This document shows, in pieces, positions 1-64,000 of a stretch of 64,000 bases of DNA; positions within the stretch are counted from its first letter, which is position 1; each line of letters begins with the position of its first letter. The position numbers were made by a program, and so were the translations under genes. The notes beneath the pieces were generated by a model that saw only the letters and a program-made list of their open reading frames with translations, was not told the DNA's origin and did not search any database. This stretch comes from Caulobacter sp. FWC2 (GTDB taxonomy: Bacteria > Pseudomonadota > Alphaproteobacteria > Caulobacterales > Caulobacteraceae), in the NCBI RefSeq assembly GCF_002742625.1, contig NZ_PEBF01000001.1:5146001-5210000 (forward strand), written 5' to 3'.

Positions 1-512
1 CCAAGGCCGACCGCGTCTTCCTGCCCGGCGTCGGGGCCTTCGCCTCGTGCCGCGCCGGACTGGACGCCACCGGCGTGTATGAAGCCATGAACCAGGCCGT
101 GCACGGTCGGGGCGTCCCCTTCATGGGCATCTGCGTCGGTCACCAGCTGCTGGCGACGGAAGGCCTTGAGTTCGGCGTCACGCCGGGCTTGGACTGGATC
201 GCCGGCCAGGTGAAGAAGCTCACGCCGAACGATCCTTCGCTGACCATCCCGCACATGGGCTGGAACGCCATCACCTTTGCCCGCGCTCATGCCCTGTTCC
301 AGGGGATCGAGGACGGCGCCCACATGTACTACGCCAACTCCTTCGCCCTCGACGCGGCCGACCCGGCCGATGTCGTGGCCACCACCGACCACGGCGGCCC
401 GTTCGTCGCGGCGGTGGCCAAGGGCAATGTCGCGGGCGTACAGTTTCACCCCGAAAAGTCACAAGCTTCAGGGCTCGCCCTGCTCGCCAACTTCCTGGAA
501 TGGCGCCCATGA
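1..512 (+). CDS. hisH: Imidazole glycerol phosphate synthase, glutaminase subunit HisH (5' truncated by window edge)
   Basis: The reading frame is open from base 3 and enters from the left, so the N-terminus (a few dozen residues) lies outside the window. This is a class I glutamine amidotransferase. It releases ammonia from glutamine for the HisF cyclase in histidine biosynthesis. The nucleophile elbow MGICVGHQLL carries the catalytic Cys, and the distal GVQFHPEKSQ carries the catalytic His and Glu. PHMGWN is also typical of HisH. The stop codon overlaps the likely hisA start (ATGA, 509-512), showing translational coupling in a hisH-hisA-hisF-hisE run. HisF, its partner subunit, is two genes downstream. 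Confidence 0.97.
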   Translation, partial: KADRVFLPGVGAFASCRAGLDATGVYEAMNQAVHGRGVPFMGICVGHQLLATEGLEFGVTPGLDWIAGQVKKLTPNDPSLTIPHMGWNAITFARAHALFQGIEDGAHMYYANSFALDAADPADVVATTDHGGPFVAAVAKGNVAGVQFHPEKSQASGLALLANFLEWRP

Positions 513-1234
513 TCCTCTATCCCGCCATCGACCTGAAGGACGGCCAGTGCGTGCGCCTGCTGCACGGCGACATGGAGAAGGCCACGGTCTTCAACACTTC
601 GCCCGCCGACCAGGCCCAGCGCTTCGTCAAGGACGGCTTCTCGTGGCTTCACGTCGTCGACCTGAACGGCGCCATCGAGGGCAAGTCGGTCAACACCGCC
701 GCCGTGGAGTCGATCCTGGAATCGATCTCCATCCCGGTGCAGCTGGGCGGCGGCATCCGCACGCTGGAAGGCGTCGAGGCCTGGATCGAGGCCGGCGTCT
801 CCCGCGTCATCCTCGGCACCGTGGCCGTCCACGACCCGGACCTGGTCCGCAAGGCCGCCCGCCTGTGGCCGGAACAGATCGCCGTGGCCGTCGACGTGCG
901 TGACGGCAAGGTCGCGATCGACGGCTGGACCGGCCTGTCGGACCTGTCGGCCATCGACCTGTCGCGTCGCTTCGAGGACGTCGGCGTCGCCGCCCTGATC
1001 ATCACCGACATCAGCCGCGACGGCGCCCTGACCGGGGTCAATGTCGAAGGCGTGGGCGAACTGGCCGACGCGGTCTCGATCCCGGTCATCGCCTCGGGCG
1101 GCGTGGCTGCAGTCGCCGACATCGAGCGCCTCAAGGCCCGTCCGGGCGTCGAGATCGCCGGCGCCATCCTGGGCCGCTCGCTCTATGCCGGCACGATCAA
1201 GCCTTCCGAAGCCCTGATCGCGGCGGCCGCCTGA
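509..1234 (+). CDS. hisA: Phosphoribosylformimino-5-aminoimidazole carboxamide ribotide isomerase HisA
   Basis: A TIM-barrel isomerase (about 241 aa) catalysing the Amadori rearrangement of ProFAR to PRFAR, the substrate of HisF. The N-terminal [17 protein letters not shown] holds the first-strand catalytic Asp. LGGGIRT and VIASGGVA are the two phosphate-binding loops, and [14 protein letters not shown] supplies the second catalytic Asp. An in-frame ATG lies 9 bases upstream (500). I prefer 509 because it forms ATGA with the hisH stop and gives the usual HisA N-terminus. The stop overlaps the hisF start by one base (TGATG). Confidence 0.97.
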
Positions 1235-2010
1235 TGCTGAAGACCCGGATCATTCCCTGCCTCGACGTGAAGGACGGGCGGGTGGTCAAGGGGGTCAATT
1301 TCGTCTCCCTGCGCGACGCCGGCGATCCGGTGGAGCAGGCTCGCGCCTATGACGCCGCCGGCGCCGACGAGCTGATGTTCCTGGACATCACCGCCTCCAG
1401 CGAGGGACGCGGCCTGATCCTGGACGTCATCTCGCGCACGGCCGAGGTCTGCTTCATGCCCGTCTCGGTGGGCGGGGGCGTCCGCCAGGTTTCCGACATG
1501 CGCCGCCTGCTGCTGGCCGGGGCCGACAAGGTCTCGACCAACACCGCCGCCGTCGAGAACCCCGACCTGATCGCCGCCGGCGCCGACGCCTTCGGGGCCC
1601 AATGCGTGGTCGTGGCCATCGACGCCAAGCTGCGCGAAGACGGCTCGGGCTGGAACGTCTGGACCTATGGCGGCCGCAAGGACACCGGGATCGACGTGGT
1701 CGAATGGGCCGCCAAGGTCGTGGAGCGCGGCGCGGGCGAGATCCTGCTGACCTCGATGGACCGCGACGGGGCCAAGATCGGCTACGACATTCCCCTGCTG
1801 AAGGCCGTGACCGGCGCCGTGAACGTGCCGGTGATCGCTTCGGGCGGGGCCGGCAAGACCGAGCACCTCGTCGAAGCCGCCCGCGACGGCCACGCCGCCG
1901 CCGTGCTGGCCGCCTCGATCTTCCACTTCGGCGAGATCAGCATCGGCGAGGCCAAGCAGGCCATGGCCGACGCCGGCATCCCGGTGCGCCTGGACAGGAG
2001 CGCCGCATGA
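1234..2010 (+). CDS. hisF: Imidazole glycerol phosphate synthase cyclase subunit HisF
   Basis: A 258-aa TIM barrel that uses ammonia channelled from HisH to convert PRFAR to imidazole glycerol phosphate and AICAR. The start [20 protein letters not shown] is diagnostic, with the catalytic Asp in CLDVKDG. The second Asp lies in [14 protein letters not shown]. Phosphate-binding loops are VGGGVR and IASGGAG. It is homologous to neighbouring HisA, reflecting the ancient half-barrel duplication. The stop overlaps the hisE start (ATGA at 2007-2010), so the four his genes appear to be one coupled transcript. Confidence 0.98.
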
Positions 2011-2330
2011 GCCGCCTGACTGAAGTCCTGGATCGCCTGGCTGCGACGATCGAAGCCCGCAAGGGCGGCGATCCGTCGGTTTCCTACACTGCCAAGCTGC
2101 TCAACGACCCCGCCCTGGCTGCGAAAAAGCTGGGCGAGGAAGCGGTTGAAACCGTAATCGCCGCCGTGGCCCAAGGCCCGGATGCCTTGGCCGCCGAGAG
2201 CGCTGACCTGCTGTACCACTGGCTGGCCCTGATGGCCGCTTCGGGCGTCTCTCTGGACGCCGTGGCCGAGAGGCTGGAAGCCCGCGAGGGCACGTCCGGC
2301 ATCGCCGAGAAGGCCTCCCGGAAGACCTAG
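2007..2330 (+). CDS. hisE: Phosphoribosyl-ATP pyrophosphatase HisE
   Basis: A 107-aa all-alpha NTP-PPase-fold enzyme that hydrolyses phosphoribosyl-ATP to phosphoribosyl-AMP. The metal-binding helix motif [14 protein letters not shown] and the distal [14 protein letters not shown] (E-E and E-x2-D type ligands) are seen. Monofunctional length means hisI, the cyclohydrolase, is encoded elsewhere. The ATG overlaps the hisF stop. Its TAG stop overlaps, by four bases, the stop of the convergent DUF4337 gene, so there is no room for a terminator outside coding sequence. Confidence 0.96.
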
Positions 2331-2899
2331 CCCAGCAACTTGCTGAGAAAGGCCGAGTGCAGGCTCCAGCCCAGGAAGCCCGCCAGGCCCATCGTCACGC
2401 CCAGCGCCCCGAACCCCCACGACGCCCACAGCGCCGCCGGGATCTCGACCAGCGCCGCCACCGCCGCGATCGATACCGCGATCGAGATCAGGGCGTCCGA
2501 GGCGTCGAACTGGTCGTCATGGACGTTGAGGGCGTCGTACTGCGCCGAAAACCCCTCGGCCTTGGCCTTGAGCACGGGAATCTCCGCCCGGTACTTGGCG
2601 ATCTCGGTCTGCAGCCGCTGGGTCTCGACCTGGACGGCCTCCGCCGCCCGATGGTCGCCGGACACCGACAGCAGGCGCGTCTGGTTCAGCGCCGTCTGGT
2701 CGATGTGGAGCTTGGTCTTGGTGGCCTGGTACTCGTTCCAGGCGTCGACGCTATCAGACTGGGCCTGCTGCATGGCCTGGACGATGTTGCCGTCCTTGAC
2801 GCCGCACAGGCCCATGAAGATCGACAGGGCCACGACGGTGATCGCCACCCTCCGATTGAAGCTCTTGTCCTTGGCCTCGGCCCCGATCTCGATGTCCAT
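2327..2899 (-). CDS. DUF4337-type membrane protein
   Basis: A 190-aa protein with one N-terminal membrane segment (about residues 18-36, VAITVVALSIFMGLCGVKDG). A helical, probably coiled-coil periplasmic stretch follows (about 40-125, rich in Q, E, A). Two C-terminal hydrophobic segments end the protein (about 135-155 and 160-180). The layout and the motif KDGNIVQAMQQAQ match the DUF4337 family, whose function is unknown. It is convergent with hisE, the stop codons overlapping. The 61 bp to the next leftward gene, smr, leave space for its own promoter. Confidence 0.8.
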   Translation of the reverse strand: MDIEIGAEAKDKSFNRRVAITVVALSIFMGLCGVKDGNIVQAMQQAQSDSVDAWNEYQATKTKLHIDQTALNQTRLLSVSGDHRAAEAVQVETQRLQTEIAKYRAEIPVLKAKAEGFSAQYDALNVHDDQFDASDALISIAVSIAAVAALVEIPAALWASWGFGALGVTMGLAGFLGWSLHSAFLSKLLG

Positions 2900-2960
2900 G
2901 CGCGCCTCCAGGCTTCGGTGAAGCTTTGCGAGACGATCGTGGCAAGGACGGGGCGACGGA

Positions 2961-3542
2961 TCAGCCCTTCCGTTTCAGCGCCACATAGAGCGCGCCGTCG
3001 CCGCCGTGCCGCTGGTCGGCGGTGGAGACCCCGGCGATCATGTCGCGCACGGCCGGACCGGCCAGCCATTCCGGCGTGCGCTGTTTCAGCACCCCGTGGC
3101 CAACCCTGCCCTTGCCGGTGATGATCAGCACCGCGCGATGGCGGTCGTCATAGGCGCGGCGGATGAACCCCTCCAGCGTCGCCCGCGCTTGATCCTGGTC
3201 GAGGCCGTGCATGTCGAGTCGCGCGCCGATGGGGTCGTGTTCCTTGGCGATGCGGCGCTTGCGGTTGGGCTCGATACGCTGGGCGGGGGCCTTCAGGGCC
3301 TTGGCAGGGGCCGGCTTGAGCTCCTCGGGGGCCACCCGCAGCGGGGCGATCGAGGCCAGGTGGGTCGGCTGTTCCACCGGGATCGCCGTCGCGCTCTTCA
3401 CCGGCCGTATCCGCGCCTTGGACCGCATCTTCTCGGGCTTTTCCGGCGCGCGCGGCGTCACTGTCGAGGCGACGAGCTTCCAGAGGCGGCGGTCGTCCTC
3501 AGGCCCCGTCTTTGCTTGGGATGGCGGCGGCTTCTTGGCCAT
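2961..3542 (-). CDS. Smr-domain protein
   Basis: A 193-aa protein whose N-terminal 100 residues are basic and proline-rich, probably disordered. The C-terminal Smr domain is LDMHGLDQDQARATLEGFI followed by VLIITGKGRVG and VLKQRTPEWL. The LDxHG and TGxG motifs are the hallmarks of Smr, an endonuclease or nucleic-acid-binding fold of MutS2 C-termini and stand-alone proteins. The start MAKKPPPSQ at 3542 is chosen because it sits one base after the mltA stop; the frame extends further upstream only through mltA sequence. It is probably co-transcribed with mltA and the Tim44-like gene. The cellular role is uncertain. Confidence 0.85.
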   Translation of the reverse strand: MAKKPPPSQAKTGPEDDRRLWKLVASTVTPRAPEKPEKMRSKARIRPVKSATAIPVEQPTHLASIAPLRVAPEELKPAPAKALKAPAQRIEPNRKRRIAKEHDPIGARLDMHGLDQDQARATLEGFIRRAYDDRHRAVLIITGKGRVGHGVLKQRTPEWLAGPAVRDMIAGVSTADQRHGGDGALYVALKRKG

Positions 3543-3543
3543 C

Positions 3544-4716
3544 CTACTGGGGAACGAGCCGGTACAGGCGCAGGGCGTGGCGCACGCGCCCGGCCTCGGC
3601 CCCGGCGGCCGCGCCCGTTCCCATGTAGAGATCGGCGCGGACATCGCCCTTGATCGCCCCGCCGGTATCCAGCGTCACCACCAGGCGGCGATAGGCCGGG
3701 AAGGCGCCCGCCAGCTTCGGCGCGGCGGCGTCCAGCCAGTAGAGTTCGCCCATGGCGTGGCGGCTGGGGTCGATGGCGATCGCCCGGCCGGGCGGCAGCG
3801 GCACGCCGGCCGAGCCGACGGGCTCCTTGCCGTCATCGGGTAGCGTCCGGAAGAACACATAGCGCGGGTTCAGCTGCATGATCGCGTCGGCTTCTGGCCC
3901 GCGATGCTCGGCCAGCCAGGTCCGAATGGCGTCGCCCGAGGTGTTGTTGTCGGGCAGCAGGCCCTTGTCGCGCATGGCGTTGGCGATCCCGACGAACGGC
4001 TTGCCATTGGTCCCGGCGAACACCGCCCTGACCCGGCGACCGTCGGGCAGGACCAGCACGCCCGAGCCCTGGATCTGCAGGAAGAACAGCTCCTCCGGCC
4101 GCATCCAGGCCAGGGGTTTGTCGGTCGGCGTCGCCTCGATCGTCGCGCGATCGGGATAGGGGACGAAGGTCGGGCCCTCGACGTGGCCGGTGATCATCTT
4201 GCCGACGAAGCCAGGTTCGAAGGCCCCCAGGTCCAGCACCACGAGATCGGCCGGCAGGCCGCGCACCGGGACAGTGAACTCGGCGTTGCGCGACATCCGC
4301 GCCTCGTATTGCGGGGCGAAATAGGCGGTGAGCAGACCCTCGTCGCCGACCGGCTCGACCCGGAAATTGGCTTCCAGGAACGCCCGAGCGCCGGGCTCGT
4401 CGAGGACGGCGGCATTGCGAGCCAGACCGCAGACGCGAGCCATGGCCGGATCCTTGGCGACGCCGCAGCCGGCGCGGAAGGCGTCGAGGGCCGCCACATG
4501 GTCCTCTTCGGCCCAGCCCGCCAGGCTGGCGAACGACAGCGCCGTCGCTGCGGGGGTCGAGGGCGATGGCCGCGTGGCGGCGGTCGTCGGCGGCGGGACG
4601 GTCGGCCCGGTCGCGGCGGGCGGCTGGGTGGTCGTCGTGCTGGCGCAGGCGCTCAGCAGCAGGACCGCCAGAGCCACGGAGGCGAAGGCGGTCGGGACGC
4701 GACGGATATTGATCAT
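3544..4716 (-). CDS. mltA: Membrane-bound lytic murein transglycosylase A
   Basis: A 390-aa lipoprotein. The signal peptide ends in the lipobox LLSACAS (Cys about residue 24), followed by a Thr/Pro-rich linker. The mature enzyme cleaves the MurNAc-GlcNAc bond of peptidoglycan to give 1,6-anhydro-MurNAc. MltA-family features are LLTAYFAPQYEAR, FFLQIQGSGVL, and the 3D-domain segment VTLDTGGAIKGDVRADLYMGTG, which holds the catalytic Asp residues. It sits in a leftward operon: the ATG overlaps the stop of the upstream Tim44-like gene by one base, and smr follows one base later. Confidence 0.95.
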   Translation of the reverse strand: MINIRRVPTAFASVALAVLLLSACASTTTTQPPAATGPTVPPPTTAATRPSPSTPAATALSFASLAGWAEEDHVAALDAFRAGCGVAKDPAMARVCGLARNAAVLDEPGARAFLEANFRVEPVGDEGLLTAYFAPQYEARMSRNAEFTVPVRGLPADLVVLDLGAFEPGFVGKMITGHVEGPTFVPYPDRATIEATPTDKPLAWMRPEELFFLQIQGSGVLVLPDGRRVRAVFAGTNGKPFVGIANAMRDKGLLPDNNTSGDAIRTWLAEHRGPEADAIMQLNPRYVFFRTLPDDGKEPVGSAGVPLPPGRAIAIDPSRHAMGELYWLDAAAPKLAGAFPAYRRLVVTLDTGGAIKGDVRADLYMGTGAAAGAEAGRVRHALRLYRLVPQ

Positions 4717-5345
4717 TACGCCTCGGCGGCGGCCACGAAGGCCAGGCGCCAGTTGGGATTGGCGCTCTTGACCTCGCGCTCGAAGGTCCAGAGCTCGGCG
4801 GTGCGTCGATCGTCGACGCCCTCGCCGCGCTCGTCCTTGGTGCGGGTGCGCACCTCGGCCAGGATCCGCACCACGGCCTTGGCCAGGTCGCCGACCACGT
4901 CGATCTTCTCCAGGTCAAGGCGCGGCGGGGTCAGGAACTCGACCTTCTCGCTGCGGCCAGCCGTCTCGCGCGCGGCCATGGCCTGCTCGAAATTGTCCAT
5001 GACGTCGGAGGCCAGAAGCGGCTTCAGCGTCTCGCGGTCGCCCTCGGCATAGGCCTTGACGATCTGCTCATAGGCCGAGCGGGCGCCGGCCAGGAACTTG
5101 GTCGGGTCGAAGTCGGGCTGCTTGGACTTCAGGGCCGCCAGGCCCTCGGTGCGGAGGATCGGGTGCGTCTCGGTCGGAACCGGGGCGGCGCCGGGCTGGG
5201 CCGTCACCACGTCCTCGGGCTGACGACCAGTGCGACGCCCCAAGGTGGCGTACAGCTGGTACAGGACGACGGCGGCGATCGCGGCGAGGAACAGGATCTG
5301 GAGCACTTCAAGGTCCGGCAACGGGCTTTGAGCCCAGGATGTCAT
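4716..5345 (-). CDS. Tim44/TimA-like inner-membrane protein
   Basis: A 209-aa protein with one N-terminal membrane segment (about residues 14-31, VLQILFLAAIAAVVLYQLY). A polar linker leads into a C-terminal Tim44-like domain (about 75-205, FDPTKFLAGARSAYEQIVKAYAEGD onward). Alphaproteobacterial Tim44-like (TimA) proteins are related to the mitochondrial import motor subunit, but their bacterial role is not settled. It is the first gene of the leftward Tim44-mltA-smr run, and is divergent from secB across a 120-bp promoter region. Proximity to secB is suggestive only. Confidence 0.85.
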   Translation of the reverse strand: MTSWAQSPLPDLEVLQILFLAAIAAVVLYQLYATLGRRTGRQPEDVVTAQPGAAPVPTETHPILRTEGLAALKSKQPDFDPTKFLAGARSAYEQIVKAYAEGDRETLKPLLASDVMDNFEQAMAARETAGRSEKVEFLTPPRLDLEKIDVVGDLAKAVVRILAEVRTRTKDERGEGVDDRRTAELWTFEREVKSANPNWRLAFVAAAEA

Positions 5346-5465
5346 TTATATATAGGCGAGACGCGCTCACCCGTCAGGCGCCTAACGTTGCGCCGGAGTG
5401 GCCCCCATGGTAGCAGCGCCCACCTTTCTTAGGCGTTTTAGACGCCGATTACGGATTTTATCCTA

Positions 5466-5969
5466 ATGACCGACACCACCGCCCCCAATGGCGCCCCCGA
5501 GGCGACTTCGGACGACAACGCCGTCGCGCAATCGGGCATCCGTATCCTGGCCCAGTTCGTTCGTGACTTCTCGTTCGAGAACCCGCTGGCGCCGGACAGC
5601 CTGCGCGCGGGCGCGGCCCAGCCGCAGATCGACATGGGCGTCGAGATGAACGCCCGCGGTCGTCCGGACGGCCTGTTCGAAGTGGACCTGAAGCTTTCGG
5701 CCCGCGCCCTGCGCGACGAACAAGCCGTGTTCCACGTCGAAGTCGTCTACGGCGGTCTGTTCCACATCGAGGGCGTCCCCGAGGCCGATCTCGAGCCGGT
5801 GCTGCTGATTGAGTGCCCGCGCTTCCTGTTCCCGTACGCCCGTCGCCTGATCTCGGACGTCACGGCCGAAGGCGGCTTCCCGCCCTTCCTGATCGACCCG
5901 ATCGACTTCGCCGGCGTCTACGCCGCGCGCAAGGCTCAGGCCGAAGGTCAAGTGGCCGGCAACGCCTGA
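5466..5969 (+). CDS. secB: Protein-export chaperone SecB
   Basis: A 167-aa cytosolic chaperone that keeps precursor proteins unfolded and hands them to SecA. Family signatures include [19 protein letters not shown] near the N-terminus, [22 protein letters not shown] and [32 protein letters not shown]. The last is the most conserved SecB segment, forming the tetramer and peptide groove. Length is normal for alphaproteobacteria. A strong terminator hairpin at 6009-6040 follows, shared with the convergent response-regulator gene. Confidence 0.98.
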
Positions 5970-6008
5970 GATCATCCCCCTTTTGGGGCGCGATCGCTGA
6001 AATGAACA

Positions 6009-6040
6009 GGCCCGGTCATCGCTGACCGGGCCTTTTCTTT
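6009..6040. terminator. Intrinsic terminator between secB and the response-regulator gene
   Basis: A perfect 10-bp GC-rich stem (GGCCCGGTCA with its complement after a TCGC loop) is followed by TTTTCTTT on the plus strand. It fits termination of secB. The convergent regulator gene ends at 6045, so the hairpin may also stop transcripts from the right, although the left side lacks a clean T tract on the minus strand. Confidence 0.85.
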
Positions 6041-6044
6041 GTCG

Positions 6045-6731
6045 CTACGGCTGGAGGCGGTAACCGCCCATCTCGGTGATCAGGATCCGCGCCATGGCCG
6101 GATCCGGCTCGATCTTCTGGCGCAGACGATAGACGTGGGTCTCCAGCGTGTGGGTGGTGACCCCGGCGTTGTAACCCCAGACCTCGGTCAGCAGCTCCTC
6201 GCGCGACACGGGCTTGGAACCGGCGCGATAGAGGTACTTGAGGATGTTGGTTTCCTTCTCGGTCAGCCGCACCTTCTTCTGCTTCTCGTCGACCAGCAGC
6301 TTGGCGGAGGGGCGGAACTCGTAGGGACCGATGCGGAACAGCGCATCTTCCGAGGCCTCGTAGACCCGCAGCTGGGCGCGGATGCGGGCCAGCAGCACGC
6401 CGAAGCGGAAAGGCTTGGTGACATAGTCGTTGGCGCCGGACTCCAGGCCCAGGATCGTGTCGCTGTCGCTGGCCGCGGCCGTCAGCATGATGACCGGGGC
6501 CGTGACCCCGTTCTTGCGCATCAGGCGGCAGGCCTCGCGGCCGTCCATGTCCGGCAGGTCGACATCTAGCAGGATCAGGTCCGGCTTGACCTCGCGCGAC
6601 ATCTTCACGCCTTCGCCGGCCGTCGAGGCCTCGGCCACGGCGAATTCCTCGTGCAAGGCCAATTGCTCGGCCAAGGCGCCGCGCAGGTCCTCGTCGTCGT
6701 CGATCAGCAGAAGCGTCTTGCGTTGCGCCAT
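6045..6731 (-). CDS. cenR: OmpR-family response regulator, CenR-type
   Basis: A 228-aa two-component regulator with an N-terminal receiver domain: acidic pocket LLLIDDDED, phospho-acceptor Asp in LILLDVDLPDMDG, Thr/Ala switch LTAAAS, and Lys in YVTKPF. The C-terminal winged helix (about residues 125-226) includes LTEKETNILKYLYR and HTLETHVYRLRQKIE. An in-frame ATG lies 12 bases upstream (6743); I prefer 6731 because MAQRKTLLLIDDDED is a normal receiver start. From memory, the C. crescentus gene at this place, between secB and the ntrZ-leuS-parB cluster, is the essential envelope regulator CenR. The CenR name rests on that context; the OmpR-type call is secure. Confidence 0.85.
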   Translation of the reverse strand: MAQRKTLLLIDDDEDLRGALAEQLALHEEFAVAEASTAGEGVKMSREVKPDLILLDVDLPDMDGREACRLMRKNGVTAPVIMLTAAASDSDTILGLESGANDYVTKPFRFGVLLARIRAQLRVYEASEDALFRIGPYEFRPSAKLLVDEKQKKVRLTEKETNILKYLYRAGSKPVSREELLTEVWGYNAGVTTHTLETHVYRLRQKIEPDPAMARILITEMGGYRLQP

Positions 6732-6805
6732 AAGGCGGAACATGCACCGCTGCGGCCCTCGGGGACAACCCCGAGCGCGGCCTTAAGTCGAGGAGTCGTC
6801 CGCCG

Positions 6806-7315
6806 ATGCTGTTCCGAGCCCATGCCGATGGCCGCTTCGAGCTGAACGGGCAGATGCTGCGCTGCGCGATCGGCAAGGCCGGCGCGATCGCCGCCACCGA
6901 CAAACGCGAGGGCGACAACAAGAGCCCGACCGGAACCTGGGTGATGCGCGAGGTCTGGTATCGACCCGACGTCTACAGAGGGGGGCCCAAGACCGCCCTG
7001 CCCCTCCACGCCACTCGCCCCGACGACGGCTGGTGCGATGCGCCGGGCGATCCGAACTACAACCGCCCCGTCCTGCTGCCCTATCCGGCCAGCGCAGAGC
7101 GGATGTGGCGCGACGACAATGTCTACGACCTGGTGGTGATCCTCGGTCACAACGACCGTCCGCCCGTGCCAGGCATGGGCTCGGCGATCTTCATGCACTT
7201 GGCCCGCGACGGCTATCCGGGCACCGAAGGCTGCGTAGCCCTCGCGCGACCGGATCTGGAGGCGCTGCTTGCGGTCGCCAAGCCGGGTGATGCGGTCGAG
7301 ATCGTCGCCGACTAG
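6806..7315 (+). CDS. L,D-transpeptidase (YkuD) family protein
   Basis: A 169-aa single-domain protein. ILGHNDRPPVPGMGSAIFMH followed by GTEGCVAL gives the His and catalytic Cys pattern of YkuD-type L,D-transpeptidases, which form 3-3 peptidoglycan cross-links or attach proteins to peptidoglycan. No signal peptide or membrane segment is visible from this start, which is odd for a periplasmic enzyme. Export may be non-classical, or the true start could lie in the 62-74 bp upstream, although I see no in-frame signal sequence there. It is divergent from the cenR-type gene, and its stop overlaps the convergent yggS stop. Confidence 0.85.
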   Translation: MLFRAHADGRFELNGQMLRCAIGKAGAIAATDKREGDNKSPTGTWVMREVWYRPDVYRGGPKTALPLHATRPDDGWCDAPGDPNYNRPVLLPYPASAERMWRDDNVYDLVVILGHNDRPPVPGMGSAIFMHLARDGYPGTEGCVALARPDLEALLAVAKPGDAVEIVAD

Positions 7316-7959
7316 GTCCGCGATCCGAAAATCGCCGAGCCCACCCGCACCGACGTCGCCCCCTCGGCGATGGCGACCTCGAAGTCGTCGCTCATGCCCA
7401 TCGACAGCTTCTCGACGCCGTTGCGCTCGGCGATGGCCCGCAAGGACGCGAAATGCGGCGCGGGATCAGCGCCAACGGGCGGAATGCACATGAGACCCTC
7501 GATCGTCAGGCCATAGGTCTCGCGGCAAGCCTTGATGAAGGCGTCTGCCTCGGCGGGGGCGATCCCGGCCTTCTGTTCTTCCTCGCCGATATTGACCTGG
7601 ACGTAGAGGCGCGGAGCCTTACCGGCGCGCTGGATCTCCTCGGCCAGCACGCGGGCCAGCCTGTCGCGGTCCAAAGTCTCGATCACGTCGAAGAAACCGA
7701 CCGCTTCGCGGGCCTTGTTGGTCTGCAGGGGACCGATCAGGCGCAGCTCAAGACCCAGGCGCCGCTGCCCCCAACGCTCCATGGCCTCCTGCACGCGGTT
7801 CTCGCCATAGACTTTCTGTACCGCGTCCAGCACGGGCGCGATATGCTCCCAGGGTTGGGTCTTGGACACCGCCACCAATGTCACCGAACCCGCCGGTCGC
7901 CCGGCGCGCGCCTCGGCGGCGGCGATGCGGTCCTGGATCTGAATGAGAGCGTGTGACAT
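7312..7959 (-). CDS. yggS: YggS/PROSC-family pyridoxal-phosphate homeostasis protein
   Basis: A 215-aa alanine-racemase-like barrel without a second domain. LVAVSKTQPWE carries the PLP Lys. ENRVQEAMERW, LIGPLQTNKAREAV, LYVQVNIGEEEQKAGI, GLMCIPP and LSMGMSDDFEVAIAEGATSVRVGSAIFG are the conserved blocks. Family members bind PLP and keep vitamin B6 and keto-acid pools balanced. The gene is divergent from the thiE-like gene with 24 bp between the starts. Confidence 0.95.
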   Translation of the reverse strand: MSHALIQIQDRIAAAEARAGRPAGSVTLVAVSKTQPWEHIAPVLDAVQKVYGENRVQEAMERWGQRRLGLELRLIGPLQTNKAREAVGFFDVIETLDRDRLARVLAEEIQRAGKAPRLYVQVNIGEEEQKAGIAPAEADAFIKACRETYGLTIEGLMCIPPVGADPAPHFASLRAIAERNGVEKLSMGMSDDFEVAIAEGATSVRVGSAIFGSRT

Positions 7960-7983
7960 CGCGGGGCGGCCTTGGACGGAAAC

Positions 7984-8598
7984 GTGAGCGAGCTGGAAGT
8001 CCTGTCTAGTGCGGCGGCGGCCTTTCCGCCAAGGACCGTGCGGGGCCGGACCCTGCCCGGCCTGCTATTCTTCACCGATCCCGAGCGTGTTCCGAACCCG
8101 GAGGCCGTCGCCGAGCGCCTGCCGGCCGGCGCGGGCATCGTCTACCGGGCGTTCGGCGCGGAGGACGCAATTGAGCGCGGTCGCCGTCTGCGGACCATCG
8201 CCACCGAACGCGGGCTGCTGCTGCTGGCCGGCGCGCATCCGGGCCTGGCCGAGGGCATCCGCGCGGACGGCCTGCATATGCCTCAGCGGGCTTCGACCGA
8301 GATTCCCCGCCTGCGCGCCGAATATGCCCGCTGGCTGATCACCATCGCGGCCCACGACAGCGAGGCGCTGAGGGCGGCCGAACGCGCAGGCGCCGACGCG
8401 GTCGTCGTCTCGCCGGTCTTCCCCAGCAACAGTCCGTCAGCCGGCGAACCTCTTGGCGTGGAGGAATTGAAGGGTCTGGTCGCGGCGACGTCGCTGCCGG
8501 TCTACGCCCTGGGCGGCATACGCGCGCGCACGGTCTCGCAGCTGATCGGCAGCGGAATTGTCGGGATCGCGGCGGTCGAAGCTCTGGCCGGTTCCTAG
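7984..8598 (+). CDS. Thiamine phosphate synthase-like protein
   Basis: A 204-aa TIM-barrel protein of the ThiE/TenI type. LPGLLFFTDPERVPNP is the first strand. ADGLHMPQR, the phosphate-loop region ADAVVVSPVFPSNS and LPVYALGGI.....VSQLIGSGIVGIAAVEAL are the recognisable blocks. The start is taken as GTG 7984 behind GGACGG; a TTG at 7972 is also in frame. Several ThiE active-site residues are less than perfect (for example LHMPQR in place of the usual hLGQxD), so it may be a TenI-like or divergent family member and not the main thiamine enzyme. Confidence 0.75.
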   Translation: MSELEVLSSAAAAFPPRTVRGRTLPGLLFFTDPERVPNPEAVAERLPAGAGIVYRAFGAEDAIERGRRLRTIATERGLLLLAGAHPGLAEGIRADGLHMPQRASTEIPRLRAEYARWLITIAAHDSEALRAAERAGADAVVVSPVFPSNSPSAGEPLGVEELKGLVAATSLPVYALGGIRARTVSQLIGSGIVGIAAVEALAGS

Positions 8599-8628
8599 AA
8601 CTCGCCGAAGCTTAGAACTTGCCAGCGC

Positions 8629-9039
8629 TTAGAACTTGAACGCGGTCTCGAGGCGGACGCGCGGGGCCTGATCGGGCTGCTGGGCCTTGCGGGCAGCCAG
8701 GGCCGGGTTGGATTCACCCAGGCTGACGGCGCCGCCGACGCGGATCGACGGGGTCACCTTGAAATAGGCGCCGGCCTGGACGTCCTGCATTTGCATTTCA
8801 CGGCTGGACGGCTGGTCGAGGTCCAGCTTCAGGCCCCAGCGGCCCTTCTTTGCGTCCCAACGCAGGGTGCGCTTGTCATCCTGAGGATACTGGACGCCGG
8901 CGGCGGCGCTGGTGAAGTCGTTCTTGACCGAGAAATCGGGAGTAACCGCATGCGGCTTGGCCTGGGCGAACGCCATCGACGCCGATCCCGTCAGGATCAG
9001 CGCGGCGGTCCCCGCCAGAAAGAAACGCGTCGCGGTCAT
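8629..9039 (-). CDS. ntrZ: NtrZ-family periplasmic regulator
   Basis: A 136-aa exported protein. The signal peptide is MTATRFFLAGTAALILTG to AMAFAQ-type cleavage (about residue 26). The mature protein has a compact conserved part: DDKRTLRWDAKKGRWGLKLD, MQMQDVQAGAYFKVTPSIRV and a terminal RVRLETAFKF that resembles an outer-membrane strand end. It matches the NtrZ family. In Caulobacter NtrZ has been described as a periplasmic modulator of the sensor kinase NtrY. Its place five genes before parB agrees with C. crescentus as I remember it. The start is set at the ATG giving a proper signal peptide; an upstream in-frame start adds 14 unlikely residues. Confidence 0.82.
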   Translation of the reverse strand: MTATRFFLAGTAALILTGSASMAFAQAKPHAVTPDFSVKNDFTSAAAGVQYPQDDKRTLRWDAKKGRWGLKLDLDQPSSREMQMQDVQAGAYFKVTPSIRVGGAVSLGESNPALAARKAQQPDQAPRVRLETAFKF

Positions 9040-9306
9040 CACCACTCGCCGCCCATACTCTGTTATCCCCACCCATCCCATGTAGGAACGAGCCCCTTAC
9101 ATTGCGATTAAAGGCTGGAGCAGAACGCGGTCAACCTCGCTTCGGTCGCACCCGGCGCCAAATTGGGCGATTCAATCGAGTGCTGTTGCCCCCAGGTCAC
9201 GCGATTCCTGTTTTGAGGCGGCGCAGCCATGCTATAGACCGGCTCCCGGCCGCGGGGGCGCGCCTGGGTGCGCGCGAGCGCCCGCGAAATATTGGAGCGA
9301 GGTACT

Positions 9307-9819
9307 ATGGCGTTTGAACGTGGGTCTGTGATGCGCGGCTTCGCCGCGGGCGTCCTGGCTCTGTCGATGCTGGGCATGACCGCATGCGCCAGCAACAAGC
9401 CCCCGAAGACGTTCTCGACCCAAAGCGACGAGCCGGGCCTCAACCCGTTCAAGCGCTTTGGCGGCGGCAGCAAGGCTCCGGCGTCTGAAGGCTCGATTGG
9501 CGTCAACGGCTATCTGTGGCGCGCCAGCCTCGACACCCTGGCCTTCATGCCGCTGGCCTCGGCCGATCCGTACGGCGGCGTGATCATCACCGACTGGTAC
9601 GTGAACCCGGAAACCCCGGCCGAGCGCTTCAAGGCCACGGTCTATATCCTGGATACGCGCCTGCGCGCCGACGGCCTGAACGTCACGGTGTTCAAGCAGT
9701 CCAAGGACGTGAACGGCGCCTGGGTCGATGCTCCGGTCGCCGACCAGACCTCGACTGACCTCGAGAACGCGATCCTGACCCGCGCTCGTCAGCTTCGACT
9801 TTCGAACATCAAGGGCTAA
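9307..9819 (+). CDS. DUF3576 lipoprotein
   Basis: A 170-aa lipoprotein with signal peptide and lipobox LGMTACAS, so probably in the outer membrane. The mature domain (GVNGYLWRASLDTLAFMPLASADPYGGVIITDWYVNPE through VTVFKQ) matches DUF3576, a conserved alphaproteobacterial family of unknown function. The start ATG 9307 has GGAGCGAG just upstream. It precedes leuS, but a long hairpin (9827-9860) and the structured leuS leader lie between, so co-transcription is doubtful. Confidence 0.85.
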   Translation: MAFERGSVMRGFAAGVLALSMLGMTACASNKPPKTFSTQSDEPGLNPFKRFGGGSKAPASEGSIGVNGYLWRASLDTLAFMPLASADPYGGVIITDWYVNPETPAERFKATVYILDTRLRADGLNVTVFKQSKDVNGAWVDAPVADQTSTDLENAILTRARQLRLSNIKG

Positions 9820-9826
9820 GGCCCCT

Positions 9827-9860
9827 CCAGGGGTTCTCGCCATAGCGGCGAGAACCCTGG
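9827..9860. terminator. Long hairpin after the DUF3576 gene
   Basis: A 14-bp stem with a single bulged G (CCAGGG(G)TTCTCGCC, loop ATAG, GGCGAGAACCCTGG) starts 8 bases past the stop codon. It lacks a T tract, so it is either a weak or Rho-assisted terminator, or an RNA-end-stabilising structure. Confidence 0.6.
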
Positions 9861-9890
9861 TGACACCTTATATTTCCAGCGCGCTCCGCT

Positions 9891-10008
9891 CGCGAAACCG
9901 CTTACCTTGTCGCGGACGCGCGCGGTGCCTGCCTTAGCAGGCTCCGATTTTAAAACTCGGGCGCGTGATGGCCGCCGAAACCGCTTACACTTTCGGCTAT
10001 CACGCGCC
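9891..10008 (+). promoter_or_regulatory. leuS leader: two hairpins with a shared loop 12-mer
   Basis: Two hairpins are seen before leuS. The first has stem CGCGA/TCGCG (9891-9914). The second has an outer 10-bp stem GGCGCGTGAT/ATCACGCGCC and an inner 7-bp stem GCCGAAA/TTTCGGC (9960-10008). Both carry the identical 12-mer GAAACCGCTTAC (9894-9905 and 9977-9988), which spans stem base and loop. The second ends 35 bases before the leuS ATG. It could be an RNA regulatory leader. Alternatively, the 12-mers could be DNA operator sites, since they resemble LacI-family half-sites. No T-box features are present. Confidence 0.45.
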
Positions 10009-10043
10009 TGGGGCGTCTTTCCGCATCCAAGACCTGGTTCCCG

Positions 10044-12644
10044 ATGGCCCGCTACAATCCCAAAGACACCGAGCCCAAGTGGCGTGAAGCCTGGGCGAAG
10101 GCCGACGTCTTCAAGACCGGCGAGATCAACGACGGCCGTCCGAAATACTACGTGCTCGAGATGTTCCCGTATCCGTCGGGCCGCATCCACATGGGCCACG
10201 TCCGCAACTACGCCATGGGCGACGTGGTGGCCCGCTACAAGCGCGCGCAAGGTTTCAACGTCCTGCACCCGATGGGCTGGGACGCCTTCGGCATGCCGGC
10301 CGAGAACGCGGCCATGGAGCGCGGCGTCCATCCCAAGGGCTGGACCTACGACAACATCGCCGCCATGCGCGAGCAGCTGAAGTCGCTGGGCATTTCGGTC
10401 GACTGGTCGCGCGAGTTCGCCACCTGCGACCCGGAATACTATGGCAAGCAGCAGGCCTGGTTCCTGCGCCTGCTGAAGCGCGGCCTGGTCTATCGCAAGG
10501 AAGCCTCGGTCAACTGGGACCCGGTCGACATGACCGTCCTGGCCAACGAGCAGGTCATCGACGGCAAGGGCTGGCGCTCGGGCGCCACGGTCGAGAAGCG
10601 AAAGCTGACTCAGTGGTTCCTGCGCATCACCGACTACGCCGACGCCCTGATCGACGGCCTGAAGACCCTGGACCGCTGGCCCGACAAGGTTCGCCTGATG
10701 CAGGAGAACTGGATCGGTCGCTCCAAGGGCCTGCGCTTCAAGTTCGCCTTTGACGGCGAGGCGCCCGACGGCATGGCCGAGGGGCTGGAGGTCTACACCA
10801 CCCGTCCCGACACCCTGTTCGGCGCCAGCTTCGTCGGCATCGCGCCCGAGCATCCGCTGGCCGAGCGCCTGGCGATCGAAAATCCCGAGATCCAGCAGTT
10901 CATCGCCGACTGCCGCAAGGGCGGCACCTCGGAAGCCGAGATCGAGAGCGCCGAGAAGCTGGGCTACGACACCGGCCTGCGGGTCAAGCACCCGCTGGAT
11001 CCGTCGATTACCCTGCCCGTCTGGATCGCCAACTTCATCCTGATGGACTACGGCACCGGCGCGATCTTCGCCTGCCCGGCCCACGACCAGCGCGACCTGG
11101 ACTTCGCCCGCAAGTACGACCAGCCGGTGAAGCCCGTCGTCCTGCCCAACGGCGAGGATCCGGCGACCTTCCAGGTCGGCAAGGAGGCCTATGTCGGCCC
11201 CGGCAAGATCTTCAATTCGGAATTCCTGGACGGCATGGACGTCGAGACCGCCAAGGCCGAGGCCGTGTCGCGGATCGAGGCGGCCGGCCAGGGCGAGGGC
11301 GCGACGGTCTATCGCCTGCGCGACTGGGGCATCTCGCGCCAGCGCTACTGGGGTTGCCCGATCCCGGTGATCCACTGCCAGGCCTGCGGCGTCGTGCCCG
11401 TGCCGGAAAACCAGCTGCCGGTCGCCCTGCCCGAGGATGTCACCTTCGACAAGCCGGGCAATCCGCTGCTGCGTCACCCGACCTGGCGTCACACGGCCTG
11501 CCCGTCGTGCGGCGGCAAGGCCGAGCGTGAAACCGACACGCTGGATACGTTCATCGACTCCAGCTGGTACTTCGCCCGCTTCGCCGACACCCACGCGGAC
11601 GAGCCGGTGGGCAAGGACGCGGCCGACCACTGGCTGCCGGTCGACCAGTATATCGGCGGCGTCGAGCACGCGATCCTGCACCTGCTGTACGCGCGCTTCA
11701 TCACCCGCGCCCTGAAGGACGAGAACCTGCTGTCGGTCGAGGAGCCGTTCGCGGGCCTGTTTACCCAGGGCATGGTCACCCACGAGGCCTACAAGAACGA
11801 GGCCGGCGAGTGGGTGGAACCGTCGGACATCCGCATCACCGTCGAGGGCAATAACCGCTCGGCAGTCCACGCCACGACGGGCGCCCCGATCATCATCGGC
11901 GACATCGAGAAGATGTCGAAGTCCAAGAAGAACGTCGTCGCCCCCGAGGACATCTTCGAGGCCTACGGCGTCGATAGCGCGCGCCTGTTCGTGATGAGCG
12001 ACAGCCCGCCCGAACGCGACGTCCAGTGGACCAATTCGGGCGTCGAAGGCTCCTGGCGCTTCACGCACCGTCTGTGGAACGAGTTCGACAGCCAGCCGGC
12101 CGGCGACTTCGCCCATGACGACAGCGACGAAGCGGCCGTGGCCCTGCGCAAGGCGGCCCACAAACTGATCGGCTTCGTCACCGACAGCATCGAGGGCTTC
12201 CGCTTCAACAGCGGCGTGGCGCGCTTGTACGAGTTCCTGAACGCCCTGAAGGCCGCTCCGGCTGCCAATGGGGACGGGACTCCCGCGTCGCAGGGTGTGC
12301 TGGCGGCCCGCAAGGAAGCCCTGAACATCCTCGCCCGCCTGGTCGCCCCGTTCACGCCTCACCTGGCCGAAGAAGCCTGGGCCTCGATCGGCGGCGAGGG
12401 CATGGTCGTCAACGCGCCCTGGCCCAAGGCCGACCCGGCCCTGGCCGCGGATGACGAGCGCGTCCTGCCGATTCAGATCAACGGCAAGCGTCGCGGCGAG
12501 ATCAAGGTCAAGGCCGGCGCGGCTGAAGACGAGGTCCAGAAAATCGCTCTGGCGGATCCGAACGTCCTGGCCCACCTTGAGGGCGTCACCGTCCGCAAGG
12601 TGATCGTGGTCAAGGACCGCATCGTCAACATCGTGGCCAATTGA
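10044..12644 (+). CDS. leuS: Leucyl-tRNA synthetase
   Basis: An 866-aa class Ia synthetase charging tRNA-Leu. The HIGH motif appears as HMGH at residues 49-52 (in [15 protein letters not shown]) and the KMSKS loop at about residues 623-627. The CP1 editing domain is present, with [21 protein letters not shown] and the hydrolytic-site segment [19 protein letters not shown]. The zinc-domain cysteines CQACG and CPSCGG are visible. Length is standard. lptE and holA follow closely, a gene order common in proteobacteria. Confidence 0.98.
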
Positions 12645-12661
12645 GACCCCAAGGGACCTCT

Positions 12662-13171
12662 ATGAAACGCACCCTGGCGGCTGGCGCGATAGCGCTCTCG
12701 ACCCTCGCCCTTTCGGCCTGCGCCGGCTTCACACCGCTGTACGGCCGTCCCGGGGTCGAGGGCGGTCTCACCAGCATCGAGACCGTCGCGGCCGAAGGGC
12801 GGGGCGGCTACCTGCTGCGCGAGCAGCTGGACGACGCCCTGGGCCACAAGCAGGGCGATCCGGCGGTCTACAAGCTGTACTTCTCGGTCAAGGAGTTCCG
12901 TTTCGCCCGCGGCGTGCGCCTCGACAATGTCGCCAACCGCTACGAGCTGCGGATGACCGTCGACTGGCGCCTGATGGACGCCAAGAGCGGCAAGGAAGCC
13001 ACCAACGGCAAGACCGACGTGTCGGTGACCTACGACTCCGCCGACCAGCCCTACGCGGCCATCGCGGCCCAGAACGACGGCCAGGAACGGGCGGCGACCG
13101 AAGCGGCCCGCAAGATCCAGCTGGATCTCGCCACCTGGCTGGCGGCGGGCAAGAAGAAGCCGGCGGCCTAG
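12662..13171 (+). CDS. lptE: LPS-assembly lipoprotein LptE
   Basis: A 169-aa outer-membrane lipoprotein. The signal peptide MKRTLAAGAIALSTLALSAC ends in a lipobox (Cys about residue 20), followed by the LptE hallmark GFTPLYGRPG. LptE plugs LptD and assists LPS insertion into the outer leaflet. The start at 12662 is preferred over an in-frame upstream start because it gives a proper signal peptide. It lies between leuS and holA in the conserved leuS-lptE-holA order, 7 bp before holA. Confidence 0.92.
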   Translation: MKRTLAAGAIALSTLALSACAGFTPLYGRPGVEGGLTSIETVAAEGRGGYLLREQLDDALGHKQGDPAVYKLYFSVKEFRFARGVRLDNVANRYELRMTVDWRLMDAKSGKEATNGKTDVSVTYDSADQPYAAIAAQNDGQERAATEAARKIQLDLATWLAAGKKKPAA

Positions 13172-13177
13172 CGAGTC

Positions 13178-14230
13178 ATGATCCTCTCCAAGCGTCCGGA
13201 CGTCGAACGCTTCCTGAGGGAGCCGACCCCGGACATCCGGGCGGTGGTGCTCTACGGCAAGGACCGGGGCGTCGTGCGTGATCGCGCCAACGCCCTGGCC
13301 AAGCGCATCGTCGAGCGTCCCGACGACCCGTTCGACACCGCCATGCTGACCGACAGCGACCTGGACGCCGATCCGGCCAAGCTGGAAGACGAGCTGTCGG
13401 CCATGTCGCTGATGGGCGGCCGCCGCCTGGTGCGCCTGCGCCTGGCCGGCGAGAAGGCCGGACCGGACAAGCAGGCCGCCGAGGCCCTGACCCGCCATGT
13501 CGAGGGTAAGCTCAATCCCGACGCCTTCTTCCTGGTCGAGGCCGGGGCCTTGGGCCGCGACTCCCAGCTGCGCAAGGTCGGCGAGAAGGCTAACGGCTGC
13601 GCCGTCATTCCCTGCTACGAGGACGAGGCTGGCGACCTGGCCCGCCTGACGCGCGACACCCTGGCTAACGACAAGGTGGGGCTCAACAGCGAGGCGCTGG
13701 ACCTATTCGTTTCACGCCTGCCCAAGGAGCGCGGCGTGGCCCGCGCCGAGATCGAGCGCCTGGCGCTCTATCTTGGTCCCAACAGCGGCGTCACCGCGAC
13801 CGCCGCCGACTTGACCGACTTTCTGGGCGTCGAGCCGGAAGCTTCGCTCAGCGACGCCGCCGCCGATGCGTTCGGTGGCAGGGCCGGCCCCGCCCAGCAG
13901 GCCCTGCGTCGCGCTGCGGCGGAGGGCGAAGGCGGTTCAGCCGCCGTCCGGGCCATCGGCTACTATCTGGGCCGTCTGCGCCGGGTTCTGACCCTGCACA
14001 AGAATGGCGTCGACCTTCAGGCGGCCGCCAAGGCCTCGGGCGTGTTCTGGAAACAGGAGCGCGAGTTCCTGCGCCAGGCCCGCGCCTGGAACCTGGAGGC
14101 CATTCTCGAGATCCAGGGCGAGGTCCTCAACGCCGACCGCGCCTGCAAGACCTCCGGCTCGCCCGACCAGCTGATCTCCGAGCGCCTGGCGCTGATGATC
14201 GCGGGTCGCGCAAGGCGGCTGGGGCTGTAG
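13178..14230 (+). CDS. holA: DNA polymerase III delta subunit
   Basis: A 350-aa clamp-loader subunit that opens the beta sliding clamp. Family features are AVVLYGKDRGVVRDRA, DDPFDTAMLTDSDLDADPAKLEDELSAMSLMGGRRLVRLRLAGEK (the delta N-domain containing the beta-interacting hydrophobic wedge), and the C-terminal QLISERLALMIAGRARR. It is a minimal member of the AAA+ collar family without a classical P-loop, as expected for delta. It ends the leuS-lptE-holA run and is followed by two hairpins. Confidence 0.95.
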   Translation: MILSKRPDVERFLREPTPDIRAVVLYGKDRGVVRDRANALAKRIVERPDDPFDTAMLTDSDLDADPAKLEDELSAMSLMGGRRLVRLRLAGEKAGPDKQAAEALTRHVEGKLNPDAFFLVEAGALGRDSQLRKVGEKANGCAVIPCYEDEAGDLARLTRDTLANDKVGLNSEALDLFVSRLPKERGVARAEIERLALYLGPNSGVTATAADLTDFLGVEPEASLSDAAADAFGGRAGPAQQALRRAAAEGEGGSAAVRAIGYYLGRLRRVLTLHKNGVDLQAAAKASGVFWKQEREFLRQARAWNLEAILEIQGEVLNADRACKTSGSPDQLISERLALMIAGRARRLGL

Positions 14231-14239
14231 GCCCGAAAA

Positions 14240-14259
14240 GGCCCGAAAACGGGCCCTTT
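14240..14259 (+). terminator. Terminator hairpin after holA
   Basis: Stem GGCCCG / CGGGCC with an AAAA loop, followed by CTTTG, ten bases after the holA stop. A short intrinsic terminator for the leuS-lptE-holA transcript. Confidence 0.7.
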
Positions 14260-14343
14260 GCGCGCCTGTGGATGCTTATTGAGAAAGCCTTACGAGATAA
14301 GGGCTTGTGGCGGAAATCGCTGTGAACCGCCCTCCTCTCACGA

Positions 14344-14379
14344 AAACGGCGCCTCCCCGCGTACGGAAAGGCGCCGTTT
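14344..14379. terminator. Bidirectional terminator between holA and parB
   Basis: A perfect 10-bp stem AAACGGCGCC / GGCGCCGTTT flanks a 16-base loop. A and T runs at the two ends allow it to act on both the rightward holA transcript and the leftward parA-parB transcript, whose parB stop is at 14449. Confidence 0.75.
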
Positions 14380-14448
14380 CGTGCGCGACAGAGGCGATTT
14401 TCAGGAGCCCTGAAACGCGCTCATCCGCACGCTTTTAGGTGCGACTGA

Positions 14449-15360
14449 TCACACCCCGCGCGTCAGCCGATTGCACAGGTCGTCGAGCTGTTCGAGCGTG
14501 GCGTAGGTGATGGTCAGGGTCCCGGTCGAGCCGCGATGGTCGATGGCGACATCAAGGCCGAGCACCGACGACAGGTCGGCCTCAAGGGCCTGGGTGTCGG
14601 TATCCTTCACGCGCGGCGGACGACCGCCCTTGTTTTTGCTCGGCGTCGCGTTCGGCGTCTTGCGGGCCAGGGCCTCGGTCTCGCGGACCGACAGGCCGCC
14701 GTCGATGATTTGCTTGGCCAGGGCCACCGGGTCGGCCGCCGCGGCGATGGCGCGGGCATGACCGGCCGACAGCTCGCCGCTGACCAGGTAGGACTGCACC
14801 TCGTCCGGTAGGGCCAGCAGACGCATGGTGTTGGCGACGTGGCTGCGGCTCTTGCCGATGGTCTGGGCGATGGCGTCCTGGGTGCGCTCGAACTTCTCCA
14901 TCAGCACCTTGTAGGAGAGCGCTTCTTCCAGGACGTTCAGGTCGGCGCGCTGGACGTTCTCGATGATGCCGATTTCCAGCACCGCCAGGTCGTCAAGTTC
15001 GCGCACCATGATCGGCACGGTGCGCAGGCCCGCGCGCTGGGCGGCGCGCCAGCGGCGTTCGCCGGCGACGATCTGATATTCGCCCGGCGCACCCGGCGCC
15101 GGACGGACCAGGATCGGCTGCAGGACGCCCTTCTCGCGGATCGAGTTGGACAGGTCCTCCAGGTCATCCTCTCGGAAGGTGCGGCGCGGCTGGTCGGGAT
15201 TGCGCTTCAGGATCTCGATCGGCGCTTCACGCGAGCCGGGCGCACTATCGCCGGGGGTCCGGGCCGGCGCGTTCTCGACCTCGCCCAGCAAGGCGGACAG
15301 ACCCCGCCCCAGACCACGACGCCCCTCGGAACCACTCGGTTCAGCCACTACGGACTCCAT
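14449..15360 (-). CDS. parB: Chromosome-partitioning protein ParB
   Basis: A 303-aa parS-binding CTPase clamp. The N-terminal GRRGLGRGLSALLGEV is the ParA-interaction segment. The CTP-binding region includes QPRRTFREDDLEDLSNSIREKGVLQPILVR and GERRWRAAQRAG, followed by ENVQRADLNVLEEA. The helix-turn-helix IAQTIGKSRSHVANTMRLLALP contacts parS. A C-terminal dimerisation domain ends TLEQLDDLCNRL. The start is ATG 15360; GTG 15348 is an alternative, and C. crescentus ParB, as I recall it, begins nearer the SEGRRGLGRG motif. Likely parS targets lie at 17.1-21.7 kb. It is transcribed with parA, 41 bp upstream. Confidence 0.97.
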   Translation of the reverse strand: MESVVAEPSGSEGRRGLGRGLSALLGEVENAPARTPGDSAPGSREAPIEILKRNPDQPRRTFREDDLEDLSNSIREKGVLQPILVRPAPGAPGEYQIVAGERRWRAAQRAGLRTVPIMVRELDDLAVLEIGIIENVQRADLNVLEEALSYKVLMEKFERTQDAIAQTIGKSRSHVANTMRLLALPDEVQSYLVSGELSAGHARAIAAAADPVALAKQIIDGGLSVRETEALARKTPNATPSKNKGGRPPRVKDTDTQALEADLSSVLGLDVAIDHRGSTGTLTITYATLEQLDDLCNRLTRGV

Positions 15361-15401
15361 CTTCTTCTCGTACTCGTTCGGATCGTTGTTCGTAAAAGAG
15401 C

Positions 15402-16205
15402 CTAGGCGGCCTGGGCCTGGCGATCGCGCTCGCGGCTGATCACTTCGCGGGCCAGTTTCAGGTAGGCCTGGCTGCCAGCGCATTTCAGGTCGTACAGCAG
15501 CACGGGCTTGCCGAACGACGGCGCCTCCGAGACGCGGACATTTCGCGGTATGACCGCGTCATAGACCTTGTCGCCGAAATATTCGCGGACGTCGCGGGCC
15601 ACCTGCTCGGAAAGGCTGTTGCGGCGATCGTACATGGTCAGCACCACGCCCTGGATCTCCAGGCGTGGATTGAGGCTGCCCCGGATGCGCTCGATGGTCC
15701 GCATCAGCTGGGTCAGGCCTTCCAGGGCGAAGAACTCACACTGCAGCGGCACGAACACCGCGTCGGCGGCGGTCATGGCGTTGACGGTCAGGACATTCAG
15801 CGACGGCGGGCAGTCGATCAGCACATAGGTGTACGGCCCATTGGCGCGGATGGCCTCGAGCGCGTCGCGCAGGCGGTAGGACCGACGGGCGGTCTGACCC
15901 AGTTCGATCTCGATGCCCGACAGGTCGGCGTCGGCCGGTATGACGTCCAGCCCCGGCAGTTCCGTCTTCACCGCCGCGTCGACCACCGGCGACTCGCCCA
16001 TCAGCACGTCATAGAGCGTGGTCCGGCGCTGGATGCGGGTGATGCCCAGGCCGGTCGAGCAGTTGCCCTGCGGGTCGGCGTCGATCAGCAGTACGCGCTC
16101 ACCGCAGGCGGCCAGGGCGGTGCCCAGGTTGATGGCGGTCGTGGTCTTGCCGACGCCGCCCTTCTGGTTGGCGATGGCGAAGACGCGGAGAGGATTAGCG
16201 GACAC
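15402..16205 (-). CDS. parA: Chromosome-partitioning ATPase ParA
   Basis: A 267-aa deviant-Walker ATPase that moves the ParB-parS complex towards the new pole. Walker A is KGGVGKTTT (about residues 15-23), Walker A' is LLIDADPQGN, and Walker B is VLIDCPPSL. Non-specific DNA-binding basic residues are expected in the C-terminal part. The start [14 protein letters not shown] is as in C. crescentus ParA. Its 5' end overlaps the rsmG 3' end by 11 bases. It is encoded in the rsmG-parA-parB series, so expression is probably coupled to mnmG and rsmG. Confidence 0.98.
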   Translation of the reverse strand: MSANPLRVFAIANQKGGVGKTTTAINLGTALAACGERVLLIDADPQGNCSTGLGITRIQRRTTLYDVLMGESPVVDAAVKTELPGLDVIPADADLSGIEIELGQTARRSYRLRDALEAIRANGPYTYVLIDCPPSLNVLTVNAMTAADAVFVPLQCEFFALEGLTQLMRTIERIRGSLNPRLEIQGVVLTMYDRRNSLSEQVARDVREYFGDKVYDAVIPRNVRVSEAPSFGKPVLLYDLKCAGSQAYLKLAREVISRERDRQAQAA

Positions 16206-16845
16206 GGGAAAGCCTCTTCACTTGGACGACGCGGCCACGGGGGTCGCTTTGGCTGGGGAGCAGCTCACTGGCGAACGACCAGGCCTTGCGGGCCTCGGTC
16301 AGTTCAGTCGCGACGTCCTGACCCTTGAGGAAGAGGCCGGTGGCGCCGCGATAGAGATAGGGTTCGGCGAAGCCGAGCAGCCGGGTCATGGGCGCGCAGG
16401 CGCGGGCGGTGACCACATCGACCTTCAGCTTCAGCTCTTCGGCGCGGACATTGTGGATCTCGACAGGCAGGTCCAGGGCCTGGGCCGCCACCTCGAGAAA
16501 GCGGCAACGCTTGGCCATGCTCTCGACGAGGTGGACCTTGGCGTTGTCCTGGCCCTTCAGAAGTATGGCCAGCACCACCCCGGGCAGACCGGCGCCCGCG
16601 CCGAGGTCAGCCCAGGTTCGGGCCTCCGGAGCCAGGGCCAGGAGCTGAGAACTGTCCAAGGCGTGGCGGGTCCAGTAGGTGGCGATGGTCAGCGGGCCGA
16701 CCAGGTTCATCACCGCGTTCCATTCGGCCAGCAGCGTCTGGAAGCGCGCCAGGTCTGCGAGCTGGGCGTCCGAGACGCCGGTAAGGGCCTGGTAACCAGA
16801 CGCATCGAGCGCCTGCGGTTCAACGGTCACGGCTTCAGGCTGCAC
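16195..16845 (-). CDS. rsmG: 16S rRNA (guanine527-N7)-methyltransferase RsmG (GidB)
   Basis: A 216-aa Rossmann-fold methyltransferase that modifies G527 of 16S r[13 protein letters not shown] precedes the SAM-binding [32 protein letters not shown] and [21 protein letters not shown] are the other family blocks. It overlaps mnmG upstream and parA downstream by 11 bases each, so the three are surely co-translated. The mnmG-rsmG-parA-parB order is widely conserved near bacterial origins. Confidence 0.97.
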
Positions 16846-18691
16846 GGCTGCGCCTCACATGGGCCAGCAGCGCGGTCAGCGCGCCGGGGGTCACGCCCTC
16901 GATACGAGCCGCCTGGCCCAGGGTCATGGGACGCACGCGGACCAGCTTCTCGCGGACCTCGTTGGAGAGACTGCCGATGTCGGCATAGTCGAGATCCGCA
17001 GGGAGCCGCAGGTCCTCGTCCTTGCGCAGCGACTCGGCGTCGGCGCGCTGACGGTCGAGATAGCCGGCATAGGCGGCCTCGATCTCGATCTGCTCGCGGA
17101 CGTCGGTGTTCCACGTGAAAACCTCGGGCCACACAGCGCCAAGATCATCCAGCGTCACGTCGGGATAGGCCAGCATGGCGAACAGGTCGCGGCGGACGCC
17201 ATCGCTGTTGACCTTGAACCCGGCCTTCACGGCCTCGTTCGGGGTCAGTGTCACAGAACGCGCAAAGGCGCGGGCCGCTTCCAGCCGCGCCTTCTTTTCG
17301 GCCCAGGCCAAAGCGCGGCGCTCGCCCACCACGCCCAGCGCGATCCCACGATCGGTCAGACGCTGGTCGGCGTTGTCGGCGCGCAGGGTGAGGCGGAACT
17401 CGGCCCGGCTGGTGAACATGCGATACGGCTCGGTGACGCCCCGGGTGACAAGGTCGTCAATCATCACGCCGATATAGGCCTCGTCCCTCGCGAAGACGGC
17501 GGGCTCCCTGCCCTTTTCGGCCAGCGCCGCGTTCAGCCCCGCCACCAGGCCCTGAGCGCCGGCCTCTTCATAACCGGTGGTGCCGTTGATCTGGCCAGCG
17601 AGGTAGAGACCCGGCAGGCGCTTGGTCTCCAGCGTGGCGTAAAGCTCGCGCGGATCGACATAGTCATATTCGATCGCATAGCCGTAGCGCTTGACCTCGA
17701 CGGCCTCCAGGCCTGGGATTGTGCGCAGGAACAGGAGTTGGGTCTCTTCCGAAACCGACGTGGAAATGCCGTTCGGATAGACCGTTGTGTCATCCAAGCC
17801 CTCCGGCTCCAGGAACACCTGGTGGCTGGTCTTGTCGGCGAAGCGGACGACCTTGTCCTCGATCGACGGGCAATAGCGTGGACCGATCCCCGTGGCGCGA
17901 CCGCCATAGACCAGAGACTCGCTCAGCCGGTCCGCGATGATCTGGTGGGTCTGCGCCGTGGTGAAGGTGATGCCACAGGCGATCTGGGGCGTGTCGATGC
18001 GGTCATTCAGGAACGAGAAAGGCACGGGCTCGTCATCGCCGGGCTGCATCTCCAGCCGGTCCCAAGCGATGGTCGCGCCATCCAAGCGCGCGGGCGTGCC
18101 GGTCTTCAGGCGGCCCATCTGGAAGCCAAGACCATAGAGCCGATCCGCCAGGCCGATCGCCGGCTCATCGCCGACACGGCCGGCGGGAATCCGGGTCTCG
18201 CCCAGGTGGATGACGCCCTTCAGGAAGGTGCCGGTCGTGAGGATTACACGTGGCGCCCGATACGACCGCCCTGCCCCGTCAATCGCGCCAGCGACCTTAC
18301 CGTCCTCGACGATCAGGTCCTCGGCGGCGGCGGCGATGATGTCGAGGTTTTTGGTGGCAGCCAGCTCAGCCTGCATGGCCTCGCGATAGAGCTCGCGGTC
18401 GATCTGGGCGCGAGGGCCGCGAACGGCCGGACCCTTAGAGCGGTTCAGCATCCGGAACTGGATGCCGCCCTTGTCGGCCATCCGGCCCATGACGCCGTCC
18501 AGAGCGTCGATCTCGCGCACCAGATGGCCCTTGCCCAGGCCACCAATGGCCGGGTTGCAGGACATCTCGCCGATGGTTTCCAGCTTGTGGGTCAGCAGCA
18601 AGGTGCGCGCGCCAGCGCGCGCAGACGCGGCCGCCGCCTCGCAGCCGGCGTGACCGCCGCCGATGACAATGACATCCCAGGTATCGGACAA
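16835..18691 (-). CDS. mnmG: tRNA uridine-34 carboxymethylaminomethyl enzyme MnmG (GidA)
   Basis: A 618-aa FAD enzyme that works with MnmE to install the cmnm5 group on wobble U34. The FAD-binding [15 protein letters not shown] is followed by the GidA signature [17 protein letters not shown] and [38 protein letters not shown] is the second signature. The start is TTG 18691, chosen because GAGG lies about 8 bases upstream and the protein begins [13 protein letters not shown] as in relatives. A longer frame to 18757 has only weak starts. A parS-like element at 17107-17122 lies inside this gene and encodes VFTWNT. Confidence 0.97.
17107..17122. other. parS-like ParB-binding site inside mnmG
   Basis: TGTTCCACGTGAAAAC compared with the parS 16-mer TGTTNCACGTGAAACA: 14 of 16 positions match, including the CACGTG core. 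It is inside the mnmG coding sequence, about 9.6 kb left of the putative origin. Probably a weaker parS site of the cluster. Confidence 0.6.
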
Positions 18692-18710
18692 AAGATTCGC
18701 CTCAATGCGA

Positions 18711-18736
18711 ACGCCCCCGGATCGCTGCGGGGGCGT
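18711..18736. terminator. Hairpin between mnmE and mnmG
   Basis: A perfect 9-bp stem ACGCCCCCG / CGGGGGCGT with an 8-base loop lies 20 bases upstream of the mnmG start, in the leftward mnmE-to-mnmG gap. It could terminate mnmE transcripts or be part of the mnmG leader. No long T tract is seen. Confidence 0.5.
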
Positions 18737-18787
18737 TGGACTCGACCTATACGCCAACTAGGCGAGCGGGTCGATGTGACTCCATGG

Positions 18788-18803
18788 CGTTTCACGTGAA
18801 ACA
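18788..18803. other. parS site (perfect 14-mer)
   Basis: Contains GTTTCACGTGAAAC exactly (18789-18802) in the mnmE-mnmG intergenic gap; 15 of 16 with the extended consensus. This is the canonical centromere sequence bound by ParB, encoded 3.4 kb to the left. Confidence 0.92.
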
Positions 18804-18845
18804 CCCCCGCCGCAACTGTGAGCGCCCTGTGGATAATATAGGGGA

Positions 18846-18861
18846 GGTTTCACGTGGAACA
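18846..18861. other. parS site (one core mismatch)
   Basis: GTTTCACGTGGAAC (18847-18860) differs from the canonical 14-mer at one position. It directly abuts the mnmE stop codon and is 58 bp from the perfect site at 18789, so the intergenic gap holds a pair of sites. Confidence 0.85.
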
Positions 18862-20202
18862 TCACTTGCCGATGCAGAAGGTCGAAAAGACGCGGCCGAG
18901 AACGTCCTCGGGGTCGACCCTTCCCGTGATCTTCTCAAGCGCCCGAGCGGCAAGGCGGACGTCTTCAGCGGCCAGTTCGACTTCCAGACCCACCTCTGAA
19001 AGGGCCCGAGCAAGATATCCCTGAGCCTCTCGCAAACGCTCCGCATGGCGCAGGCGAGTCGCCGCCGGAAACTCGGCGCCTGATAGGGCATCGGCGACGT
19101 GGCTGGAGAGCGCCTCGCGCATGTCGCTCATCGCCTCCACCGAATGGGCCGAGAGACGGAGGACCTTCAGCCCCTCTCCGGACCAAAGGGCCTCGGCTTG
19201 ATCCAGCGCAGAACCCTCCGCAATGTCGGCCTTATTCAAGACCAGCCAATCGCCAAGCCGAACCGCCTCTTCAAGCTTCACCGCATGTTTCACGTGAAAC
19301 CCATCGACCACCCAAAGCCTTAGGTCGGCTTCTTCAGCCCAGGCCCTCGCGCGGCGGACGCCTTCAGCCTCAATGGCGTCTGCTGTCTCGCGAAGGCCGG
19401 CTGTGTCGGCGACCAGGACCTTGTAGCCGGCGAGCACCAGCGGGACCTCGATGACGTCCCGGGTCGTACCCGGCGTGTCCGTCACGATCGCCGCCTCCCG
19501 CTCGACCAGGCCATTCAACAAGGTGCTCTTTCCCGCGTTCGGCGCGCCGACCAGGGCGATGCGGAAGCCATCGCGCACGCGCCGGCCCCTTTCCACGTCG
19601 GCCAGCGCCGCGTCGAGCTCGGCGCTCAAGGTTCGCAGGCCAGGGCGTGCGCGCTCGGCGACCTCTTCGGGCAGGTCCTCGTCGGGGAAGTCGACGGCCG
19701 CTTCCAGCATGGCCAGGGACTGGATCAACAGGTCGCGCCAGCGGTCATAACGCTGGCTGAGCGCCCCGCCGACCTGACCGAGCGCCTGCTTCCGCTGGGC
19801 CTCGGTCTCGGCGTCGATCAGGTCGGCGACACCTTCGGCCTGGGCCAGATCCAGCTTTCCGTTCTCGAAGGCCCGCCGCGTGAACTCGCCTGGCTCTGCC
19901 AGGCGCAGGCCCAGATCCGACAGCGCCGCGAGCAAGGCCTCCACGACAGCGCGGCCGCCGTGCACGTGAAACTCGGCGCTGTCCTCGCCGGTATAGCTGG
20001 CCGGCGCCTCGAAGCGCAGGACGAGCGCCTCATCGAGCTCCATCCCACCGTGGCGGAGGGTGCGCAGCGCCGCCGTCCGCGGCGTGGGCGCCCTCCCCAC
20101 CAGAGACTCGACCACGGACAAGGTCGCCGGGCCCGAGACCCGCACGACGGCCACAGCTGCGCGCCCCGCCGCGGTGGCGGGCGCGAAGATCGTATCCGTC
20201 AT
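18862..20202 (-). CDS. mnmE: tRNA modification GTPase MnmE (TrmE)
   Basis: A 446-aa G protein, partner of MnmG in wobble-uridine modification. It starts [25 protein letters not shown] and contains the folate-binding N-domain with FHVHGG. The G domain follows: GAPNAGKST (G1), DTPGTTRD (G2/DxxG region), ADTAGLRE (G3) and NKAD (G4). The invariant C-terminal C-x-G-K is seen as FCIGK at the very end. A perfect parS (19287-19300) is embedded between G3 and G4 and dictates the peptide FHVKH, which is not part of the usual G-domain. A four-base gap follows the small DUF6489 gene. Confidence 0.97.
19286..19301. other. parS site inside mnmE (perfect 14-mer)
   Basis: GTTTCACGTGAAAC at 19287-19300 is an exact parS core within the mnmE coding sequence. 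On the coding strand it is read as F-H-V-K-H. About 7.4 kb from the putative origin. Confidence 0.9.
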
Positions 20203-20205
20203 GGC

Positions 20206-20451
20206 CTAGTCGCGCTTGCCGGCCGCCGCGCCCGCTGCTGCGGTCATCAGCTTGCGGAACTGCTCCTGGGCGCCTGTGCCGAACGCCATCCAGTTCTTCA
20301 TCAGCTCTTCGGGCGCCAGCATGGCCATGTTGGCGTCCATGCGGTTCTGCATCTCCTTGACCAGATGCTCGTTCAGGGCGCTGACGTCGGGCAGGCCCAG
20401 AAAGCTTCGGGCTTCGACGGGGGTGCAGTCGATCTCGATGGTCATCTTCAT
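20206..20451 (-). CDS. Small DUF6489-type protein
   Basis: An 81-aa soluble protein, MKMTIEIDCTPVEARSFLGLPDV onward, predicted largely helical with a C-terminal Ala/Lys tail. It matches the small alphaproteobacterial DUF6489 type as I remember it; the function is unknown. The phrase DCTPVEARSFLGLPDV is reminiscent of proteins encoded next to polyhydroxyalkanoate or mnmE genes, but that is only context. It ends 4 bases from the mnmE start, suggesting co-transcription (DUF6489-mnmE). Confidence 0.7.
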   Translation of the reverse strand: MKMTIEIDCTPVEARSFLGLPDVSALNEHLVKEMQNRMDANMAMLAPEELMKNWMAFGTGAQEQFRKLMTAAAGAAAGKRD

Positions 20452-20577
20452 GCGGAGGTTCCCTTCGGGCAGGGCACGATATTGTTATGGGCCAAGGCCC
20501 GTCGGTACAGGTTAGAGCGCTTTGGTCGAAAGTCACATCGGTCTGACTTGAGACACCAGTTAGGACGGAGATCTTCG

Positions 20578-21273
20578 ATGAGTGAGACCCTCACGATCAC
20601 CACGCCCGATGGCGACTTCACGGCCTATGTCGCCCGGCCCAAGGCCGAGAGCGCGCCGGCCATCGTCGTCATCCAGGAGATCTTTGGCGTCAACAAGGTG
20701 ATGCGCGACATCGCCGACGGCCTGGCGGCCCAGGGCTATGTGGCGATCGTGCCCGACCTGTTCTGGCGGATCGAGCCCGGCATCGACATCACCGACCAGT
20801 CCGAAGCCGAGTGGAAGCGCGCCTTCGAACTGTTCAACGCCTTCGACGTGGACGCCGGCGTGAACGATATCGCCGCCACCATCAGCAAGGCGCGGGCGCT
20901 GCCGGGCGTCAGCGGCAAGGTCGGCGCGGTCGGCTACTGTCTGGGCGGCCTGCTGGCCTTCCTGACCGCCACCCGCACCGATGTCGACGCCAGCGTTTCC
21001 TACTACGGCGTCGGTATCGAAAAGCACGTGAACGAGGCCGAGAAGCTGACCCATCCCCTGCTGATGCACATCGCCGAGAAGGACCAGTTCGTCCCGCCGG
21101 AAGCCCAGCAGCTGATCCTGAGCGCCCTGAAGGATCACCCGCAGATCGAGCTGCACACCTACGCCGGCCGCGACCATGCGTTCGCGCGCGAGGGCGGCGC
21201 GCACTATGACGCCGCAGACGCGGCCAAGGCCAACGGCCGCAGCCTGACCTTCTTCCAGAAGGCCCTGGCCTGA
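20578..21273 (+). CDS. Dienelactone hydrolase family protein
   Basis: A 231-aa alpha/beta hydrolase. VVIQEIFGVNKVMRDIADGLAAQGYVAIVPDLF is typical of the DLH family. The nucleophile elbow GAVGYCLGG has Cys as the nucleophile, and the Asp and His of the triad lie in AEKDQFVP and GRDHAFAREGG. The family hydrolyses dienelactones in chlorocatechol degradation, but many members are general esterases, and no catabolic genes are nearby. GGACGGAG precedes the ATG. The stop overlaps the next start (TGATG), so it is coupled to the quinone oxidoreductase gene. Confidence 0.9.
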   Translation: MSETLTITTPDGDFTAYVARPKAESAPAIVVIQEIFGVNKVMRDIADGLAAQGYVAIVPDLFWRIEPGIDITDQSEAEWKRAFELFNAFDVDAGVNDIAATISKARALPGVSGKVGAVGYCLGGLLAFLTATRTDVDASVSYYGVGIEKHVNEAEKLTHPLLMHIAEKDQFVPPEAQQLILSALKDHPQIELHTYAGRDHAFAREGGAHYDAADAAKANGRSLTFFQKALA

Positions 21274-22238
21274 TGCTCGCGATCCAGGCCGTCCGCACCG
21301 GCGGCCCAGAGGTGCTGGAAGCTGTCGAGCTTCCGGTCCCCTCGCCTGCCGCCGGGCAGATCCTTGTGCGTCACCAGGCCGTCGGTCTGAACTATATCGA
21401 CACCTATCACCGCTCGGGCCTCTACCCGCTGAAGATGCCGGCGGTTATCGGGCTCGAGGCGGCGGGAACGGTCGAGGCGGTGGGCGATGGCGTCACGCGG
21501 TTCCACGTGGGCGACCGCGTCGCCTACAACGGGACCATGGGCGCCTATAGCGAAGCGTCGGCTGTCCCGGCCGAGCGGGCGGTGAAGGTCCCCGACGGCG
21601 TCAGCCTGGAGACCGCGGCCGCCGTCCTGCTCAAGGGCATGACCGCCGAGTTCCTGGTCCGCCGGTGTTTCCACGTGAAACACGGCGACCTCGTTCTGGT
21701 TCACGCGGCGGCCGGCGGCGTCGGCCAGATCCTGGTGCAGTGGTGCAAGGCCCTGGGCGCGACGGTGATCGCCACCGCCGGCGGCGAGGCCAAGCTCGCC
21801 CTCGCCCGCCAACTCGGCGCGGACCACGTGATCGACTACGGCCAAGAAGATGTCGCCGCTCGGGTCGCCGAGATCACCGGCGGCAAGGGCGTGGCCGTCG
21901 TCTATGACGGCGTCGGCAAGGACACCTGGGACGCCAGCTTCAAGAGCCTGGCCAAACGCGGGATGCTCGTGACCTTCGGCAACGCCTCGGGTCCCGCGCC
22001 CCCCTTCGCGCCGCTGGAGCTGTCGGGCAAGTCGCTGTTCGTGACCCGTCCCCGGCTGTTCGACTATATCGCCACGACCGAGGAACTGGATGAAAGCGCT
22101 CAGGCGCTGTTCGACATCATCGGTTCCGGCGCGGTGAAGATCGACATCGGCCAGACCTTCCCGCTGTCGGAAGCCAAGGCGGCGCACGAAGCCCTGGAGG
22201 GCCGCCGTACGACTGGCGCCACCCTGCTCATACCGTAG
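21273..22238 (+). CDS. NADPH:quinone oxidoreductase (zinc-independent MDR family)
   Basis: A 321-aa medium-chain dehydrogenase/reductase like E. coli QorA. It starts with the GroES-like domain (VGLNYIDTYHRSGLYPLKMPAVIGLEAAGTVEAVG). The NADPH-binding motif is HAAAGGVGQILVQ. No zinc-ligand cysteines are visible, as in quinone reductases. It is translationally coupled to the hydrolase. A parS-like site (21667-21682) lies inside it and is read as F-H-V-K-H just before the nucleotide-binding strand. Confidence 0.93.
   Translation: MLAIQAVRTGGPEVLEAVELPVPSPAAGQILVRHQAVGLNYIDTYHRSGLYPLKMPAVIGLEAAGTVEAVGDGVTRFHVGDRVAYNGTMGAYSEASAVPAERAVKVPDGVSLETAAAVLLKGMTAEFLVRRCFHVKHGDLVLVHAAAGGVGQILVQWCKALGATVIATAGGEAKLALARQLGADHVIDYGQEDVAARVAEITGGKGVAVVYDGVGKDTWDASFKSLAKRGMLVTFGNASGPAPPFAPLELSGKSLFVTRPRLFDYIATTEELDESAQALFDIIGSGAVKIDIGQTFPLSEAKAAHEALEGRRTTGATLLIP
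21667..21682. other. parS-like site inside the quinone oxidoreductase gene
   Basis: GTTTCCACGTGAAACA matches the parS 16-mer at 14 of 16, with the full right half and CACGTG core intact. It encodes F-H-V-K-H, like the site in mnmE. It is the rightmost parS candidate, about 5 kb from the putative origin. Confidence 0.7.
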
Positions 22239-22273
22239 GGCCGACCCCGGCCCGACCAACCTAGTACGGCCAA

Positions 22274-22306
22274 TAAAAAAGGCCCCGGGTAACACCGGGG
22301 CCTTTC
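22274..22306. terminator. Bidirectional terminator between quinone oxidoreductase and rho genes
   Basis: Stem AGGCCCCGG / CCGGGGCCT with loop GTAACA, a run of six A on the left and TTTCT on the right. It can terminate the rightward oxidoreductase transcript and the leftward rho transcript (rho stop at 22334). Confidence 0.85.
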
Positions 22307-22333
22307 TCGTATCTGTACTGAGTCTGTTTGGAC

Positions 22334-23782
22334 TCAGGTGTTCATCGACTGGAAGAAGTCGCCATTGGTCTTCGACTGACGCAGCTTGTCGAGCAGGAAC
22401 TCGATCGCGTCCGACGCGCCCATCGGGTTGAGGATCCGGCGCAGGACATAGGTCTTCTGCAGCTGGTCGCGCGGCGTGATGAGCTCTTCCTTGCGGGTGC
22501 CCGACTTGAGCACGTCGATGGCCGGGAAGATGCGCTTGTCGGCGACCTTGCGGTCCAGGACGATTTCCGAGTTACCGGTGCCCTTGAACTCTTCGAAGAT
22601 CACTTCGTCCATGCGGCTGCCGGTGTCGATCAGGGCCGTGGCGATGATCGACAGCGAACCGCCCTCCTCCACGTTCCGCGCCGCGCCGAAGAAGCGCTTC
22701 GGGCGCTGCAGGGCGTTGGCGTCGACACCGCCGGTCAGCACCTTGCCCGACGACGGGACGGTGGTGTTGTAGGCGCGGCCCAGACGCGTGACCGAGTCCA
22801 GCAGGATAACGACGTCGCGCTTGTGCTCGACCAGGCGCTTGGCCTTTTCGATGACCATCTCGGCCACCTGCACGTGGCGGGTCGCCGGCTCGTCGAACGT
22901 CGAGGCGATGACCTCGCCCTTCACCGTACGCTGCATGTCGGTGACTTCTTCCGGGCGCTCGTCGATCAGCAGGACGATCAGGTAGCACTCGGGGTGGTTG
23001 GTCTCGATCGACTTGGCGATGTTCTGCAGCATGACCGTCTTACCCACGCGCGGCGGGGCGACGATCAGGCAGCGCTGGCCCTTGCCGAGCGGGGCGACGA
23101 TGTCGATGACACGACCCGAGCGATCCTTGATGGTCGGATCGGGCAGTTCCATGTTCAGGCGCTCGTCGGGATAGAGCGGCGTCAGGTTGTCGAAGTGGAT
23201 CTTGTGCTTGACGTTGTCAGGCGCTTCGAAATTGATCTTCGCCACGCTGGTCAGGGCGAAGTAACGCTCGCCTTCGCGCGGCGAGCGGATGGCGCCGTCG
23301 ACGCTGTCGCCGGTACGCAGGCCATACTTCCGGATCTGCGAGGGCGAGACATAGATGTCGTCCGGACCCGGGAGGTAGTTGGCTTCCGGCGAGCGCAGGA
23401 AGCCGAAGCCGTCCTGCACCACTTCCATGGTGCCCGAGCCCGAGATCTCAACGCCTTCTTCGGCGAGGGTCTTCAGGATCGCGAACATCATGTCCTGCTT
23501 GCGCATGGAGTTGGCGTTCTCGACCTCGAAGGTCTCGGCGAACGCCAGCAGGTCGGCCGGGGATTTCTCCTTCAGCTCCTGCAAGGACATGGACTTCAGG
23601 CCCAGGGCGGCGACAGCGTCGGCGATGCCGGAGCCGTCGTCCTCGCCTTCGGCCTCGGATTCCGCATCGGCGGAGGCGGCCTCGACCGTCGTATCGATAT
23701 CGACGGAAGACTCTTCAGAGGTCGCCTGATCGGCGGACTCGACGTCCGAGGCGTGCATTTCGTTTTCGGTTTCTTCGGTCAT
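22334..23782 (-). CDS. rho: Transcription termination factor Rho
   Basis: A 482-aa hexameric RNA helicase. An acidic N-terminal extension (about residues 1-55, [18 protein letters not shown]) precedes the Rho N-domain. The RNA-binding cold-shock domain includes [29 protein letters not shown]. The RecA-like motor has Walker [12 protein letters not shown], the Q-loop region and Walker [38 protein letters not shown] and [14 protein letters not shown] are family signatures. The start is set at ATG 23782; the frame continues upstream without a plausible start. About 345 bp of non-coding sequence lies upstream. Confidence 0.97.
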
Positions 23783-24128
23783 GACAAGACTCAAGAGTGG
23801 GCGCGGTCCCCAAGACGGAGTCCGGCCGGTAAGACTTCGATGGTCACACCGGTCCGCCCATGCGGAAGAACCAGGCGAGCGCGTCTGTTGACGATGACGC
23901 GGATCGTTCGGGGGACGAACCTTGGAGCGGAACCGCTCGCGGGGCGCGCCAGGACGGGCGCCGGTCCGTGAAGAAGGGTTCGGAATTTCCGAACTCAAGG
24001 GATGCAAACCACGCGGGGCGCGGCTGGTCAAGCGGCGGGCGTGAAACCGTCGTCCTTCGACCAGCTCAGGATGAGGGTTTGCAGGGTCAGGCGCTCGGCG
24101 CGATCCTCGCCCGGAACCGGTCGAACGG
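23783..24128. other. Non-coding span upstream of rho
   Basis: About 346 bp between the rho start and the hemJ stop, both leftward. It should hold the rho promoter and leader. I can see a perfect 17-bp dyad GTTCGGAA-T-TTCCGAAC at 23978-23994, and at about 24050-24077 a fragment of the dispersed CCTTCGAC-AGCTCAGG-type repeat seen elsewhere in the window. No credible gene. Confidence 0.5.
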
Positions 24129-24596
24129 TCAGTGGTTCAGGAACTTCGTCGTCACCGAGATGACGATGATAATCGCCAGGACGAACGGGATCTCATTGAC
24201 CATCCGCCAGAACTTTTCCGAACGGACGTTCTCGCCCCGCTCGAACTTCTTGCGCGACGCCGACAGGAAGCCGTGGAAGCCATAGAGGCCGACCAGGGCG
24301 ACAAGCTTGGTCGCCATCCACGGCTCGGCCAGGAAGTTCCAGCCCCGGATCTGGGCGTCGGCCAGGATCAGTCCAACACCAAACAGCGCCGTGGCGATCG
24401 AGGCCGGATTGATGATGCCCCGCAGCAGCCGGCGCTCCATCACCTTGAAGGTCTCGTCCATCTGAGAGCCCAGCTCGGCCTGGGTGTGATAGACGAACAG
24501 GCGCGGCAGATAGAGCATCCCGGCCATGAAGGCGATGACCGACAGGATGTGAAGGCCCCGCACCGCATTGAAGTGGGCCACTAGGAAATCGGTCAT
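24129..24596 (-). CDS. hemJ: Protoporphyrinogen IX oxidase HemJ
   Basis: A 155-aa membrane protein with four predicted helices. An early His ([23 protein letters not shown]) and [19 protein letters not shown] fit the HemJ family, a heme-containing oxidase converting protoporphyrinogen IX to protoporphyrin IX. This is the penultimate step of heme synthesis, immediately before HemH. The ATG overlaps the hemH stop (ATGA), so hemE-hemH-hemJ form a coupled leftward operon starting at the putative origin. Confidence 0.92.
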
Positions 24597-25624
24597 GCCG
24601 AGGCCGCCTCTTTGCACGGACAGTTCGTTTCGCCACACCGCCAATCGCTACCCGGTATGACCCCGGTCTTGCCGAGCGCCTGGCGAACCATCCCGGCCAG
24701 GCCGGAGATGAACTCCGGCGCGACGCCTAGGGCCGGCACGCGGATGTAGGGAGCGACCCCGGCTTCCTGGGCCAGCTCGGCATATTCGTGGTCCAGTTCG
24801 ACCAGGGTCTCGACATGCTCGGAGACGAAGGCGATCGGGGTGACGATCAAGCCCTTCCCTTCCGCGCCGGCGCGGCGGATCTCGTCGTCGGTCGAGGGGC
24901 CGATCCACTTCAGCGGTCCCACCCGGCTCTGATAGCAGACGGTCCAGTCCAGCTCGGCCGGAAGTCTGGCCGCCACCGCCGCGGCCGTGGCCTCGATCTG
25001 CTTCTGGTAGGGGTCGCCGCCCAGGATGACCTTCTCCGGCAGACCGTGGGCCGAGAACAGCAGGCGCGTATTCGCCGGCGAACCCGCCTTTTCCCAGGTG
25101 TCTCGGATCAGGCGGGCGTGCGCGTCCACGAGCTTGGCTTCGTTCGGATAGCAGCAGATCGTCGTCTGACGACCGCCGCCCGTATAGGTTTTCGTCCAGG
25201 CCTTCAGCGAGGAGCCGGTCGTGGTCTCCGAATAGTGCGGATAGAGCGGCAGCAGCACGATCTCGTCCGGCGCGAAGGCCTTGACCTGCTTGGCGGTCTC
25301 GCCGGTCAACGGGTGCCAGTAGCGCATGGCGATGAAGCACTTGGCCTCCACGCCCGGCAGGCTCGCAGCCAGTTCGGCCTCCAGAGCCTTGGCCTGCTTT
25401 TCCGTTTCCGGCAGCAAGGGCGAACCGCCGCCCATGATCGCGTAGTTGGCCTTGGCCATCTTCTCGCGCGTCGTCGAGATCAGGGCCGCCAGCGGATAGC
25501 GGATCAGGGCCGGGGCGCCGATGATCGCCGGATCGCGAAACAGGTTGAACAGGAACGGCCGCACCGCGCGCGGACCATCCGGCCCGCCGAGATTGAACAG
25601 GACGACGGCAAGCTTCTTGGTCAT
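24593..25624 (-). CDS. hemH: Ferrochelatase HemH, probable [2Fe-2S] type
   Basis: A 343-aa enzyme inserting Fe2+ into protoporphyrin IX. VLFNLGGPDGPRAVRPFLFNLFRDP is the family start. LFSAHGLPEKVILGGDPYQ contains the catalytic His. PIAFVSEHVETLVELDHEY is the second signature. The C-terminus carries Cys at about residues 330, 335 and 337 (CGETNCPC), consistent with the [2Fe-2S] cluster reported for C. crescentus ferrochelatase. A fourth ligand could come from the ICCYPNEAK segment. It overlaps hemE upstream and hemJ downstream by ATGA. Confidence 0.95.
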   Translation of the reverse strand: MTKKLAVVLFNLGGPDGPRAVRPFLFNLFRDPAIIGAPALIRYPLAALISTTREKMAKANYAIMGGGSPLLPETEKQAKALEAELAASLPGVEAKCFIAMRYWHPLTGETAKQVKAFAPDEIVLLPLYPHYSETTTGSSLKAWTKTYTGGGRQTTICCYPNEAKLVDAHARLIRDTWEKAGSPANTRLLFSAHGLPEKVILGGDPYQKQIEATAAAVAARLPAELDWTVCYQSRVGPLKWIGPSTDDEIRRAGAEGKGLIVTPIAFVSEHVETLVELDHEYAELAQEAGVAPYIRVPALGVAPEFISGLAGMVRQALGKTGVIPGSDWRCGETNCPCKEAASA

Positions 25625-26664
25625 TGGCCCACCTTCTGGCCGGTCACCCGTTCCAGCACCAGCTCGACATTGGCGATCGGCGTGTCCGGCAGGATGCCAT
25701 GGCCCAGGTTGAAGATGTAGGGACCCTGGTTCCACTGCTCCAGCAACTGGTCGACGCGACGCAGCAGCGCATCGCCGCCGGCCCGCAGCAACAACGGATC
25801 CAGCGCCCCCTGGATGGTCTTGGTCTTCTGGATCGACTGGCCCAGCTTGGCCGAAGCCGAGGTGTCCAGCGCCACGCCCTGCACAGGAACCTTGGCCGCG
25901 TAGTCCTCGACCAGGGTCCCGGCGCCGCGCGGGAAGCCAATGATCGGAACGGTCACGCCCCGCGCCCGCAGACCTTCGATGATCCGGATATGCGGCTGGG
26001 TGACCAGACGATCGAACAACGGCTCGGACAGGCCCTCGGCCCAGCTCTCGAACAGCTTCAGGGCCTGGGCCCCGGCGTCGACCTGCATGGCCAGGTAATC
26101 AACCGTCGAGTCGACCAGCACCTGGATCAGGGCGTCGAGCAACTCGGGGTTCTGGTAGGCGTAGGTCCGCGCGCCGCTGCGATCGCTGGAGCCCTTCTCG
26201 ATCATGTAGGTCGCCACGGTCCAGGGCGCGCCGGCGAAGCCGATCAGGGCCTTGGACGGATCGAGCGCTGAGCGAACCCTCGTCAGCGTCTCCCCGACGA
26301 GCTTGAGGGCCTCGCCCGCAGTCCCGGCCCTTTCGGCCATGGACTCGATCGACGGCATGTCTCCCAGCTTCGGACCCTCGCCGGCCTCGAACCAGACCTT
26401 CTGGCCCAGAGCGCCCGGGATCAGCAGGATGTCGGCGAAGACGATCGAGGCGTCGTAGGGAAAACGGCGCATCGGCTGCAGGGTGACTTCGGCCGCCTTC
26501 TCCGGATCGAAGCAGAAGCTGATGAAGTCCGGAGCCGTGGCGCGAACGGCGCGATACTCGGGCAGATAGCGCCCCGCCTGGCGCATGAACCAGATCGGAG
26601 GGTTCGTGTGTTTCTCGCCGGACAGGGCGGAGAGAAATTTCGGGGTCGGAGCCTGAGACGTCAT
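25621..26664 (-). CDS. hemE: Uroporphyrinogen decarboxylase HemE
   Basis: A 347-aa TIM-barrel enzyme decarboxylating uroporphyrinogen III to coproporphyrinogen III. PPIWFMRQAGRYLPEYR is the N-terminal signature with substrate-binding Arg residues. IVFADILLIPGALG contains the catalytic Asp region, and GFAGAPWTVATYMIEKG and the C-terminal FNLGHGILPDTP are further family blocks. The start is ATG 26664. The gene points away from the putative chromosome origin, as hemE does beside Cori in C. crescentus, where its promoter lies within the origin. It heads the coupled hemE-hemH-hemJ operon. Confidence 0.97.
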   Translation of the reverse strand: MTSQAPTPKFLSALSGEKHTNPPIWFMRQAGRYLPEYRAVRATAPDFISFCFDPEKAAEVTLQPMRRFPYDASIVFADILLIPGALGQKVWFEAGEGPKLGDMPSIESMAERAGTAGEALKLVGETLTRVRSALDPSKALIGFAGAPWTVATYMIEKGSSDRSGARTYAYQNPELLDALIQVLVDSTVDYLAMQVDAGAQALKLFESWAEGLSEPLFDRLVTQPHIRIIEGLRARGVTVPIIGFPRGAGTLVEDYAAKVPVQGVALDTSASAKLGQSIQKTKTIQGALDPLLLRAGGDALLRRVDQLLEQWNQGPYIFNLGHGILPDTPIANVELVLERVTGQKVGQ

Positions 26665-26734
26665 GGCTCGGGTTAAAGCCCGGCGCGCGTCCGGGCTCAA
26701 GCCCGTAAGGCCCTTAAGACCTTCCTCTCATATC

Positions 26735-26749
26735 TTAATAAGAATTTAA
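26735..26749. promoter_or_regulatory. CtrA box 1 in the origin
   Basis: TTAA-TAAGAAT-TTAA, exact spacing of 7. It sits in a larger dyad ATCTTAA...TTAAGAT (26732-26752) within the most AT-rich part of the region, where duplex opening would be expected. It is about 70 bp upstream of hemE, so it may also control the hemE promoter. Confidence 0.8.
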
Positions 26750-26856
26750 GATTGAAAGAGGGGGTTGGAGGGCAACTGCACAGTGGGGAAAACCCCTGAC
26801 GGGCGAGTGACTCGCACAGCAGATTCCTCGTTACCCCCAGCCCTTCCCACATGGGG

Positions 26857-26871
26857 TTAAGGATCTGTTAA
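26857..26871. promoter_or_regulatory. CtrA box 2 in the origin
   Basis: TTAA-GGATCTG-TTAA, exact 7-base spacing. Followed closely by ATGTGGACAG, a weak DnaA-box-like sequence on the minus strand. Confidence 0.82.
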
Positions 26872-26905
26872 TCATGTGGACAGACCGGCAAGCCCCTTGA
26901 AGGCC

Positions 26906-26920
26906 TTAACAAAATCTTAA
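26906..26920. promoter_or_regulatory. CtrA box 3 in the origin
   Basis: TTAA-CAAAATC-TTAAC, exact spacing and the trailing C of the full CtrA consensus TTAA-N7-TTAAC. It lies 35 bp from box 2, allowing cooperative binding. Confidence 0.85.
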
Positions 26921-27111
26921 CGCGCGGAGGCGGACGAAAGTCCCTCAGCGAGACTCTGTCCCGAGCCTTGGACAGTCTGAATTCACCTATCGGGGGATGC
27001 GGGGCGAGCCTGGGGATGGTACGCGAGCAATGCGACCGTTGATCACAGCGGCGCCGTGTCACGACGGCTTGGAGGCCATTCGGCGCCCGGGCGTCCCCAG
27101 AGGCAGGCCAA

Positions 27112-28017
27112 TTGGTTAAACAACCGTTAACGGATGATCCACAGGAGACTCTGGCTCAGGGGGAAGCGGAGAGGCTGCCGCCGCGCTTCGCCACCTACTT
27201 CCATATCCACCTGGTGTCCGACTCCACCGGCGAGACCCTCAACGCCATGGCGCGCGCGGTCTGCGCCCGGTTTACCGACATCCTGCCCATCGAACATATC
27301 TACGCGCTAGTTCGTTCGACCCGGCAGCTGGATCGGGCGCTCGAGGAGATCGGCGGAGCGCCCGGGGTGGTGATGCACACCATCGTCGATCCCGGCCTGC
27401 GCGCGGCTCTGGAAGAAGGCTGTCGCAAGCGGGAAATGCCCTGCATCGCCGCGCTGGATCCGGTGATCAGCGCCATGTCGCGCTATCTGGGCGCGCGGAT
27501 CTCGACCCGGGTCGGCGCTCAGCATGCCCTGACCAACGACTATTTCGATCGCATCGAGGCGCTGGACTACGCCATCGCCCATGATGACGGCCAGGGCGGC
27601 CAGGACCTGACCCAGGCCGACGTGATCCTGGTCGGCGTGTCGCGGACCTCGAAGACCCCGACCTGCATCTATCTGGCCCACCGCGGCGTGCGGGCCGCCA
27701 ATGTGCCTCTGGTTCCCGGCCGGCCACCGCCGCAGGATCTGTTCGAGCTGAAGAACACCCTGATCGTCGGCCTGATCACCTCGCCCGATCGGCTGATCCA
27801 GATCCGCCGCAACCGCCTGCTCTCTCTCAAGGAGAACAGGGAGAGCGACTATGTCGATGGCGACGCCGTTCGCCAGGAGATCATCGCCGCCCGCCGCCTG
27901 TTCGAGCGGATGAACTGGCCGGTGATCGACATCACCCGCCGCTCGGTCGAGGAGACGGCGGCGGCGGTGATCAACCTGCTGTCGGGCGGCCGCGGCAAGG
28001 TCGAGGTCCTGGGATGA
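27112..28017 (+). CDS. ppsR: DUF299 kinase/pyrophosphorylase (PpsR-type)
   Basis: Up to 301 aa. It is a dual-function regulatory protein that phosphorylates and dephosphorylates a dikinase (pyruvate phosphate dikinase or PEP synthase) with ADP and Pi. YFHIHLVSDSTGETLNAMARA is the family signature, and VDVILVGVSRTSKTPTCIYLA-like sequence (ADVILVGVSRTSKTPT) is the P-loop. The first 23 residues are not conserved and come from a TTG start at 27112 overlapping a CtrA box and DnaA box. The true start may be a later non-ATG codon before YFHIHLVSD. It leads the rightward ppsR-maf-aroE-coaE run, matching the first genes of the C. crescentus chromosome as I recall them. Confidence 0.93.
   Translation: MVKQPLTDDPQETLAQGEAERLPPRFATYFHIHLVSDSTGETLNAMARAVCARFTDILPIEHIYALVRSTRQLDRALEEIGGAPGVVMHTIVDPGLRAALEEGCRKREMPCIAALDPVISAMSRYLGARISTRVGAQHALTNDYFDRIEALDYAIAHDDGQGGQDLTQADVILVGVSRTSKTPTCIYLAHRGVRAANVPLVPGRPPPQDLFELKNTLIVGLITSPDRLIQIRRNRLLSLKENRESDYVDGDAVRQEIIAARRLFERMNWPVIDITRRSVEETAAAVINLLSGGRGKVEVLG
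27116..27143. promoter_or_regulatory. CtrA box 4 and DnaA G-box at the ppsR edge of the origin
   Basis: TTAA-ACAACCG-TTAAC (27116-27130) is followed four bases later by TGATCCACA (27135-27143), the Caulobacter-type G-box. The repressor and initiator sites almost touch. Both lie inside the annotated start of ppsR, so either that start is too long or origin signals constrain the first codons. Confidence 0.85.
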
Positions 28018-28607
28018 CCCCTATAACCCTCGCGTCCAAGAGTTCGGCGCGTCAGATGATCCTGAAGAACGCCGGCGTCGCCTTCGAGGCGGTCAGTCCC
28101 GGCGTCGACGAGGACGCGGCCAAGGCCGGCCTGCTGGCGGAGGAGGTCACCCCGCGCGACATCGCCGACGCCCTGGCCGAGATGAAGGCGGTCAAGGTCT
28201 CGGCCAGGCGCCCGGGCCTGGTGATCGGCGCGGATCAGACGCTCGATCTGAAGGGCAAGCTGTTCGACAAGGCCGAGACCCTGGCCCAGGCGCGTGATCA
28301 TCTGCTGGAACTGCGCGGCCAGACCCACAAGCTTCACTCGGCCGTGGTCGTGGCGCGCGACGGCCAGCCGATCTGGCGGATCGTCGAGAGCGCCAAGCTG
28401 TCGGTGCGGCCGTTCAGCGAGGCCTGGCTCGACGCCTATATCGAGCGCCGGGGCGAGGCCCTGCTGTGGTCGGTCGGGTGCTACGAGCTGGAGAGCGAGG
28501 GCGTGCAACTGTTCGACGCCGTGGATGGCGACTATTTCACCATCCTGGGCCTGCCGCTGATCGGCCTGCTCGACTTCCTGCGTCTTCACGGAGCCCTTCC
28601 CGCATGA
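28014..28607 (+). CDS. maf: Maf-family nucleotide pyrophosphatase
   Basis: A 197-aa HAM1/Maf-fold protein. ITLASKSSARQMILKNAGV is the signature N-terminus. VIGADQTLDLKGKLFDKAETLAQARDHLLELRGQTHKLHSAVVV is the conserved core. The family hydrolyses non-canonical or modified nucleoside triphosphates and has been linked to septum formation. It overlaps ppsR by ATGA and aroE by 4 bases. The shortened motif ADQTL in place of the usual DQVxx is typical of the alphaproteobacterial branch. Confidence 0.92.
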   Translation: MTPITLASKSSARQMILKNAGVAFEAVSPGVDEDAAKAGLLAEEVTPRDIADALAEMKAVKVSARRPGLVIGADQTLDLKGKLFDKAETLAQARDHLLELRGQTHKLHSAVVVARDGQPIWRIVESAKLSVRPFSEAWLDAYIERRGEALLWSVGCYELESEGVQLFDAVDGDYFTILGLPLIGLLDFLRLHGALPA

Positions 28608-29461
28608 CCTGGACGATCTCGGGAGCCGCCATCGTCGGCGGCGTCTGCGGCGCGCCGATCAAGCATTCGATGAGCCCGCTGATCCACAATGCCTGGATCC
28701 AGGCGGCGGGGCTCGACGCGGCCTATGTTCCGTTCGCGCCCGGCGTGGACAATTTCGAGGCCTTCGTGAACGGCTACCGGGGCGGCGCGATCCGGGGGCT
28801 GAACGTCACCATCCCCTTCAAGGAACGCGCCCTCGCGGTCGCCGATTACGCCAGCGACCTCGCCAGCATGGCCGGCGCGGCGAACCTGCTGATCTTCGAG
28901 GCGGACGGCTCGATCCATGCCGATAATACCGACGGGCCGGGCCTGTTGGGCGCCATTGCAGAACAGGCGTCTGGCTTCGACGTCTCGGCCGCGCCGGTCG
29001 TGATCCTCGGCGCCGGCGGCGCGGCGCGCGGCGCGACCGCCGCCCTGCTTCTGGCGGGCGCGCCCGTGGTCCGGATCGTCAATCGCACCGTCGGGAGGGC
29101 TCAAGAGCTGGCCGACGCCTTCGGCGACAAGGTCGTCGCGGCCGGCGAGCCGGACCTTCCGGCCCTGCTGGCCGATGCGGGCCTCGTCATCAACGCAACC
29201 TCGCTGGGCCTGGGCGGCGGCGAAGGCCCTGCGGCGGATCTGGCCCTGACGCCGGAGACGGCGGTGATCATGGACATGGTCTACAAACCGCTGCGCACCG
29301 AATTTCTCCGCCGCGCCCAGGCGGCTGGTCGTCGCACCGTCGATGGCCTGGAGATGCTGCTGCGCCAGGCTGTGCCGACCTTCGAGCGGATGTATGGCGT
29401 GGCGCCGCCGGCCGAAGTGGACGCGCGCGGCCTGTTGCTGCGCCTTCTTGGAGAGGCCTGA
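28604..29461 (+). CDS. aroE: Shikimate dehydrogenase
   Basis: A 285-aa NADP-dependent enzyme reducing 3-dehydroshikimate to shikimate in aromatic amino-acid synthesis. [18 protein letters not shown] is the shikimate-binding N-terminus. [12 protein letters not shown] carries the catalytic Lys, and [14 protein letters not shown] the partner Asp. [17 protein letters not shown] binds the nucleotide, followed by IVNRT. The start is ATG 28604, overlapping the maf stop by ATGA. coaE follows after one base. Confidence 0.96.
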
Positions 29462-29462
29462 C

Positions 29463-30062
29463 ATGTTGATCCTGGGTCTCACCGGTTCCATCGGCATGGG
29501 CAAGTCAACGACTTCGACCCTGTTTCAGGCTGAGGGTGTGCCGGTGTACGACTCCGACGCCGCCGTCCATGCGCTCTATGCCAGCGGCGGCGCGGCGGTT
29601 GGGCCGGTCGAAGCGGCCTTCCCCGGCGTGGTCGTCAACGGCGCGATCGACCGGGCCAGGCTCAGCGCCCAGGTGGTCGGCGATCCGGAGGCCCTGGCCA
29701 AGCTGGAGACGATCGTTCACCCGCTGGTCGGCGCCCATCGGATCGGCTTCTTCGAGACCGCCCAGGCCGAGGGCCATGAGATCGTGGTGCTGGACATCCC
29801 GCTCCTGTTCGAGACCGGCGGCGAGAAGAAGGTCGACAAGGTGGTGGTGGTCTCGGCCCCGGCCGACGTCCAGCGCGCCCGCGTCCTGGCCCGACCCGAG
29901 ATGACGCCGGAAAAGTTCGAGGCGATCCTGGCCCGCCAGACGCCCGACGCCGAAAAGCGCGCCCGCGCCGACTTCGTCATCGACACCAGCCAGGGCGTCG
30001 AGCACGCCCACGCCCAGGTCCGCGACCTTCTGACTCTGTTGAGAACTCCCGGCTCCGCTTGA
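29463..30062 (+). CDS. coaE: Dephospho-CoA kinase
   Basis: A 199-aa P-loop kinase performing the last step of coenzyme A synthesis. Walker A is [12 protein letters not shown] at residues 4-15. [13 protein letters not shown] carries the catalytic Asp; [25 protein letters not shown] and [19 protein letters not shown] are the other family blocks. It is one base after the aroE stop and 31 bases before dnaQ, consistent with one operon ppsR-maf-aroE-coaE-dnaQ. Confidence 0.97.
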
Positions 30063-30093
30063 AGCCCATCACGAACGGCGGCATTGAAGGGTC

Positions 30094-30804
30094 ATGGCCC
30101 GGGAAATCATCCTCGACACCGAAACCACCGGCTTCGATCCGAAGACGGGCGACCGCCTGGTCGAAATCGGCTGCATCGAGGTCCTCGACTTCATGCCGAC
30201 CGGCCGCTCGTTCCATGAATATTGCGACCCGCTGCGCGACATGCCGGCCGAGGCCGAGAAGGTCCACGGCCTGTCGTCGGCGTTCCTGACCGGCAAGCCG
30301 AAGTTCCACGAGATCGCCGACAAGTTCATCGACTTCGTCGGCGACAGCGTCGTGGTCGCCCACAACGCCGCCTTCGACCGCTCGTTCGTCAATTTCGAGC
30401 TGGAGAAGTGCGGCCGCGCGCCAATCCACGAGGAGCGCTGGATCGACACCCTGGCCATGGCCAAGAAGCGCTTTCCGGGCATGTACAACTCGCTCGACGC
30501 GCTGTGTAAGCGGTTCAAGATCAGCCTCGACAGTCGCGACAAGCACGGGGCGCTGATCGACTCGCACCTGCTGGCCGAGGTCTATCTGGAACTGCAGGGC
30601 GGCAAGGAACGCGCCCTGGAGCTGACCCACGTCGAGGCCCTGTCGGTCTCGGCCGCGATCCAGGGGTCATACGGCGCCCGGCCCCGTCCGCTGGCGCCGC
30701 GCTCGACCGACGCAGAGCGCGAGGTCCACGCCGCCTGGATCCGCAAGAACCTCAAGGACTCGGCGCTCTGGATCAAGCAGGGCTTCGTGGCGGCCGAGGG
30801 CTGA
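30094..30804 (+). CDS. dnaQ: DNA polymerase III epsilon subunit (proofreading exonuclease)
   Basis: A 236-aa DEDDh 3'-5' exonuclease. REIILDTETTGFDPKTGDRLVEIG holds the ExoI Asp-Glu. AHNAAFDRSFVNFEL is ExoII, and KRFKISLDSRDKHGALIDSHLLAEVYLEL is ExoIII with the catalytic His and Asp. The C-terminal segment (about 175-236) should bind the alpha subunit. It is the last clear gene of the origin-proximal rightward block; a 320-bp non-coding span follows. Confidence 0.97.
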   Translation: MAREIILDTETTGFDPKTGDRLVEIGCIEVLDFMPTGRSFHEYCDPLRDMPAEAEKVHGLSSAFLTGKPKFHEIADKFIDFVGDSVVVAHNAAFDRSFVNFELEKCGRAPIHEERWIDTLAMAKKRFPGMYNSLDALCKRFKISLDSRDKHGALIDSHLLAEVYLELQGGKERALELTHVEALSVSAAIQGSYGARPRPLAPRSTDAEREVHAAWIRKNLKDSALWIKQGFVAAEG

Positions 30805-31124
30805 AGCCCGATCTCTTCTAACGCCCTAAGTGCCTCGGCTCGCTCGTGCAGGCGAGCGCCGGCCGGCTGCCTGTGGTCCTCAATCTCGCCGGGTGAGACG
30901 CGACCTCTGCATCTGAAGTCGATTACACAAGTAGGATCAGTCAAGATCAATAAATAACGAGGTTACGCCAATATCGGCAGGTCCTCGCAGGCATCTCTTC
31001 AGAGCAAACGGCTCCGATAGGTCATATTGTCGCGGATAGTGATGTATTAATCACGAATTCACCGGCAGAGACGATCCAATTCGCCCAACAATTCCAGTTT
31101 TCTCGCGAAACGGGGCGAACCTAT
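30805..31124. other. Non-coding span between dnaQ and the porin gene
   Basis: 320 bp, much more AT-rich in its right half than the neighbouring coding sequence. It presumably carries the porin promoter. I see an interrupted dyad GTGAT-N6-ATCAC at 31039-31054, and no clear Pho box, terminator or gene. It is the likely neighbourhood of a rearrangement junction (see findings). Confidence 0.5.
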
Positions 31125-32555
31125 ATGCGAAAAATCTTCTCACTGACCCTGCTCGCGGCCTCGATGATGGCCAGCGTCGCCGCCGCGCAGGATGCGCCCA
31201 AGACCGACGTCACGCTCGATGAGCTCAAGGCGCAGATCCTGGTCATGCAGCAACGGCTTCAAAGCCTTGAGGCCAAGGCCAGCGCGCCGCCGGTCGCCGC
31301 GCCGGCGCCAGCCAAAACCCCGGCCCCGGCCACCACTCAGATCAAGTGGGAGAACTCCCCGCGCTTCACGGACTCCAGCGGCGCCACATTCAAGCTGCGG
31401 GGCCGCCTGTCGATCGACGGCGTCAACGTCAATGTCGATCGAAAGACCACCGCCTCCTACAAGTCCCGCCAGTTCAGGGCTCGGCAGCTGTTCCTTGGCG
31501 CCGAGGGTCAGGTCGGCGCGTGGGCCTATCGCATCGAGGGCGGCGCGGCGAACGGCTCCAGCTGGGGCTGGGACGACGCGGTCATCGAATACAAGACCAA
31601 GAGCGGCATGCTCTTGACCCTGGGCAACCAGAAGGTTGGCGGTCTGGAGAGCCTGACCTCGATCAAGACCATCACCTTCATGGAGCGTGGCCCGTTCGGC
31701 GACCTGACCGACACCGGCTTCGTCCTGGCGGCCCAGGCCACCAAGATCGGCGCCAACTGGTCGCTGCGCGGCGCTCTGCAAGGCGACTCGATCAACAAGG
31801 CCGACGTTTCGGCCGGCGCCTATGACGCCAACAACGCCAAGGAACGCTCGGGCTTCATGGTCCGTGGCACCTGGGCGCCGATCATGACGGCGACCGACAC
31901 CGTCCACGTGGGCGCCTCGGCGCGCTATCGCAGCACGGGCGGCGAGACGGGCTTCACCTATTCGGCCGCGGCCAACACCGCCTATCGTCCTCAGACCTCA
32001 GCGGGCGGCGTGCTGCTGTCCAGCGGCGCCGTGGGTAAGAGCGATACGACCGTGGGCGTCGAAGGCGCCTGGACGCACAAGGCCGTCTCGCTGCAGGGCG
32101 AAGTCGCGCAGATCAAGGTCAACCGCGTCACGACGGCCCAGAGCGCGGCCAATGGCGGCAAAGACTTCAACATCGTCACCGGCTACGCCCTGGCCAGCTG
32201 GTTCCCCACCGGCGAGACCCGCCCGTACAACCCCGGCGGCCAGTTTGGTCGCATCAAGGTTCTGCATCCGATCGATAAGGGCGGCATGGGCGCCTATGAA
32301 CTGGCGGCGCGCTACGACTATGCCGATCTCAGCAAGATGAGCCCGAACAGCGTGGCCACGCTGGCCAGCCAGACAGGCCTGGCGACGGCCGGGACCTACA
32401 AGGGCCTCACCGTCGGCGTGAACTGGTATCCCTACAGCAACGTCCGCCTGATGGCGAACCTCACGAAGGCGAAGATCAACAATCGCCTGATCGGCGCTGT
32501 TCAGAACGACGCCAATGTGACTGTTCTCCAAGCCCGCATGCAGATCGAATTCTAA
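31125..32555 (+). CDS. Phosphate-selective porin O/P-type outer-membrane protein
   Basis: A 476-aa exported beta-barrel. The signal peptide is MRKIFSLTLLAASMMASVAAAQ. A short coiled coil (TLDELKAQILVMQQRLQSLEAK, about residues 30-52) and a Pro/Ala linker follow. A porin domain starts at about 75 (FKLRGRLSIDGVNVNVD) and ends in the typical C-terminal aromatic strand QARMQIEF. The coiled-coil-plus-barrel layout and the LFLGAEGQVG...YRIEGG motif match OprO/OprP-like porins (Porin_O_P). Substrate preference for phosphate is a family label only. The gene stands alone, 42 bp before the chemoreceptor gene. Confidence 0.85.
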   Translation: MRKIFSLTLLAASMMASVAAAQDAPKTDVTLDELKAQILVMQQRLQSLEAKASAPPVAAPAPAKTPAPATTQIKWENSPRFTDSSGATFKLRGRLSIDGVNVNVDRKTTASYKSRQFRARQLFLGAEGQVGAWAYRIEGGAANGSSWGWDDAVIEYKTKSGMLLTLGNQKVGGLESLTSIKTITFMERGPFGDLTDTGFVLAAQATKIGANWSLRGALQGDSINKADVSAGAYDANNAKERSGFMVRGTWAPIMTATDTVHVGASARYRSTGGETGFTYSAAANTAYRPQTSAGGVLLSSGAVGKSDTTVGVEGAWTHKAVSLQGEVAQIKVNRVTTAQSAANGGKDFNIVTGYALASWFPTGETRPYNPGGQFGRIKVLHPIDKGGMGAYELAARYDYADLSKMSPNSVATLASQTGLATAGTYKGLTVGVNWYPYSNVRLMANLTKAKINNRLIGAVQNDANVTVLQARMQIEF

Positions 32556-32597
32556 TTAGCTGCAAAACAAATCTTCCCGTCGGTCAGGAGTCGCCGG

Positions 32598-34418
32598 ATG
32601 TCTTGCGTGAAGAACATCTCGATCCGTAAAAAAATCATGCTGTCGTTCGGCCTGCTGCTGGCTGCGGCCGTGGCGATGATCGTCAGCGTCTTCCTGCAGC
32701 TCACGAGCATGCAGGCGGCCATCCGACTGAACGATGAGAGCAAGTTGATCATCGAACAGACCCATACTGCCGAGAAGGGGGCCCTGCGCGTGAACTCCCA
32801 GATGCGCGGGATCCTGCTGACGGGCAGCGCCAAGTACATGAAGTCCTACGACGAGGGCCTGAAGGGCTTCGACGACGCGATCGCCAAGCTCGAGACCCTT
32901 AACCTGACAGATCAGGAAGCGGCTGACTTTAAGAAGGTGAAGGCTGACTGGCGGACCTGGATGGACACCTATGGCAAGCCGCTGACCCTCGCGGGCCTCG
33001 ACCCCGCTCGCCAAGAAGAGGGTCGTCAGACCCTCATCATGGCCGGCGACAAGGCCCGGGTGACCCATATCATCAAGCGCATGGGCGAGATCCGCTCGGC
33101 CGAGCAGGCCCGGATGGCCGTGCGTGAAGCCGCCCAACACAAGGCGATCTTCTCGTCGGTCGCCATGCTGGTCGGCGGGGGCGTTGGCCTGCTGGTCATT
33201 GCTCTGGGCATGGGCTGGCAGCTGACGATCCTGGTCGCCGCACCCGTCGGCCGCATGACCGAGTCGATGATGCGCCTGGCCGATGGTGACTTCGAGGTGG
33301 AGACGCCCGACCGCGATCGGGCCGACGAGGTCGGTTCGCTGTCGCGCGCTTTCGAAACCTTCAAGGAAAATAGCCTCAAGGCCATCCGTCTTGAGCGCGA
33401 GACCAGCGCCATGCGCGAGGCGGGCGAGGCCGAGCGCGCCAAGGCCGAAGTCCAGAAGGCCCGCGAGGCCGCCGAGGACCGGGCGGTGATCGAGGCCCTT
33501 GGGCGGGGGCTGCATGCCCTGTCGACGGGCGACCTGACCCATCGCATCACCGATCACATGGCGCCGAAGTCCGAGCAGTTGAAGGAGGACTTCAACGCCT
33601 CCATCGCCAAGCTGGAGATGGTCATCACGGGGGTTCGCCATGCCGTCATGACCATCAGCGGCGGCTCCCGCGAAATCTGCGTGGCCTCCGACGACCTGGC
33701 CCGCCGCACCGAGCAACAGGCCGCCAGCCTGGAAGAGACCGCCGCGGCGCTTGAAGAGATCACCGCCACCGTCAACAAGACGGCGGAAGGCGCGGGTCAC
33801 GCCCGCACCGCGGTCAGCGGCGCCAAGACCGACGCCGAGAACGGCGGTCAGATCGCCGGGCGCGCCGTTGTCGCCATGAACGAGATCGAGCAGAGCTCGC
33901 GCCAGATCACCCAGATCATCGGGGTGATCGACGAGATCGCCTTCCAGACCAATCTTCTGGCCCTGAACGCCGGCGTTGAGGCGGCGCGGGCCGGTGAGGC
34001 CGGTCGCGGCTTCGCGGTGGTCGCGCAGGAGGTTCGGGCCCTAGCCCAGCGCTCAGCTGACGCGGCCAAGGAGATCAAGTCCCTGATCAACCTGTCGACC
34101 AACCAGGTCACCGTCGGCGTCGACCTCGTTGGACAAACCGGCAAGGCGCTGGAGAGCATCGTCGCTCAGGTTCTCGATGTCAGCACCATCGTGCGCGAGA
34201 TCGCCGCCTCGGCTCAGGAACAGGCTAGCGGGCTCCAAGAGGTTAATGTCGCCGTCAACATGATGGACCAGGTGACGCAGCAGAACGCGGCCATGGTCGA
34301 ACAGTCCACCGCCGCCAGTCACGGACTGGCGACCGAGGCCGACGAGTTGGCGACTCTGATGAGCCAGTTCAAGGTCAGCGAGATGATGAACCGCAGCGTC
34401 CAGGCTCGGGCGGCTTAG
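32598..34418 (+). CDS. Methyl-accepting chemotaxis protein
   Basis: A 606-aa transmembrane chemoreceptor. TM1 is at about residues 11-34 and TM2 at about 190-215. Between them lies a roughly 155-residue helical periplasmic sensor (four-helix-bundle type, with HTAEKGALRVNSQMRGILLTG). A HAMP region follows (VGRMTESMMRLADGDFEVETPDRDRADEVGSLSRAFETF). The signalling hairpin tip is IDEIAFQTNLLALNAGVEAARAGE....VAQEVRALAQRS. No C-terminal NWETF-like CheR-docking pentapeptide is present. No other che gene is nearby, so it is an orphan receptor. GGAG lies upstream of the start. Confidence 0.95.
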   Translation: MSCVKNISIRKKIMLSFGLLLAAAVAMIVSVFLQLTSMQAAIRLNDESKLIIEQTHTAEKGALRVNSQMRGILLTGSAKYMKSYDEGLKGFDDAIAKLETLNLTDQEAADFKKVKADWRTWMDTYGKPLTLAGLDPARQEEGRQTLIMAGDKARVTHIIKRMGEIRSAEQARMAVREAAQHKAIFSSVAMLVGGGVGLLVIALGMGWQLTILVAAPVGRMTESMMRLADGDFEVETPDRDRADEVGSLSRAFETFKENSLKAIRLERETSAMREAGEAERAKAEVQKAREAAEDRAVIEALGRGLHALSTGDLTHRITDHMAPKSEQLKEDFNASIAKLEMVITGVRHAVMTISGGSREICVASDDLARRTEQQAASLEETAAALEEITATVNKTAEGAGHARTAVSGAKTDAENGGQIAGRAVVAMNEIEQSSRQITQIIGVIDEIAFQTNLLALNAGVEAARAGEAGRGFAVVAQEVRALAQRSADAAKEIKSLINLSTNQVTVGVDLVGQTGKALESIVAQVLDVSTIVREIAASAQEQASGLQEVNVAVNMMDQVTQQNAAMVEQSTAASHGLATEADELATLMSQFKVSEMMNRSVQARAA

Positions 34419-34427
34419 AGCGATACG

Positions 34428-35234
34428 CTAGAGCTTCAAGTCCGCCGTTACCGGGGCGTGGTCGCTGGGACGTTCCCATTCCCGGACGGTGTCGTGGACG
34501 CGCGAGGAGACCTTGCCGTCCACGATCGCCGCGTCGCGCAGGCCGGGGCTCGCCAGGATATGGTCCAGGCGCAGGCCGCGGTTGGATTTACGGAAGTCGG
34601 CGGCGCGATAGCTCCACCAGGAAAACAGCTTTTCCGGCTCCGGCGTCGCCAGGCGCGGCAGGTCCAGCAGATTCATCGACTTCATCATCGCGTCGAAGGC
34701 CTCGAGCTCGGCCGGCGTGTGGCTGACGACCTTCAGCATCTGGCGGTGACTCCAGACGTCGTTTTCGCCCGGCGCGATATTGAGGTCGCCGGTGACGATC
34801 AGCGGGGCCTTGGGGTCGCGCTTCTTCAGGGCGGCGGTCAGGGTCTCGTAGAAGTCGAGCTTGTGGTCGAACTTCGGATTGCCGATGCGGTCGGGCGTGT
34901 CGCCGCCCGCCGGGATGTAGAAGTTCTGGATGTCGACCCCGGCCACCTTGACCGCGACGCAGCGCGCGTGGCCCTCGCGGCAGTTCATCAGGGTCGGGAC
35001 ATCCTCGAACGGCAGGCGCGAGGCGATGGCCACGCCGTGCCAGCCCTTCTGGCCGGCGATCTTCAGGTGCTTCAGGCCCATGGCCTCGAAGGCCTCGCGC
35101 GGGAACTCGCCCTCCTGGCACTTGATCTCCTGCATGCACAGGACATCCGGGGCCTGCTCGTCGACGAAGCGGGCGGCCTGTTCGGCGCGGAGGCGGACGG
35201 AATTGACGTTCCAGGTGGCGATACGGAGGCGCAT
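34428..35234 (-). CDS. xth: Exodeoxyribonuclease III
   Basis: A 268-aa EEP-fold AP endonuclease/3' exonuclease. RIATWNVNSVRLR and CMQEIKCQEGEFP give the metal-binding Asn and Glu. VTGDLNIAPGENDVW is the Asp/Asn block, LRLDHILASPGLRD follows, and SDHAPVTADL is the terminal Asp-His pair. It acts in base-excision repair of abasic sites and blocked 3' ends. It is convergent with the chemoreceptor gene (9 bp apart). Its 5' side lies just beyond two terminators (35267-35356), so it must have its own promoter or rely on readthrough. Confidence 0.95.
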   Translation of the reverse strand: MRLRIATWNVNSVRLRAEQAARFVDEQAPDVLCMQEIKCQEGEFPREAFEAMGLKHLKIAGQKGWHGVAIASRLPFEDVPTLMNCREGHARCVAVKVAGVDIQNFYIPAGGDTPDRIGNPKFDHKLDFYETLTAALKKRDPKAPLIVTGDLNIAPGENDVWSHRQMLKVVSHTPAELEAFDAMMKSMNLLDLPRLATPEPEKLFSWWSYRAADFRKSNRGLRLDHILASPGLRDAAIVDGKVSSRVHDTVREWERPSDHAPVTADLKL

Positions 35235-35266
35235 GGCTTGCCTCTATCGCGGTTTAACGAGCCCGG

Positions 35267-35293
35267 AAAGAAAAACGCCCCAACGCAGGGGCG
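35267..35293 (-). terminator. Second copy of a duplicated terminator
   Basis: On the minus strand a CGCCCC/GGGGCG stem with loop TGCGTT is followed by TTTTTCTTT. The 27-bp block is repeated at 35321-35347, so two terminators stand in tandem upstream of xth. Confidence 0.7.
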
Positions 35294-35320
35294 CCAGCCG
35301 GCCACCGGCCGGCATCCTTA

Positions 35321-35356
35321 AAGAAAAACGCCCCAACGCAGGGGCGTTGGGGCGAA
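35321..35356 (-). terminator. Strong intrinsic terminator of the 25-codon transcript
   Basis: On the minus strand: stem CGCCCCAACG / CGTTGGGGCG with a short loop, followed by TTTTTCTTT. It starts 4 bases after the stop codon of the small open frame at 35360-35437 and is the closest terminator for it and for lolA readthrough. Confidence 0.85.
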
Positions 35357-35359
35357 AGT

Positions 35360-35437
35360 CTAGTCTCTCATGCCGCCGCCGGGAGGGGATAGGATCCGGC
35401 ACGGTTTGCGAAGAGCGGGTCGGTCGCTCAGCGCCAT
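35360..35437 (-). CDS. Possible leaderless 25-aa small protein (or sRNA)
   Basis: A 25-codon frame starting MALSDRPALRKPCRIL and ending GGGMRD, then TAG. Immediately upstream on the same strand are TTGACT and TATTTA hexamers (35473-35468 and 35449-35444), 18 bases apart. The predicted transcription start falls on or next to the A of the ATG, so the message would be leaderless. An intrinsic terminator follows 4 bases after the stop. The peptide is Arg/Pro/Gly-rich, with no membrane segment and no repeated amino acid that would suggest classical attenuation. A non-coding RNA of about 115 nt from the same promoter is equally possible. Confidence 0.4.
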   Translation of the reverse strand: MALSDRPALRKPCRILSPPGGGMRD

Positions 35438-35443
35438 GCGTGT

Positions 35444-35473
35444 TAAATATGCCACTTCGAAACTTTAAGTCAA
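35444..35473 (-). promoter_or_regulatory. Sigma-70-type promoter for the small transcript
   Basis: On the minus strand TTGACT (35473-35468), an 18-base spacer, then TATTTA (35449-35444). Shifting the -10 to ATATTT gives a 17-base spacer. It is one of the two clearest housekeeping promoters in the window, between lolA and xth. Confidence 0.6.
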
Positions 35474-35550
35474 GCCCGCAAGCGGTTGATTCTTGCATGT
35501 TGTCGTAATGTCACATTCAGGGCGCGCGAGCGTCCTGAACAAGAAAGGCT

Positions 35551-36189
35551 CTATTTGCCGACCTTGCGGCGGGGATCCGTCAAGACGAAGAGCTTGGGAT
35601 CCAGGTCGGAGGTCTCAGCGAAATCGATCAGGCGCACCCGGATCTGGCCGCCCTTGATGTCCGTGACCGTCCAGCCCATCAGGCCGACGGGCGAATTGGA
35701 GAAGTCCATCGAGATGCGGCCCAGCGCCTGGCGCTTGGCGTCCTGGGCCACGATGGTGAAGCCGTCGGCCAGCGGCCGGACGTCGGTGATGGTCACGCCG
35801 CGATCCAGGCGGACCTCGCGCGCCAGCAGCAGGTTCAGCGGCGTCTTGCTGAGCGGATAGCTCTCATAGGTCTTCAGCCGGCTGTCGAAGATGTTGACGT
35901 TATTACCGTTGCTGACGACCAGAAGGCCCGCCGGCGGATCGTAGGCGAACCGCGCCTTGCCCGGGCGCTGCATGTAGAAGGCGCCTTGCGTCTGGGTCCC
36001 GCGCGCGTCGGTCTGCACGAAGCGGCCCTTGGCCGAGCCCAGGCCCTGGATATAGGCGGTGGCCTTGTCCAGCAGGGCCTTCTGCTCGGCGGTCAGGGCG
36101 GCCGGGACGGGCTTGGCGTCTTGCGCCAGCACCGGAGAAGCGATGGCGGCGGCCAGGCCGGCCGCCAGAAGAATACGGCGAGTGGTCAT
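35551..36189 (-). CDS. lolA: Outer-membrane lipoprotein carrier protein LolA family
   Basis: A 212-aa periplasmic protein. The signal peptide is MTTRRILLAAGLAAAIASPVLAQ. The body has AYIQGLGSAKGRFVQTDARGTQTQGAFYMQRPGKARFAYDPP, the LolA-type half-barrel that shuttles lipoproteins to the outer membrane. Relatives in alphaproteobacteria follow ftsK, as here: ftsK lies upstream on the same strand. About 266 bp with an inverted dispersed repeat separates the two, so they may be separate transcripts. Confidence 0.9.
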   Translation of the reverse strand: MTTRRILLAAGLAAAIASPVLAQDAKPVPAALTAEQKALLDKATAYIQGLGSAKGRFVQTDARGTQTQGAFYMQRPGKARFAYDPPAGLLVVSNGNNVNIFDSRLKTYESYPLSKTPLNLLLAREVRLDRGVTITDVRPLADGFTIVAQDAKRQALGRISMDFSNSPVGLMGWTVTDIKGGQIRVRLIDFAETSDLDPKLFVLTDPRRKVGK

Positions 36190-36328
36190 GCGATCTCCTT
36201 AGCCGCAACCTTGGCCTGCGCGAAGGCCGCCGCAAGGCCATTTTCCGGCGCTCCGATGAAGCGCCGTTCAGGTTGGGATGCTGGGAACGCGTCCAAACGG
36301 TCAAGGTTTCCCCTCATCCCGCTCTCTC

Positions 36329-36446
36329 CGGCGAAAGCCGGGACCCAGACTCATCCTGAGCGTCAGATATTAAGGCGCCCTCCGCCGAGGATCGACGAAG
36401 GACGCCCTGGGTTCGATCTGGACCCCGGCTTTCGCCGGGGAGAGCG
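36329..36446. repeat. Inverted dispersed repeat between ftsK and lolA
   Basis: CTCTCCGGCGAAAGCCGGGA near 36324-36343 is mirrored by CCCGGCTTTCGCCGGGGAGAG near 36424-36444, enclosing about 80 bases with internal GAAGGACGCC/GGCGCCCTCC-like complementarity. It can form one large stem-loop. This palindromic type is common between Caulobacter genes in my memory; the origin is unknown. Confidence 0.6.
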
Positions 36447-36455
36447 GATCAGAAA

Positions 36456-38927
36456 TTACATGGGCGGTGGCGGCGGGGCCAGGATCTCGCGCTTGCCGGC
36501 GTGGTTGGCGGCGCCGACGACGCCTTCCTTCTCCATCCGCTCCATCAGCGAGGCGGCGCGGTTGTAGCCGATCTGCAGGCGGCGCTGGATGTAGCTGGTC
36601 GAGGCCTTGCGGTCGCGGGTGACCACGGCCACGGCGTGGTCGTAGAGATCGTTGGACCCGCCCTCGCCTGCGAACGCGCCCTCGATGGCCTCTTCCTGCT
36701 CTTCGTCGCCGCCGGCGGTGACCTCTTCCAGGTACTGCGGGATGCCCTGGTCGCGCAGGAACTTGGCGACCTGCTCGACTTCGCCGTCGGAGACGAACGG
36801 ACCATGCAGGCGGGTGATGCGGCCGCCGCCGGCCATGTAGAGCATGTCGCCCTGGCCCAGCAGCTGCTCGGCGCCCTGCTCGCCCAGGATGGTGCGGGCG
36901 TCGATCTTGCTGGTGACCTGGAAGCTGATCCGGGTCGGGAAGTTGGCCTTGATGGTGCCGGTGATGACGTCGACCGACGGTCGCTGGGTGGCCATGATCA
37001 GGTGGATGCCGGCGGCGCGGGCCATCTGGGCCAGACGCTGGACGGCGCCTTCGATGTCCTTGCCGGCCACCATCATCAGGTCGGCGACCTCGTCGATGAC
37101 CACGACCAAGTAGGGCATGGCCTCGGGACGGATCTGTTCGGTCTCGTAGATCGGACGGCCGGCGTCGTCGAAGCCGGTCTGGACGGTGCGCTCGAAGTGC
37201 TCGCCCTTGTCCAGGGCCTCGTTGGCCTTCTCGTTATAGCCGCCGATGTTGCGCACGCCGATCTTCGACATGCGGCGATAGCGGTCCTCCATCTCGCGGA
37301 CGGTCCACTTCAGGGCGACGACGGCCTTCTTCGGGTCGGTCACGACGGGCGCCAGCAGGTGCGGGATGCCGTCATAGACCGACAGTTCCAGCATCTTGGG
37401 GTCGATCATGATGAAGCGGCACTTCTCGGGCGGCAGCTTGTACAGGATCGACAGGATCATGGCGTTGACGCCGACCGACTTGCCCGAGCCGGTGGTGCCG
37501 GCGATCAGCAGGTGGGGCATCTTGGCCAGGTCGGCGATATAGGGCTCGCCACCGATGGTCTCGCCCAGCGCCATGGGCAGGATCTGGCTGGCCTTCTCGT
37601 AGTCGGCGCTGGACAGCAGGTCGCGCAGATAGACCGTCTCGCGCTTGGAGTTCGGCATTTCGATGCCGATGGCGTTACGGCCCTGGGCCACGGCCACGCG
37701 GCACGAGATCACGCTCATCGAGCGGGCGATGTCGTCGGCCAGGGCCACGACCCGCGCGGTCTTGACGCCCGGGGCCGGCACCAGCTCGTACATGGTGACC
37801 ACGGGGCCGGGGCGGATCTGGTCGATCTGGCCCTTGACGCCAAACTCGGCCAGAACGCTTTCCAGCAGCCGGGCGTTCTGGCGCAGGGCGCCGGCGTCGA
37901 CTTCCGACGAGCGTGGCTTGGCCTTGGCCAGCATGGCCAGTTCGGGCAGTTGGAAGCCGGCGTCCTCTTCGAAGGCGAAGGCCTTCTGCTGCTCGCGCGC
38001 TTCGCGGCCCGACTCCTTGGGCACGGTCTTGGGCTTGGCGATCGCCATCGGGCGGGCGTCCAGCGAGTCTTCGAAGTCGTCCTCGTCGTCCTGCGGCGGC
38101 GGGGTGTAGGCCCGCTCCTGTGCGCGCTGCGACACGGGGGTCGGCGCAGCGGCGACCACGGCCTCGTCGTCATCGGCGTCAATCGGCGGCAGGCGGCCCG
38201 GCCGTTCGCGCTTGGGCGCGGCCTCGGCCTTTTCCCGCTTGGCGCGGGCGGGCTTGGGGGCCGGTTCGGTCACGGGCTCGGGCTCGGCGCGGACGCGGGG
38301 CTGCAGGGCGTTGCTGACGGCGTTGTGGATGGCGTCGGGATCGACCTCGCGCACGCCGATGGCGAAGCCCAGGGCGACGAGGGCCGCGACCGCGAACAGG
38401 ATGGCGGCGACGATCGTCGCGCCGGGAATGTGGGCGAAGCGCAGAACGCCGGCCACCATGTGCAGCAGGGCGTCGCCCCAGAAGCCGCCCAGGCCCTTTT
38501 CCAGCTGCCAGATCGCGGGCGGCGGAGGCGCGGCCAGGGTAGCGGAGAGCGCCAGCAGACCCAGGACGCCGACACCGGCGCGCTGGCGCAGGTCCTTGCG
38601 CTCGGCGTCCGGGTCGGCCTGGGCCACGCGGGTGACGCCGAAGACCAGCATGAACAGGGCCACGCCCCAGCCGGACAGGCCCAGAGACTGCATCAACAGG
38701 TCGGCGATCGCCGCACCGGGCGCGCCCAGGGCGTTGCGGGCCGGCTCGCCGGTGGCGGCGTTCAGGCTGGGATCGGTGGCGTTGTAGGTGGCGATGGCCA
38801 GCAGCAGCACGGCCCCGATCACGGTGATGATCCCGCCTCGGAACCGGGCGGTCCAGGGCTGGACCCAGCCGTAACGGATCGCATCCCACAGGAGCTCCGT
38901 CGTGGATCGCCGCGCGGCTCGCGCCAT
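36456..38927 (-). CDS. ftsK: DNA translocase FtsK
   Basis: An 823-aa cell-division DNA pump. Four or more N-terminal membrane segments (about residues 28-180) are followed by a Pro/Ala/acidic linker (about 200-330). The alpha/beta motor has Walker [19 protein letters not shown], Walker [14 protein letters not shown] and [13 protein letters not shown]. The C-terminal gamma winged helix [29 protein letters not shown] reads KOPS sequences. The start is ATG 38927, with GGAG seven bases before it; a TTG frame extends to 38945. FtsK brings termini to the septum and activates XerCD. It is likely the first gene before lolA. Confidence 0.96.
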
Positions 38928-39000
38928 GAAAGTCTCCGAACTCAACTCGTCGCGTGGACCCGTGGAAGGGGTCGAACCGCGATGTTGTGCCCGAAGAGCG

Positions 39001-39015
39001 TTAAGAGGCGTTTAC
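39001..39015. promoter_or_regulatory. Possible CtrA-like box upstream of ftsK
   Basis: TTAA-GAGGCGT-TTAC, correct 7-base spacing, one mismatch in the second half, 74 bp before the ftsK ATG. Cell-cycle control of ftsK would make sense, but a single imperfect site is weak evidence. Confidence 0.3.
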
Positions 39016-39050
39016 GGCGTTCGTCAGGAAATGATTCATGAGGGCGCGGA

Positions 39051-39248
39051 TTAGTCGCGTTGAGAGTACCGGACCTTCGCTAGCCAGCGCCCGCCAAAAT
39101 ACGTCGCCCAGAAAAGCGCTGTACCGGCGATGAAAAACCAATTGGATTCGGAAAAGGCCGGCGGTGCGAAGAAGGTCGAGTAGACAATGAAGCCCGCCAT
39201 GGCGACCCAGCAGACGACCGGGATACTTCTGATCCAGGCCCAGATCAT
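39051..39248 (-). CDS. Small two-helix membrane protein
   Basis: A 65-aa protein with two hydrophobic segments (about residues 5-26 and 34-54), a short loop and a basic tail LAKVRYSQRD. I do not recognise the family. The ATG overlaps the murI stop by 4 bases, so it is probably translated from the murI message. Composition is slightly less GC-rich than its neighbours. Confidence 0.7.
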   Translation of the reverse strand: MIWAWIRSIPVVCWVAMAGFIVYSTFFAPPAFSESNWFFIAGTALFWATYFGGRWLAKVRYSQRD

Positions 39249-40093
39249 GCTTGTTCGAACGTCACCGGCCCACCCCAGAACCCCTGCACCAGGCCGTTCT
39301 GCGGACCAGGCGTCCCCGTGGTCAGGAACGCTCGGCCACCACCAGTTCCGGTGACGTAGTCCGGATGGCGTTCCAGATAGAGCTCCAGCGCGTCGGCGGT
39401 GGCCTCGGGCTGCTGGATCAGCGGGGTGCCGGCCGGCAGGGCGGCGCGAAACAGGTCGGCGATGATCTCATAGTGGGTGCAGCCCAGCACCACGCGGTGC
39501 GGATAGCGGCCGATGCGGGTCTTCAGCGCTTCGACATGGCTCTCGACCGCCTTGGCCAGTTCGACCACCGAGGCGTCGCCTTCGATCAACGGCACCAGCT
39601 CCGGGCAGGCCTCGGAGAATACCGCCAGGTCCTGCTTCCGCTTGTCGATCTCGATCTCGTAGACGCGCGAGCGCACCGTGGCCTGGGTGGCGAACACGCC
39701 CAGAATGTCCAGCTGCTCGACCTTCTCGCCGCGCCGCTCGGCCTCGTGCTCCCACGGCAGGCCGGTGGCCTTCTCGATGGTCGGGACGATGATGCCCAGG
39801 ATGTTGACCGGCCGGCCGATCTCCTTGCGGTAGCCCGGCAGCCAGGTCTGCTGCAGGCGGCGCAGGGCGATGGCCGAGGCGGTGTTGCAGGCCAGGACGA
39901 CCAGGCTGGCGCCGCGGTCGAACAGGCGGATGCAGCCGGCCTTGGTCAGCTCGACGATCTCCTCGCCGGTGCGCACGCCGTAGGGCGCATGGGCCTGGTC
40001 GGCCAGATAGGTGAAGTCCGCCTGGGGCAGACGCTGCACGAGGGCGCGGTGGACCGTAAGCCCGCCCACGCCGGAGTCGAAGACGCCGATCAT
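39245..40093 (-). CDS. murI: Glutamate racemase
   Basis: A 282-aa cofactor-independent racemase making D-glutamate for peptidoglycan. MIGVFDSGVGGLTVHRAL is the signature start. VVLACNTASAIAL carries the first catalytic Cys, and VVLGCTHYEIIADLF the second with the His. The start is ATG 40093; the open frame upstream to 40243 has no plausible start. It is divergent from the M3 peptidase gene across about 134 bp. Confidence 0.96.
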   Translation of the reverse strand: MIGVFDSGVGGLTVHRALVQRLPQADFTYLADQAHAPYGVRTGEEIVELTKAGCIRLFDRGASLVVLACNTASAIALRRLQQTWLPGYRKEIGRPVNILGIIVPTIEKATGLPWEHEAERRGEKVEQLDILGVFATQATVRSRVYEIEIDKRKQDLAVFSEACPELVPLIEGDASVVELAKAVESHVEALKTRIGRYPHRVVLGCTHYEIIADLFRAALPAGTPLIQQPEATADALELYLERHPDYVTGTGGGRAFLTTGTPGPQNGLVQGFWGGPVTFEQA

Positions 40094-40227
40094 GGGGCAA
40101 GCTGTAGCCGCCAAAGCCGGCCTCGTCCACGGACTGGGCGCGGATCCGAAAAAGGTTACGCGGCTGTCATGTGACACGCCCCGGAACCTTGTTAGGGTCC
40201 CTGCCAAATCTTCACCGGAGACACTCC

Positions 40228-42369
40228 GTGCAACGTCGTACATTCCTGGCCTCGGCCGCCGCCACCGGCGCGGTCGCCGCCCTCAATCCGAGTTTATCCA
40301 TGGCCCAAGCCAATACGTCTTCGGGAAGTAATCCGATGACCCAGAAATGGGTCGGCCCCTATGGCGGCGTGCCGGCCTTCGACCAGGTCAAGGTCGCCGA
40401 CTTCAAGCCGGCCCTGGAAACGGCCATGGCCAGGAACCTGGCCGAGATCGACGCGATCACCGCCAACAAGGCCGCGCCGACCTTCGACAACACCATCGGC
40501 GCGCTGGAAGACGCCGGCCGGATGCTGAACGATGTCTCGACCTATTATGGCATCTGGGGCTCGACCATGAGCACGCCGGAGTTCCAGAAGGTCGAGGAGG
40601 AGATGGATCCGAAGCTCTCGGCCCATGGCGACAAGGTCAACCAGAACGCCGCCCTCTTCGCCCGCATCGAGGCCGTCTATACTTCGCCGGACAAGGCCAA
40701 GCTGACGCCGGAGCAGCGACGCGTCCTCTGGATCTACTATACCAACTTCGTGCGTTCGGGCGCCAAGCTGAGCCCCGAGGCCAAGGCCCGGGTCGGCGCG
40801 ATCAACACCGAGCTGGCCGGCCTCTACACCAAGTTCAGCCAGAACCTGCTGGCCGATGAAAGCACCTGGATCGAGCTTTCCGACGCCGACCTCGCCGGTC
40901 TGCCCCAGGGCCTGAAGGACGCCGCCGCCTCGAACGCCGCCGCGCGCAAGCTCCCGGGCAAGTTCGTCGTCGTCAACACCCGCTCCAGCGTCGACCCGTT
41001 CCTGGCCGCCTCGCCGGTCCGCTCGGCCCGCGAGAAGGTCTGGCGTGCTTTCGTCAACCGCGGCGACAACGGCGGCGCGACCGACAACAACGCCATCATC
41101 GCCAAGATCCTGAAGCTGCGCGTCGAGCGCGCCAAGCTGCTGGGCTACAAGACCCACGCCCACTGGCGCCTCGAGAATTCGATGGCCAAGACGCCCGAGA
41201 ACGCCATGGCGCTGATGGAGGCGGTGTGGACCCCGGCCATCGCCCAGGTCGCCATCGACGTCGCCGACATGCAGGCGATCATCGATAAGGAGGGCGGCGG
41301 CTTCAAGCTGGAGCCGTGGGACTACCGCTTCTACGCCGAGAAGGTCCGCCTGGCGAAGTACGCCCTCGATATGAACGAGGTGAAGCCATACCTGCAGCTG
41401 GACAAGCTGCGCGAGGGCATGTTCTGGGCCTCGGGCCAGCTGTACGGCTTTGAATTCAAGAAGCTTTCCGGCATCCCCGTCTATCACGAGGACATCACCG
41501 TCTATGAGGTGACCCGCGCCGGCAAGCATGTCGGCCTGTGGTACTTCGACCCCTATGCCCGTCAGGGCAAGCGCTCGGGCGCCTGGATGAACGCCTACCG
41601 CACGCAAGAGCGGTTCAAGGGCGAGATCACCACGATCGTCTCCAACAACTCCAACTTCATCAAGGGCAAGCCGGGCGAGCCGCTGCTGATCTCGTGGGAC
41701 GACGCTGTCACCCTGTTCCACGAGTTCGGCCACGCCCTGCACGGCCTGAACGCCAACGCGACCTATCCGTCGGTGTCGGGCACCAACGTGGCGCGCGACT
41801 ATGTCGAGTTCCCCAGCCAGCTGAACGAGCACTGGCTGCCGACGCCGCAGGTGCTGAACCAGTTCGCCCTGCATTATCAGACCGGCAAGCCGATCCCGCA
41901 GGCCCTGGTCGACAAGATCGAGGCCGCCGGCAAGTTCGGCGAGGGCTTCGGCACGACCGAATATCTGTCCAGCGCCCTGATCGACATGAAGCTGCACCTG
42001 GCCGGCGACGTCGACATCGATCCGGACAAGTTCGAGCGCGAGGAGCTGGCCAAGCTGAACATGCCGCACGAGATCGTCATGCGTCACCGCACCCCGCAGT
42101 TCGGCCACGTGTTCTCGGGCGACGGCTATTCGGCTGGCTATTACAGCTATCTGTGGGCCGACACCCTGACCGCCGACGTCGCCGAGGCCTTCCAGGAGGC
42201 GCCGGGCGGCTTCTACGACAAGCCGACCGCCAAGCGCCTGTATGAGACGATCATGTCGAAGGGCAACGCGGTCGACCCCGTCGACCAGTTCCGCGCCTTC
42301 CGCGGCCGTGACGTGAAGATCGGAGCCCTGATGCGCAAGCGCGGCTTCCCGGTTCCGCCGGGGGCTTAG
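40228..42369 (+). CDS. M3-family peptidyl-dipeptidase, Tat-exported
   Basis: A 713-aa zinc metallopeptidase. The N-terminus VQRRTFLASAAATGAVAAL has a twin-arginine signal followed by SMAQANT, so it is probably periplasmic. The zinc motif HEFGHALHG is at residues 498-506, with the third ligand Glu about 28 residues later. The C-terminal segment RHRTPQFGHVFSGDGYSAGYYSYLWAD is typical of the Dcp/oligopeptidase A family. GTG 40228 is chosen because GGAG lies seven bases upstream and the Tat motif sits right at the N-terminus. It likely releases dipeptides from peptide C-termini. Confidence 0.93.
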   Translation: MQRRTFLASAAATGAVAALNPSLSMAQANTSSGSNPMTQKWVGPYGGVPAFDQVKVADFKPALETAMARNLAEIDAITANKAAPTFDNTIGALEDAGRMLNDVSTYYGIWGSTMSTPEFQKVEEEMDPKLSAHGDKVNQNAALFARIEAVYTSPDKAKLTPEQRRVLWIYYTNFVRSGAKLSPEAKARVGAINTELAGLYTKFSQNLLADESTWIELSDADLAGLPQGLKDAAASNAAARKLPGKFVVVNTRSSVDPFLAASPVRSAREKVWRAFVNRGDNGGATDNNAIIAKILKLRVERAKLLGYKTHAHWRLENSMAKTPENAMALMEAVWTPAIAQVAIDVADMQAIIDKEGGGFKLEPWDYRFYAEKVRLAKYALDMNEVKPYLQLDKLREGMFWASGQLYGFEFKKLSGIPVYHEDITVYEVTRAGKHVGLWYFDPYARQGKRSGAWMNAYRTQERFKGEITTIVSNNSNFIKGKPGEPLLISWDDAVTLFHEFGHALHGLNANATYPSVSGTNVARDYVEFPSQLNEHWLPTPQVLNQFALHYQTGKPIPQALVDKIEAAGKFGEGFGTTEYLSSALIDMKLHLAGDVDIDPDKFEREELAKLNMPHEIVMRHRTPQFGHVFSGDGYSAGYYSYLWADTLTADVAEAFQEAPGGFYDKPTAKRLYETIMSKGNAVDPVDQFRAFRGRDVKIGALMRKRGFPVPPGA

Positions 42370-42374
42370 GCGTC

Positions 42375-42545
42375 GGGTTTCCCTCTCCCCTTGCGGGAGA
42401 GGGTGGCCCGCGTAGCGGGTCGGGTGAGGGGTTGAAGAAAGAGACCGCCGCGACAGCCTCACCGCCGTCGCGGCGTTTCTGTTTGTGCGACCCCTCATCC
42501 GTCAGCTGCGCTGACACCTTCTCCCGCAGGGGGAGAAGGGCTAAA
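42375..42545. repeat. Dispersed palindromic repeats between M3 peptidase and GumN-like genes
   Basis: Three hairpin-forming blocks: CCCTCTCCCCTTGCGGGAGAGGG-type at 42381-42405, GGCCCGCGTAGCGGGTC at 42406-42422, and CTTCTCCCGCAGGGGGAGAAG at 42519-42539. CCCCTCACCCG/GGGTGAGGGG parts recur in inverted order. This matches a common non-coding repeat of alphaproteobacterial genomes. No gene is seen. Confidence 0.6.
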
Positions 42546-42571
42546 TGGGCTTCGGGGCCTAAGGAGTATTC

Positions 42572-43564
42572 ATGGCTGCGCCCAAGCTCGTGCCTCTGGC
42601 CCTCTGTCTGGCTTTCGCCACCCCTGCCCTCGCCCAGACCGCGCCTCCCCCGCCTTCCACGGTCGAGCTCGGCCAGGCCCCGGCCCAGGACGAGAGCGCG
42701 GTGGTCGCCGAGTTGACCGTGGTGGCCAAGCCCAGGGGCCCGGCGATCTGGCTGGTCGAGAAGGATGGGGCCAAGCTCTACATCCTTGGCTCGGCCGCCC
42801 CCCTGCCCCACCAGCTGAAATGGGAAAGCCCCCGCCTGAACAAGGCCTTGGACAAGGCCAGCCTGGTGCTGGTCCCACCGCAGGCGGCGGTCGGCGTCAC
42901 CCAGGCGGCGGGCTTCCTGCTCAGCTTCGGCGGCGGCCTGCGCCAGCCGATGGGCAAGGCGCTGGAGGATCAGCTGCCGCCCGACCTCAAGGCGCGCTTC
43001 GTCGAATCCCGCAACCAGGCGCGCAAGGGGGCCGGCGAGTACAAGAACTGGAAGCCGGGCGTGGCGGGCTTCCTGCTGCTGTCGGATTTCCGTCAGGCGG
43101 CCGGCCTCTCCGAAGCCAAGCCGGTCAGCACGGTCGAGCGGATGGCCAAGGCCCGCAAGCTCAAGGTCAAGGCGGTCGGCCAGTACCGGATGAGCGCGGT
43201 GACCTCGATCGTGTCGAAGCTCTCGCCAGAGGATCAACTGTACTGTCTGCGCGTGGCTCTGGACGAGATCGCCTATGACGGCGCCCATTCGACCACGATC
43301 GGCCAGGATTGGGCGGAGGGCGACCTGGGCTCGGTCCGCGCCCGCTACCGCGCCAGCGGCGCCCAGCGCTGCCTGCTGCGCGCGCCGGGCGGGCCGGCCC
43401 TGCTGGAGAAGGGCGTCGACCAGACGACGCAGGCCATGACGGACGCGCTGAAGCGTCCTGGCGTCACCGTGGCGGTGGTCGATCTAGGCTTCCTGCTGCC
43501 GGCCAACGGCGTGCTGGATCGGCTGAAGGCGGGCGGCGCGACGGTCAGTTCGCCGGTCGAGTAG
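42572..43564 (+). CDS. TraB/GumN-family exported protein
   Basis: A 330-aa protein with signal peptide MAAPKLVPLALCLAFATPALAQ. The mature part starts with a Pro-rich linker, then IWLVEKDGAKLYILGSAAPLPH, which resembles the first block of the TraB/GumN (ChaN-related) fold. Its usual GTxH motif is degenerate here (GSAAPLPH). The C-terminal segment has VAVVDLGFLLPANGVLDRLKAGGATV. The family may include metallo-peptidases or haem-binding proteins; the function is unknown. AAGGAG precedes the ATG. The SRPBCC gene follows after 55 bp. Confidence 0.75.
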   Translation: MAAPKLVPLALCLAFATPALAQTAPPPPSTVELGQAPAQDESAVVAELTVVAKPRGPAIWLVEKDGAKLYILGSAAPLPHQLKWESPRLNKALDKASLVLVPPQAAVGVTQAAGFLLSFGGGLRQPMGKALEDQLPPDLKARFVESRNQARKGAGEYKNWKPGVAGFLLLSDFRQAAGLSEAKPVSTVERMAKARKLKVKAVGQYRMSAVTSIVSKLSPEDQLYCLRVALDEIAYDGAHSTTIGQDWAEGDLGSVRARYRASGAQRCLLRAPGGPALLEKGVDQTTQAMTDALKRPGVTVAVVDLGFLLPANGVLDRLKAGGATVSSPVE

Positions 43565-43619
43565 CCGGCGTTGACGCCTGCCCACCCTGCCCTCAACCTC
43601 GGTCAGGGAGGGACCTCAC

Positions 43620-44141
43620 ATGAAGACGATGATCGCCGCCGCTGCCCTGGCGCTGCTGGCCGCCGGCGCCGCGCGCGCCGAAGTGGCGGACGCCCAGCCC
43701 AACGACTTCGAGGTCCGCCATCAGGTGGTGATCGCCGCACCCGCCAGCGCCGTCTGGGCGACGCTGGTGCAGCCGTCGAAATGGTGGGCCTCGGCCCACA
43801 CTTGGTCGGGCTCGGCCGCCAACCTGTCGCTGGGCGCGGCTTCGGGCGGCTGCTTCTGCGAGCGCCTGCCCAACGGCGGCTCGGTATTGCACATGACCAC
43901 GGTCAATGCCGCGCCGGGGCAGAAGCTGGTTCTGGTCGGCGCGCTGGGTCCCTTGCAGAACTCTGGCGCAAGCGGAGCCCTGACCTTCCTGCTCGCCGAG
44001 AAGGACGGCCAGACGACGGTGACCGTCACCTACGACGTCGGCGGCTATTTCAAGGGCGGCCTCGACAAGATCGCCGCGCCCGTCGACGGCGTCCTGGGCC
44101 AGCAGGTGGCCGGGCTCAAGGCGGCGGTCGAGGCGAAGTAG
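43620..44141 (+). CDS. Exported SRPBCC/START-like domain protein
   Basis: A 173-aa protein with signal peptide MKTMIAAAALALLAAGAARA. The SRPBCC fold (about residues 28-170) begins FEVRHQVVIAAPASAVWATLVQPSKWW and ends GGLDKIAAPVDGVLGQQVAGLKAAVE. Such domains bind hydrophobic ligands, and AHSA1-like members are usually cytosolic, so an exported version is unusual. GGAGGG precedes the start. It is convergent with creS over a shared hairpin (44146-44179). Confidence 0.8.
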   Translation: MKTMIAAAALALLAAGAARAEVADAQPNDFEVRHQVVIAAPASAVWATLVQPSKWWASAHTWSGSAANLSLGAASGGCFCERLPNGGSVLHMTTVNAAPGQKLVLVGALGPLQNSGASGALTFLLAEKDGQTTVTVTYDVGGYFKGGLDKIAAPVDGVLGQQVAGLKAAVEAK

Positions 44142-44145
44142 CCAA

Positions 44146-44179
44146 GAAAAAGCCCGCCGGACCAGAAGGTCGGCGGGCC
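44146..44179 (-). terminator. Terminator of creS
   Basis: Stem GCCCGCCG / CGGCGGGC around a 10-base loop, with AAAAA on its left, which reads as TTTTT after the stem on the minus strand. It lies 23 bases past the creS stop. Confidence 0.8.
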
Positions 44180-44201
44180 ATGGTCTCTCAGGGTTCGAGG
44201 C

Positions 44202-45575
44202 TCAGGCGCTTTCCGCCAGGCCCTCGTCCGAAGCGCCCAGCAGCGCCATCTGCAGGCGCGAGCGGTCGCGGCGGGCCGCTTCCAGAGCGCCTTCGGCCAT
44301 GGCGTTTTCCGAGGTGAGGCGCTCGATCGTGGCCTGCAGCTCGGCGACCTTCTCCTCGTGTTCGCGACGGATCTGGTCCTGGGCTTCCTGCATGCCATCG
44401 AGGCGGGCGCGCAGTTGCTGAGCCCGTTCCTCGGCGCGCTTCATCGCCTTTTCCTGGGCGACGGCGCTCTTGGCCATCTGGTCGGCGCGCTCGATCGCGG
44501 TGGCGCGGGCGGTGTCGACGCCGGCGTGGCGCTGGCGCAGGCCTTCCGAATCCTCTTCCAGCGTGCGGATGCGTTCCAGGGCGCGTTCCAGCGCGACGTT
44601 GAGGTCGCCGGCGCGGCGCTCGACGGCCTTCTGGTGCGCGGAGGACTCGGCGAGGCGGGCCGAGATCTGGGTGTTCATCTCTTCCAGCTTGTCGGCGCGG
44701 CCGGTGGCGGTCTCCAGGCGGGTCTGCAGGGCCGAGATCTCGGCGCGAGCCGCCTCGACCTGGCTTTCCAGGCCGCGGATGGTGCGACCGCTGTCGGTCT
44801 GGTGGGCCGACAGGGCGTTCTCGATCGCCTGCACACGGGCGCGTTCGCCGGCCAGCTGGGCTTCGAGGTCGGTTTCGATGCGCGACAGGCGCGCCACGTC
44901 CAGGCCAGCCTGGTCGACGCGCTTCTTCAAGGTCGCGACTTCATCGCCCAGCAGGGCGTTGTCCTGGTTGGCGCGGGCCAGCGCCGCCTCGGCGTCGCCG
45001 CGACGGGTGTCGATGTCCTGGGCCTGGACGCGCAGGCCTTCGACGTCCTGCACCAGGTGCTCGATGCGGGCGGTCGAGTCGCGCAGGGAGGCGTCGAGGC
45101 TGGAGACCTTCAGATCCGACTGCAGCAGGGCGTTGCGCAGGCGGTCGATTTCGAGGGCGTTGTCTTCCAGCGCCGCGTCCTGGGTCTGGCGGCGGGCGTC
45201 GGATTCGCCAAGGGCGGTTTCGGCGGCGGCCAGGCGGGCGCTGACTTCGCGCTCCTCGGCCTGGATCTGGGCGACCTGGCGCTGGGCGTGCTCGTAGTTG
45301 GCGCGCAGGGCGATCAGTTCGGCGTGCTCGGCGCGGCGTGCGTCGAATTCCTGCGCCACCGGACCGCGAATCTCCGCGATCAGCGGCTCGATGGCCTTCA
45401 GGTGCTCCATCACGCGGCCGATGCTGTCGAGCCCGCCGTGAATGGTCTCGTAGCGCTGGCCGATCGCCTGGGTGGATTCGATCTGGTGCTGTACGGCCTC
45501 GACACGGGCCTCTTCACCCAGAACAGCCGGCTTGGCGTTCTTGTTATCGCGAGGATTCTTCGACAGCAGTCTCAT
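44202..45575 (-). CDS. creS: Crescentin (intermediate-filament-like curvature protein)
   Basis: A 457-aa protein, nearly all heptad-repeat coiled coil from about residue 80 to 440. A basic head starts MRLLSKNPRDNKNAKPAVLG, and the tail ends LQMALLGASDEGLAESA. Segments QHQIESTQAIGQRYETIHG and GLDSIGRVMEHLKAIEPLIAEIRGP match my memory of C. crescentus CreS, as does the exact length of 457. CreS forms a membrane-attached filament along the inner curve of the cell and makes Caulobacter crescent-shaped. The head is the membrane/MreB attachment region. The ATG at 45575 has AGGTGG upstream; a GTG 30 bases earlier is less likely. Confidence 0.95.
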   Translation of the reverse strand: MRLLSKNPRDNKNAKPAVLGEEARVEAVQHQIESTQAIGQRYETIHGGLDSIGRVMEHLKAIEPLIAEIRGPVAQEFDARRAEHAELIALRANYEHAQRQVAQIQAEEREVSARLAAAETALGESDARRQTQDAALEDNALEIDRLRNALLQSDLKVSSLDASLRDSTARIEHLVQDVEGLRVQAQDIDTRRGDAEAALARANQDNALLGDEVATLKKRVDQAGLDVARLSRIETDLEAQLAGERARVQAIENALSAHQTDSGRTIRGLESQVEAARAEISALQTRLETATGRADKLEEMNTQISARLAESSAHQKAVERRAGDLNVALERALERIRTLEEDSEGLRQRHAGVDTARATAIERADQMAKSAVAQEKAMKRAEERAQQLRARLDGMQEAQDQIRREHEEKVAELQATIERLTSENAMAEGALEAARRDRSRLQMALLGASDEGLAESA

Positions 45576-45726
45576 ATCGCCCACCTTCACCCCGTGCGAC
45601 CCCATCGCGACCTGAAAGGCCGCCTTGCGAACGCCGCGAATCTCTTACCCAGAGGTTAACAACCTAGTTTATTGGCAAGGTGAATGTCGAGGGGCGGACA
45701 CCGCGACCTGGCGTCGCGCACGCGCC

Positions 45727-46278
45727 TCAGAAGCCCGAAAACTGGGGACGATCTGGCGTCTCGACCGCCAGCACCCGGCCGACCGCGTTAACCACTGCGG
45801 CGATGCGTAGGGCGGCCTGGATCTGGACGGGCTCCACGCCGCGTTTGCGCAGCTCGGCCTCATGGCTGTCGAGGCAAGCGCCGCAGCCGTTGATCGCCGA
45901 CACCGCCACGCACCAGAGTTCGTACTCGACCGCCGACACGCCGGAAGGGGCCAGTCGGTTCATCCGCAGGTGCGAGGGCAAGGCGCCGTAGTCGGGCGCT
46001 GTCATCAGGTGAACGGCGCGGAAATAGACGTTGGTCATGGCCATCATCGCCGCAGCGGTCTTGGCCGCCGTGAAAGCCTCGGACGAAACGCCCGCCTCAT
46101 GGGCGGCGATGGTGATCGCCTTCAGGGTCTCGGGCTCGCCGACCGCGCAGGCGCTGGCGACGAAGCAACCCCAGCGCGCCTGATCGCTCAGCACGGTCTC
46201 GCCGGCCAGGACGGTCAGGTTGGTTCCCAGGTCCTTGGCGTAGGCGGGCAGTTGGGCGCGCAGGGCGTCGATCGGCAT
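45727..46278 (-). CDS. ahpD: Alkyl hydroperoxidase AhpD-type protein
   Basis: A 183-aa helical carboxymuconolactone-decarboxylase-fold peroxidase. The active-site motif VSAINGCGACLDSHE gives the CxxC (Cys132, Cys135) and His139, with Glu120 upstream, spaced as in AhpD. AhpD reduces the peroxiredoxin AhpC using a dihydrolipoyl group. Here it is divergent from oxyR and shares a 227-bp intergenic region, which makes peroxide control likely. No ahpC is present in the window. Confidence 0.9.
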   Translation of the reverse strand: MPIDALRAQLPAYAKDLGTNLTVLAGETVLSDQARWGCFVASACAVGEPETLKAITIAAHEAGVSSEAFTAAKTAAAMMAMTNVYFRAVHLMTAPDYGALPSHLRMNRLAPSGVSAVEYELWCVAVSAINGCGACLDSHEAELRKRGVEPVQIQAALRIAAVVNAVGRVLAVETPDRPQFSGF

Positions 46279-46433
46279 GAGGCGCTCCGAAGGTCTGGAG
46301 CGGGCTTAGCATCGTGGGAAAGGTTCGTCCCGGTCCGCGCCGCTGGGAGGGGAGGCGCGGGCGGACCGGGTTCAACGGGCTGGGGTCCGGCGTCGGTGGG
46401 GGAGACACGCCGGAACTTCACCGCCGGACTGAG

Positions 46434-46496
46434 ATAGGTTCCGATCGAGCAGATAGCCAATCGATAGTTTTTGGCTTTCCGATAGATGACGCCTAT
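46434..46496. promoter_or_regulatory. Candidate OxyR operator between ahpD and oxyR
   Basis: Four ATAG elements (46434, 46453, 46464, 46482) and a CTAT (46493) lie in 63 bases. The pair 46482-46496 is ATAG-N7-CTAT, the exact spacing of an OxyR half-operator. The pair 46453-46467 is ATAG-N7-ATAG with the same spacing. The site ends 10 bases before the oxyR start, so autoregulation is likely. Confidence 0.65.
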
Positions 46497-46505
46497 ATCA
46501 AGGCC

Positions 46506-47408
46506 ATGCTCCTCCCGACCCTGCGCCAGCTGCAATATCTGAAGCTCCTCTCGGAGCACGGCTCGTTCAGCCGGGCGGCCGAGAGCGCCTATGTCACCCA
46601 GCCCACCCTGTCGGCCGGCATCCAGGAACTGGAGAAGATCCTGGGCGCGCCGGTGGTCGACCGGGCTCGTTCGGGCGTGATCCTGACCGCCGCCGGCCAG
46701 GAGGCGGTGCGACGGGCGGAAGACATTCTCGCGAGAGCCGAGGACCTGGTGCAGGCCGCGCGGGGCGCGGGCCAGCCGCTGGCGGGCCGGTTCCGCCTGG
46801 GCGTGATCCCGACCGTGGCGCCCTACCTGCTGCCGCGCGCCCTGCCCGTCCTGCGCGATAGGTTCCCGAAGCTGAAGCTCTTCCTGCGCGAGGACCTGAC
46901 CCAGCGGCTGATCGCGGCTCTGAAGAGCGGCGCCCTGGACGCGGCCCTGATCGCCCTGCCCTACGACATGTCCGGCCTGGACTGGGCCCATGTCGAGGAT
47001 GACGAGCTCCTGGCCGCCGCCCCGGCCAACCATCCGATGGCGGCCTCGACCCGGGTCGATCCCGACAGCCTGCGGGGCGACGATCTGATCCTGCTGGAAG
47101 ACGGTCACTGCCTGCGCGACCACGCCCTGGCCGCCTGCGGCCTGGAGCCGCCGCGCGGCGTCGGCGACGACGAGACCTTCGCGGCCACCTCGCTGCCGAC
47201 CCTGGTGCAGATGATCGGCTCGGGTCTGGGCGTCTCTTTCCTGCCGGCCATGGCGGTCCACGCCGGCCTGACCGACAAGACCGCCCTGACCATCCGCCCG
47301 CTAGCGACCGAGCATCCCAGCCGCGAGATCGTGGTGGCCTGGCGGGCGGGCTCCAGCCGGGGCGTCGAGGGCCGGCTGCTGGCCGAGACCCTTCAGGAAA
47401 CCGCTTAG
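46506..47408 (+). CDS. oxyR: LysR-type peroxide regulator OxyR
   Basis: A 300-aa LysR-family regulator. The N-terminal winged helix LRQLQYLKLLSEHGSFSRAAESAYVTQPTLSAGIQELEKILGAPV is close to OxyR. The redox pair is Cys202 and Cys211 in LEDGHCLRDHALAAC, with the same spacing as E. coli Cys199/Cys208. Oxidation by peroxide would form a disulfide and activate antioxidant genes. The start is ATG 46506; upstream frame extensions are implausible. It is divergent from ahpD, with ATAG/CTAT elements in between. Confidence 0.93.
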   Translation: MLLPTLRQLQYLKLLSEHGSFSRAAESAYVTQPTLSAGIQELEKILGAPVVDRARSGVILTAAGQEAVRRAEDILARAEDLVQAARGAGQPLAGRFRLGVIPTVAPYLLPRALPVLRDRFPKLKLFLREDLTQRLIAALKSGALDAALIALPYDMSGLDWAHVEDDELLAAAPANHPMAASTRVDPDSLRGDDLILLEDGHCLRDHALAACGLEPPRGVGDDETFAATSLPTLVQMIGSGLGVSFLPAMAVHAGLTDKTALTIRPLATEHPSREIVVAWRAGSSRGVEGRLLAETLQETA

Positions 47409-47450
47409 AGCCTGTCCGGTTTAGATGGAACCATCTAAAGCTGAAGGGCT

Positions 47451-47912
47451 CTAGCGCGGCGCCAGCTTGATGCGCGCGGCCTGCTCGACCTTGTCGAGGC
47501 CCTTCAGCGTGTCGCCGGTGGCCTCGAGCGTCGTGCTGAACAGGCGCAGGTCGTGGGTGTCGATCTTGCGGATCGCCTTTTCGCGCGACCATTCCAGGCC
47601 GATCAGCTGACCCAGGCGGCAGGCCTTGGGCAGCAGGGCCGCCCTTTCGGAAGGGCCCCCCTTGATCAGCAGCTTGCCGACGATCTCGTTCCAGTTCGGC
47701 GAGCCGGGGATGCAGAACGCCAGGTGGTCGCAGGTTCCGGTCCAGAACCGCTGATACCAGCGCGCATGCTCCGACGTGTCGTAGCGTAGAGCCACGCCGC
47801 CGTTCACACCCTGACAGTCGGGACGCACGAACGATTGAGCCTGGGCGACCCCGACTTGAACCGTGGCGGCGATCAGCAGGCCTGTCGCCAGGGCGACGAC
47901 CTTAAACCGCAT
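47451..47912 (-). CDS. Secreted Cys-containing protein at the end of the mla operon
   Basis: A 153-aa protein with signal peptide MRFKVVALATGLLIAATVQVGVAQAQ. The mature part has four cysteines (DCQG, GTCDH, FCIPG, KACRLG), enough for two disulfides, and a helical C-terminal half. I do not recognise the family. Its ATG lies 11 bases inside the 3' end of mlaF, so it is very likely co-translated with the Mla genes. A periplasmic accessory role in lipid transport is an inference from position only. Confidence 0.8.
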   Translation of the reverse strand: MRFKVVALATGLLIAATVQVGVAQAQSFVRPDCQGVNGGVALRYDTSEHARWYQRFWTGTCDHLAFCIPGSPNWNEIVGKLLIKGGPSERAALLPKACRLGQLIGLEWSREKAIRKIDTHDLRLFSTTLEATGDTLKGLDKVEQAARIKLAPR

Positions 47913-48672
47913 GCGAGATCGGACCCTCGGCGCGGCCTTCGACGAACTGGCGAACATACGGATTGTCGGTGGTGGCCAGCTCGGCGGCGGGGCCGCGCCA
48001 GATGATCGTGCCCCCGTGCAGCATGGCGATCTCGTCGCCAATGGTCTGGGCCGAGGCCAGGTCATGGGTGATCGACACGGCGGTCGAGCCCAGGCGACGC
48101 ACCTGATTGGAGATCAGTTCGTTGATCGCCGCCGCAGTGATCGGATCCAGACCGGTGGTCGGCTCGTCGAAGAACAGGATCTCCGGCTGGGCGACGACGG
48201 CGCGGGCCAGGCCGGCGCGCTTCTGCATGCCGCCCGACAGCTCGGACGGGAAACGGTCGGCGACGTCGGGCGCCAGGCGCACCTGTTCCAGGGCGTCGAT
48301 CGCGCGCTCCTTGGCTTCCTTGCGCGGCACGCCGTCGGCGTTGATCAGGCGGAAGGCGACGTTCTCCCAGACGGTCAGGCTGTCGAACAGGGCCGCGCCC
48401 TGGAACAGCACGCCGATGCGGGAGAACAGCTTGCGGCGCGCGCCTTCGGACAGGCCGACGATATTCTTGCCGTCCAGCTCGACCTTGCCGGCGTCCGGCC
48501 GCATCAAGCCGAGCGCCGTCTTGATGGTCACGGACTTGCCCTGGCCAGAGCCGCCGATGATGACCAGCGACCGGCCCGGCGCGACCGACAGGTCGAGACC
48601 GTCCAGGACCGCGCGGCCCTCGAAGCGCTTGCTAACGCCCTTCCAGGCGAGTTTCGGGGTCGCGTCGGTCAT
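47902..48672 (-). CDS. mlaF: Mla-type ABC transporter ATPase (MlaF)
   Basis: A 256-aa ATPase. Walker A is GGSGQGKSVTIKT, the signature LSGGMQKRAGLARA, and Walker B ILFFDEPTTGLDP. SGGMQKR is characteristic of MlaF-type ATPases. It powers phospholipid transport between the membranes, partnering MlaE (adjacent, ATGA overlap) and the MlaD ring. The usual MlaB STAS gene is not seen next to it. Confidence 0.94.
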   Translation of the reverse strand: MTDATPKLAWKGVSKRFEGRAVLDGLDLSVAPGRSLVIIGGSGQGKSVTIKTALGLMRPDAGKVELDGKNIVGLSEGARRKLFSRIGVLFQGAALFDSLTVWENVAFRLINADGVPRKEAKERAIDALEQVRLAPDVADRFPSELSGGMQKRAGLARAVVAQPEILFFDEPTTGLDPITAAAINELISNQVRRLGSTAVSITHDLASAQTIGDEIAMLHGGTIIWRGPAAELATTDNPYVRQFVEGRAEGPISHAV

Positions 48673-49478
48673 GAGGCGTGCGTGAAAAGCGTGGTCAGAA
48701 GGTAGTCGGAGGCGAAGATCAGGATGGCCGAGGAGACCACCGCGTGGGTGGTGGCCCGTCCGACGCCGCGCGCGCCGCCAGAGGCGTTGTAGCCATGGTA
48801 GCAGCCCATCAGCGCGACGATGAAGCCGAACACGGCGGCCTTGATCAGGCCCGAACCGATGTCCCACAGCTGCAGGAAGTCGAGCGTGTTGCGGATATAG
48901 ATTGTCGGGTTGAAATCCAGGATCCGTGTGGCGACCAGCCATCCGCCCGCGATGCCGATGGTGTCGGCCACGGCGGCCAGCAGCGGCATCATCAGCAGGC
49001 CGGCCAGCAAGCGCGGGCCGACCAGATAGCGGAACGGGTCGGTCGACAGGGTGCGCATGGCGTCGATCTGCTCGGTCGCGCGCATGGCCCCGATCTCGGC
49101 GGCGATGGCGGCCGAGACCCGGCCGGCCAGCATCAGCGACGCCAGCACCGGACCCAGCTCCCGGGTGATGCCCAGGGCCACGATCTGCGGCATCACCTGC
49201 TCGGCGTTGAAGCGCCCGCCGCCGGTGAAGATGTTGAGGGCCAGGGCCGCGCCGGTGAAGATGGCGGTCAGGCCCACGACCGGCAGCGAGAAGAAGCCTA
49301 TGGCTACGAACTGACGCCACAGCTGGCCGAAGAACCACGGCGGGGTCAGGGCGGAGACGACGCCGCGTACGGCGAACACGCCGACAGAGCCGACCATGCG
49401 CACGGCGGCCAGGGTCGAGCGGCCCAGCGTCCGGACGGGTTTAGTGGCGACCTTCCGGGCCGCCTCGGTCGCGGTCAC
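48669..49478 (-). CDS. mlaE: Mla-type ABC transporter permease (MlaE)
   Basis: A 269-aa inner-membrane permease of the YrbE/MlaE family. LPVVGLTAIFTGAALAL, VALGITRELGPVLASLMLAGRVSAAIAAEIGAMRATEQIDAM and the C-terminal GCYHGYNASGGARGVGRATTHAVV are the conserved blocks. Five or so membrane helices with a cytoplasmic coupling helix at the EQIDAM region. It overlaps mlaF by ATGA and follows mlaD by one base. Confidence 0.95.
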   Translation of the reverse strand: MTATEAARKVATKPVRTLGRSTLAAVRMVGSVGVFAVRGVVSALTPPWFFGQLWRQFVAIGFFSLPVVGLTAIFTGAALALNIFTGGGRFNAEQVMPQIVALGITRELGPVLASLMLAGRVSAAIAAEIGAMRATEQIDAMRTLSTDPFRYLVGPRLLAGLLMMPLLAAVADTIGIAGGWLVATRILDFNPTIYIRNTLDFLQLWDIGSGLIKAAVFGFIVALMGCYHGYNASGGARGVGRATTHAVVSSAILIFASDYLLTTLFTHAS

Positions 49479-49479
49479 G

Positions 49480-50007
49480 CTAGTAGCTCACGGCCGGCTG
49501 CGACGCGGCCGGGGCCGGGGCGGCCGCCGCACCTGTCGATGGCGCCGCCGCGTCCGAACCGCCTTGCGGACGGATCACCGAGCCGATCAGGCCGAACAGG
49601 TCGACCGCGCCCTGAGTGTTCTCGATCTGGCCGCCCGGCTTGAGGTCGTCCATGGCCGCGCCCGGGGCGATCGACACGTGGGCGCCGCCCAGGATGCCGT
49701 CGCTGGTGATCTTGGCGGTCGAGTCCGACGGCAGCTTGACCGTCGGGTCGATGCTCAGCTTGGCCACGGCCAGGAAGGTCTTCGGCTCCAGGGTGATCTC
49801 GGAAACCGTGCCGACCTTGACGCCGGCCACGCTCACCGCCGCGCCGGGGGCCAGCGATCCGGCCTCACCGAACTTGGCCTTGATCTCATAGTCGCCGCGT
49901 TTCATGTGGACGCCGCCCACACTCAGCGAATAGGTCAGGAACCCCGCCGCCAAGGCGAGGACGACGACGCCCATGGCCGTCTCGGCCCATTGTTCGCGCA
50001 ATGCCAA
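49480..50007 (-). CDS. mlaD: Mla MCE-domain protein (MlaD)
   Basis: A 175-aa protein with one N-terminal membrane helix (about residues 8-28) and an MCE domain (about 35-120: GDYEIKAKFGEAGSLAPGAAVSVAGVKVGTVSEITLEPK). The C-terminal tail is Ala/Pro-rich and disordered. MCE proteins form a hexameric ring that guides lipids through the periplasm. It lies 32 bp after mlaC and one base before mlaE. Confidence 0.95.
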   Translation of the reverse strand: MALREQWAETAMGVVVLALAAGFLTYSLSVGGVHMKRGDYEIKAKFGEAGSLAPGAAVSVAGVKVGTVSEITLEPKTFLAVAKLSIDPTVKLPSDSTAKITSDGILGGAHVSIAPGAAMDDLKPGGQIENTQGAVDLFGLIGSVIRPQGGSDAAAPSTGAAAAPAPAASQPAVSY

Positions 50008-50039
50008 ATCCCCTTACGTCTTGATCTCTGGTTCCGCCG

Positions 50040-50705
50040 CTACTTGCGACGGCCAGAAGGCGCCGAGCCGCCCTTCTGGAGTTGGTTGATCAGCACGTCG
50101 ATGTTGCCGCCGGCGTTGTCGATCGTCGACACGAAGTCCTGCTGCTGGGTGATGGCCAGCCAGATGCCCTTGAACTGGACATCGACGACCTTCCAGGTCT
50201 GACCGCCGCCCAGCACGCGCCAGGAGACCGGCAGGGGCTGGGTGATCTGGCCGCCTGAAATCACGGTCTTCACCGTCACGTCGCCCGGCTTGTTGACCAC
50301 CGAACCGACCACCTTCAGCTGTTCGCCGCGATAGTCGTCGATGCGGCTCTGATAGACGCTCTCCACATAGGTGCGGAACACCGGTGTGAAGCGCGCGCGC
50401 TGCTCGGGCGTGATGGTGCGAGCGTACTTGCCCAGAACGAAATTGGTGATGCGCGGCACGTCGGCCAGCTCGTCCACCGCCTGGTGGAAGACCTGGGTCT
50501 TCTGGGCGTCGCTCATGCCCTTGTTGGCCAGCACGGTGATGACGCGCTGGGCCTTGGTCTGAACGAAGGCCTCGGCGCCGGCGTCGCGGGCGCTGTTCTG
50601 GGCCATGGCCGGGGCGGCGATCGCCGCGGCCCCGAAGAAAGCCAAAAGCGCGACGTTGGCGCCGCGCCGAGTGGAGGTGGTGTTGGTCATGGTCTTACCG
50701 GTCAT
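50040..50705 (-). CDS. mlaC: Mla periplasmic phospholipid-binding protein (MlaC)
   Basis: A 221-aa protein with signal peptide (RRGANVALLAFFGAAAIAAPAMAQ). The body follows the MlaC/Ttg2D fold: DVPRITNFVLGKYARTITPEQRARFTPVFRTYVESVYQSRIDDY, ending VQFKGIWLAITQQQDFVSTIDNAGGNIDVLINQL. It shuttles phospholipids between MlaA and MlaD. The start at 50705 overlaps the mlaA stop (ATGA); ATG 50690 is an alternative that shortens the signal n-region. Confidence 0.93.
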   Translation of the reverse strand: MTGKTMTNTTSTRRGANVALLAFFGAAAIAAPAMAQNSARDAGAEAFVQTKAQRVITVLANKGMSDAQKTQVFHQAVDELADVPRITNFVLGKYARTITPEQRARFTPVFRTYVESVYQSRIDDYRGEQLKVVGSVVNKPGDVTVKTVISGGQITQPLPVSWRVLGGGQTWKVVDVQFKGIWLAITQQQDFVSTIDNAGGNIDVLINQLQKGGSAPSGRRK

Positions 50706-51577
50706 GGTTTGGGCGCGGCCGGTGAAGCGTCCTGGGGCGTACCTTGGGGGGGCGGAGCTTCAGGCGGCGGCGCGTCGAAATCGGGAAGCACCTCGGCCGC
50801 GCCGGTCGCTTCGCGTATGAAGGCCTCGCGATACTGGGTGTAGGCCGAGCGGGTGGTGACATACGGGTCGGCGGCGTCCTTGAGGGCATGGTACGCCGGG
50901 TCCGCCTTCGAGCGCACATCAACGATGGTCACGCCGGTCCGGGCCTTGCCGAAGTCGGTGGAGAAGCCGCCGACATAGATCGAGACGGGGTCGGTGACAA
51001 TGTCCAGGGCGCGGCCGACGCCGTCGCGGACGTTCAGCGGACCCATCAGGGGCACATAGAGATAGGCGCCGGGTTTGGCGCCCCACTTGCCAAAGGTCTG
51101 GCCGAAGTCGGAGTCGCGGCGCGGCAGGTTCATGCTGGAGGCCACGTCGAACAGGCCCAGCACGCCGACGGTCGAATTGACGACGAAGCGGGTGGTCGAG
51201 CGCATGGCTTGCTTGGGCTTGCCCTGCAACACCATGTTCATGACGGTGTTCGGCTCGCCCAGATTATAGACGGCCGCGCTGACGCGGTTGCGCACCACCC
51301 GGGGGGTGACGGCCATGTAGCCGTGGGCGATCGGCGCCAGGATCACATGATCCAGGCCCATGCCGAGCTTGAAGGAACCGCGATTGAAGCCTTCCAGCGG
51401 ATCGTCGGCCGCTTCGACGCCGGCCGTCGTGCCGACCGACTGGCCCTGAACGCCCTGCTGCTGCGCCATGGCTGGCGCGAACATCGCCAGGCTGGCGGCC
51501 ACGGCAAGCCCCGCGGCGGCGAAAGGCCGGCCGTTCGCCGTCTGGCTGAGGCTATTATCCCGGTCGCTCAAGCTCAT
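50702..51577 (-). CDS. mlaA: MlaA (VacJ)-family protein
   Basis: A 291-aa VacJ-family protein, the outer-membrane end of the Mla pathway. DPLEGFNRGSFKLGMGLD, YNLGEPNTVMNMVLQGKPKQAMRSTTRFVVNSTVGVLGLFDVAS and DFGQTFGKWGAKPGAYLYVPLMGPLNVRDGVG are diagnostic. Unlike most MlaA proteins it has no lipobox Cys: the signal region ends AMFAPAMAQQQ, a signal-peptidase I type site. A Pro-rich C-terminal tail follows. The start is uncertain (51577, or 51616 with 13 more residues). It is the first gene of mlaA-C-D-E-F. Confidence 0.93.
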   Translation of the reverse strand: MSLSDRDNSLSQTANGRPFAAAGLAVAASLAMFAPAMAQQQGVQGQSVGTTAGVEAADDPLEGFNRGSFKLGMGLDHVILAPIAHGYMAVTPRVVRNRVSAAVYNLGEPNTVMNMVLQGKPKQAMRSTTRFVVNSTVGVLGLFDVASSMNLPRRDSDFGQTFGKWGAKPGAYLYVPLMGPLNVRDGVGRALDIVTDPVSIYVGGFSTDFGKARTGVTIVDVRSKADPAYHALKDAADPYVTTRSAYTQYREAFIREATGAAEVLPDFDAPPPEAPPPQGTPQDASPAAPKP

Positions 51578-51742
51578 GCTCCTGCTTCTTACACGCGGCA
51601 TGTATTCACGCCGCAATCCGTATCAAGACCGATTACGTTGTATTTCGGTCACGTTCAGCAGGGCTTGCTTCAAATCGCCCTGACTTGAACGGCCCGGCTG
51701 CAAAAGGGCGCCCTGTTGTCGCTCACAATTTTCCGACACAAT

Positions 51743-51811
51743 TAGATATATCGAAAATAGCTCTTGACCCGGTCGCAATCCGATATATCTATCGTTTCGA
51801 TATAACGAAAC
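51743..51811. promoter_or_regulatory. Promoter and symmetrical operator cluster of the PadR gene
   Basis: TAGATATATCG (51743-51753) and its exact reverse complement CGATATATCTA (51781-51791) flank a TTGACC -35 hexamer (51764-51769). The right copy contains the -10 hexamer TATCTA, 16 bases downstream. A third element, GTTTCG-ATATAA-CGAAAC (51794-51811), is a perfect inverted repeat. CGATATA occurs in all three. This is the expected arrangement for a self-repressing PadR-type regulator that starts at 51828. Confidence 0.75.
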
Positions 51812-51827
51812 AGGATCTAAAACACAC

Positions 51828-52418
51828 ATGTTTGGACGACATCATCATCACCGCGGTCACTGGCGCGGTCAGGCCGACGAGCATCACGGCCGTCATCCCT
51901 TCGGATTCCACGGCGGTCACGACGGTCATCATGGGGGCCCGCGTGGCCGCGGCGGTCGCATGGGCCGGTTCTTCGACCACGGCGACCTGCGCTTCGTGGT
52001 CCTCAAGCTGATCGCCGAGAAGCCCAGCCACGGCTACGAGCTGATCAAGGCGATCGAGACCGCCGCCGGCGGGGCCTATACCCCTAGCCCGGGCGTGGTC
52101 TATCCGACCCTGACCCTGCTGGAGGAACTGGGCTACGTCACCGCCAGCGACGCCGGCGGCGGCAAGAAGCTCTATACGATCACGCCCGAGGGCGAGGCGT
52201 TCCTGGTCAGCAACGACGCCCCGGTCCGTTCGTTGTTCCAGCGCATGGCCGAGGCCGCTTCCGCCAGCGCCGCCTTCTCGCCGCAGATCCTGCGGGCCCG
52301 CGAGAACCTGAAGACCGCGCTGCGGCTCAAGCTGCACGGCGGCCAGCTGACGGCCGAGCAGATCGCGGCCATCGCCAAGGCCATGGATGACGCCGCAGCG
52401 GTCATCGAAGCCATCTAG
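51828..52418 (+). CDS. YqjI-like PadR transcriptional repressor with His-rich N-terminus
   Basis: A 196-aa protein. The first 37 residues contain 12 His (HHHH at 5-8, then 11, 19-20, 23, 28, 31, 34-35), a probable metal-binding arm. The PadR winged helix (about 48-125) is FFDHGDLRFVVLKLI, HGYELIKAIE and YTPSPGVVYPTLTLLEELGYV. A helical C-terminal dimerisation segment follows. This layout is that of E. coli YqjI, a nickel- and iron-responsive repressor of a siderophore reductase gene. Strong dyads upstream support autorepression. The DUF2218 gene follows at 12 bp. Confidence 0.9.
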   Translation: MFGRHHHHRGHWRGQADEHHGRHPFGFHGGHDGHHGGPRGRGGRMGRFFDHGDLRFVVLKLIAEKPSHGYELIKAIETAAGGAYTPSPGVVYPTLTLLEELGYVTASDAGGGKKLYTITPEGEAFLVSNDAPVRSLFQRMAEAASASAAFSPQILRARENLKTALRLKLHGGQLTAEQIAAIAKAMDDAAAVIEAI

Positions 52419-52429
52419 GGAGGGCGGCC

Positions 52430-52765
52430 ATGGAAAGCCATGCCCGGGTCGCCACCGACAAGGCGGCCCGCTACATGACCCAGCTTGCCAAGCACTGGGC
52501 CCAAAAGTTCGAGGTCACCTACGACGAGACCTCGGCCTTGTTCCCGCTGCCGCTGGGAACCTGCCGGATGGTCGCCCATCCGGACGGTCTCGACATCACC
52601 GTCGAGGCCGCCGACCTGGACGGCCTGGCCCGCCTGGAAGACGTGGTGGCCAAGCACCTGGACCGCTTCGCCTTTCGCGAAGGCGAGTTGAAGTACGGCT
52701 GGACCCGCGCGTGGGCGGCCGGCGTGGTCGATCCGAGGGCCATGCGGATCAACGCGGTCCACTAA
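52430..52765 (+). CDS. DUF2218 protein
   Basis: A 111-aa soluble protein: ESHARVATDKAARYMTQLAKHWAQKF near the start, then LPLGTCRMVAHPDGLDITVEA and a closing helix. It matches DUF2218, a small domain often found beside or fused to siderophore-interacting flavin reductases. It sits 11 bp after the YqjI-like repressor, behind AGGGAGG, so it is probably the regulated partner. No siderophore reductase gene is nearby. Confidence 0.85.
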   Translation: MESHARVATDKAARYMTQLAKHWAQKFEVTYDETSALFPLPLGTCRMVAHPDGLDITVEAADLDGLARLEDVVAKHLDRFAFREGELKYGWTRAWAAGVVDPRAMRINAVH

Positions 52766-52872
52766 GTGGGTGATCCTCGCCCTTCGACAAGCTCAGGGTG
52801 AGGATCAGAATAAAAGCCTGTTGGTAGTGAACCTCATCCTGAGCTTGTCGAAGGACGAGGTTCGCGGACCCG
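52766..52872. repeat. Paired inverted REP-like repeats between DUF2218 and hfsK genes
   Basis: Two copies of a CCTTCGACAAGCTCAGG-type element in opposite orientation (about 52770-52805 and 52829-52862). Each also forms its own hairpin (GATCCTC...GAGGATC and AACCTC...GAGGTT). The whole fills the convergent gap and could act as a bidirectional terminator. A partial relative lies at about 24050-24077. Confidence 0.7.
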
Positions 52873-53991
52873 CTAGTGCAGCCCGCGCAGCAGGTCCATG
52901 CGGCGCATGGCCTTGCCGGGAATCTCGGAGATCCGACCCAAAGGCAGGGCCTCGGCCATCTGGCGGACGCCGTAGACCGCGTGGCGCACCAGGGTCGGCA
53001 CCGAGGGCGAACCGAGGAAGCCGAACACCACCTTCTGCTGGGCGTTGGAGAGCTCGCGCTTGAAGCGGTAGTCGCCCGTGCCCAGGTCGAGGCGGGTATA
53101 GGGCGTCCCGTCCATGCTCTTCAGGATATCCTGGAACAGCATCAGGCCTGGCGAATAGCGCTCCAGGTCCGGATTGTGGGCGATCAGCCAGCCGTGGATC
53201 GTGTGCTCGCCGCGCAGGTGCAGGTGTACGGCGGCCAGGCGCTCGCCCAGGTGCAGGGTGTAGAGCCCGCCGCCGAAGGTTGGGCCGCGCATCGCGAAGA
53301 GTTCGTCGAGCAGCTTGTTGACCCAGGGCGTCTTGAACAGGTCGGTCTGGTGGGTCAGCAGCAGCTGCACGCGCTTCCACGCCAATAGCTGGTCGAAGGC
53401 CGCGCGGCTTTCCGACATGGCGGTGAAGCGGCACGGGCCCACCTCGCGCTCGGCCTTGCGGCGCTTCTTCTCGATGTCCTTCAACACCCCGACGCCGGCG
53501 GCCTTGCGCTCGGCGGCGTAGGCCTCGTAGCCATCTGGCGTTTCGACAACCCAGCTGTCGGCCTGGCCACGGGCGTGGCGGGCCAGGGTCACGTCGTCGG
53601 CCATCATGTGGCAGAAGTCGATGCGGTCCGCGCCCAGGGCGGCCAGCAGGTCGCGCGGATCCATGGTCACGCCGGGCGCGGTGATCAGGGCCTGATAATC
53701 GCACATCGGCGCGCCGACGGGCATGGCCACGTCCTGACGGACCCGGGCGGGCAGGAAGCCGATGGCCTCGCCCTCCGGGCCGCGCCGGATGGCGACCTTG
53801 ACCTCGTGGCCCTTGTCGCCCTGGGCCTTGGCGACGGCCAAGGTCCATTGCGGCGACAGAAACGGCGAATCCAGCCGGCTCTGGCCCCGGCGCAGTTCTT
53901 CCCACCGTGCGATGTCGGCGGGCGAGAGGTCCTGAGCTTTGACGACTTGGATGGACACGGGGATGGTTCCGACAGCTTTGTCGGAGCGCAT
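52873..53991 (-). CDS. hfsK: GNAT-type acyltransferase, HfsK-like (holdfast)
   Basis: A 372-aa cytosolic protein with the tandem GNAT fold of the BioF2-like/FemAB-related acyltransferase group. The second half holds KDIEKKRRKAEREVGP, WKRVQLLLTHQTDLFKTPWVN, the acyl-CoA region LHLGERLAAVHLHLRGEHTIHGWLIAHNPDLERYSPGLMLFQDILKS and LDLGTGDYRFKRELSN. C. crescentus HfsK is a c-di-GMP-responsive acetyltransferase that strengthens the holdfast polysaccharide, and its gene, as I recall, lies near creS and the mla operon as here. The GNAT assignment is firm; the HfsK name rests on context. Confidence 0.78.
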   Translation of the reverse strand: MRSDKAVGTIPVSIQVVKAQDLSPADIARWEELRRGQSRLDSPFLSPQWTLAVAKAQGDKGHEVKVAIRRGPEGEAIGFLPARVRQDVAMPVGAPMCDYQALITAPGVTMDPRDLLAALGADRIDFCHMMADDVTLARHARGQADSWVVETPDGYEAYAAERKAAGVGVLKDIEKKRRKAEREVGPCRFTAMSESRAAFDQLLAWKRVQLLLTHQTDLFKTPWVNKLLDELFAMRGPTFGGGLYTLHLGERLAAVHLHLRGEHTIHGWLIAHNPDLERYSPGLMLFQDILKSMDGTPYTRLDLGTGDYRFKRELSNAQQKVVFGFLGSPSVPTLVRHAVYGVRQMAEALPLGRISEIPGKAMRRMDLLRGLH

Positions 53992-54079
53992 CCTGGCGCC
54001 GATAACTTTCAGTAGAGTTGACGATACGGCGTTCCGCGGAATCCGCTCACCCCCGCGTCGCGGGATGAGCGGATCGGGA

Positions 54080-56236
54080 TCAGTCGATCAGCTTTTTCGA
54101 CAGATAGACATATTCCAGCGCCTGGCGGCGCGCGGTCTCGGCCAGGTTGGCGCTAGCCGCGTGGCCGCCGTCGATGTTTTCGTAATAGAGCACCGGATAG
54201 CCCAGCTCTTCCAGCTTGGCCGCCGCCTTGCGGGCGTGGGCCGGGTGGACACGGTCGTCCTTGGTCGAGGTCTCGATGAACACCTCGGGATATTTCTGGC
54301 CGGCCTTGAGGTTGGAGTAGGGGTCGTACTTGGCGATCACCGCCCGTTCGGACGGTATGGCCGGGTCGCCATACTCGCCCACCCACGAAGCGCCGGCCCC
54401 GATCTGGCTGTAGCGGATCATGTCGAACAGCGGCACCTGCACGACGATGGCGTTGTACAGCTCAGGTCGCTGGGTCAGGGCCACGCCCATCAGCAGGCCG
54501 CCGTTGCTGCCGCCCATGATGCCCAGGCGACGCGGCGAGGTGATCTTGCGGGTGATCAGGTCCTGCGACACAGCGAAGAAGTCGTCATAGACCTTCTGGC
54601 GGTTGGCCTTGAGCCCCGCCTCGTGCCAGGCCGGGCCAAACTCGCCGCCGCCCCGGATGTTGGCCACGACGTAAGTGCCGCCGCGCTCAAGCCACAGCTT
54701 GCCCATCACGCCCGAATAGCCCGGGGTCATCGGCACCTGGAAGCCGCCATAGGCGTAGAGCAGGGTGGGCGCCTGGCCGTCGTACTTGATGCCTTTGGGC
54801 CGCACGACGAAGTAGGGAATCCTGGTCCCGTCGGTGCTGGTCGCCTCGAACTGCTCGACCACGTGGGTCGAGGCGTCGAAGCGGGCGGGCGAGGCCTTGA
54901 CCTGTTCCAGCTTCAGCGAGCCGGCGTCGGCCAGCCAGTAGGTGGTAGGGGCCAGGTAGCCGGTGACCGTGACGAACAGGCGCTCGTCCGTCTCGGCGGT
55001 AGAGCCCAGGCCGATGGCGCTGTTGGCCGGCAGGTCCAGGGCCTGGGACGTCCAGCCCTTCGGGCCGTGGGTCAGCACCCGGGCCGCGCCCTTGACGTTG
55101 TCCAGCAGGCCAACAACCAGCTTGGTGCGGGTGGTGGTCACCTGCTCCACGGACTGACGGGCGGTCGGCCGCAGGACCAGGGTGGCGACAGCCTGATCCG
55201 GCGCGGCCTTTAGCTTGGCCAGGTCGAAGCTGATCAGGTCGCCGGTCTTGAAGCCCTTCCAGTCCTGCTCCATCAGCACGACCATCTGGCCGGCGACATA
55301 GCCCTGGATTGAGCTCTTCAGGGGCAGATCGAGCTTCACGGGCTTGTCGCCCTCGAGCAGGTAGGTCTCGGCTTCAAAGAAAGTGACGCCCCGGCCAGCC
55401 ATCACGGCCACGACCTTGCCGTCGGGGTCGCGCAGCACGAACGGATTGACCGAGACGTCGGTCTCCGTCCCTCGGAACAGCTCCACCGCCTGGTCCAGGC
55501 TCTGGCCGCGCTTCAGGCTCTTCAGCACATAGGCATAGCCGGACTTGGTCAGCTCGCCCGGCTTCCACTCGCGCCCGACCAGCAGGGTGTCCTTGTCCAG
55601 CCAGGTGTAGTTCTGCTTGCCCTCGGGCAGCACGAAGCCGTTGGAGACGAAGGTCTTGGTGGTCGTGTCGAACTCGCGAACCGTCACGGCGTCCTTGCCG
55701 CCGTTCGACAGGGTGACCAGGCACCGCGTGTCCTCGGGCGGCAGGCAGGACGCGCCCTTGAACACCCAGTTGGCGCCCTCGGCCTTGGACAAGGCGTCGA
55801 TGTCGAGGATCGTCTCCCAGGCCGGATCGGCCGTGCGGTAGCTCTCCAGGCTGGTCTTGCGCCACACGCCCCGCACGTGGTCGGCGTCCTGCCAGAAGTT
55901 GCGCAACGATCCGTCGCCGGCGAACGAGACGCCGGGCGCGCGGTCCTTGGCGTTCAGGATCGCCAGGGCCTTGGCCTCCAGGTCCGCATAGCGCTTGTCG
56001 CCCTGCAGCACCGGCAGCGTCTTGGCGTTCTGGGCCTTGGCCCAGTCCATGGCGCGCGCGCCCTCGATCTCCTCCATCCAGAGATAGGGATCGTTCTTGC
56101 CCAGCTCGGTGAGCGGGGTGCGGGCCTCTTCGGCGGCCTTGGGCTTGTCGGCCCCATTATTGGTTTCGGCGGCGGTCGCGGGGGTAAAGGTCATCAGGCT
56201 CGTGGAGGCGAGGAGAAGGGTCAGGAGCTTACGCAC
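54080..56236 (-). CDS. Prolyl oligopeptidase (S9A), second of a tandem pair
   Basis: A 718-aa exported serine peptidase. Signal peptide LLTLLLASTSLMTFTPATAAE; a seven-bladed propeller (about residues 70-420); alpha/beta hydrolase C-terminal domain. The catalytic Ser is in MGGSNGGLLMG, the Asp in STKDDRVHP and the His in DGGHAASANL. It cuts short peptides after proline. The start is GTG 56236, directly after the TAA of the upstream paralog. The two proteins share nearly all catalytic-domain motifs, indicating a tandem duplication. Confidence 0.93.
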   Translation of the reverse strand: MRKLLTLLLASTSLMTFTPATAAETNNGADKPKAAEEARTPLTELGKNDPYLWMEEIEGARAMDWAKAQNAKTLPVLQGDKRYADLEAKALAILNAKDRAPGVSFAGDGSLRNFWQDADHVRGVWRKTSLESYRTADPAWETILDIDALSKAEGANWVFKGASCLPPEDTRCLVTLSNGGKDAVTVREFDTTTKTFVSNGFVLPEGKQNYTWLDKDTLLVGREWKPGELTKSGYAYVLKSLKRGQSLDQAVELFRGTETDVSVNPFVLRDPDGKVVAVMAGRGVTFFEAETYLLEGDKPVKLDLPLKSSIQGYVAGQMVVLMEQDWKGFKTGDLISFDLAKLKAAPDQAVATLVLRPTARQSVEQVTTTRTKLVVGLLDNVKGAARVLTHGPKGWTSQALDLPANSAIGLGSTAETDERLFVTVTGYLAPTTYWLADAGSLKLEQVKASPARFDASTHVVEQFEATSTDGTRIPYFVVRPKGIKYDGQAPTLLYAYGGFQVPMTPGYSGVMGKLWLERGGTYVVANIRGGGEFGPAWHEAGLKANRQKVYDDFFAVSQDLITRKITSPRRLGIMGGSNGGLLMGVALTQRPELYNAIVVQVPLFDMIRYSQIGAGASWVGEYGDPAIPSERAVIAKYDPYSNLKAGQKYPEVFIETSTKDDRVHPAHARKAAAKLEELGYPVLYYENIDGGHAASANLAETARRQALEYVYLSKKLID

Positions 56237-58354
56237 TTAGTGATCCATCAGCTGGCGCGACAGGTAGGTGTAGTGCAGCGCCCAGCGCTTGGCGTTCGCC
56301 TTGGGGTCGGCGCCGTTGGCGTGGCCGCCGTCGGTGTTCTCGAAATAGAGGTGGTCGACCCCCAGATCGTCCATCCTGGCCGCGAACTTGCGGGCGTGGC
56401 CAGGGTGGACGCGGTCGTCCTTGGTCGAGGTGGTGATGTAGGCCAGCGGGTATTTCACGCCCGCCTTCAGGTTCTGGTACGGGCTGTACTTCTCGATCCA
56501 GGCGCGTTCGGCCGGGATGGCCGGGTCGCCATACTCGCCGATCCACGAGGCCCCGGCAGGCAGGTAGGTGTAACGGATCATGTCGAGCAGGGGGCTTTCC
56601 ACCACCACCGCGTTCCACAGGTCCGGACGCTCGGTCAGGGCCACGCCCATCAGCAGGCCGCCGTTCGAGCGGCCATAGGCGCCCAGGTGGCGCGGCGTGG
56701 TCGCCTTGTCGGCGATCATCTTTTCGGCGACGGCGAAATAGTCGTCATAGGCGCGCTGGCGGTTGGCCTTCAGCGCCGCCTCGTGCCAGCCGGGGCCGAA
56801 CTCGCCGCCACCCCGGATATTGGCCACCGCATAGGCGCCGCCGCGTTCCAGCCACAGCTTGCCGATCAGCGGGTCGTAGACCGGCAGCTTCGAGAGATTG
56901 AAGCCGCCGTAGGCGTGCAGCAGGGTCGGGTTCTGGCCGTCCAGCTTCCAGCCCTGCTTGTGGACCAGGAAGTAGGGGATCGCCGTGCCGTCCTTGGACG
57001 TCGCCGACTTCTGCTCGACCATCAGGTCCTTGGTCTCGAACTGGGCGGGCAGGGCCTTGACCGTCTGGGCGGTGGTCCCGGTGGCGTCGGCCAGCTTCAG
57101 CTGGGTCGGATTGAGGAAGCCCTCGACGGTGTAGAAGACATCGTCCCCTTCGTCGGAATGCGAGCCGAGCGAGACGGCGGCGTTGTCGATGACGGGCAGG
57201 GCGGTGGCCTTGATCCCGGCCTGTCCGCGATCCTCGAGCGTGAGGACCCGCCCACGGACATTGTCATAGAGGGCGACGACGACCCGGTGGTCGGTGACGG
57301 CGATCTGGTCGATCGACTGCCGGTCTTCCGGGGCGAGCAGCAGGACGGGGTCGGCCTTGTCGACGGCGTCCGGCGACAGCAGCGTGCTCGGCGAGGCCGC
57401 CACGACCGAACCGGCCTTGAACTGGCGGGCCGAGCCCCAGCTCCACGGCTCCTCGATCTTGATCACCAGCTTGCCATTCAGCAGGCCGCGCACCCCGACC
57501 TTTTCCGGGATCGGCAGGCGCTTGGTCTCCTTGCCGTCCCACAGATAGGTCTCGTCGTGGAAGAAGTCGGTGGCGCGGGTCAGCAGCACGACCCGATTGC
57601 CAGACGCGTCGCGCAGCACGTTGGGACGGGCCGAGACGTCGGACGCCTGGCCGCGATAGACCTCGACCGCCTGGTCCAGCGCCTGGCCGCGCTTCAGCGT
57701 CTTGATCACGAAGCCATAGCCGCTCTTGGTGGTCGTGCCCTCGCCCCAGTTGCGGGTCAGGATCAGGGTGTCGGGGTCCAGCCACTCGATCGACTGCTTG
57801 CTCTCGGGCAGCACGAAGCCGCCCGCGCCAGGGTCGACGAAGCTCTTGGTGGTCAGGTCGAACTCGCGGACCGTCACGGCGTCCTTGCCGCCGTTCGACA
57901 GGTTCACCAGGCAGCGGTCGTGGGTCTTGGGGCGGCAGTCGGCGCCCTTCCAGATCCAGTTCTTGCCCTCGGCCTTGGCCAGGGCGTCCAGGTCGAGCAC
58001 CGTCTCCCACTGCGGGGTGGCGGTCTTGTACGACTCCAGGCTGGTGCGCCGCCAGACGCCGCGCACGTGGGTCTCGTCCTGCCAGAAGTTGAACACCGTC
58101 TCGCCGATGAAGTTCGGCATGGCGATGCGGTCCTTGGTCGACAGGATCTTCAGCGCCTGCGCCTGCAGGCCGGCGAACCGCTTGTCGCCAGACAGGACCG
58201 GCAGGGTCTTGTCGTTCTGGGTCTTCACCCAGGCCAGGGAGTCGGGGCTCTCCACCGCCTCCAGCGCCAGGTGCGGATCAGCGTCCTGCGCGTAGGCAGA
58301 AGTGGCGAGCATGGCGGCCAGGGCCACGGCGGAACAGGTGCGGAGCAGGGTCAT
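56237..58354 (-). CDS. Prolyl oligopeptidase (S9A), first of a tandem pair
   Basis: A 705-aa exported serine peptidase. Signal peptide MTLLRTCSAVALAAMLATSAYAQ; propeller; hydrolase domain with Ser in YGRSNGGLLMG, Asp in STKDDRVHP and His in DGGHANGADP. The start is ATG 58354, where the signal peptide begins; the frame extends upstream only through unlikely sequence. It is the upstream paralog of the gene at 54080-56236, and the stop codon abuts that gene's GTG with no gap. The pair may differ in substrate-access loops. Confidence 0.93.
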   Translation of the reverse strand: MTLLRTCSAVALAAMLATSAYAQDADPHLALEAVESPDSLAWVKTQNDKTLPVLSGDKRFAGLQAQALKILSTKDRIAMPNFIGETVFNFWQDETHVRGVWRRTSLESYKTATPQWETVLDLDALAKAEGKNWIWKGADCRPKTHDRCLVNLSNGGKDAVTVREFDLTTKSFVDPGAGGFVLPESKQSIEWLDPDTLILTRNWGEGTTTKSGYGFVIKTLKRGQALDQAVEVYRGQASDVSARPNVLRDASGNRVVLLTRATDFFHDETYLWDGKETKRLPIPEKVGVRGLLNGKLVIKIEEPWSWGSARQFKAGSVVAASPSTLLSPDAVDKADPVLLLAPEDRQSIDQIAVTDHRVVVALYDNVRGRVLTLEDRGQAGIKATALPVIDNAAVSLGSHSDEGDDVFYTVEGFLNPTQLKLADATGTTAQTVKALPAQFETKDLMVEQKSATSKDGTAIPYFLVHKQGWKLDGQNPTLLHAYGGFNLSKLPVYDPLIGKLWLERGGAYAVANIRGGGEFGPGWHEAALKANRQRAYDDYFAVAEKMIADKATTPRHLGAYGRSNGGLLMGVALTERPDLWNAVVVESPLLDMIRYTYLPAGASWIGEYGDPAIPAERAWIEKYSPYQNLKAGVKYPLAYITTSTKDDRVHPGHARKFAARMDDLGVDHLYFENTDGGHANGADPKANAKRWALHYTYLSRQLMDH

Positions 58355-58407
58355 GGCGGGGGACGGTATCGGAAAATTTTCCCCGCGCCAGAGCCAGGCT
58401 GGGCCGA

Positions 58408-59202
58408 TCACGCCCCGTCGTCCGGAATGTTCAGCAGGACGCCACAGGCCTTGCAGTGGACGGCGTCCGGATCGTGCCGGCGCAGGCCGCAGGCGTGGCA
58501 CTGATAGATGACCTTGTGCGGCCGCAGGATCGACTGGATCAGGCCGATGAACAGCGACACCCCGCCCAGCATCACCGCCATCGACAGCAGCTTGCCCCAA
58601 ACCCCTGGAAGGGTGACGTCGCCATAGCCGGTGGTCGTCAGGCTGGTGACTGTGAAATAGAGGGCGTCGACATAGCCGCCGATGCCTTCGTGGCGGCCGG
58701 CGAAGCTAGAATAGACAAAGCCGGTGACCACGAAGACGAAGGTCGCCAGCGAGCTGGCCGCCCGGGTGATGTCCTCGACCCGCGTGTCGTCATAGCGCCG
58801 TCCGACCGTGCGCCAGAAGAACTCGCTGTGGATCAGGGTCCACAGGCGCAGCACCCGCAGGAAGCCGAAGTTGAACAGCCAGGCCGGGAACAGCAGGGTG
58901 GCCAGCACGAAAAGGTCCAGCCAGCTGATCGGCTTCTTCAGCCAGGACCTGATGTCTCCGTGGGCGATGGCGCGCGCGACAAGGTCCAGCACCAGGAAGG
59001 CCGCCACCCCATAGTCGATCAGGTAGAAGGTCAGGCCATGCCGCTGCATCAGCGGGGCGGCGATGAAGAAGGCGATGATCGCCAGGTCGATCAGGATGAT
59101 CGCATAGCGGAACCGCACCGACGCCGGAGAGGCGCCGTGATAGAGGGCCCGCAGTCGGGCGCGCAGGCGAAGGCCGCCCTGGTCCTGTTCGTCGCGGTGC
59201 AT
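58408..59202 (-). CDS. Voltage-gated-like potassium channel with C-terminal zinc ribbon
   Basis: A 264-aa membrane protein with about six hydrophobic segments. The pore loop and selectivity filter are TSLTTTGYGDVTLPG (about residues 177-191), followed by the last helix. S4-like positive residues appear in FLRVLRLW. The C-terminus has two CxxC pairs, CHACG and CKACG, spaced by HDPDAVH, a zinc-ribbon-type module not found in ordinary Kch-type channels. The ATG at 59202 is chosen because the residues before it are antisense to dapF. It is divergent from dapF (31 bp). Confidence 0.9.
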   Translation of the reverse strand: MHRDEQDQGGLRLRARLRALYHGASPASVRFRYAIILIDLAIIAFFIAAPLMQRHGLTFYLIDYGVAAFLVLDLVARAIAHGDIRSWLKKPISWLDLFVLATLLFPAWLFNFGFLRVLRLWTLIHSEFFWRTVGRRYDDTRVEDITRAASSLATFVFVVTGFVYSSFAGRHEGIGGYVDALYFTVTSLTTTGYGDVTLPGVWGKLLSMAVMLGGVSLFIGLIQSILRPHKVIYQCHACGLRRHDPDAVHCKACGVLLNIPDDGA

Positions 59203-59233
59203 TTCGCTCGGCTTTCCACTATATAGCCCGGCT

Positions 59234-60088
59234 ATGAGCCGCACCTTCCTGAAGATGAACGGGCTGGGCAACGACTTCGTCGTCATCGAGACCCAGACCC
59301 AGACCTTTGAACCGACCCCCGAGGCGATCCGCGCGATCGCCAAACGAGGAGACGGCGGGATTGGCTGCGACCAGGTGATCGCCATCGATCCGCCCAAGGC
59401 GCCGGGCGCCTCGGCCTATGTGCGGTTCTGGAATGCCGACGGCGAGGAGACCGGGGCCTGCGGTAACGGCACCCGCTGCGTGGCGTGGCTGCTGATGCAG
59501 TCCGCCGGCAAGGACGCCGTGGCCTTCGACACGGTCGCGGGCCGCCTCTCGGGTGTCGCAGCCGGCGACAAGCTGGTCACGGTCGATATGGGCCAGCCCG
59601 GTCTCGACTGGACCCAGATCCCGCTGTCGGAGGAAATGAACACCGAGCGGGTCGAGCTGCAGGTCGGTCCGATCGACGCGCCGCTGGTCCACACGCCGGT
59701 CTGCGTCTCGATGGGCAATCCGCACGTGGTGTTCTTCGTCGACGCCCCGGTCACCGACGCCTTCGCCAAAGGCGCGGGCAGCCTGGTCGAGCACCACCCG
59801 CTGTTTCCCGAGGGCGTCAATGTCGGCTTCGCGCACGTCGCGGCCCGGGATCACATCCAGCTGAAGGTCTGGGAGCGCGGAGCGGGCCTGACCGCCGCCT
59901 GCGGCACCGGCGCCTGCGCCGCCCAGGTCGCCGCCGTGCGTCGCGGCCTGACCGACCGCAAGGCCCGCGTCGAATTCGAGACCGGCTCGCTGATCATCGA
60001 ATGGCGCGAGAGCGACGGCCACGTGATCATGACCGGCCCCATAACCATGGACTATGCCGGCAAGCTGCCGGAGACGGTCGCGGCCTGA
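59234..60088 (+). CDS. dapF: Diaminopimelate epimerase
   Basis: A 284-aa enzyme converting LL-DAP to meso-DAP for lysine and peptidoglycan. MNGLGNDFVVIE is the usual N-terminus. The two catalytic Cys are in ACGNGTRCVAW and TAACGTGACAAQ, and GNPHVVFFV lies between. The stop is four bases before the mtaB ATG, forming a dapF-mtaB pair that continues toward the EEP gene. Confidence 0.97.
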   Translation: MSRTFLKMNGLGNDFVVIETQTQTFEPTPEAIRAIAKRGDGGIGCDQVIAIDPPKAPGASAYVRFWNADGEETGACGNGTRCVAWLLMQSAGKDAVAFDTVAGRLSGVAAGDKLVTVDMGQPGLDWTQIPLSEEMNTERVELQVGPIDAPLVHTPVCVSMGNPHVVFFVDAPVTDAFAKGAGSLVEHHPLFPEGVNVGFAHVAARDHIQLKVWERGAGLTAACGTGACAAQVAAVRRGLTDRKARVEFETGSLIIEWRESDGHVIMTGPITMDYAGKLPETVAA

Positions 60089-60092
60089 GGTC

Positions 60093-61424
60093 ATGACCAC
60101 CTACACCGTCATCAAGGCGACGCCGAAGCCCAAGCCCGAAGCGGGAGAAGAGGGCGGTCCGGCGACGACGATGTCCGGGCCCGACGGCGTCGACGTGGTC
60201 ACCTTCGGCTGCCGCCTGAACGCCTATGAGAGCGAGGCCATGAGGGCCCGCGCCGCCGCCGACGGTCTGTCGGACGCGGTGGTGTTCAACACCTGCGCCG
60301 TGACCAACGAGGCGGTGCGCCAGGCCCGCCAGGCGATCCGCAAGGCGCGCCGCGAGCGGCCGGGCGCCAGGATCATCGTCACCGGCTGCGCCGCTCAGGT
60401 CGATCCGGCCGCCTTCGCCGCCATGCCCGAGGTCGACCTCGTGCTGGGCAATGCCGAGAAGGCCGCGCCCGGCGCGCTGACGGACACTTCGACCCGCGTT
60501 CGGGTCAACGACATCATGTCCATCAAGGAGACCGCCGGTCACCTGATCGACGGCCTGAAGGACCGCGCCCGGGCCTATGTCGAGGTCCAGAACGGCTGCG
60601 ACCACCGCTGCACCTTCTGCATCATTCCCTACGGCCGGGGAAACTCGCGCTCGGCCCCGGCCGGCGAGGTCGTCGAGCAGGTCCGCAAGCTGGCCGCCGA
60701 AGGCTATCGCGAGGTCGTGCTGACCGGCGTCGACGTCACCTCGTGGGGGACTGACCTTCCGGGCGCGCCGACCCTGGGCCAGCTGGTCGGCCGCATCCTG
60801 CGCATGGTTCCCGACCTGCCCCGCCTGCGCCTGTCGTCGATCGACGCGGCCGAGATCGATCCCGACCTGTTCAAGCTGCTCGAGACCGAGCCGCGCCTGA
60901 TGCCCTATCTGCACCTGTCCTTGCAGGCCGGCGACAACCTGATCCTCAAGCGCATGAAGCGTCGCCACAGCCGCGAGGACGCGCTGAAACTGGTCGCCGA
61001 GGTGCGCCGCGTGCGTCCCGACACCGCCTTCGGCGCCGACCTGATCGCCGGCTTCCCCACCGAGACCGAAGAGGCGTTCCAGAACACGCTGAACCTGGTC
61101 GAGGAGGCGGGCCTGGCCTTCCTGCACGTCTTCCCCTACAGCGCCCGTCCGGGCACCCCGGCCGCGCGCATGCCGCCGGTGAAGGGGCCGCTGATCAAGG
61201 AGCGGGCCCGGCGCCTGCGTGAAGCCGGCCAACGCGGCCTGGAGCGCCACCTGCAGCGTCAGGTCGGCCGCACCCTGCCGGGTCTGGTCGAGCGCGACGG
61301 CGTCGCCCGCGCCGACGACTTCACCGAGATCCGCTTCACGGGGGAAGCACCGCTGGGCGAGATTGTAACCTTCACGGTCACCGGCCATGACGGGGCCCAC
61401 GTCATAGCGGAGCGTGCAAACTGA
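60093..61424 (+). CDS. mtaB: tRNA t6A37 methylthiotransferase MtaB
   Basis: A 443-aa radical-SAM enzyme that adds a methylthio group to t6A37 of tRNAs. The N-terminal UPF0004 domain has cysteines in FGCRLN, FNTCAVTN and TGCAAQ. The radical-SAM motif is NGCDHRCTFCIIPYGRG. HLSLQAGDNLILKRMKRRH and FGADLIAGFPTET are family blocks. A C-terminal TRAM domain follows. The start is ATG 60093; a later ATG at 60171 would lose a non-conserved head. In C. crescentus the dapF-mtaB-ftsY order holds, from memory; here an EEP gene and a toxin-antitoxin pair intervene. Confidence 0.94.
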   Translation: MTTYTVIKATPKPKPEAGEEGGPATTMSGPDGVDVVTFGCRLNAYESEAMRARAAADGLSDAVVFNTCAVTNEAVRQARQAIRKARRERPGARIIVTGCAAQVDPAAFAAMPEVDLVLGNAEKAAPGALTDTSTRVRVNDIMSIKETAGHLIDGLKDRARAYVEVQNGCDHRCTFCIIPYGRGNSRSAPAGEVVEQVRKLAAEGYREVVLTGVDVTSWGTDLPGAPTLGQLVGRILRMVPDLPRLRLSSIDAAEIDPDLFKLLETEPRLMPYLHLSLQAGDNLILKRMKRRHSREDALKLVAEVRRVRPDTAFGADLIAGFPTETEEAFQNTLNLVEEAGLAFLHVFPYSARPGTPAARMPPVKGPLIKERARRLREAGQRGLERHLQRQVGRTLPGLVERDGVARADDFTEIRFTGEAPLGEIVTFTVTGHDGAHVIAERAN

Positions 61425-61444
61425 TCCGGACAGCCTGGGCGCTA

Positions 61445-62440
61445 GTGGCTTTAGCCCTGATCTCGGCGTCGCCGGCGCGCGCCTATGACACCCCGTCTGT
61501 CCAGGGCCAGTCTGCGGCGTCCAACGCCGTTGCGCCAAGCGCCGTGACGCTGAGCGTCATGACCTACAATATCGAGGGCCTGCCCTGGCCGGTGCGTCGG
61601 CATCGCGGCGGAGCCCTGAAGCGGATCGGCCATGAGCTGGCCGCGATGCGCGCCAAGGGTGTCGAGCCCGACGTGGTCCTGATCCAGGAAGGCTTTCGCG
61701 ACACCGTCTGGGCGATGGTCGACGAGAGCGGCTATCCCTATGTCGCCCGGGGTCCGCGCAAGGGCCAGCGCGACGGCAATGTCGTGCCGGCGGACAAGCG
61801 GCCCGACTTCCGGCGCGTGAAGTACCGCCAGAAGGGCGAAGGCCTGGGCAAGTGGGGCTCCAGCGGGCTCTGGGTGCTCAGCAACTATCCGATCGAGGAA
61901 GTCAGCTCTCACGCCTATCGCTATTGCGCCGGCCTGGACTGCCTGGCCAACAAGGGGGTGATGCTGGCCTCCATCCAAGTGCCGGGCCTGCCGGTTCCGG
62001 TCGAGATCGCCAACACCCATCTCAATTCCCGGGGCGCCTCGGGCGTGCCGCGCAGCCGCGCCACCCAGGCCCACCATCTGCAGGTCGACGAGCTGAAGCA
62101 GTTCATGCAGGCCGACCGCACGCCAGGCGCGCCGCTGATCGTCGGCGGTGATTTCAACGTCATGCACTCGGCCGACCGGTTCGACTACGTGATGAGCGAA
62201 TACCCGTTTGAGGTGGTCAGCCGCTGGTGTCACCAGCGGCCCAAGGCCTGCGCCACCCAGATCTCGTACGACGGCGACGCTCCGTGGTTGGGCACGCAGG
62301 ATCTGATCGGCTTCCTCGAGGGTGACGCGGTCAAGATCAGGCCGGTGGCGGTGGAGGCCACATTCGACGGCGCCGACGAGCCGGTGCTGTCGGACCACGA
62401 CGGCTACAAGGTAACGTTCACCCTGACGCCCAGAGGGTAG
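61445..62440 (+). CDS. Exported endonuclease/exonuclease/phosphatase-fold protein
   Basis: At least 331 aa. The EEP fold shows MTYNIEGLPWPV, VVLIQEGFRDTVW, ANTHLNSRGASGVPRSRATQAHHL, VGGDFNVMHS and LSDHDGYKVTF, covering the metal and catalytic residues. Sphingomyelinase-like or phosphodiesterase activity is possible. The first ATG-type start is GTG 61445. However, in-frame codons from CTG 61421 (overlapping the mtaB stop) read IRTAWALVALALISASPARAYD, a complete signal peptide, so translation probably begins there. It is coupled to mtaB either way. Confidence 0.85.
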   Translation: MALALISASPARAYDTPSVQGQSAASNAVAPSAVTLSVMTYNIEGLPWPVRRHRGGALKRIGHELAAMRAKGVEPDVVLIQEGFRDTVWAMVDESGYPYVARGPRKGQRDGNVVPADKRPDFRRVKYRQKGEGLGKWGSSGLWVLSNYPIEEVSSHAYRYCAGLDCLANKGVMLASIQVPGLPVPVEIANTHLNSRGASGVPRSRATQAHHLQVDELKQFMQADRTPGAPLIVGGDFNVMHSADRFDYVMSEYPFEVVSRWCHQRPKACATQISYDGDAPWLGTQDLIGFLEGDAVKIRPVAVEATFDGADEPVLSDHDGYKVTFTLTPRG

Positions 62441-62449
62441 GCTGAGGCT

Positions 62450-62468
62450 TGTTCCTTATTTGGGAACA
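62450..62468. promoter_or_regulatory. Palindromic operator upstream of higBA
   Basis: TGTTCC-N7-GGAACA, a perfect inverted repeat ending 15 bases before the higB start. Such dyads are the usual binding site of the HigA antitoxin. The spacing does not fit the alphaproteobacterial LexA direct repeat GTTC-N7-GTTC. Confidence 0.6.
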
Positions 62469-62483
62469 TGCTACCTGTGCCTC

Positions 62484-62777
62484 GTGAACGTCGTCACCAA
62501 GAGAGTCTTGCAAGCGTTCTGGGCGGCACATCCAAACGCCAAGGGGCCGCTGATCGCTTGGTACGATCATGCAAGAGCGGCCGAGTGGCTTACGCCGCAA
62601 GACATCAAGAACGACTTTCGAAGCGTCGATTTCGTCGGTGACAATCGCGTTATCTTCGACATTGGCGGCAACAACTATCGTTTGGTTGTACGCGTTTCCT
62701 ACGTCTTCAAGCAGGTGCTGGTGAAGTTCGTCGGCACGCACGCCGACTATGACAAGATCGATCCGGAGACAGTGTGA
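62484..62777 (+). CDS. higB: HigB-type toxin (mRNA interferase)
   Basis: A 97-aa RelE-superfamily toxin of the HigB type: VTKRVLQAFWAAHPNAKGPLIAWYDHARAAEW, DIKNDFRSVDFVGDNRVIFDIGGNNYRLVVRVSYVFKQVLVKFVGTHADYDKID. These are the usual HigB blocks, including the terminal GTHADYDKID. It would cut translated mRNA on the ribosome. The start is GTG 62484 (an in-frame ATG at 62460 adds eight unlikely residues). The toxin gene precedes the antitoxin, as typical for hig. Confidence 0.93.
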   Translation: MNVVTKRVLQAFWAAHPNAKGPLIAWYDHARAAEWLTPQDIKNDFRSVDFVGDNRVIFDIGGNNYRLVVRVSYVFKQVLVKFVGTHADYDKIDPETV

Positions 62778-63154
62778 TGGCGACTGATATCAGGATCATT
62801 CGCGACGAGGCCGGTTACATGGCGGCCATGGCGGAGTTCGAAGCCTTTTTCGACAATGAGCCCGAGGTGGGCAGCGACGGCGCCGATCGCTTCGAGCTGC
62901 TGGGCCTGCTGTTGGCCAAGTATGAGGAAGAGCATTTTCCCATGCCGGAGGGTGGTCCAGCCGAGGCGATCCGCTTCGCCATGGACCGCCAAGGTCTGGG
63001 TCAATCGGACCTGGCCGAGCTTCTGGGGTCAAGGTCCCGGGCGTCGGAGATCCTGAGGGGGCATCGGGGCCCGACCTTGTCCCAGATCCGACTGCTTTCG
63101 AAGGCCTGGAACATTCCGGTTCAAGTCCTGATCCATGAAGTCGATGCCGCGTGA
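62777..63154 (+). CDS. higA: HigA-type antitoxin with helix-turn-helix
   Basis: A 125-aa protein. The N-terminal 70 residues (ADIRIIRDEAGYMAAMAEFEAFF-like) neutralise the toxin. The C-terminal HTH (about 78-118) is LGQSDLAELLGSRSRASEILRGHRGPTLSQIRLLSKAWNIPV. The ATG overlaps the higB stop by one base (TGATG). It would repress its own operon through the TGTTCC-N7-GGAACA dyad. Confidence 0.93.
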   Translation: MATDIRIIRDEAGYMAAMAEFEAFFDNEPEVGSDGADRFELLGLLLAKYEEEHFPMPEGGPAEAIRFAMDRQGLGQSDLAELLGSRSRASEILRGHRGPTLSQIRLLSKAWNIPVQVLIHEVDAA

Positions 63155-63163
63155 GCCCGGAGC

Positions 63164-63808
63164 CTAAACGTCCAACGTTTCGTCTTCCCCGATAAAGCCC
63201 GGCAGGCTCCAGCCAAACTTGATTGCGCAGGCCCGCAGGCCGAACGCCGCTGCGAATCCCGCGATGCCCGCCGGCCAGAACGGCGCGCCCAGCAGCTGCA
63301 GCACCGCGAACACGCTGGCCCCCAGCAAGGCGGCGGTGATGTAGATCTCCCGGCGCAGCAGCAGGTTCGGCTCCTCGGCCAGCACGTCGCGGATCACGCC
63401 GCCGAAGGCGGTGGTCAGCACGCCCATGACCACGGCGCTGAACGGGTGGACGCCCAGGCTGAGCGCCTTGGCGGTGCCGACCACGGCATAGGCGGCCATG
63501 CCCAGGGCGTCGAGCCAGAGCAAGGCGCGGAACCGCCAGCCGCGCTTGCCCAGCAGCCACACCACGGTGGCCGCCGCCAGGCAGGCGATGATGTAGCCCG
63601 GTCGCTGCACCCAGAAGACCGGCGCCCCGATCAGCAGGTCGCGCAGCGTCCCGCCGCCGACGCCGGTGATCGCGGCGAAGAATCCGAAGGTGATGATGTC
63701 ATGCTTGCGTCGAGCGGCCGCGAGGGCGCCCGTTGCCCCGAAAACGGCCACGGCGGCATAGTCGAGCCAGAAAAGGGCGGTTCCAAGCGGGTCAAGGTGC
63801 ACGTCCAT
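63164..63808 (-). CDS. TRIC-family (UPF0126) membrane protein
   Basis: A 214-aa protein with about seven membrane helices in two TRIC repeats. ATGALAAARRKHDIITFGFFAAITGVGGGTLRDLLIG and its second-half echo VVMGVLTTAFGGVIRDVLAEEPNLLLRREIY carry the paired Gly and Arg-Asp motifs. TRIC proteins are cation channels; bacterial members (YadS type) are also reported in glycine transport. The start is ATG 63808. It is convergent with higA, 10 bp apart. Confidence 0.93.
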   Translation of the reverse strand: MDVHLDPLGTALFWLDYAAVAVFGATGALAAARRKHDIITFGFFAAITGVGGGTLRDLLIGAPVFWVQRPGYIIACLAAATVVWLLGKRGWRFRALLWLDALGMAAYAVVGTAKALSLGVHPFSAVVMGVLTTAFGGVIRDVLAEEPNLLLRREIYITAALLGASVFAVLQLLGAPFWPAGIAGFAAAFGLRACAIKFGWSLPGFIGEDETLDV

Positions 63809-63899
63809 GCCCGTACATCGCATGCGTCTCGCGACCACGCTAACCCTGCGCCGGTAATATCCGATTTACACTTTCGCCCGTTCGCCTAAAGGAGCGCGG

Positions 63900-64000
63900 A
63901 TGAGCGATAAGCCCGAGCAGAAAAAAGGCTGGTTCCAGCGCCTCACGTCAGGCCTGACCCGGTCTTCGCAAGCGATGACCGACCAGGTCACGGGGGTCTT
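63900..64000 (+). CDS. ftsY: Signal recognition particle receptor FtsY (5' end only)
   Basis: The first 33 codons: MSDKPEQKKGWFQRLTSGLTRSSQAM onward, the basic amphipathic N-terminus of FtsY that meets the membrane. AAAGGAG precedes the ATG by 6 bases. The GTPase NG domain lies outside the window. The dapF-mtaB-ftsY neighbourhood of C. crescentus, as I recall it, supports this call, but only a short stretch is visible. Confidence 0.75.
   Translation, partial: MSDKPEQKKGWFQRLTSGLTRSSQAMTDQVTGV

Follow-up and report, generated by a model that had tools for sequence, protein, structure and literature searches.

The region between hemE and ppsR is almost certainly Cori, the origin of chromosome replication, in a close relative of C. 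vibrioides within Caulobacter. It was analyzed within a window of 64,000 bases (5,146,001-5,210,000 of a 5,245,821-base contig), to which all coordinates refer. The evidence for an origin at this locus comprises the sites themselves, their clustering and conservation, the gene context, linkage to parS and the sampled GC skew; binding by CtrA and DnaA, exclusion of DnaA, unwinding, and transcription of the non-coding RNA CcnA are inferred from C. crescentus. By itself the locus is a textbook Cori of little discovery value, in which the origin plan of C. crescentus has been retained in a near relative. The part worth following is instead a clade of relatives in which the absence of exact CtrA boxes was unexpected.

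Architecture of the hemE-ppsR region

The features of the region are listed below, with a strand given where one applies. The CtrA, DnaA G-box and W-box motifs used are consistent with published papers, and parS, IHF and GGGNAGGG sites were searched with consensus patterns.

14449-15483 and 15402-16205, minus strand: frames of the parB and parA genes beside the parS cluster, named by eye
17107-17122, 18788-18803, 18846-18861, 19286-19301 and 21667-21682: parS-like cluster, at most two mismatches to the consensus
25621-26664, minus strand: hemE (uroporphyrinogen decarboxylase), left Cori boundary; NCBIfam TIGR01464 equivalog, 392.9 bits (cut-off 302.95)
26672-26700, minus strand: putative hemE promoter, TTGAGC (26695-26700), 17 bp, TTTAAC (26672-26677)
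26714-26728: degenerate remnant of CtrA site a, TTAAGACCTTCCTCT, three mismatches
26735-26749: CtrA box 1 (site b), exact TTAA-N7-TTAA, within the AT-rich dyad
26784-26789, minus strand: W-box core TCCCCA, exact match
26809, 26822, 26952 and 27147: GANTC sites, from a sequence scan
26857-26871: CtrA box 2 (site c), exact TTAA-N7-TTAA
26906-26920: CtrA box 3 (site d), exact TTAA-N7-TTAA
about 26911-27092, minus strand: candidate homologue of CcnA (CCNA_R0094, 182 nt), placed by homology via its offset from the ppsR start
27011-27016, minus strand: W-box core TCCCCA, exact match
27036-27055: invariant run CCGTTGATCACAGCGGCGCC, the longest in the vibrioides clade (15-sequence alignment), inside the candidate CcnA homologue
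27094-27099, plus strand: W-box core TCCCCA, exact match
27112-28017, plus strand: ppsR (PEP synthase/PPDK regulator, DUF299), right Cori boundary; NCBIfam NF003742, 337.1 bits (cut-off 225)
27116-27130: CtrA box 4 (site e), exact TTAA-N7-TTAA, ppsR codons 2-7
27135-27143, plus strand: DnaA G-box TGATCCACA, ppsR codons 8-11, four bases past box 4

The first-pass annotation had placed four exact CtrA boxes in a 447-bp gap, followed after four bases by a G-box, and had reported TCCCCA-type W-boxes, an AT-rich dyad and GANTC sites. Pattern scans recovered the boxes (starting at 26735, 26857, 26906 and 27116), the G-box at its distance from the last of them, three exact W-box cores, four GANTC positions and, at box 1, the dyad, which consists of this box and its flanks and includes the 40-bp AT maximum of 0.75 (from 26714). 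The gap itself runs from 26665 to 27111, between the hemE ATG at 26664 and the ppsR TTG at 27112. A stop at 27040 is followed by no ATG, GTG or TTG before that TTG, and because this is the first in-frame ppsR start, only boxes 1-3 are strictly intergenic; box 4 lies inside ppsR.

Clustering of this kind is not expected by chance. Exact TTAA-N7-TTAA occurs at 18 distinct sites in the genome (5,511,152 bases in two contigs), four of which fall within 396 bp here, and the reversed control pattern occurs at 13 sites in the same genome. When the interval 26665-27150 was simulated with a first-order Markov model, the mean was 0.003 CtrA sites, against four observed; 63 of 20,000 runs contained one site and none contained two or more. 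The best match to the IHF consensus has one mismatch and lies at 26907 over box 3. Within the window, neither Rfam at gathering thresholds nor ARAGORN gave a match, and none came from a plasmid collection.

By analogy with C. crescentus, DnaA would bind a moderate G-box and weak W-boxes and open the AT-rich segment around box 1, and CtrA, when phosphorylated and bound to boxes b-e, would keep DnaA off in swarmer cells. Box e, at a distance of four bases, is rigidly coupled to the G-box and, by homology, may also drive leftward transcription of CcnA. On the other side of the gap, the TTGAGC-17-TTTAAC pair ends 7 nt before the hemE ATG, and its plus-strand cores CTCAAG and TTAA are invariant or nearly so in a 26-sequence alignment in which the edge bases vary. 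This suggests that the hemE mRNA may be nearly leaderless and start within Cori.

The experimentally mapped origin of C. crescentus is bounded by hemE and COG1806 and contains five CtrA sites as well as an AT-rich region of 40 bp (PMC1914354). The present region has the same boundaries, hemE and DUF299 (ppsR), with sites b-e at matching intervals, an AT-rich segment, three W-boxes, a G-box beside site e and a parS cluster on the hemE side. Relative to the ppsR start, the boxes begin at -377, -255, -206 and +4, as compared with -376, -254, -206 and +4 in C. vibrioides DSM 9893 (L003), so that the comparison of spacing which the first-pass annotation had proposed gives near box-for-box agreement. 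A 60-row tree built from HemE and PpsR puts the window in a 13-row clade with C. vibrioides (SH-aLRT 100). The correspondence is not complete. Three of the four W-type sites of the L003 type strain are matched here; the fourth, next to box c, reads TCCACA rather than TCCCCA, which counts against the assignment. Site a, with three mismatches here, has one mismatch in 8 of the 16 vibrioides-clade loci that reach its slot, L003 included. Two G-boxes are reported for C. crescentus Cori, and the finding of only one exact G-box here is a further point against the assignment, though the same scan found only one in L003; no other lies within one mismatch of TGATCCACA from -460 to +50 of the ppsR start. 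The predicted origins of Rickettsia and Wolbachia share with Cori the hemE boundary, CtrA and DnaA motifs, and a box number that varies between relatives, but they differ in box layout, and those of Wolbachia have other boundary genes (PMC1914354).

Gene context, parS linkage and chromosome polarity

Further left of hemE lie rho and mnmE and, beyond them, mnmG, rsmG, parA and parB, the last four named by eye. Of six parS-like matches in the genome, five form the cluster listed above, at a distance of 5.4-10 kb to the left of where ppsR starts; a control search with the reversed pattern gave one match. Similarly, five or more parS sites are reported close to ori in C. crescentus, grouped on its left arm some 8 kb from the origin (PMC5815017).

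Genome skew was taken from 35 sampled stretches of the sequence. It is mostly positive at 0.1-2.15 Mb, mostly negative at 2.35-5.16 Mb, and returns to positive values over the right half of the window. Exceptions are values near zero at 0.23, 4.98, 5.06 and 5.21 Mb, slightly positive values at 2.56 and 4.605 Mb, a clearly positive one at 5.10 Mb, slightly negative ones at 5.24 Mb and at 1-20 kb, and, between the arms, a negative value at 2.22 Mb and a positive one at 2.29 Mb. A skew inversion had been proposed as a check on the origin, and the sampled skew does switch sign in the window; however, it is weak and noisy, and the cumulative minimum of the window lies at 32578, 5.5 kb right of Cori, which counts against the assignment. 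The polarity of GGGNAGGG mostly agrees with the skew, with one flip at 2.35-2.42 Mb and a second near the window. Also counting against the assignment, left-arm GGGNAGGG polarity (28594-46954) persists to 46954, 20 kb right of Cori, where it perhaps reflects a recent inversion or transposition.

On the left arm, the dnaA gene (G000:C1:5112503-5112985) is separated from Cori by 60 kb, whereas in C. crescentus it is a short distance from the origin; this too counts against the assignment. A dnaQ-like frame (30094-30804, named by eye) remains 3 kb right of Cori. The displacement of dnaA while this frame has stayed suggests a rearrangement near dnaA, other than the inversion that distinguishes K31 from NA1000, which has a breakpoint beside dnaA near the origin (PMC4221894). 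The polarity data are consistent with an origin no more than a few tens of kilobases away, the signal perhaps having been blurred by rearrangement, as dnaA is displaced here and an inversion near the origin separates those two strains. Taken with the gene context, the match to C. vibrioides and conservation in relatives, the sampled skew supports the identification as Cori made in the first-pass annotation.

A candidate CcnA homologue and the conservation of the sites

In C. crescentus, CcnA is a 182-nt non-coding RNA transcribed within Cori (PMC4287350, PMC8959179). Transcription of its gene, CCNA_R0094, begins at position 182 and uses the minus strand (PMC5988900); one CtrA box lies at -23 relative to this start and a second at the gene end (PMC8959179). 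By homology, box 4 would be the CtrA promoter element of a CcnA homologue here, with box 3 at the gene end. In genome G096 the ppsR start is at contig base 202 and box e at 206-220; we infer that NA1000 is numbered alike, in which case the transcription start would be 23 bases from box e, matching PMC8959179, and the same offset from the ppsR start would place CcnA here at about 27092 to 26911. The candidate, which runs away from ppsR and which the first-pass annotation missed, would by homology correspond to CCNA_R0094 in its location and strand and in having box e as promoter box and box d at the 3' end. A plus-strand CcnA starting from box 3 fits the spacing equally well and was ruled out by the minus strand given in PMC5988900.

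The stretch 26911-27092 is unlikely to owe its conservation mainly to a structured RNA (CcnA) rather than to DnaA and CtrA binding, even though the longest invariant run in it (27036-27055) matches none of the boxes searched. This run of 20 bp, CCGTTGATCACAGCGGCGCC, includes TGATCACA, a G-box minus one C. A fold with a CCCC loop A was predicted for CcnA by mFold (PMC8959179), and CCCC runs, some of them within W-box cores, are found in the candidate region. However, RNAalifold on 44 sequences gave a single 6-pair stem, formed by two nearly invariant W-boxes, and the fold of the 182 nt of the window was no better than that of shuffled sequences (z 0.88; 165 of 200 shuffles at least as stable). 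GGCGCC/GGCGCC arms that, by eye, appeared compensated from one clade to another were rejected as covariation, as RNAalifold kept the W-box/W-box stem only and the fold did not exceed the shuffles.

Conservation was assessed in 77 sequences: 62 named loci from a scan of the GTDB collection, 14 further loci and the window. Box counts refer to 45 of these rows (the vibrioides, AP07/Root655, hibisci-endophyticus, L021-like and C. segnis FS groups). The other 32 comprise Phenylobacterium, Brevundimonas, deeper lineages, one Paracoccaceae record and seven rows classed as same-genus in the genome set (L034, L129, L131-L135), whose PpsR match starts only at residue 11-24 and in which between one and three exact boxes are present, spaced differently. 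None of ten Brevundimonas-type loci has an exact CtrA box. Box e is exact in 37 of the 45 loci; among the 44 that reach further left, exact b is present in 32, d in 25 and c, which is confined to the vibrioides clade, in 16. The ATCCACA core follows box e in all 45 loci (exact TGATCCACA in 36), and the W-boxes at -101 (27011-27016) and -21 (27094-27099) are present in 44 and 45, respectively. At the third W-box (26784-26789), GGGGA of the complement is invariant in 26 aligned sequences; because the preceding base varies, the full core is inexact in some clades. The ten AP07/Root655-type origins (L013-L020, L056, L114) all share with the window exact boxes b and e, the ATCCACA core and two W-boxes, but lack box c and have one mismatch in box d.

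The coupled module TTAA-N7-TTAA-N6-ATCCACA is found, once each, in 29 of 39 genomes of the genus and 30 of 199 of the family; its reversed control is found in none of the 199. All 29 modules in the genus lie at the ppsR start or at most about 140 bases upstream of the ppsR match. The ten genus genomes without it are G056, G064, G071, G086, G142, G146 and G158, of the hibisci-endophyticus clade, and G111, G154 and G182. Among 160 family genomes outside the genus the one instance is G081 (L138, G081:C88:3500-6300), where an exact CtrA-box/ATCCACA module lies directly upstream of ppsR; from this case, the coupling may be older than the genus Caulobacter or may have evolved on two occasions. An order-level search found the module in 15 of 299 Caulobacterales genomes, 14 of them in this genus. 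The remaining one, in G377 (L137), was taken as chance, with no hemE or ppsR read by eye among open frames of at least 120 aa.

The overlap of box 4 and the G-box with the presumed ppsR start, pointed out in the first-pass annotation, is real and conserved among Caulobacter loci: a start codon (GTG in 37 of 45, TTG in 8, as here) and nearly the same 11 codons are found in all 45. That these bases are conserved as coding sequence for the PpsR N-terminus, and not as DNA sites, is nonetheless very improbable. The NF003742 profile matches the ppsR product from residue 28 onward only. Third-position pair differences are 0.165 in codons 2-11, as compared with 0.297 over the 20 codons that begin at FATYFHIH and 0.374 over the 70 after them (available in 37 of 45 rows), and the third positions of TTA, GAT (codon 9), CCA and CAG are invariant; at positions 1-2 the corresponding values are 0.066, 0.038 and 0.121. 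Such low third-position variation is as expected if the DNA itself were constrained. In L129, L132 and L135, moreover, the box and ATCCACA lie 15-16 bases further upstream of the extrapolated start. Least credible of all is a regulatory hub in which the CtrA boxes serve mainly promoters (hemE, CcnA, ppsR) with origin function elsewhere: box e would indeed be a CcnA promoter element by homology and a conserved promoter-like pair faces hemE, but the DnaA core and two W-boxes are more widely kept than any CtrA box, skew and parS put the origin here, and the homologous region is the experimentally mapped origin of C. crescentus (PMC1914354).

A clade without exact CtrA boxes at Cori

Eight loci, from a plant-associated group, are without an exact CtrA box at Cori, taken as 400 bp upstream of ppsR (L022-L026, L028, L029, L035). 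They belong to C. hibisci, strain 602-2, C. radicis, C. zeae, strain D5, C. endophyticus 774 and BI, and T5M6, which carries the label C. vibrioides. In all eight, box e has one mismatch, the places of b, c and d are empty, and a one-mismatch CtrA site is present at -175. At this position an exact site is found in L112, another Caulobacter locus. The clade retains the DnaA core, two W-boxes and the CtrA protein. Box c, being found only in the vibrioides clade, is not counted among the losses, which are b, d and e. The eight form a clade (SH-aLRT 99) nested in a 33-row Caulobacter set (99), the other 25 rows of which keep at least one exact box, and this nesting makes loss the simpler reading; the nearest neighbours of the clade are poorly resolved in the tree. 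The clade departs from the rule, given in a review, that four of the five Cori CtrA sites of C. crescentus are conserved among freshwater Caulobacter (PMC4468827).

In seven genomes of the clade CtrA has 231 residues and differs from that of the window at 7-8 of them, as compared with 2-6 in six other genomes. Exact CtrA sites number 7-11 genome-wide in the same seven clade genomes; seven genomes used for comparison have 12-16, a count to which their origin boxes contribute. With the reversed control pattern the two sets give 2-8 and 3-10, respectively, and G071, with 8 of each, has no excess. Because the excess over background is small, these counts say little on the rest of the regulon. CtrA also binds imperfect sites, so the absence of exact boxes does not establish that binding has been lost. 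The sequences point to a possible loss or re-siting of CtrA control in this clade, and we hold tentatively, at somewhat less than even confidence, that control of the replication origin by CtrA has been dismantled or moved. In the titles and abstract openings of the open-access papers that literature searches returned, we found no report of CtrA-box loss at Cori in this plant-associated clade.

When all five Cori CtrA sites of C. crescentus were weakened, the cell cycle was only slightly affected under constant laboratory conditions, but the sites became essential once cells were exposed to nutrients and antibiotics at the same time; the reviewers regard such stress as the reason that the CtrA sites are retained (PMC4468827). 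A clade that is naturally without exact boxes would let this stress explanation be tested. If CtrA control has indeed been lost or moved, CcnA, with box e as its promoter, would also be weakened or uncoupled from CtrA in these bacteria, and the clade would be a natural experiment on the purpose of CtrA at Cori.
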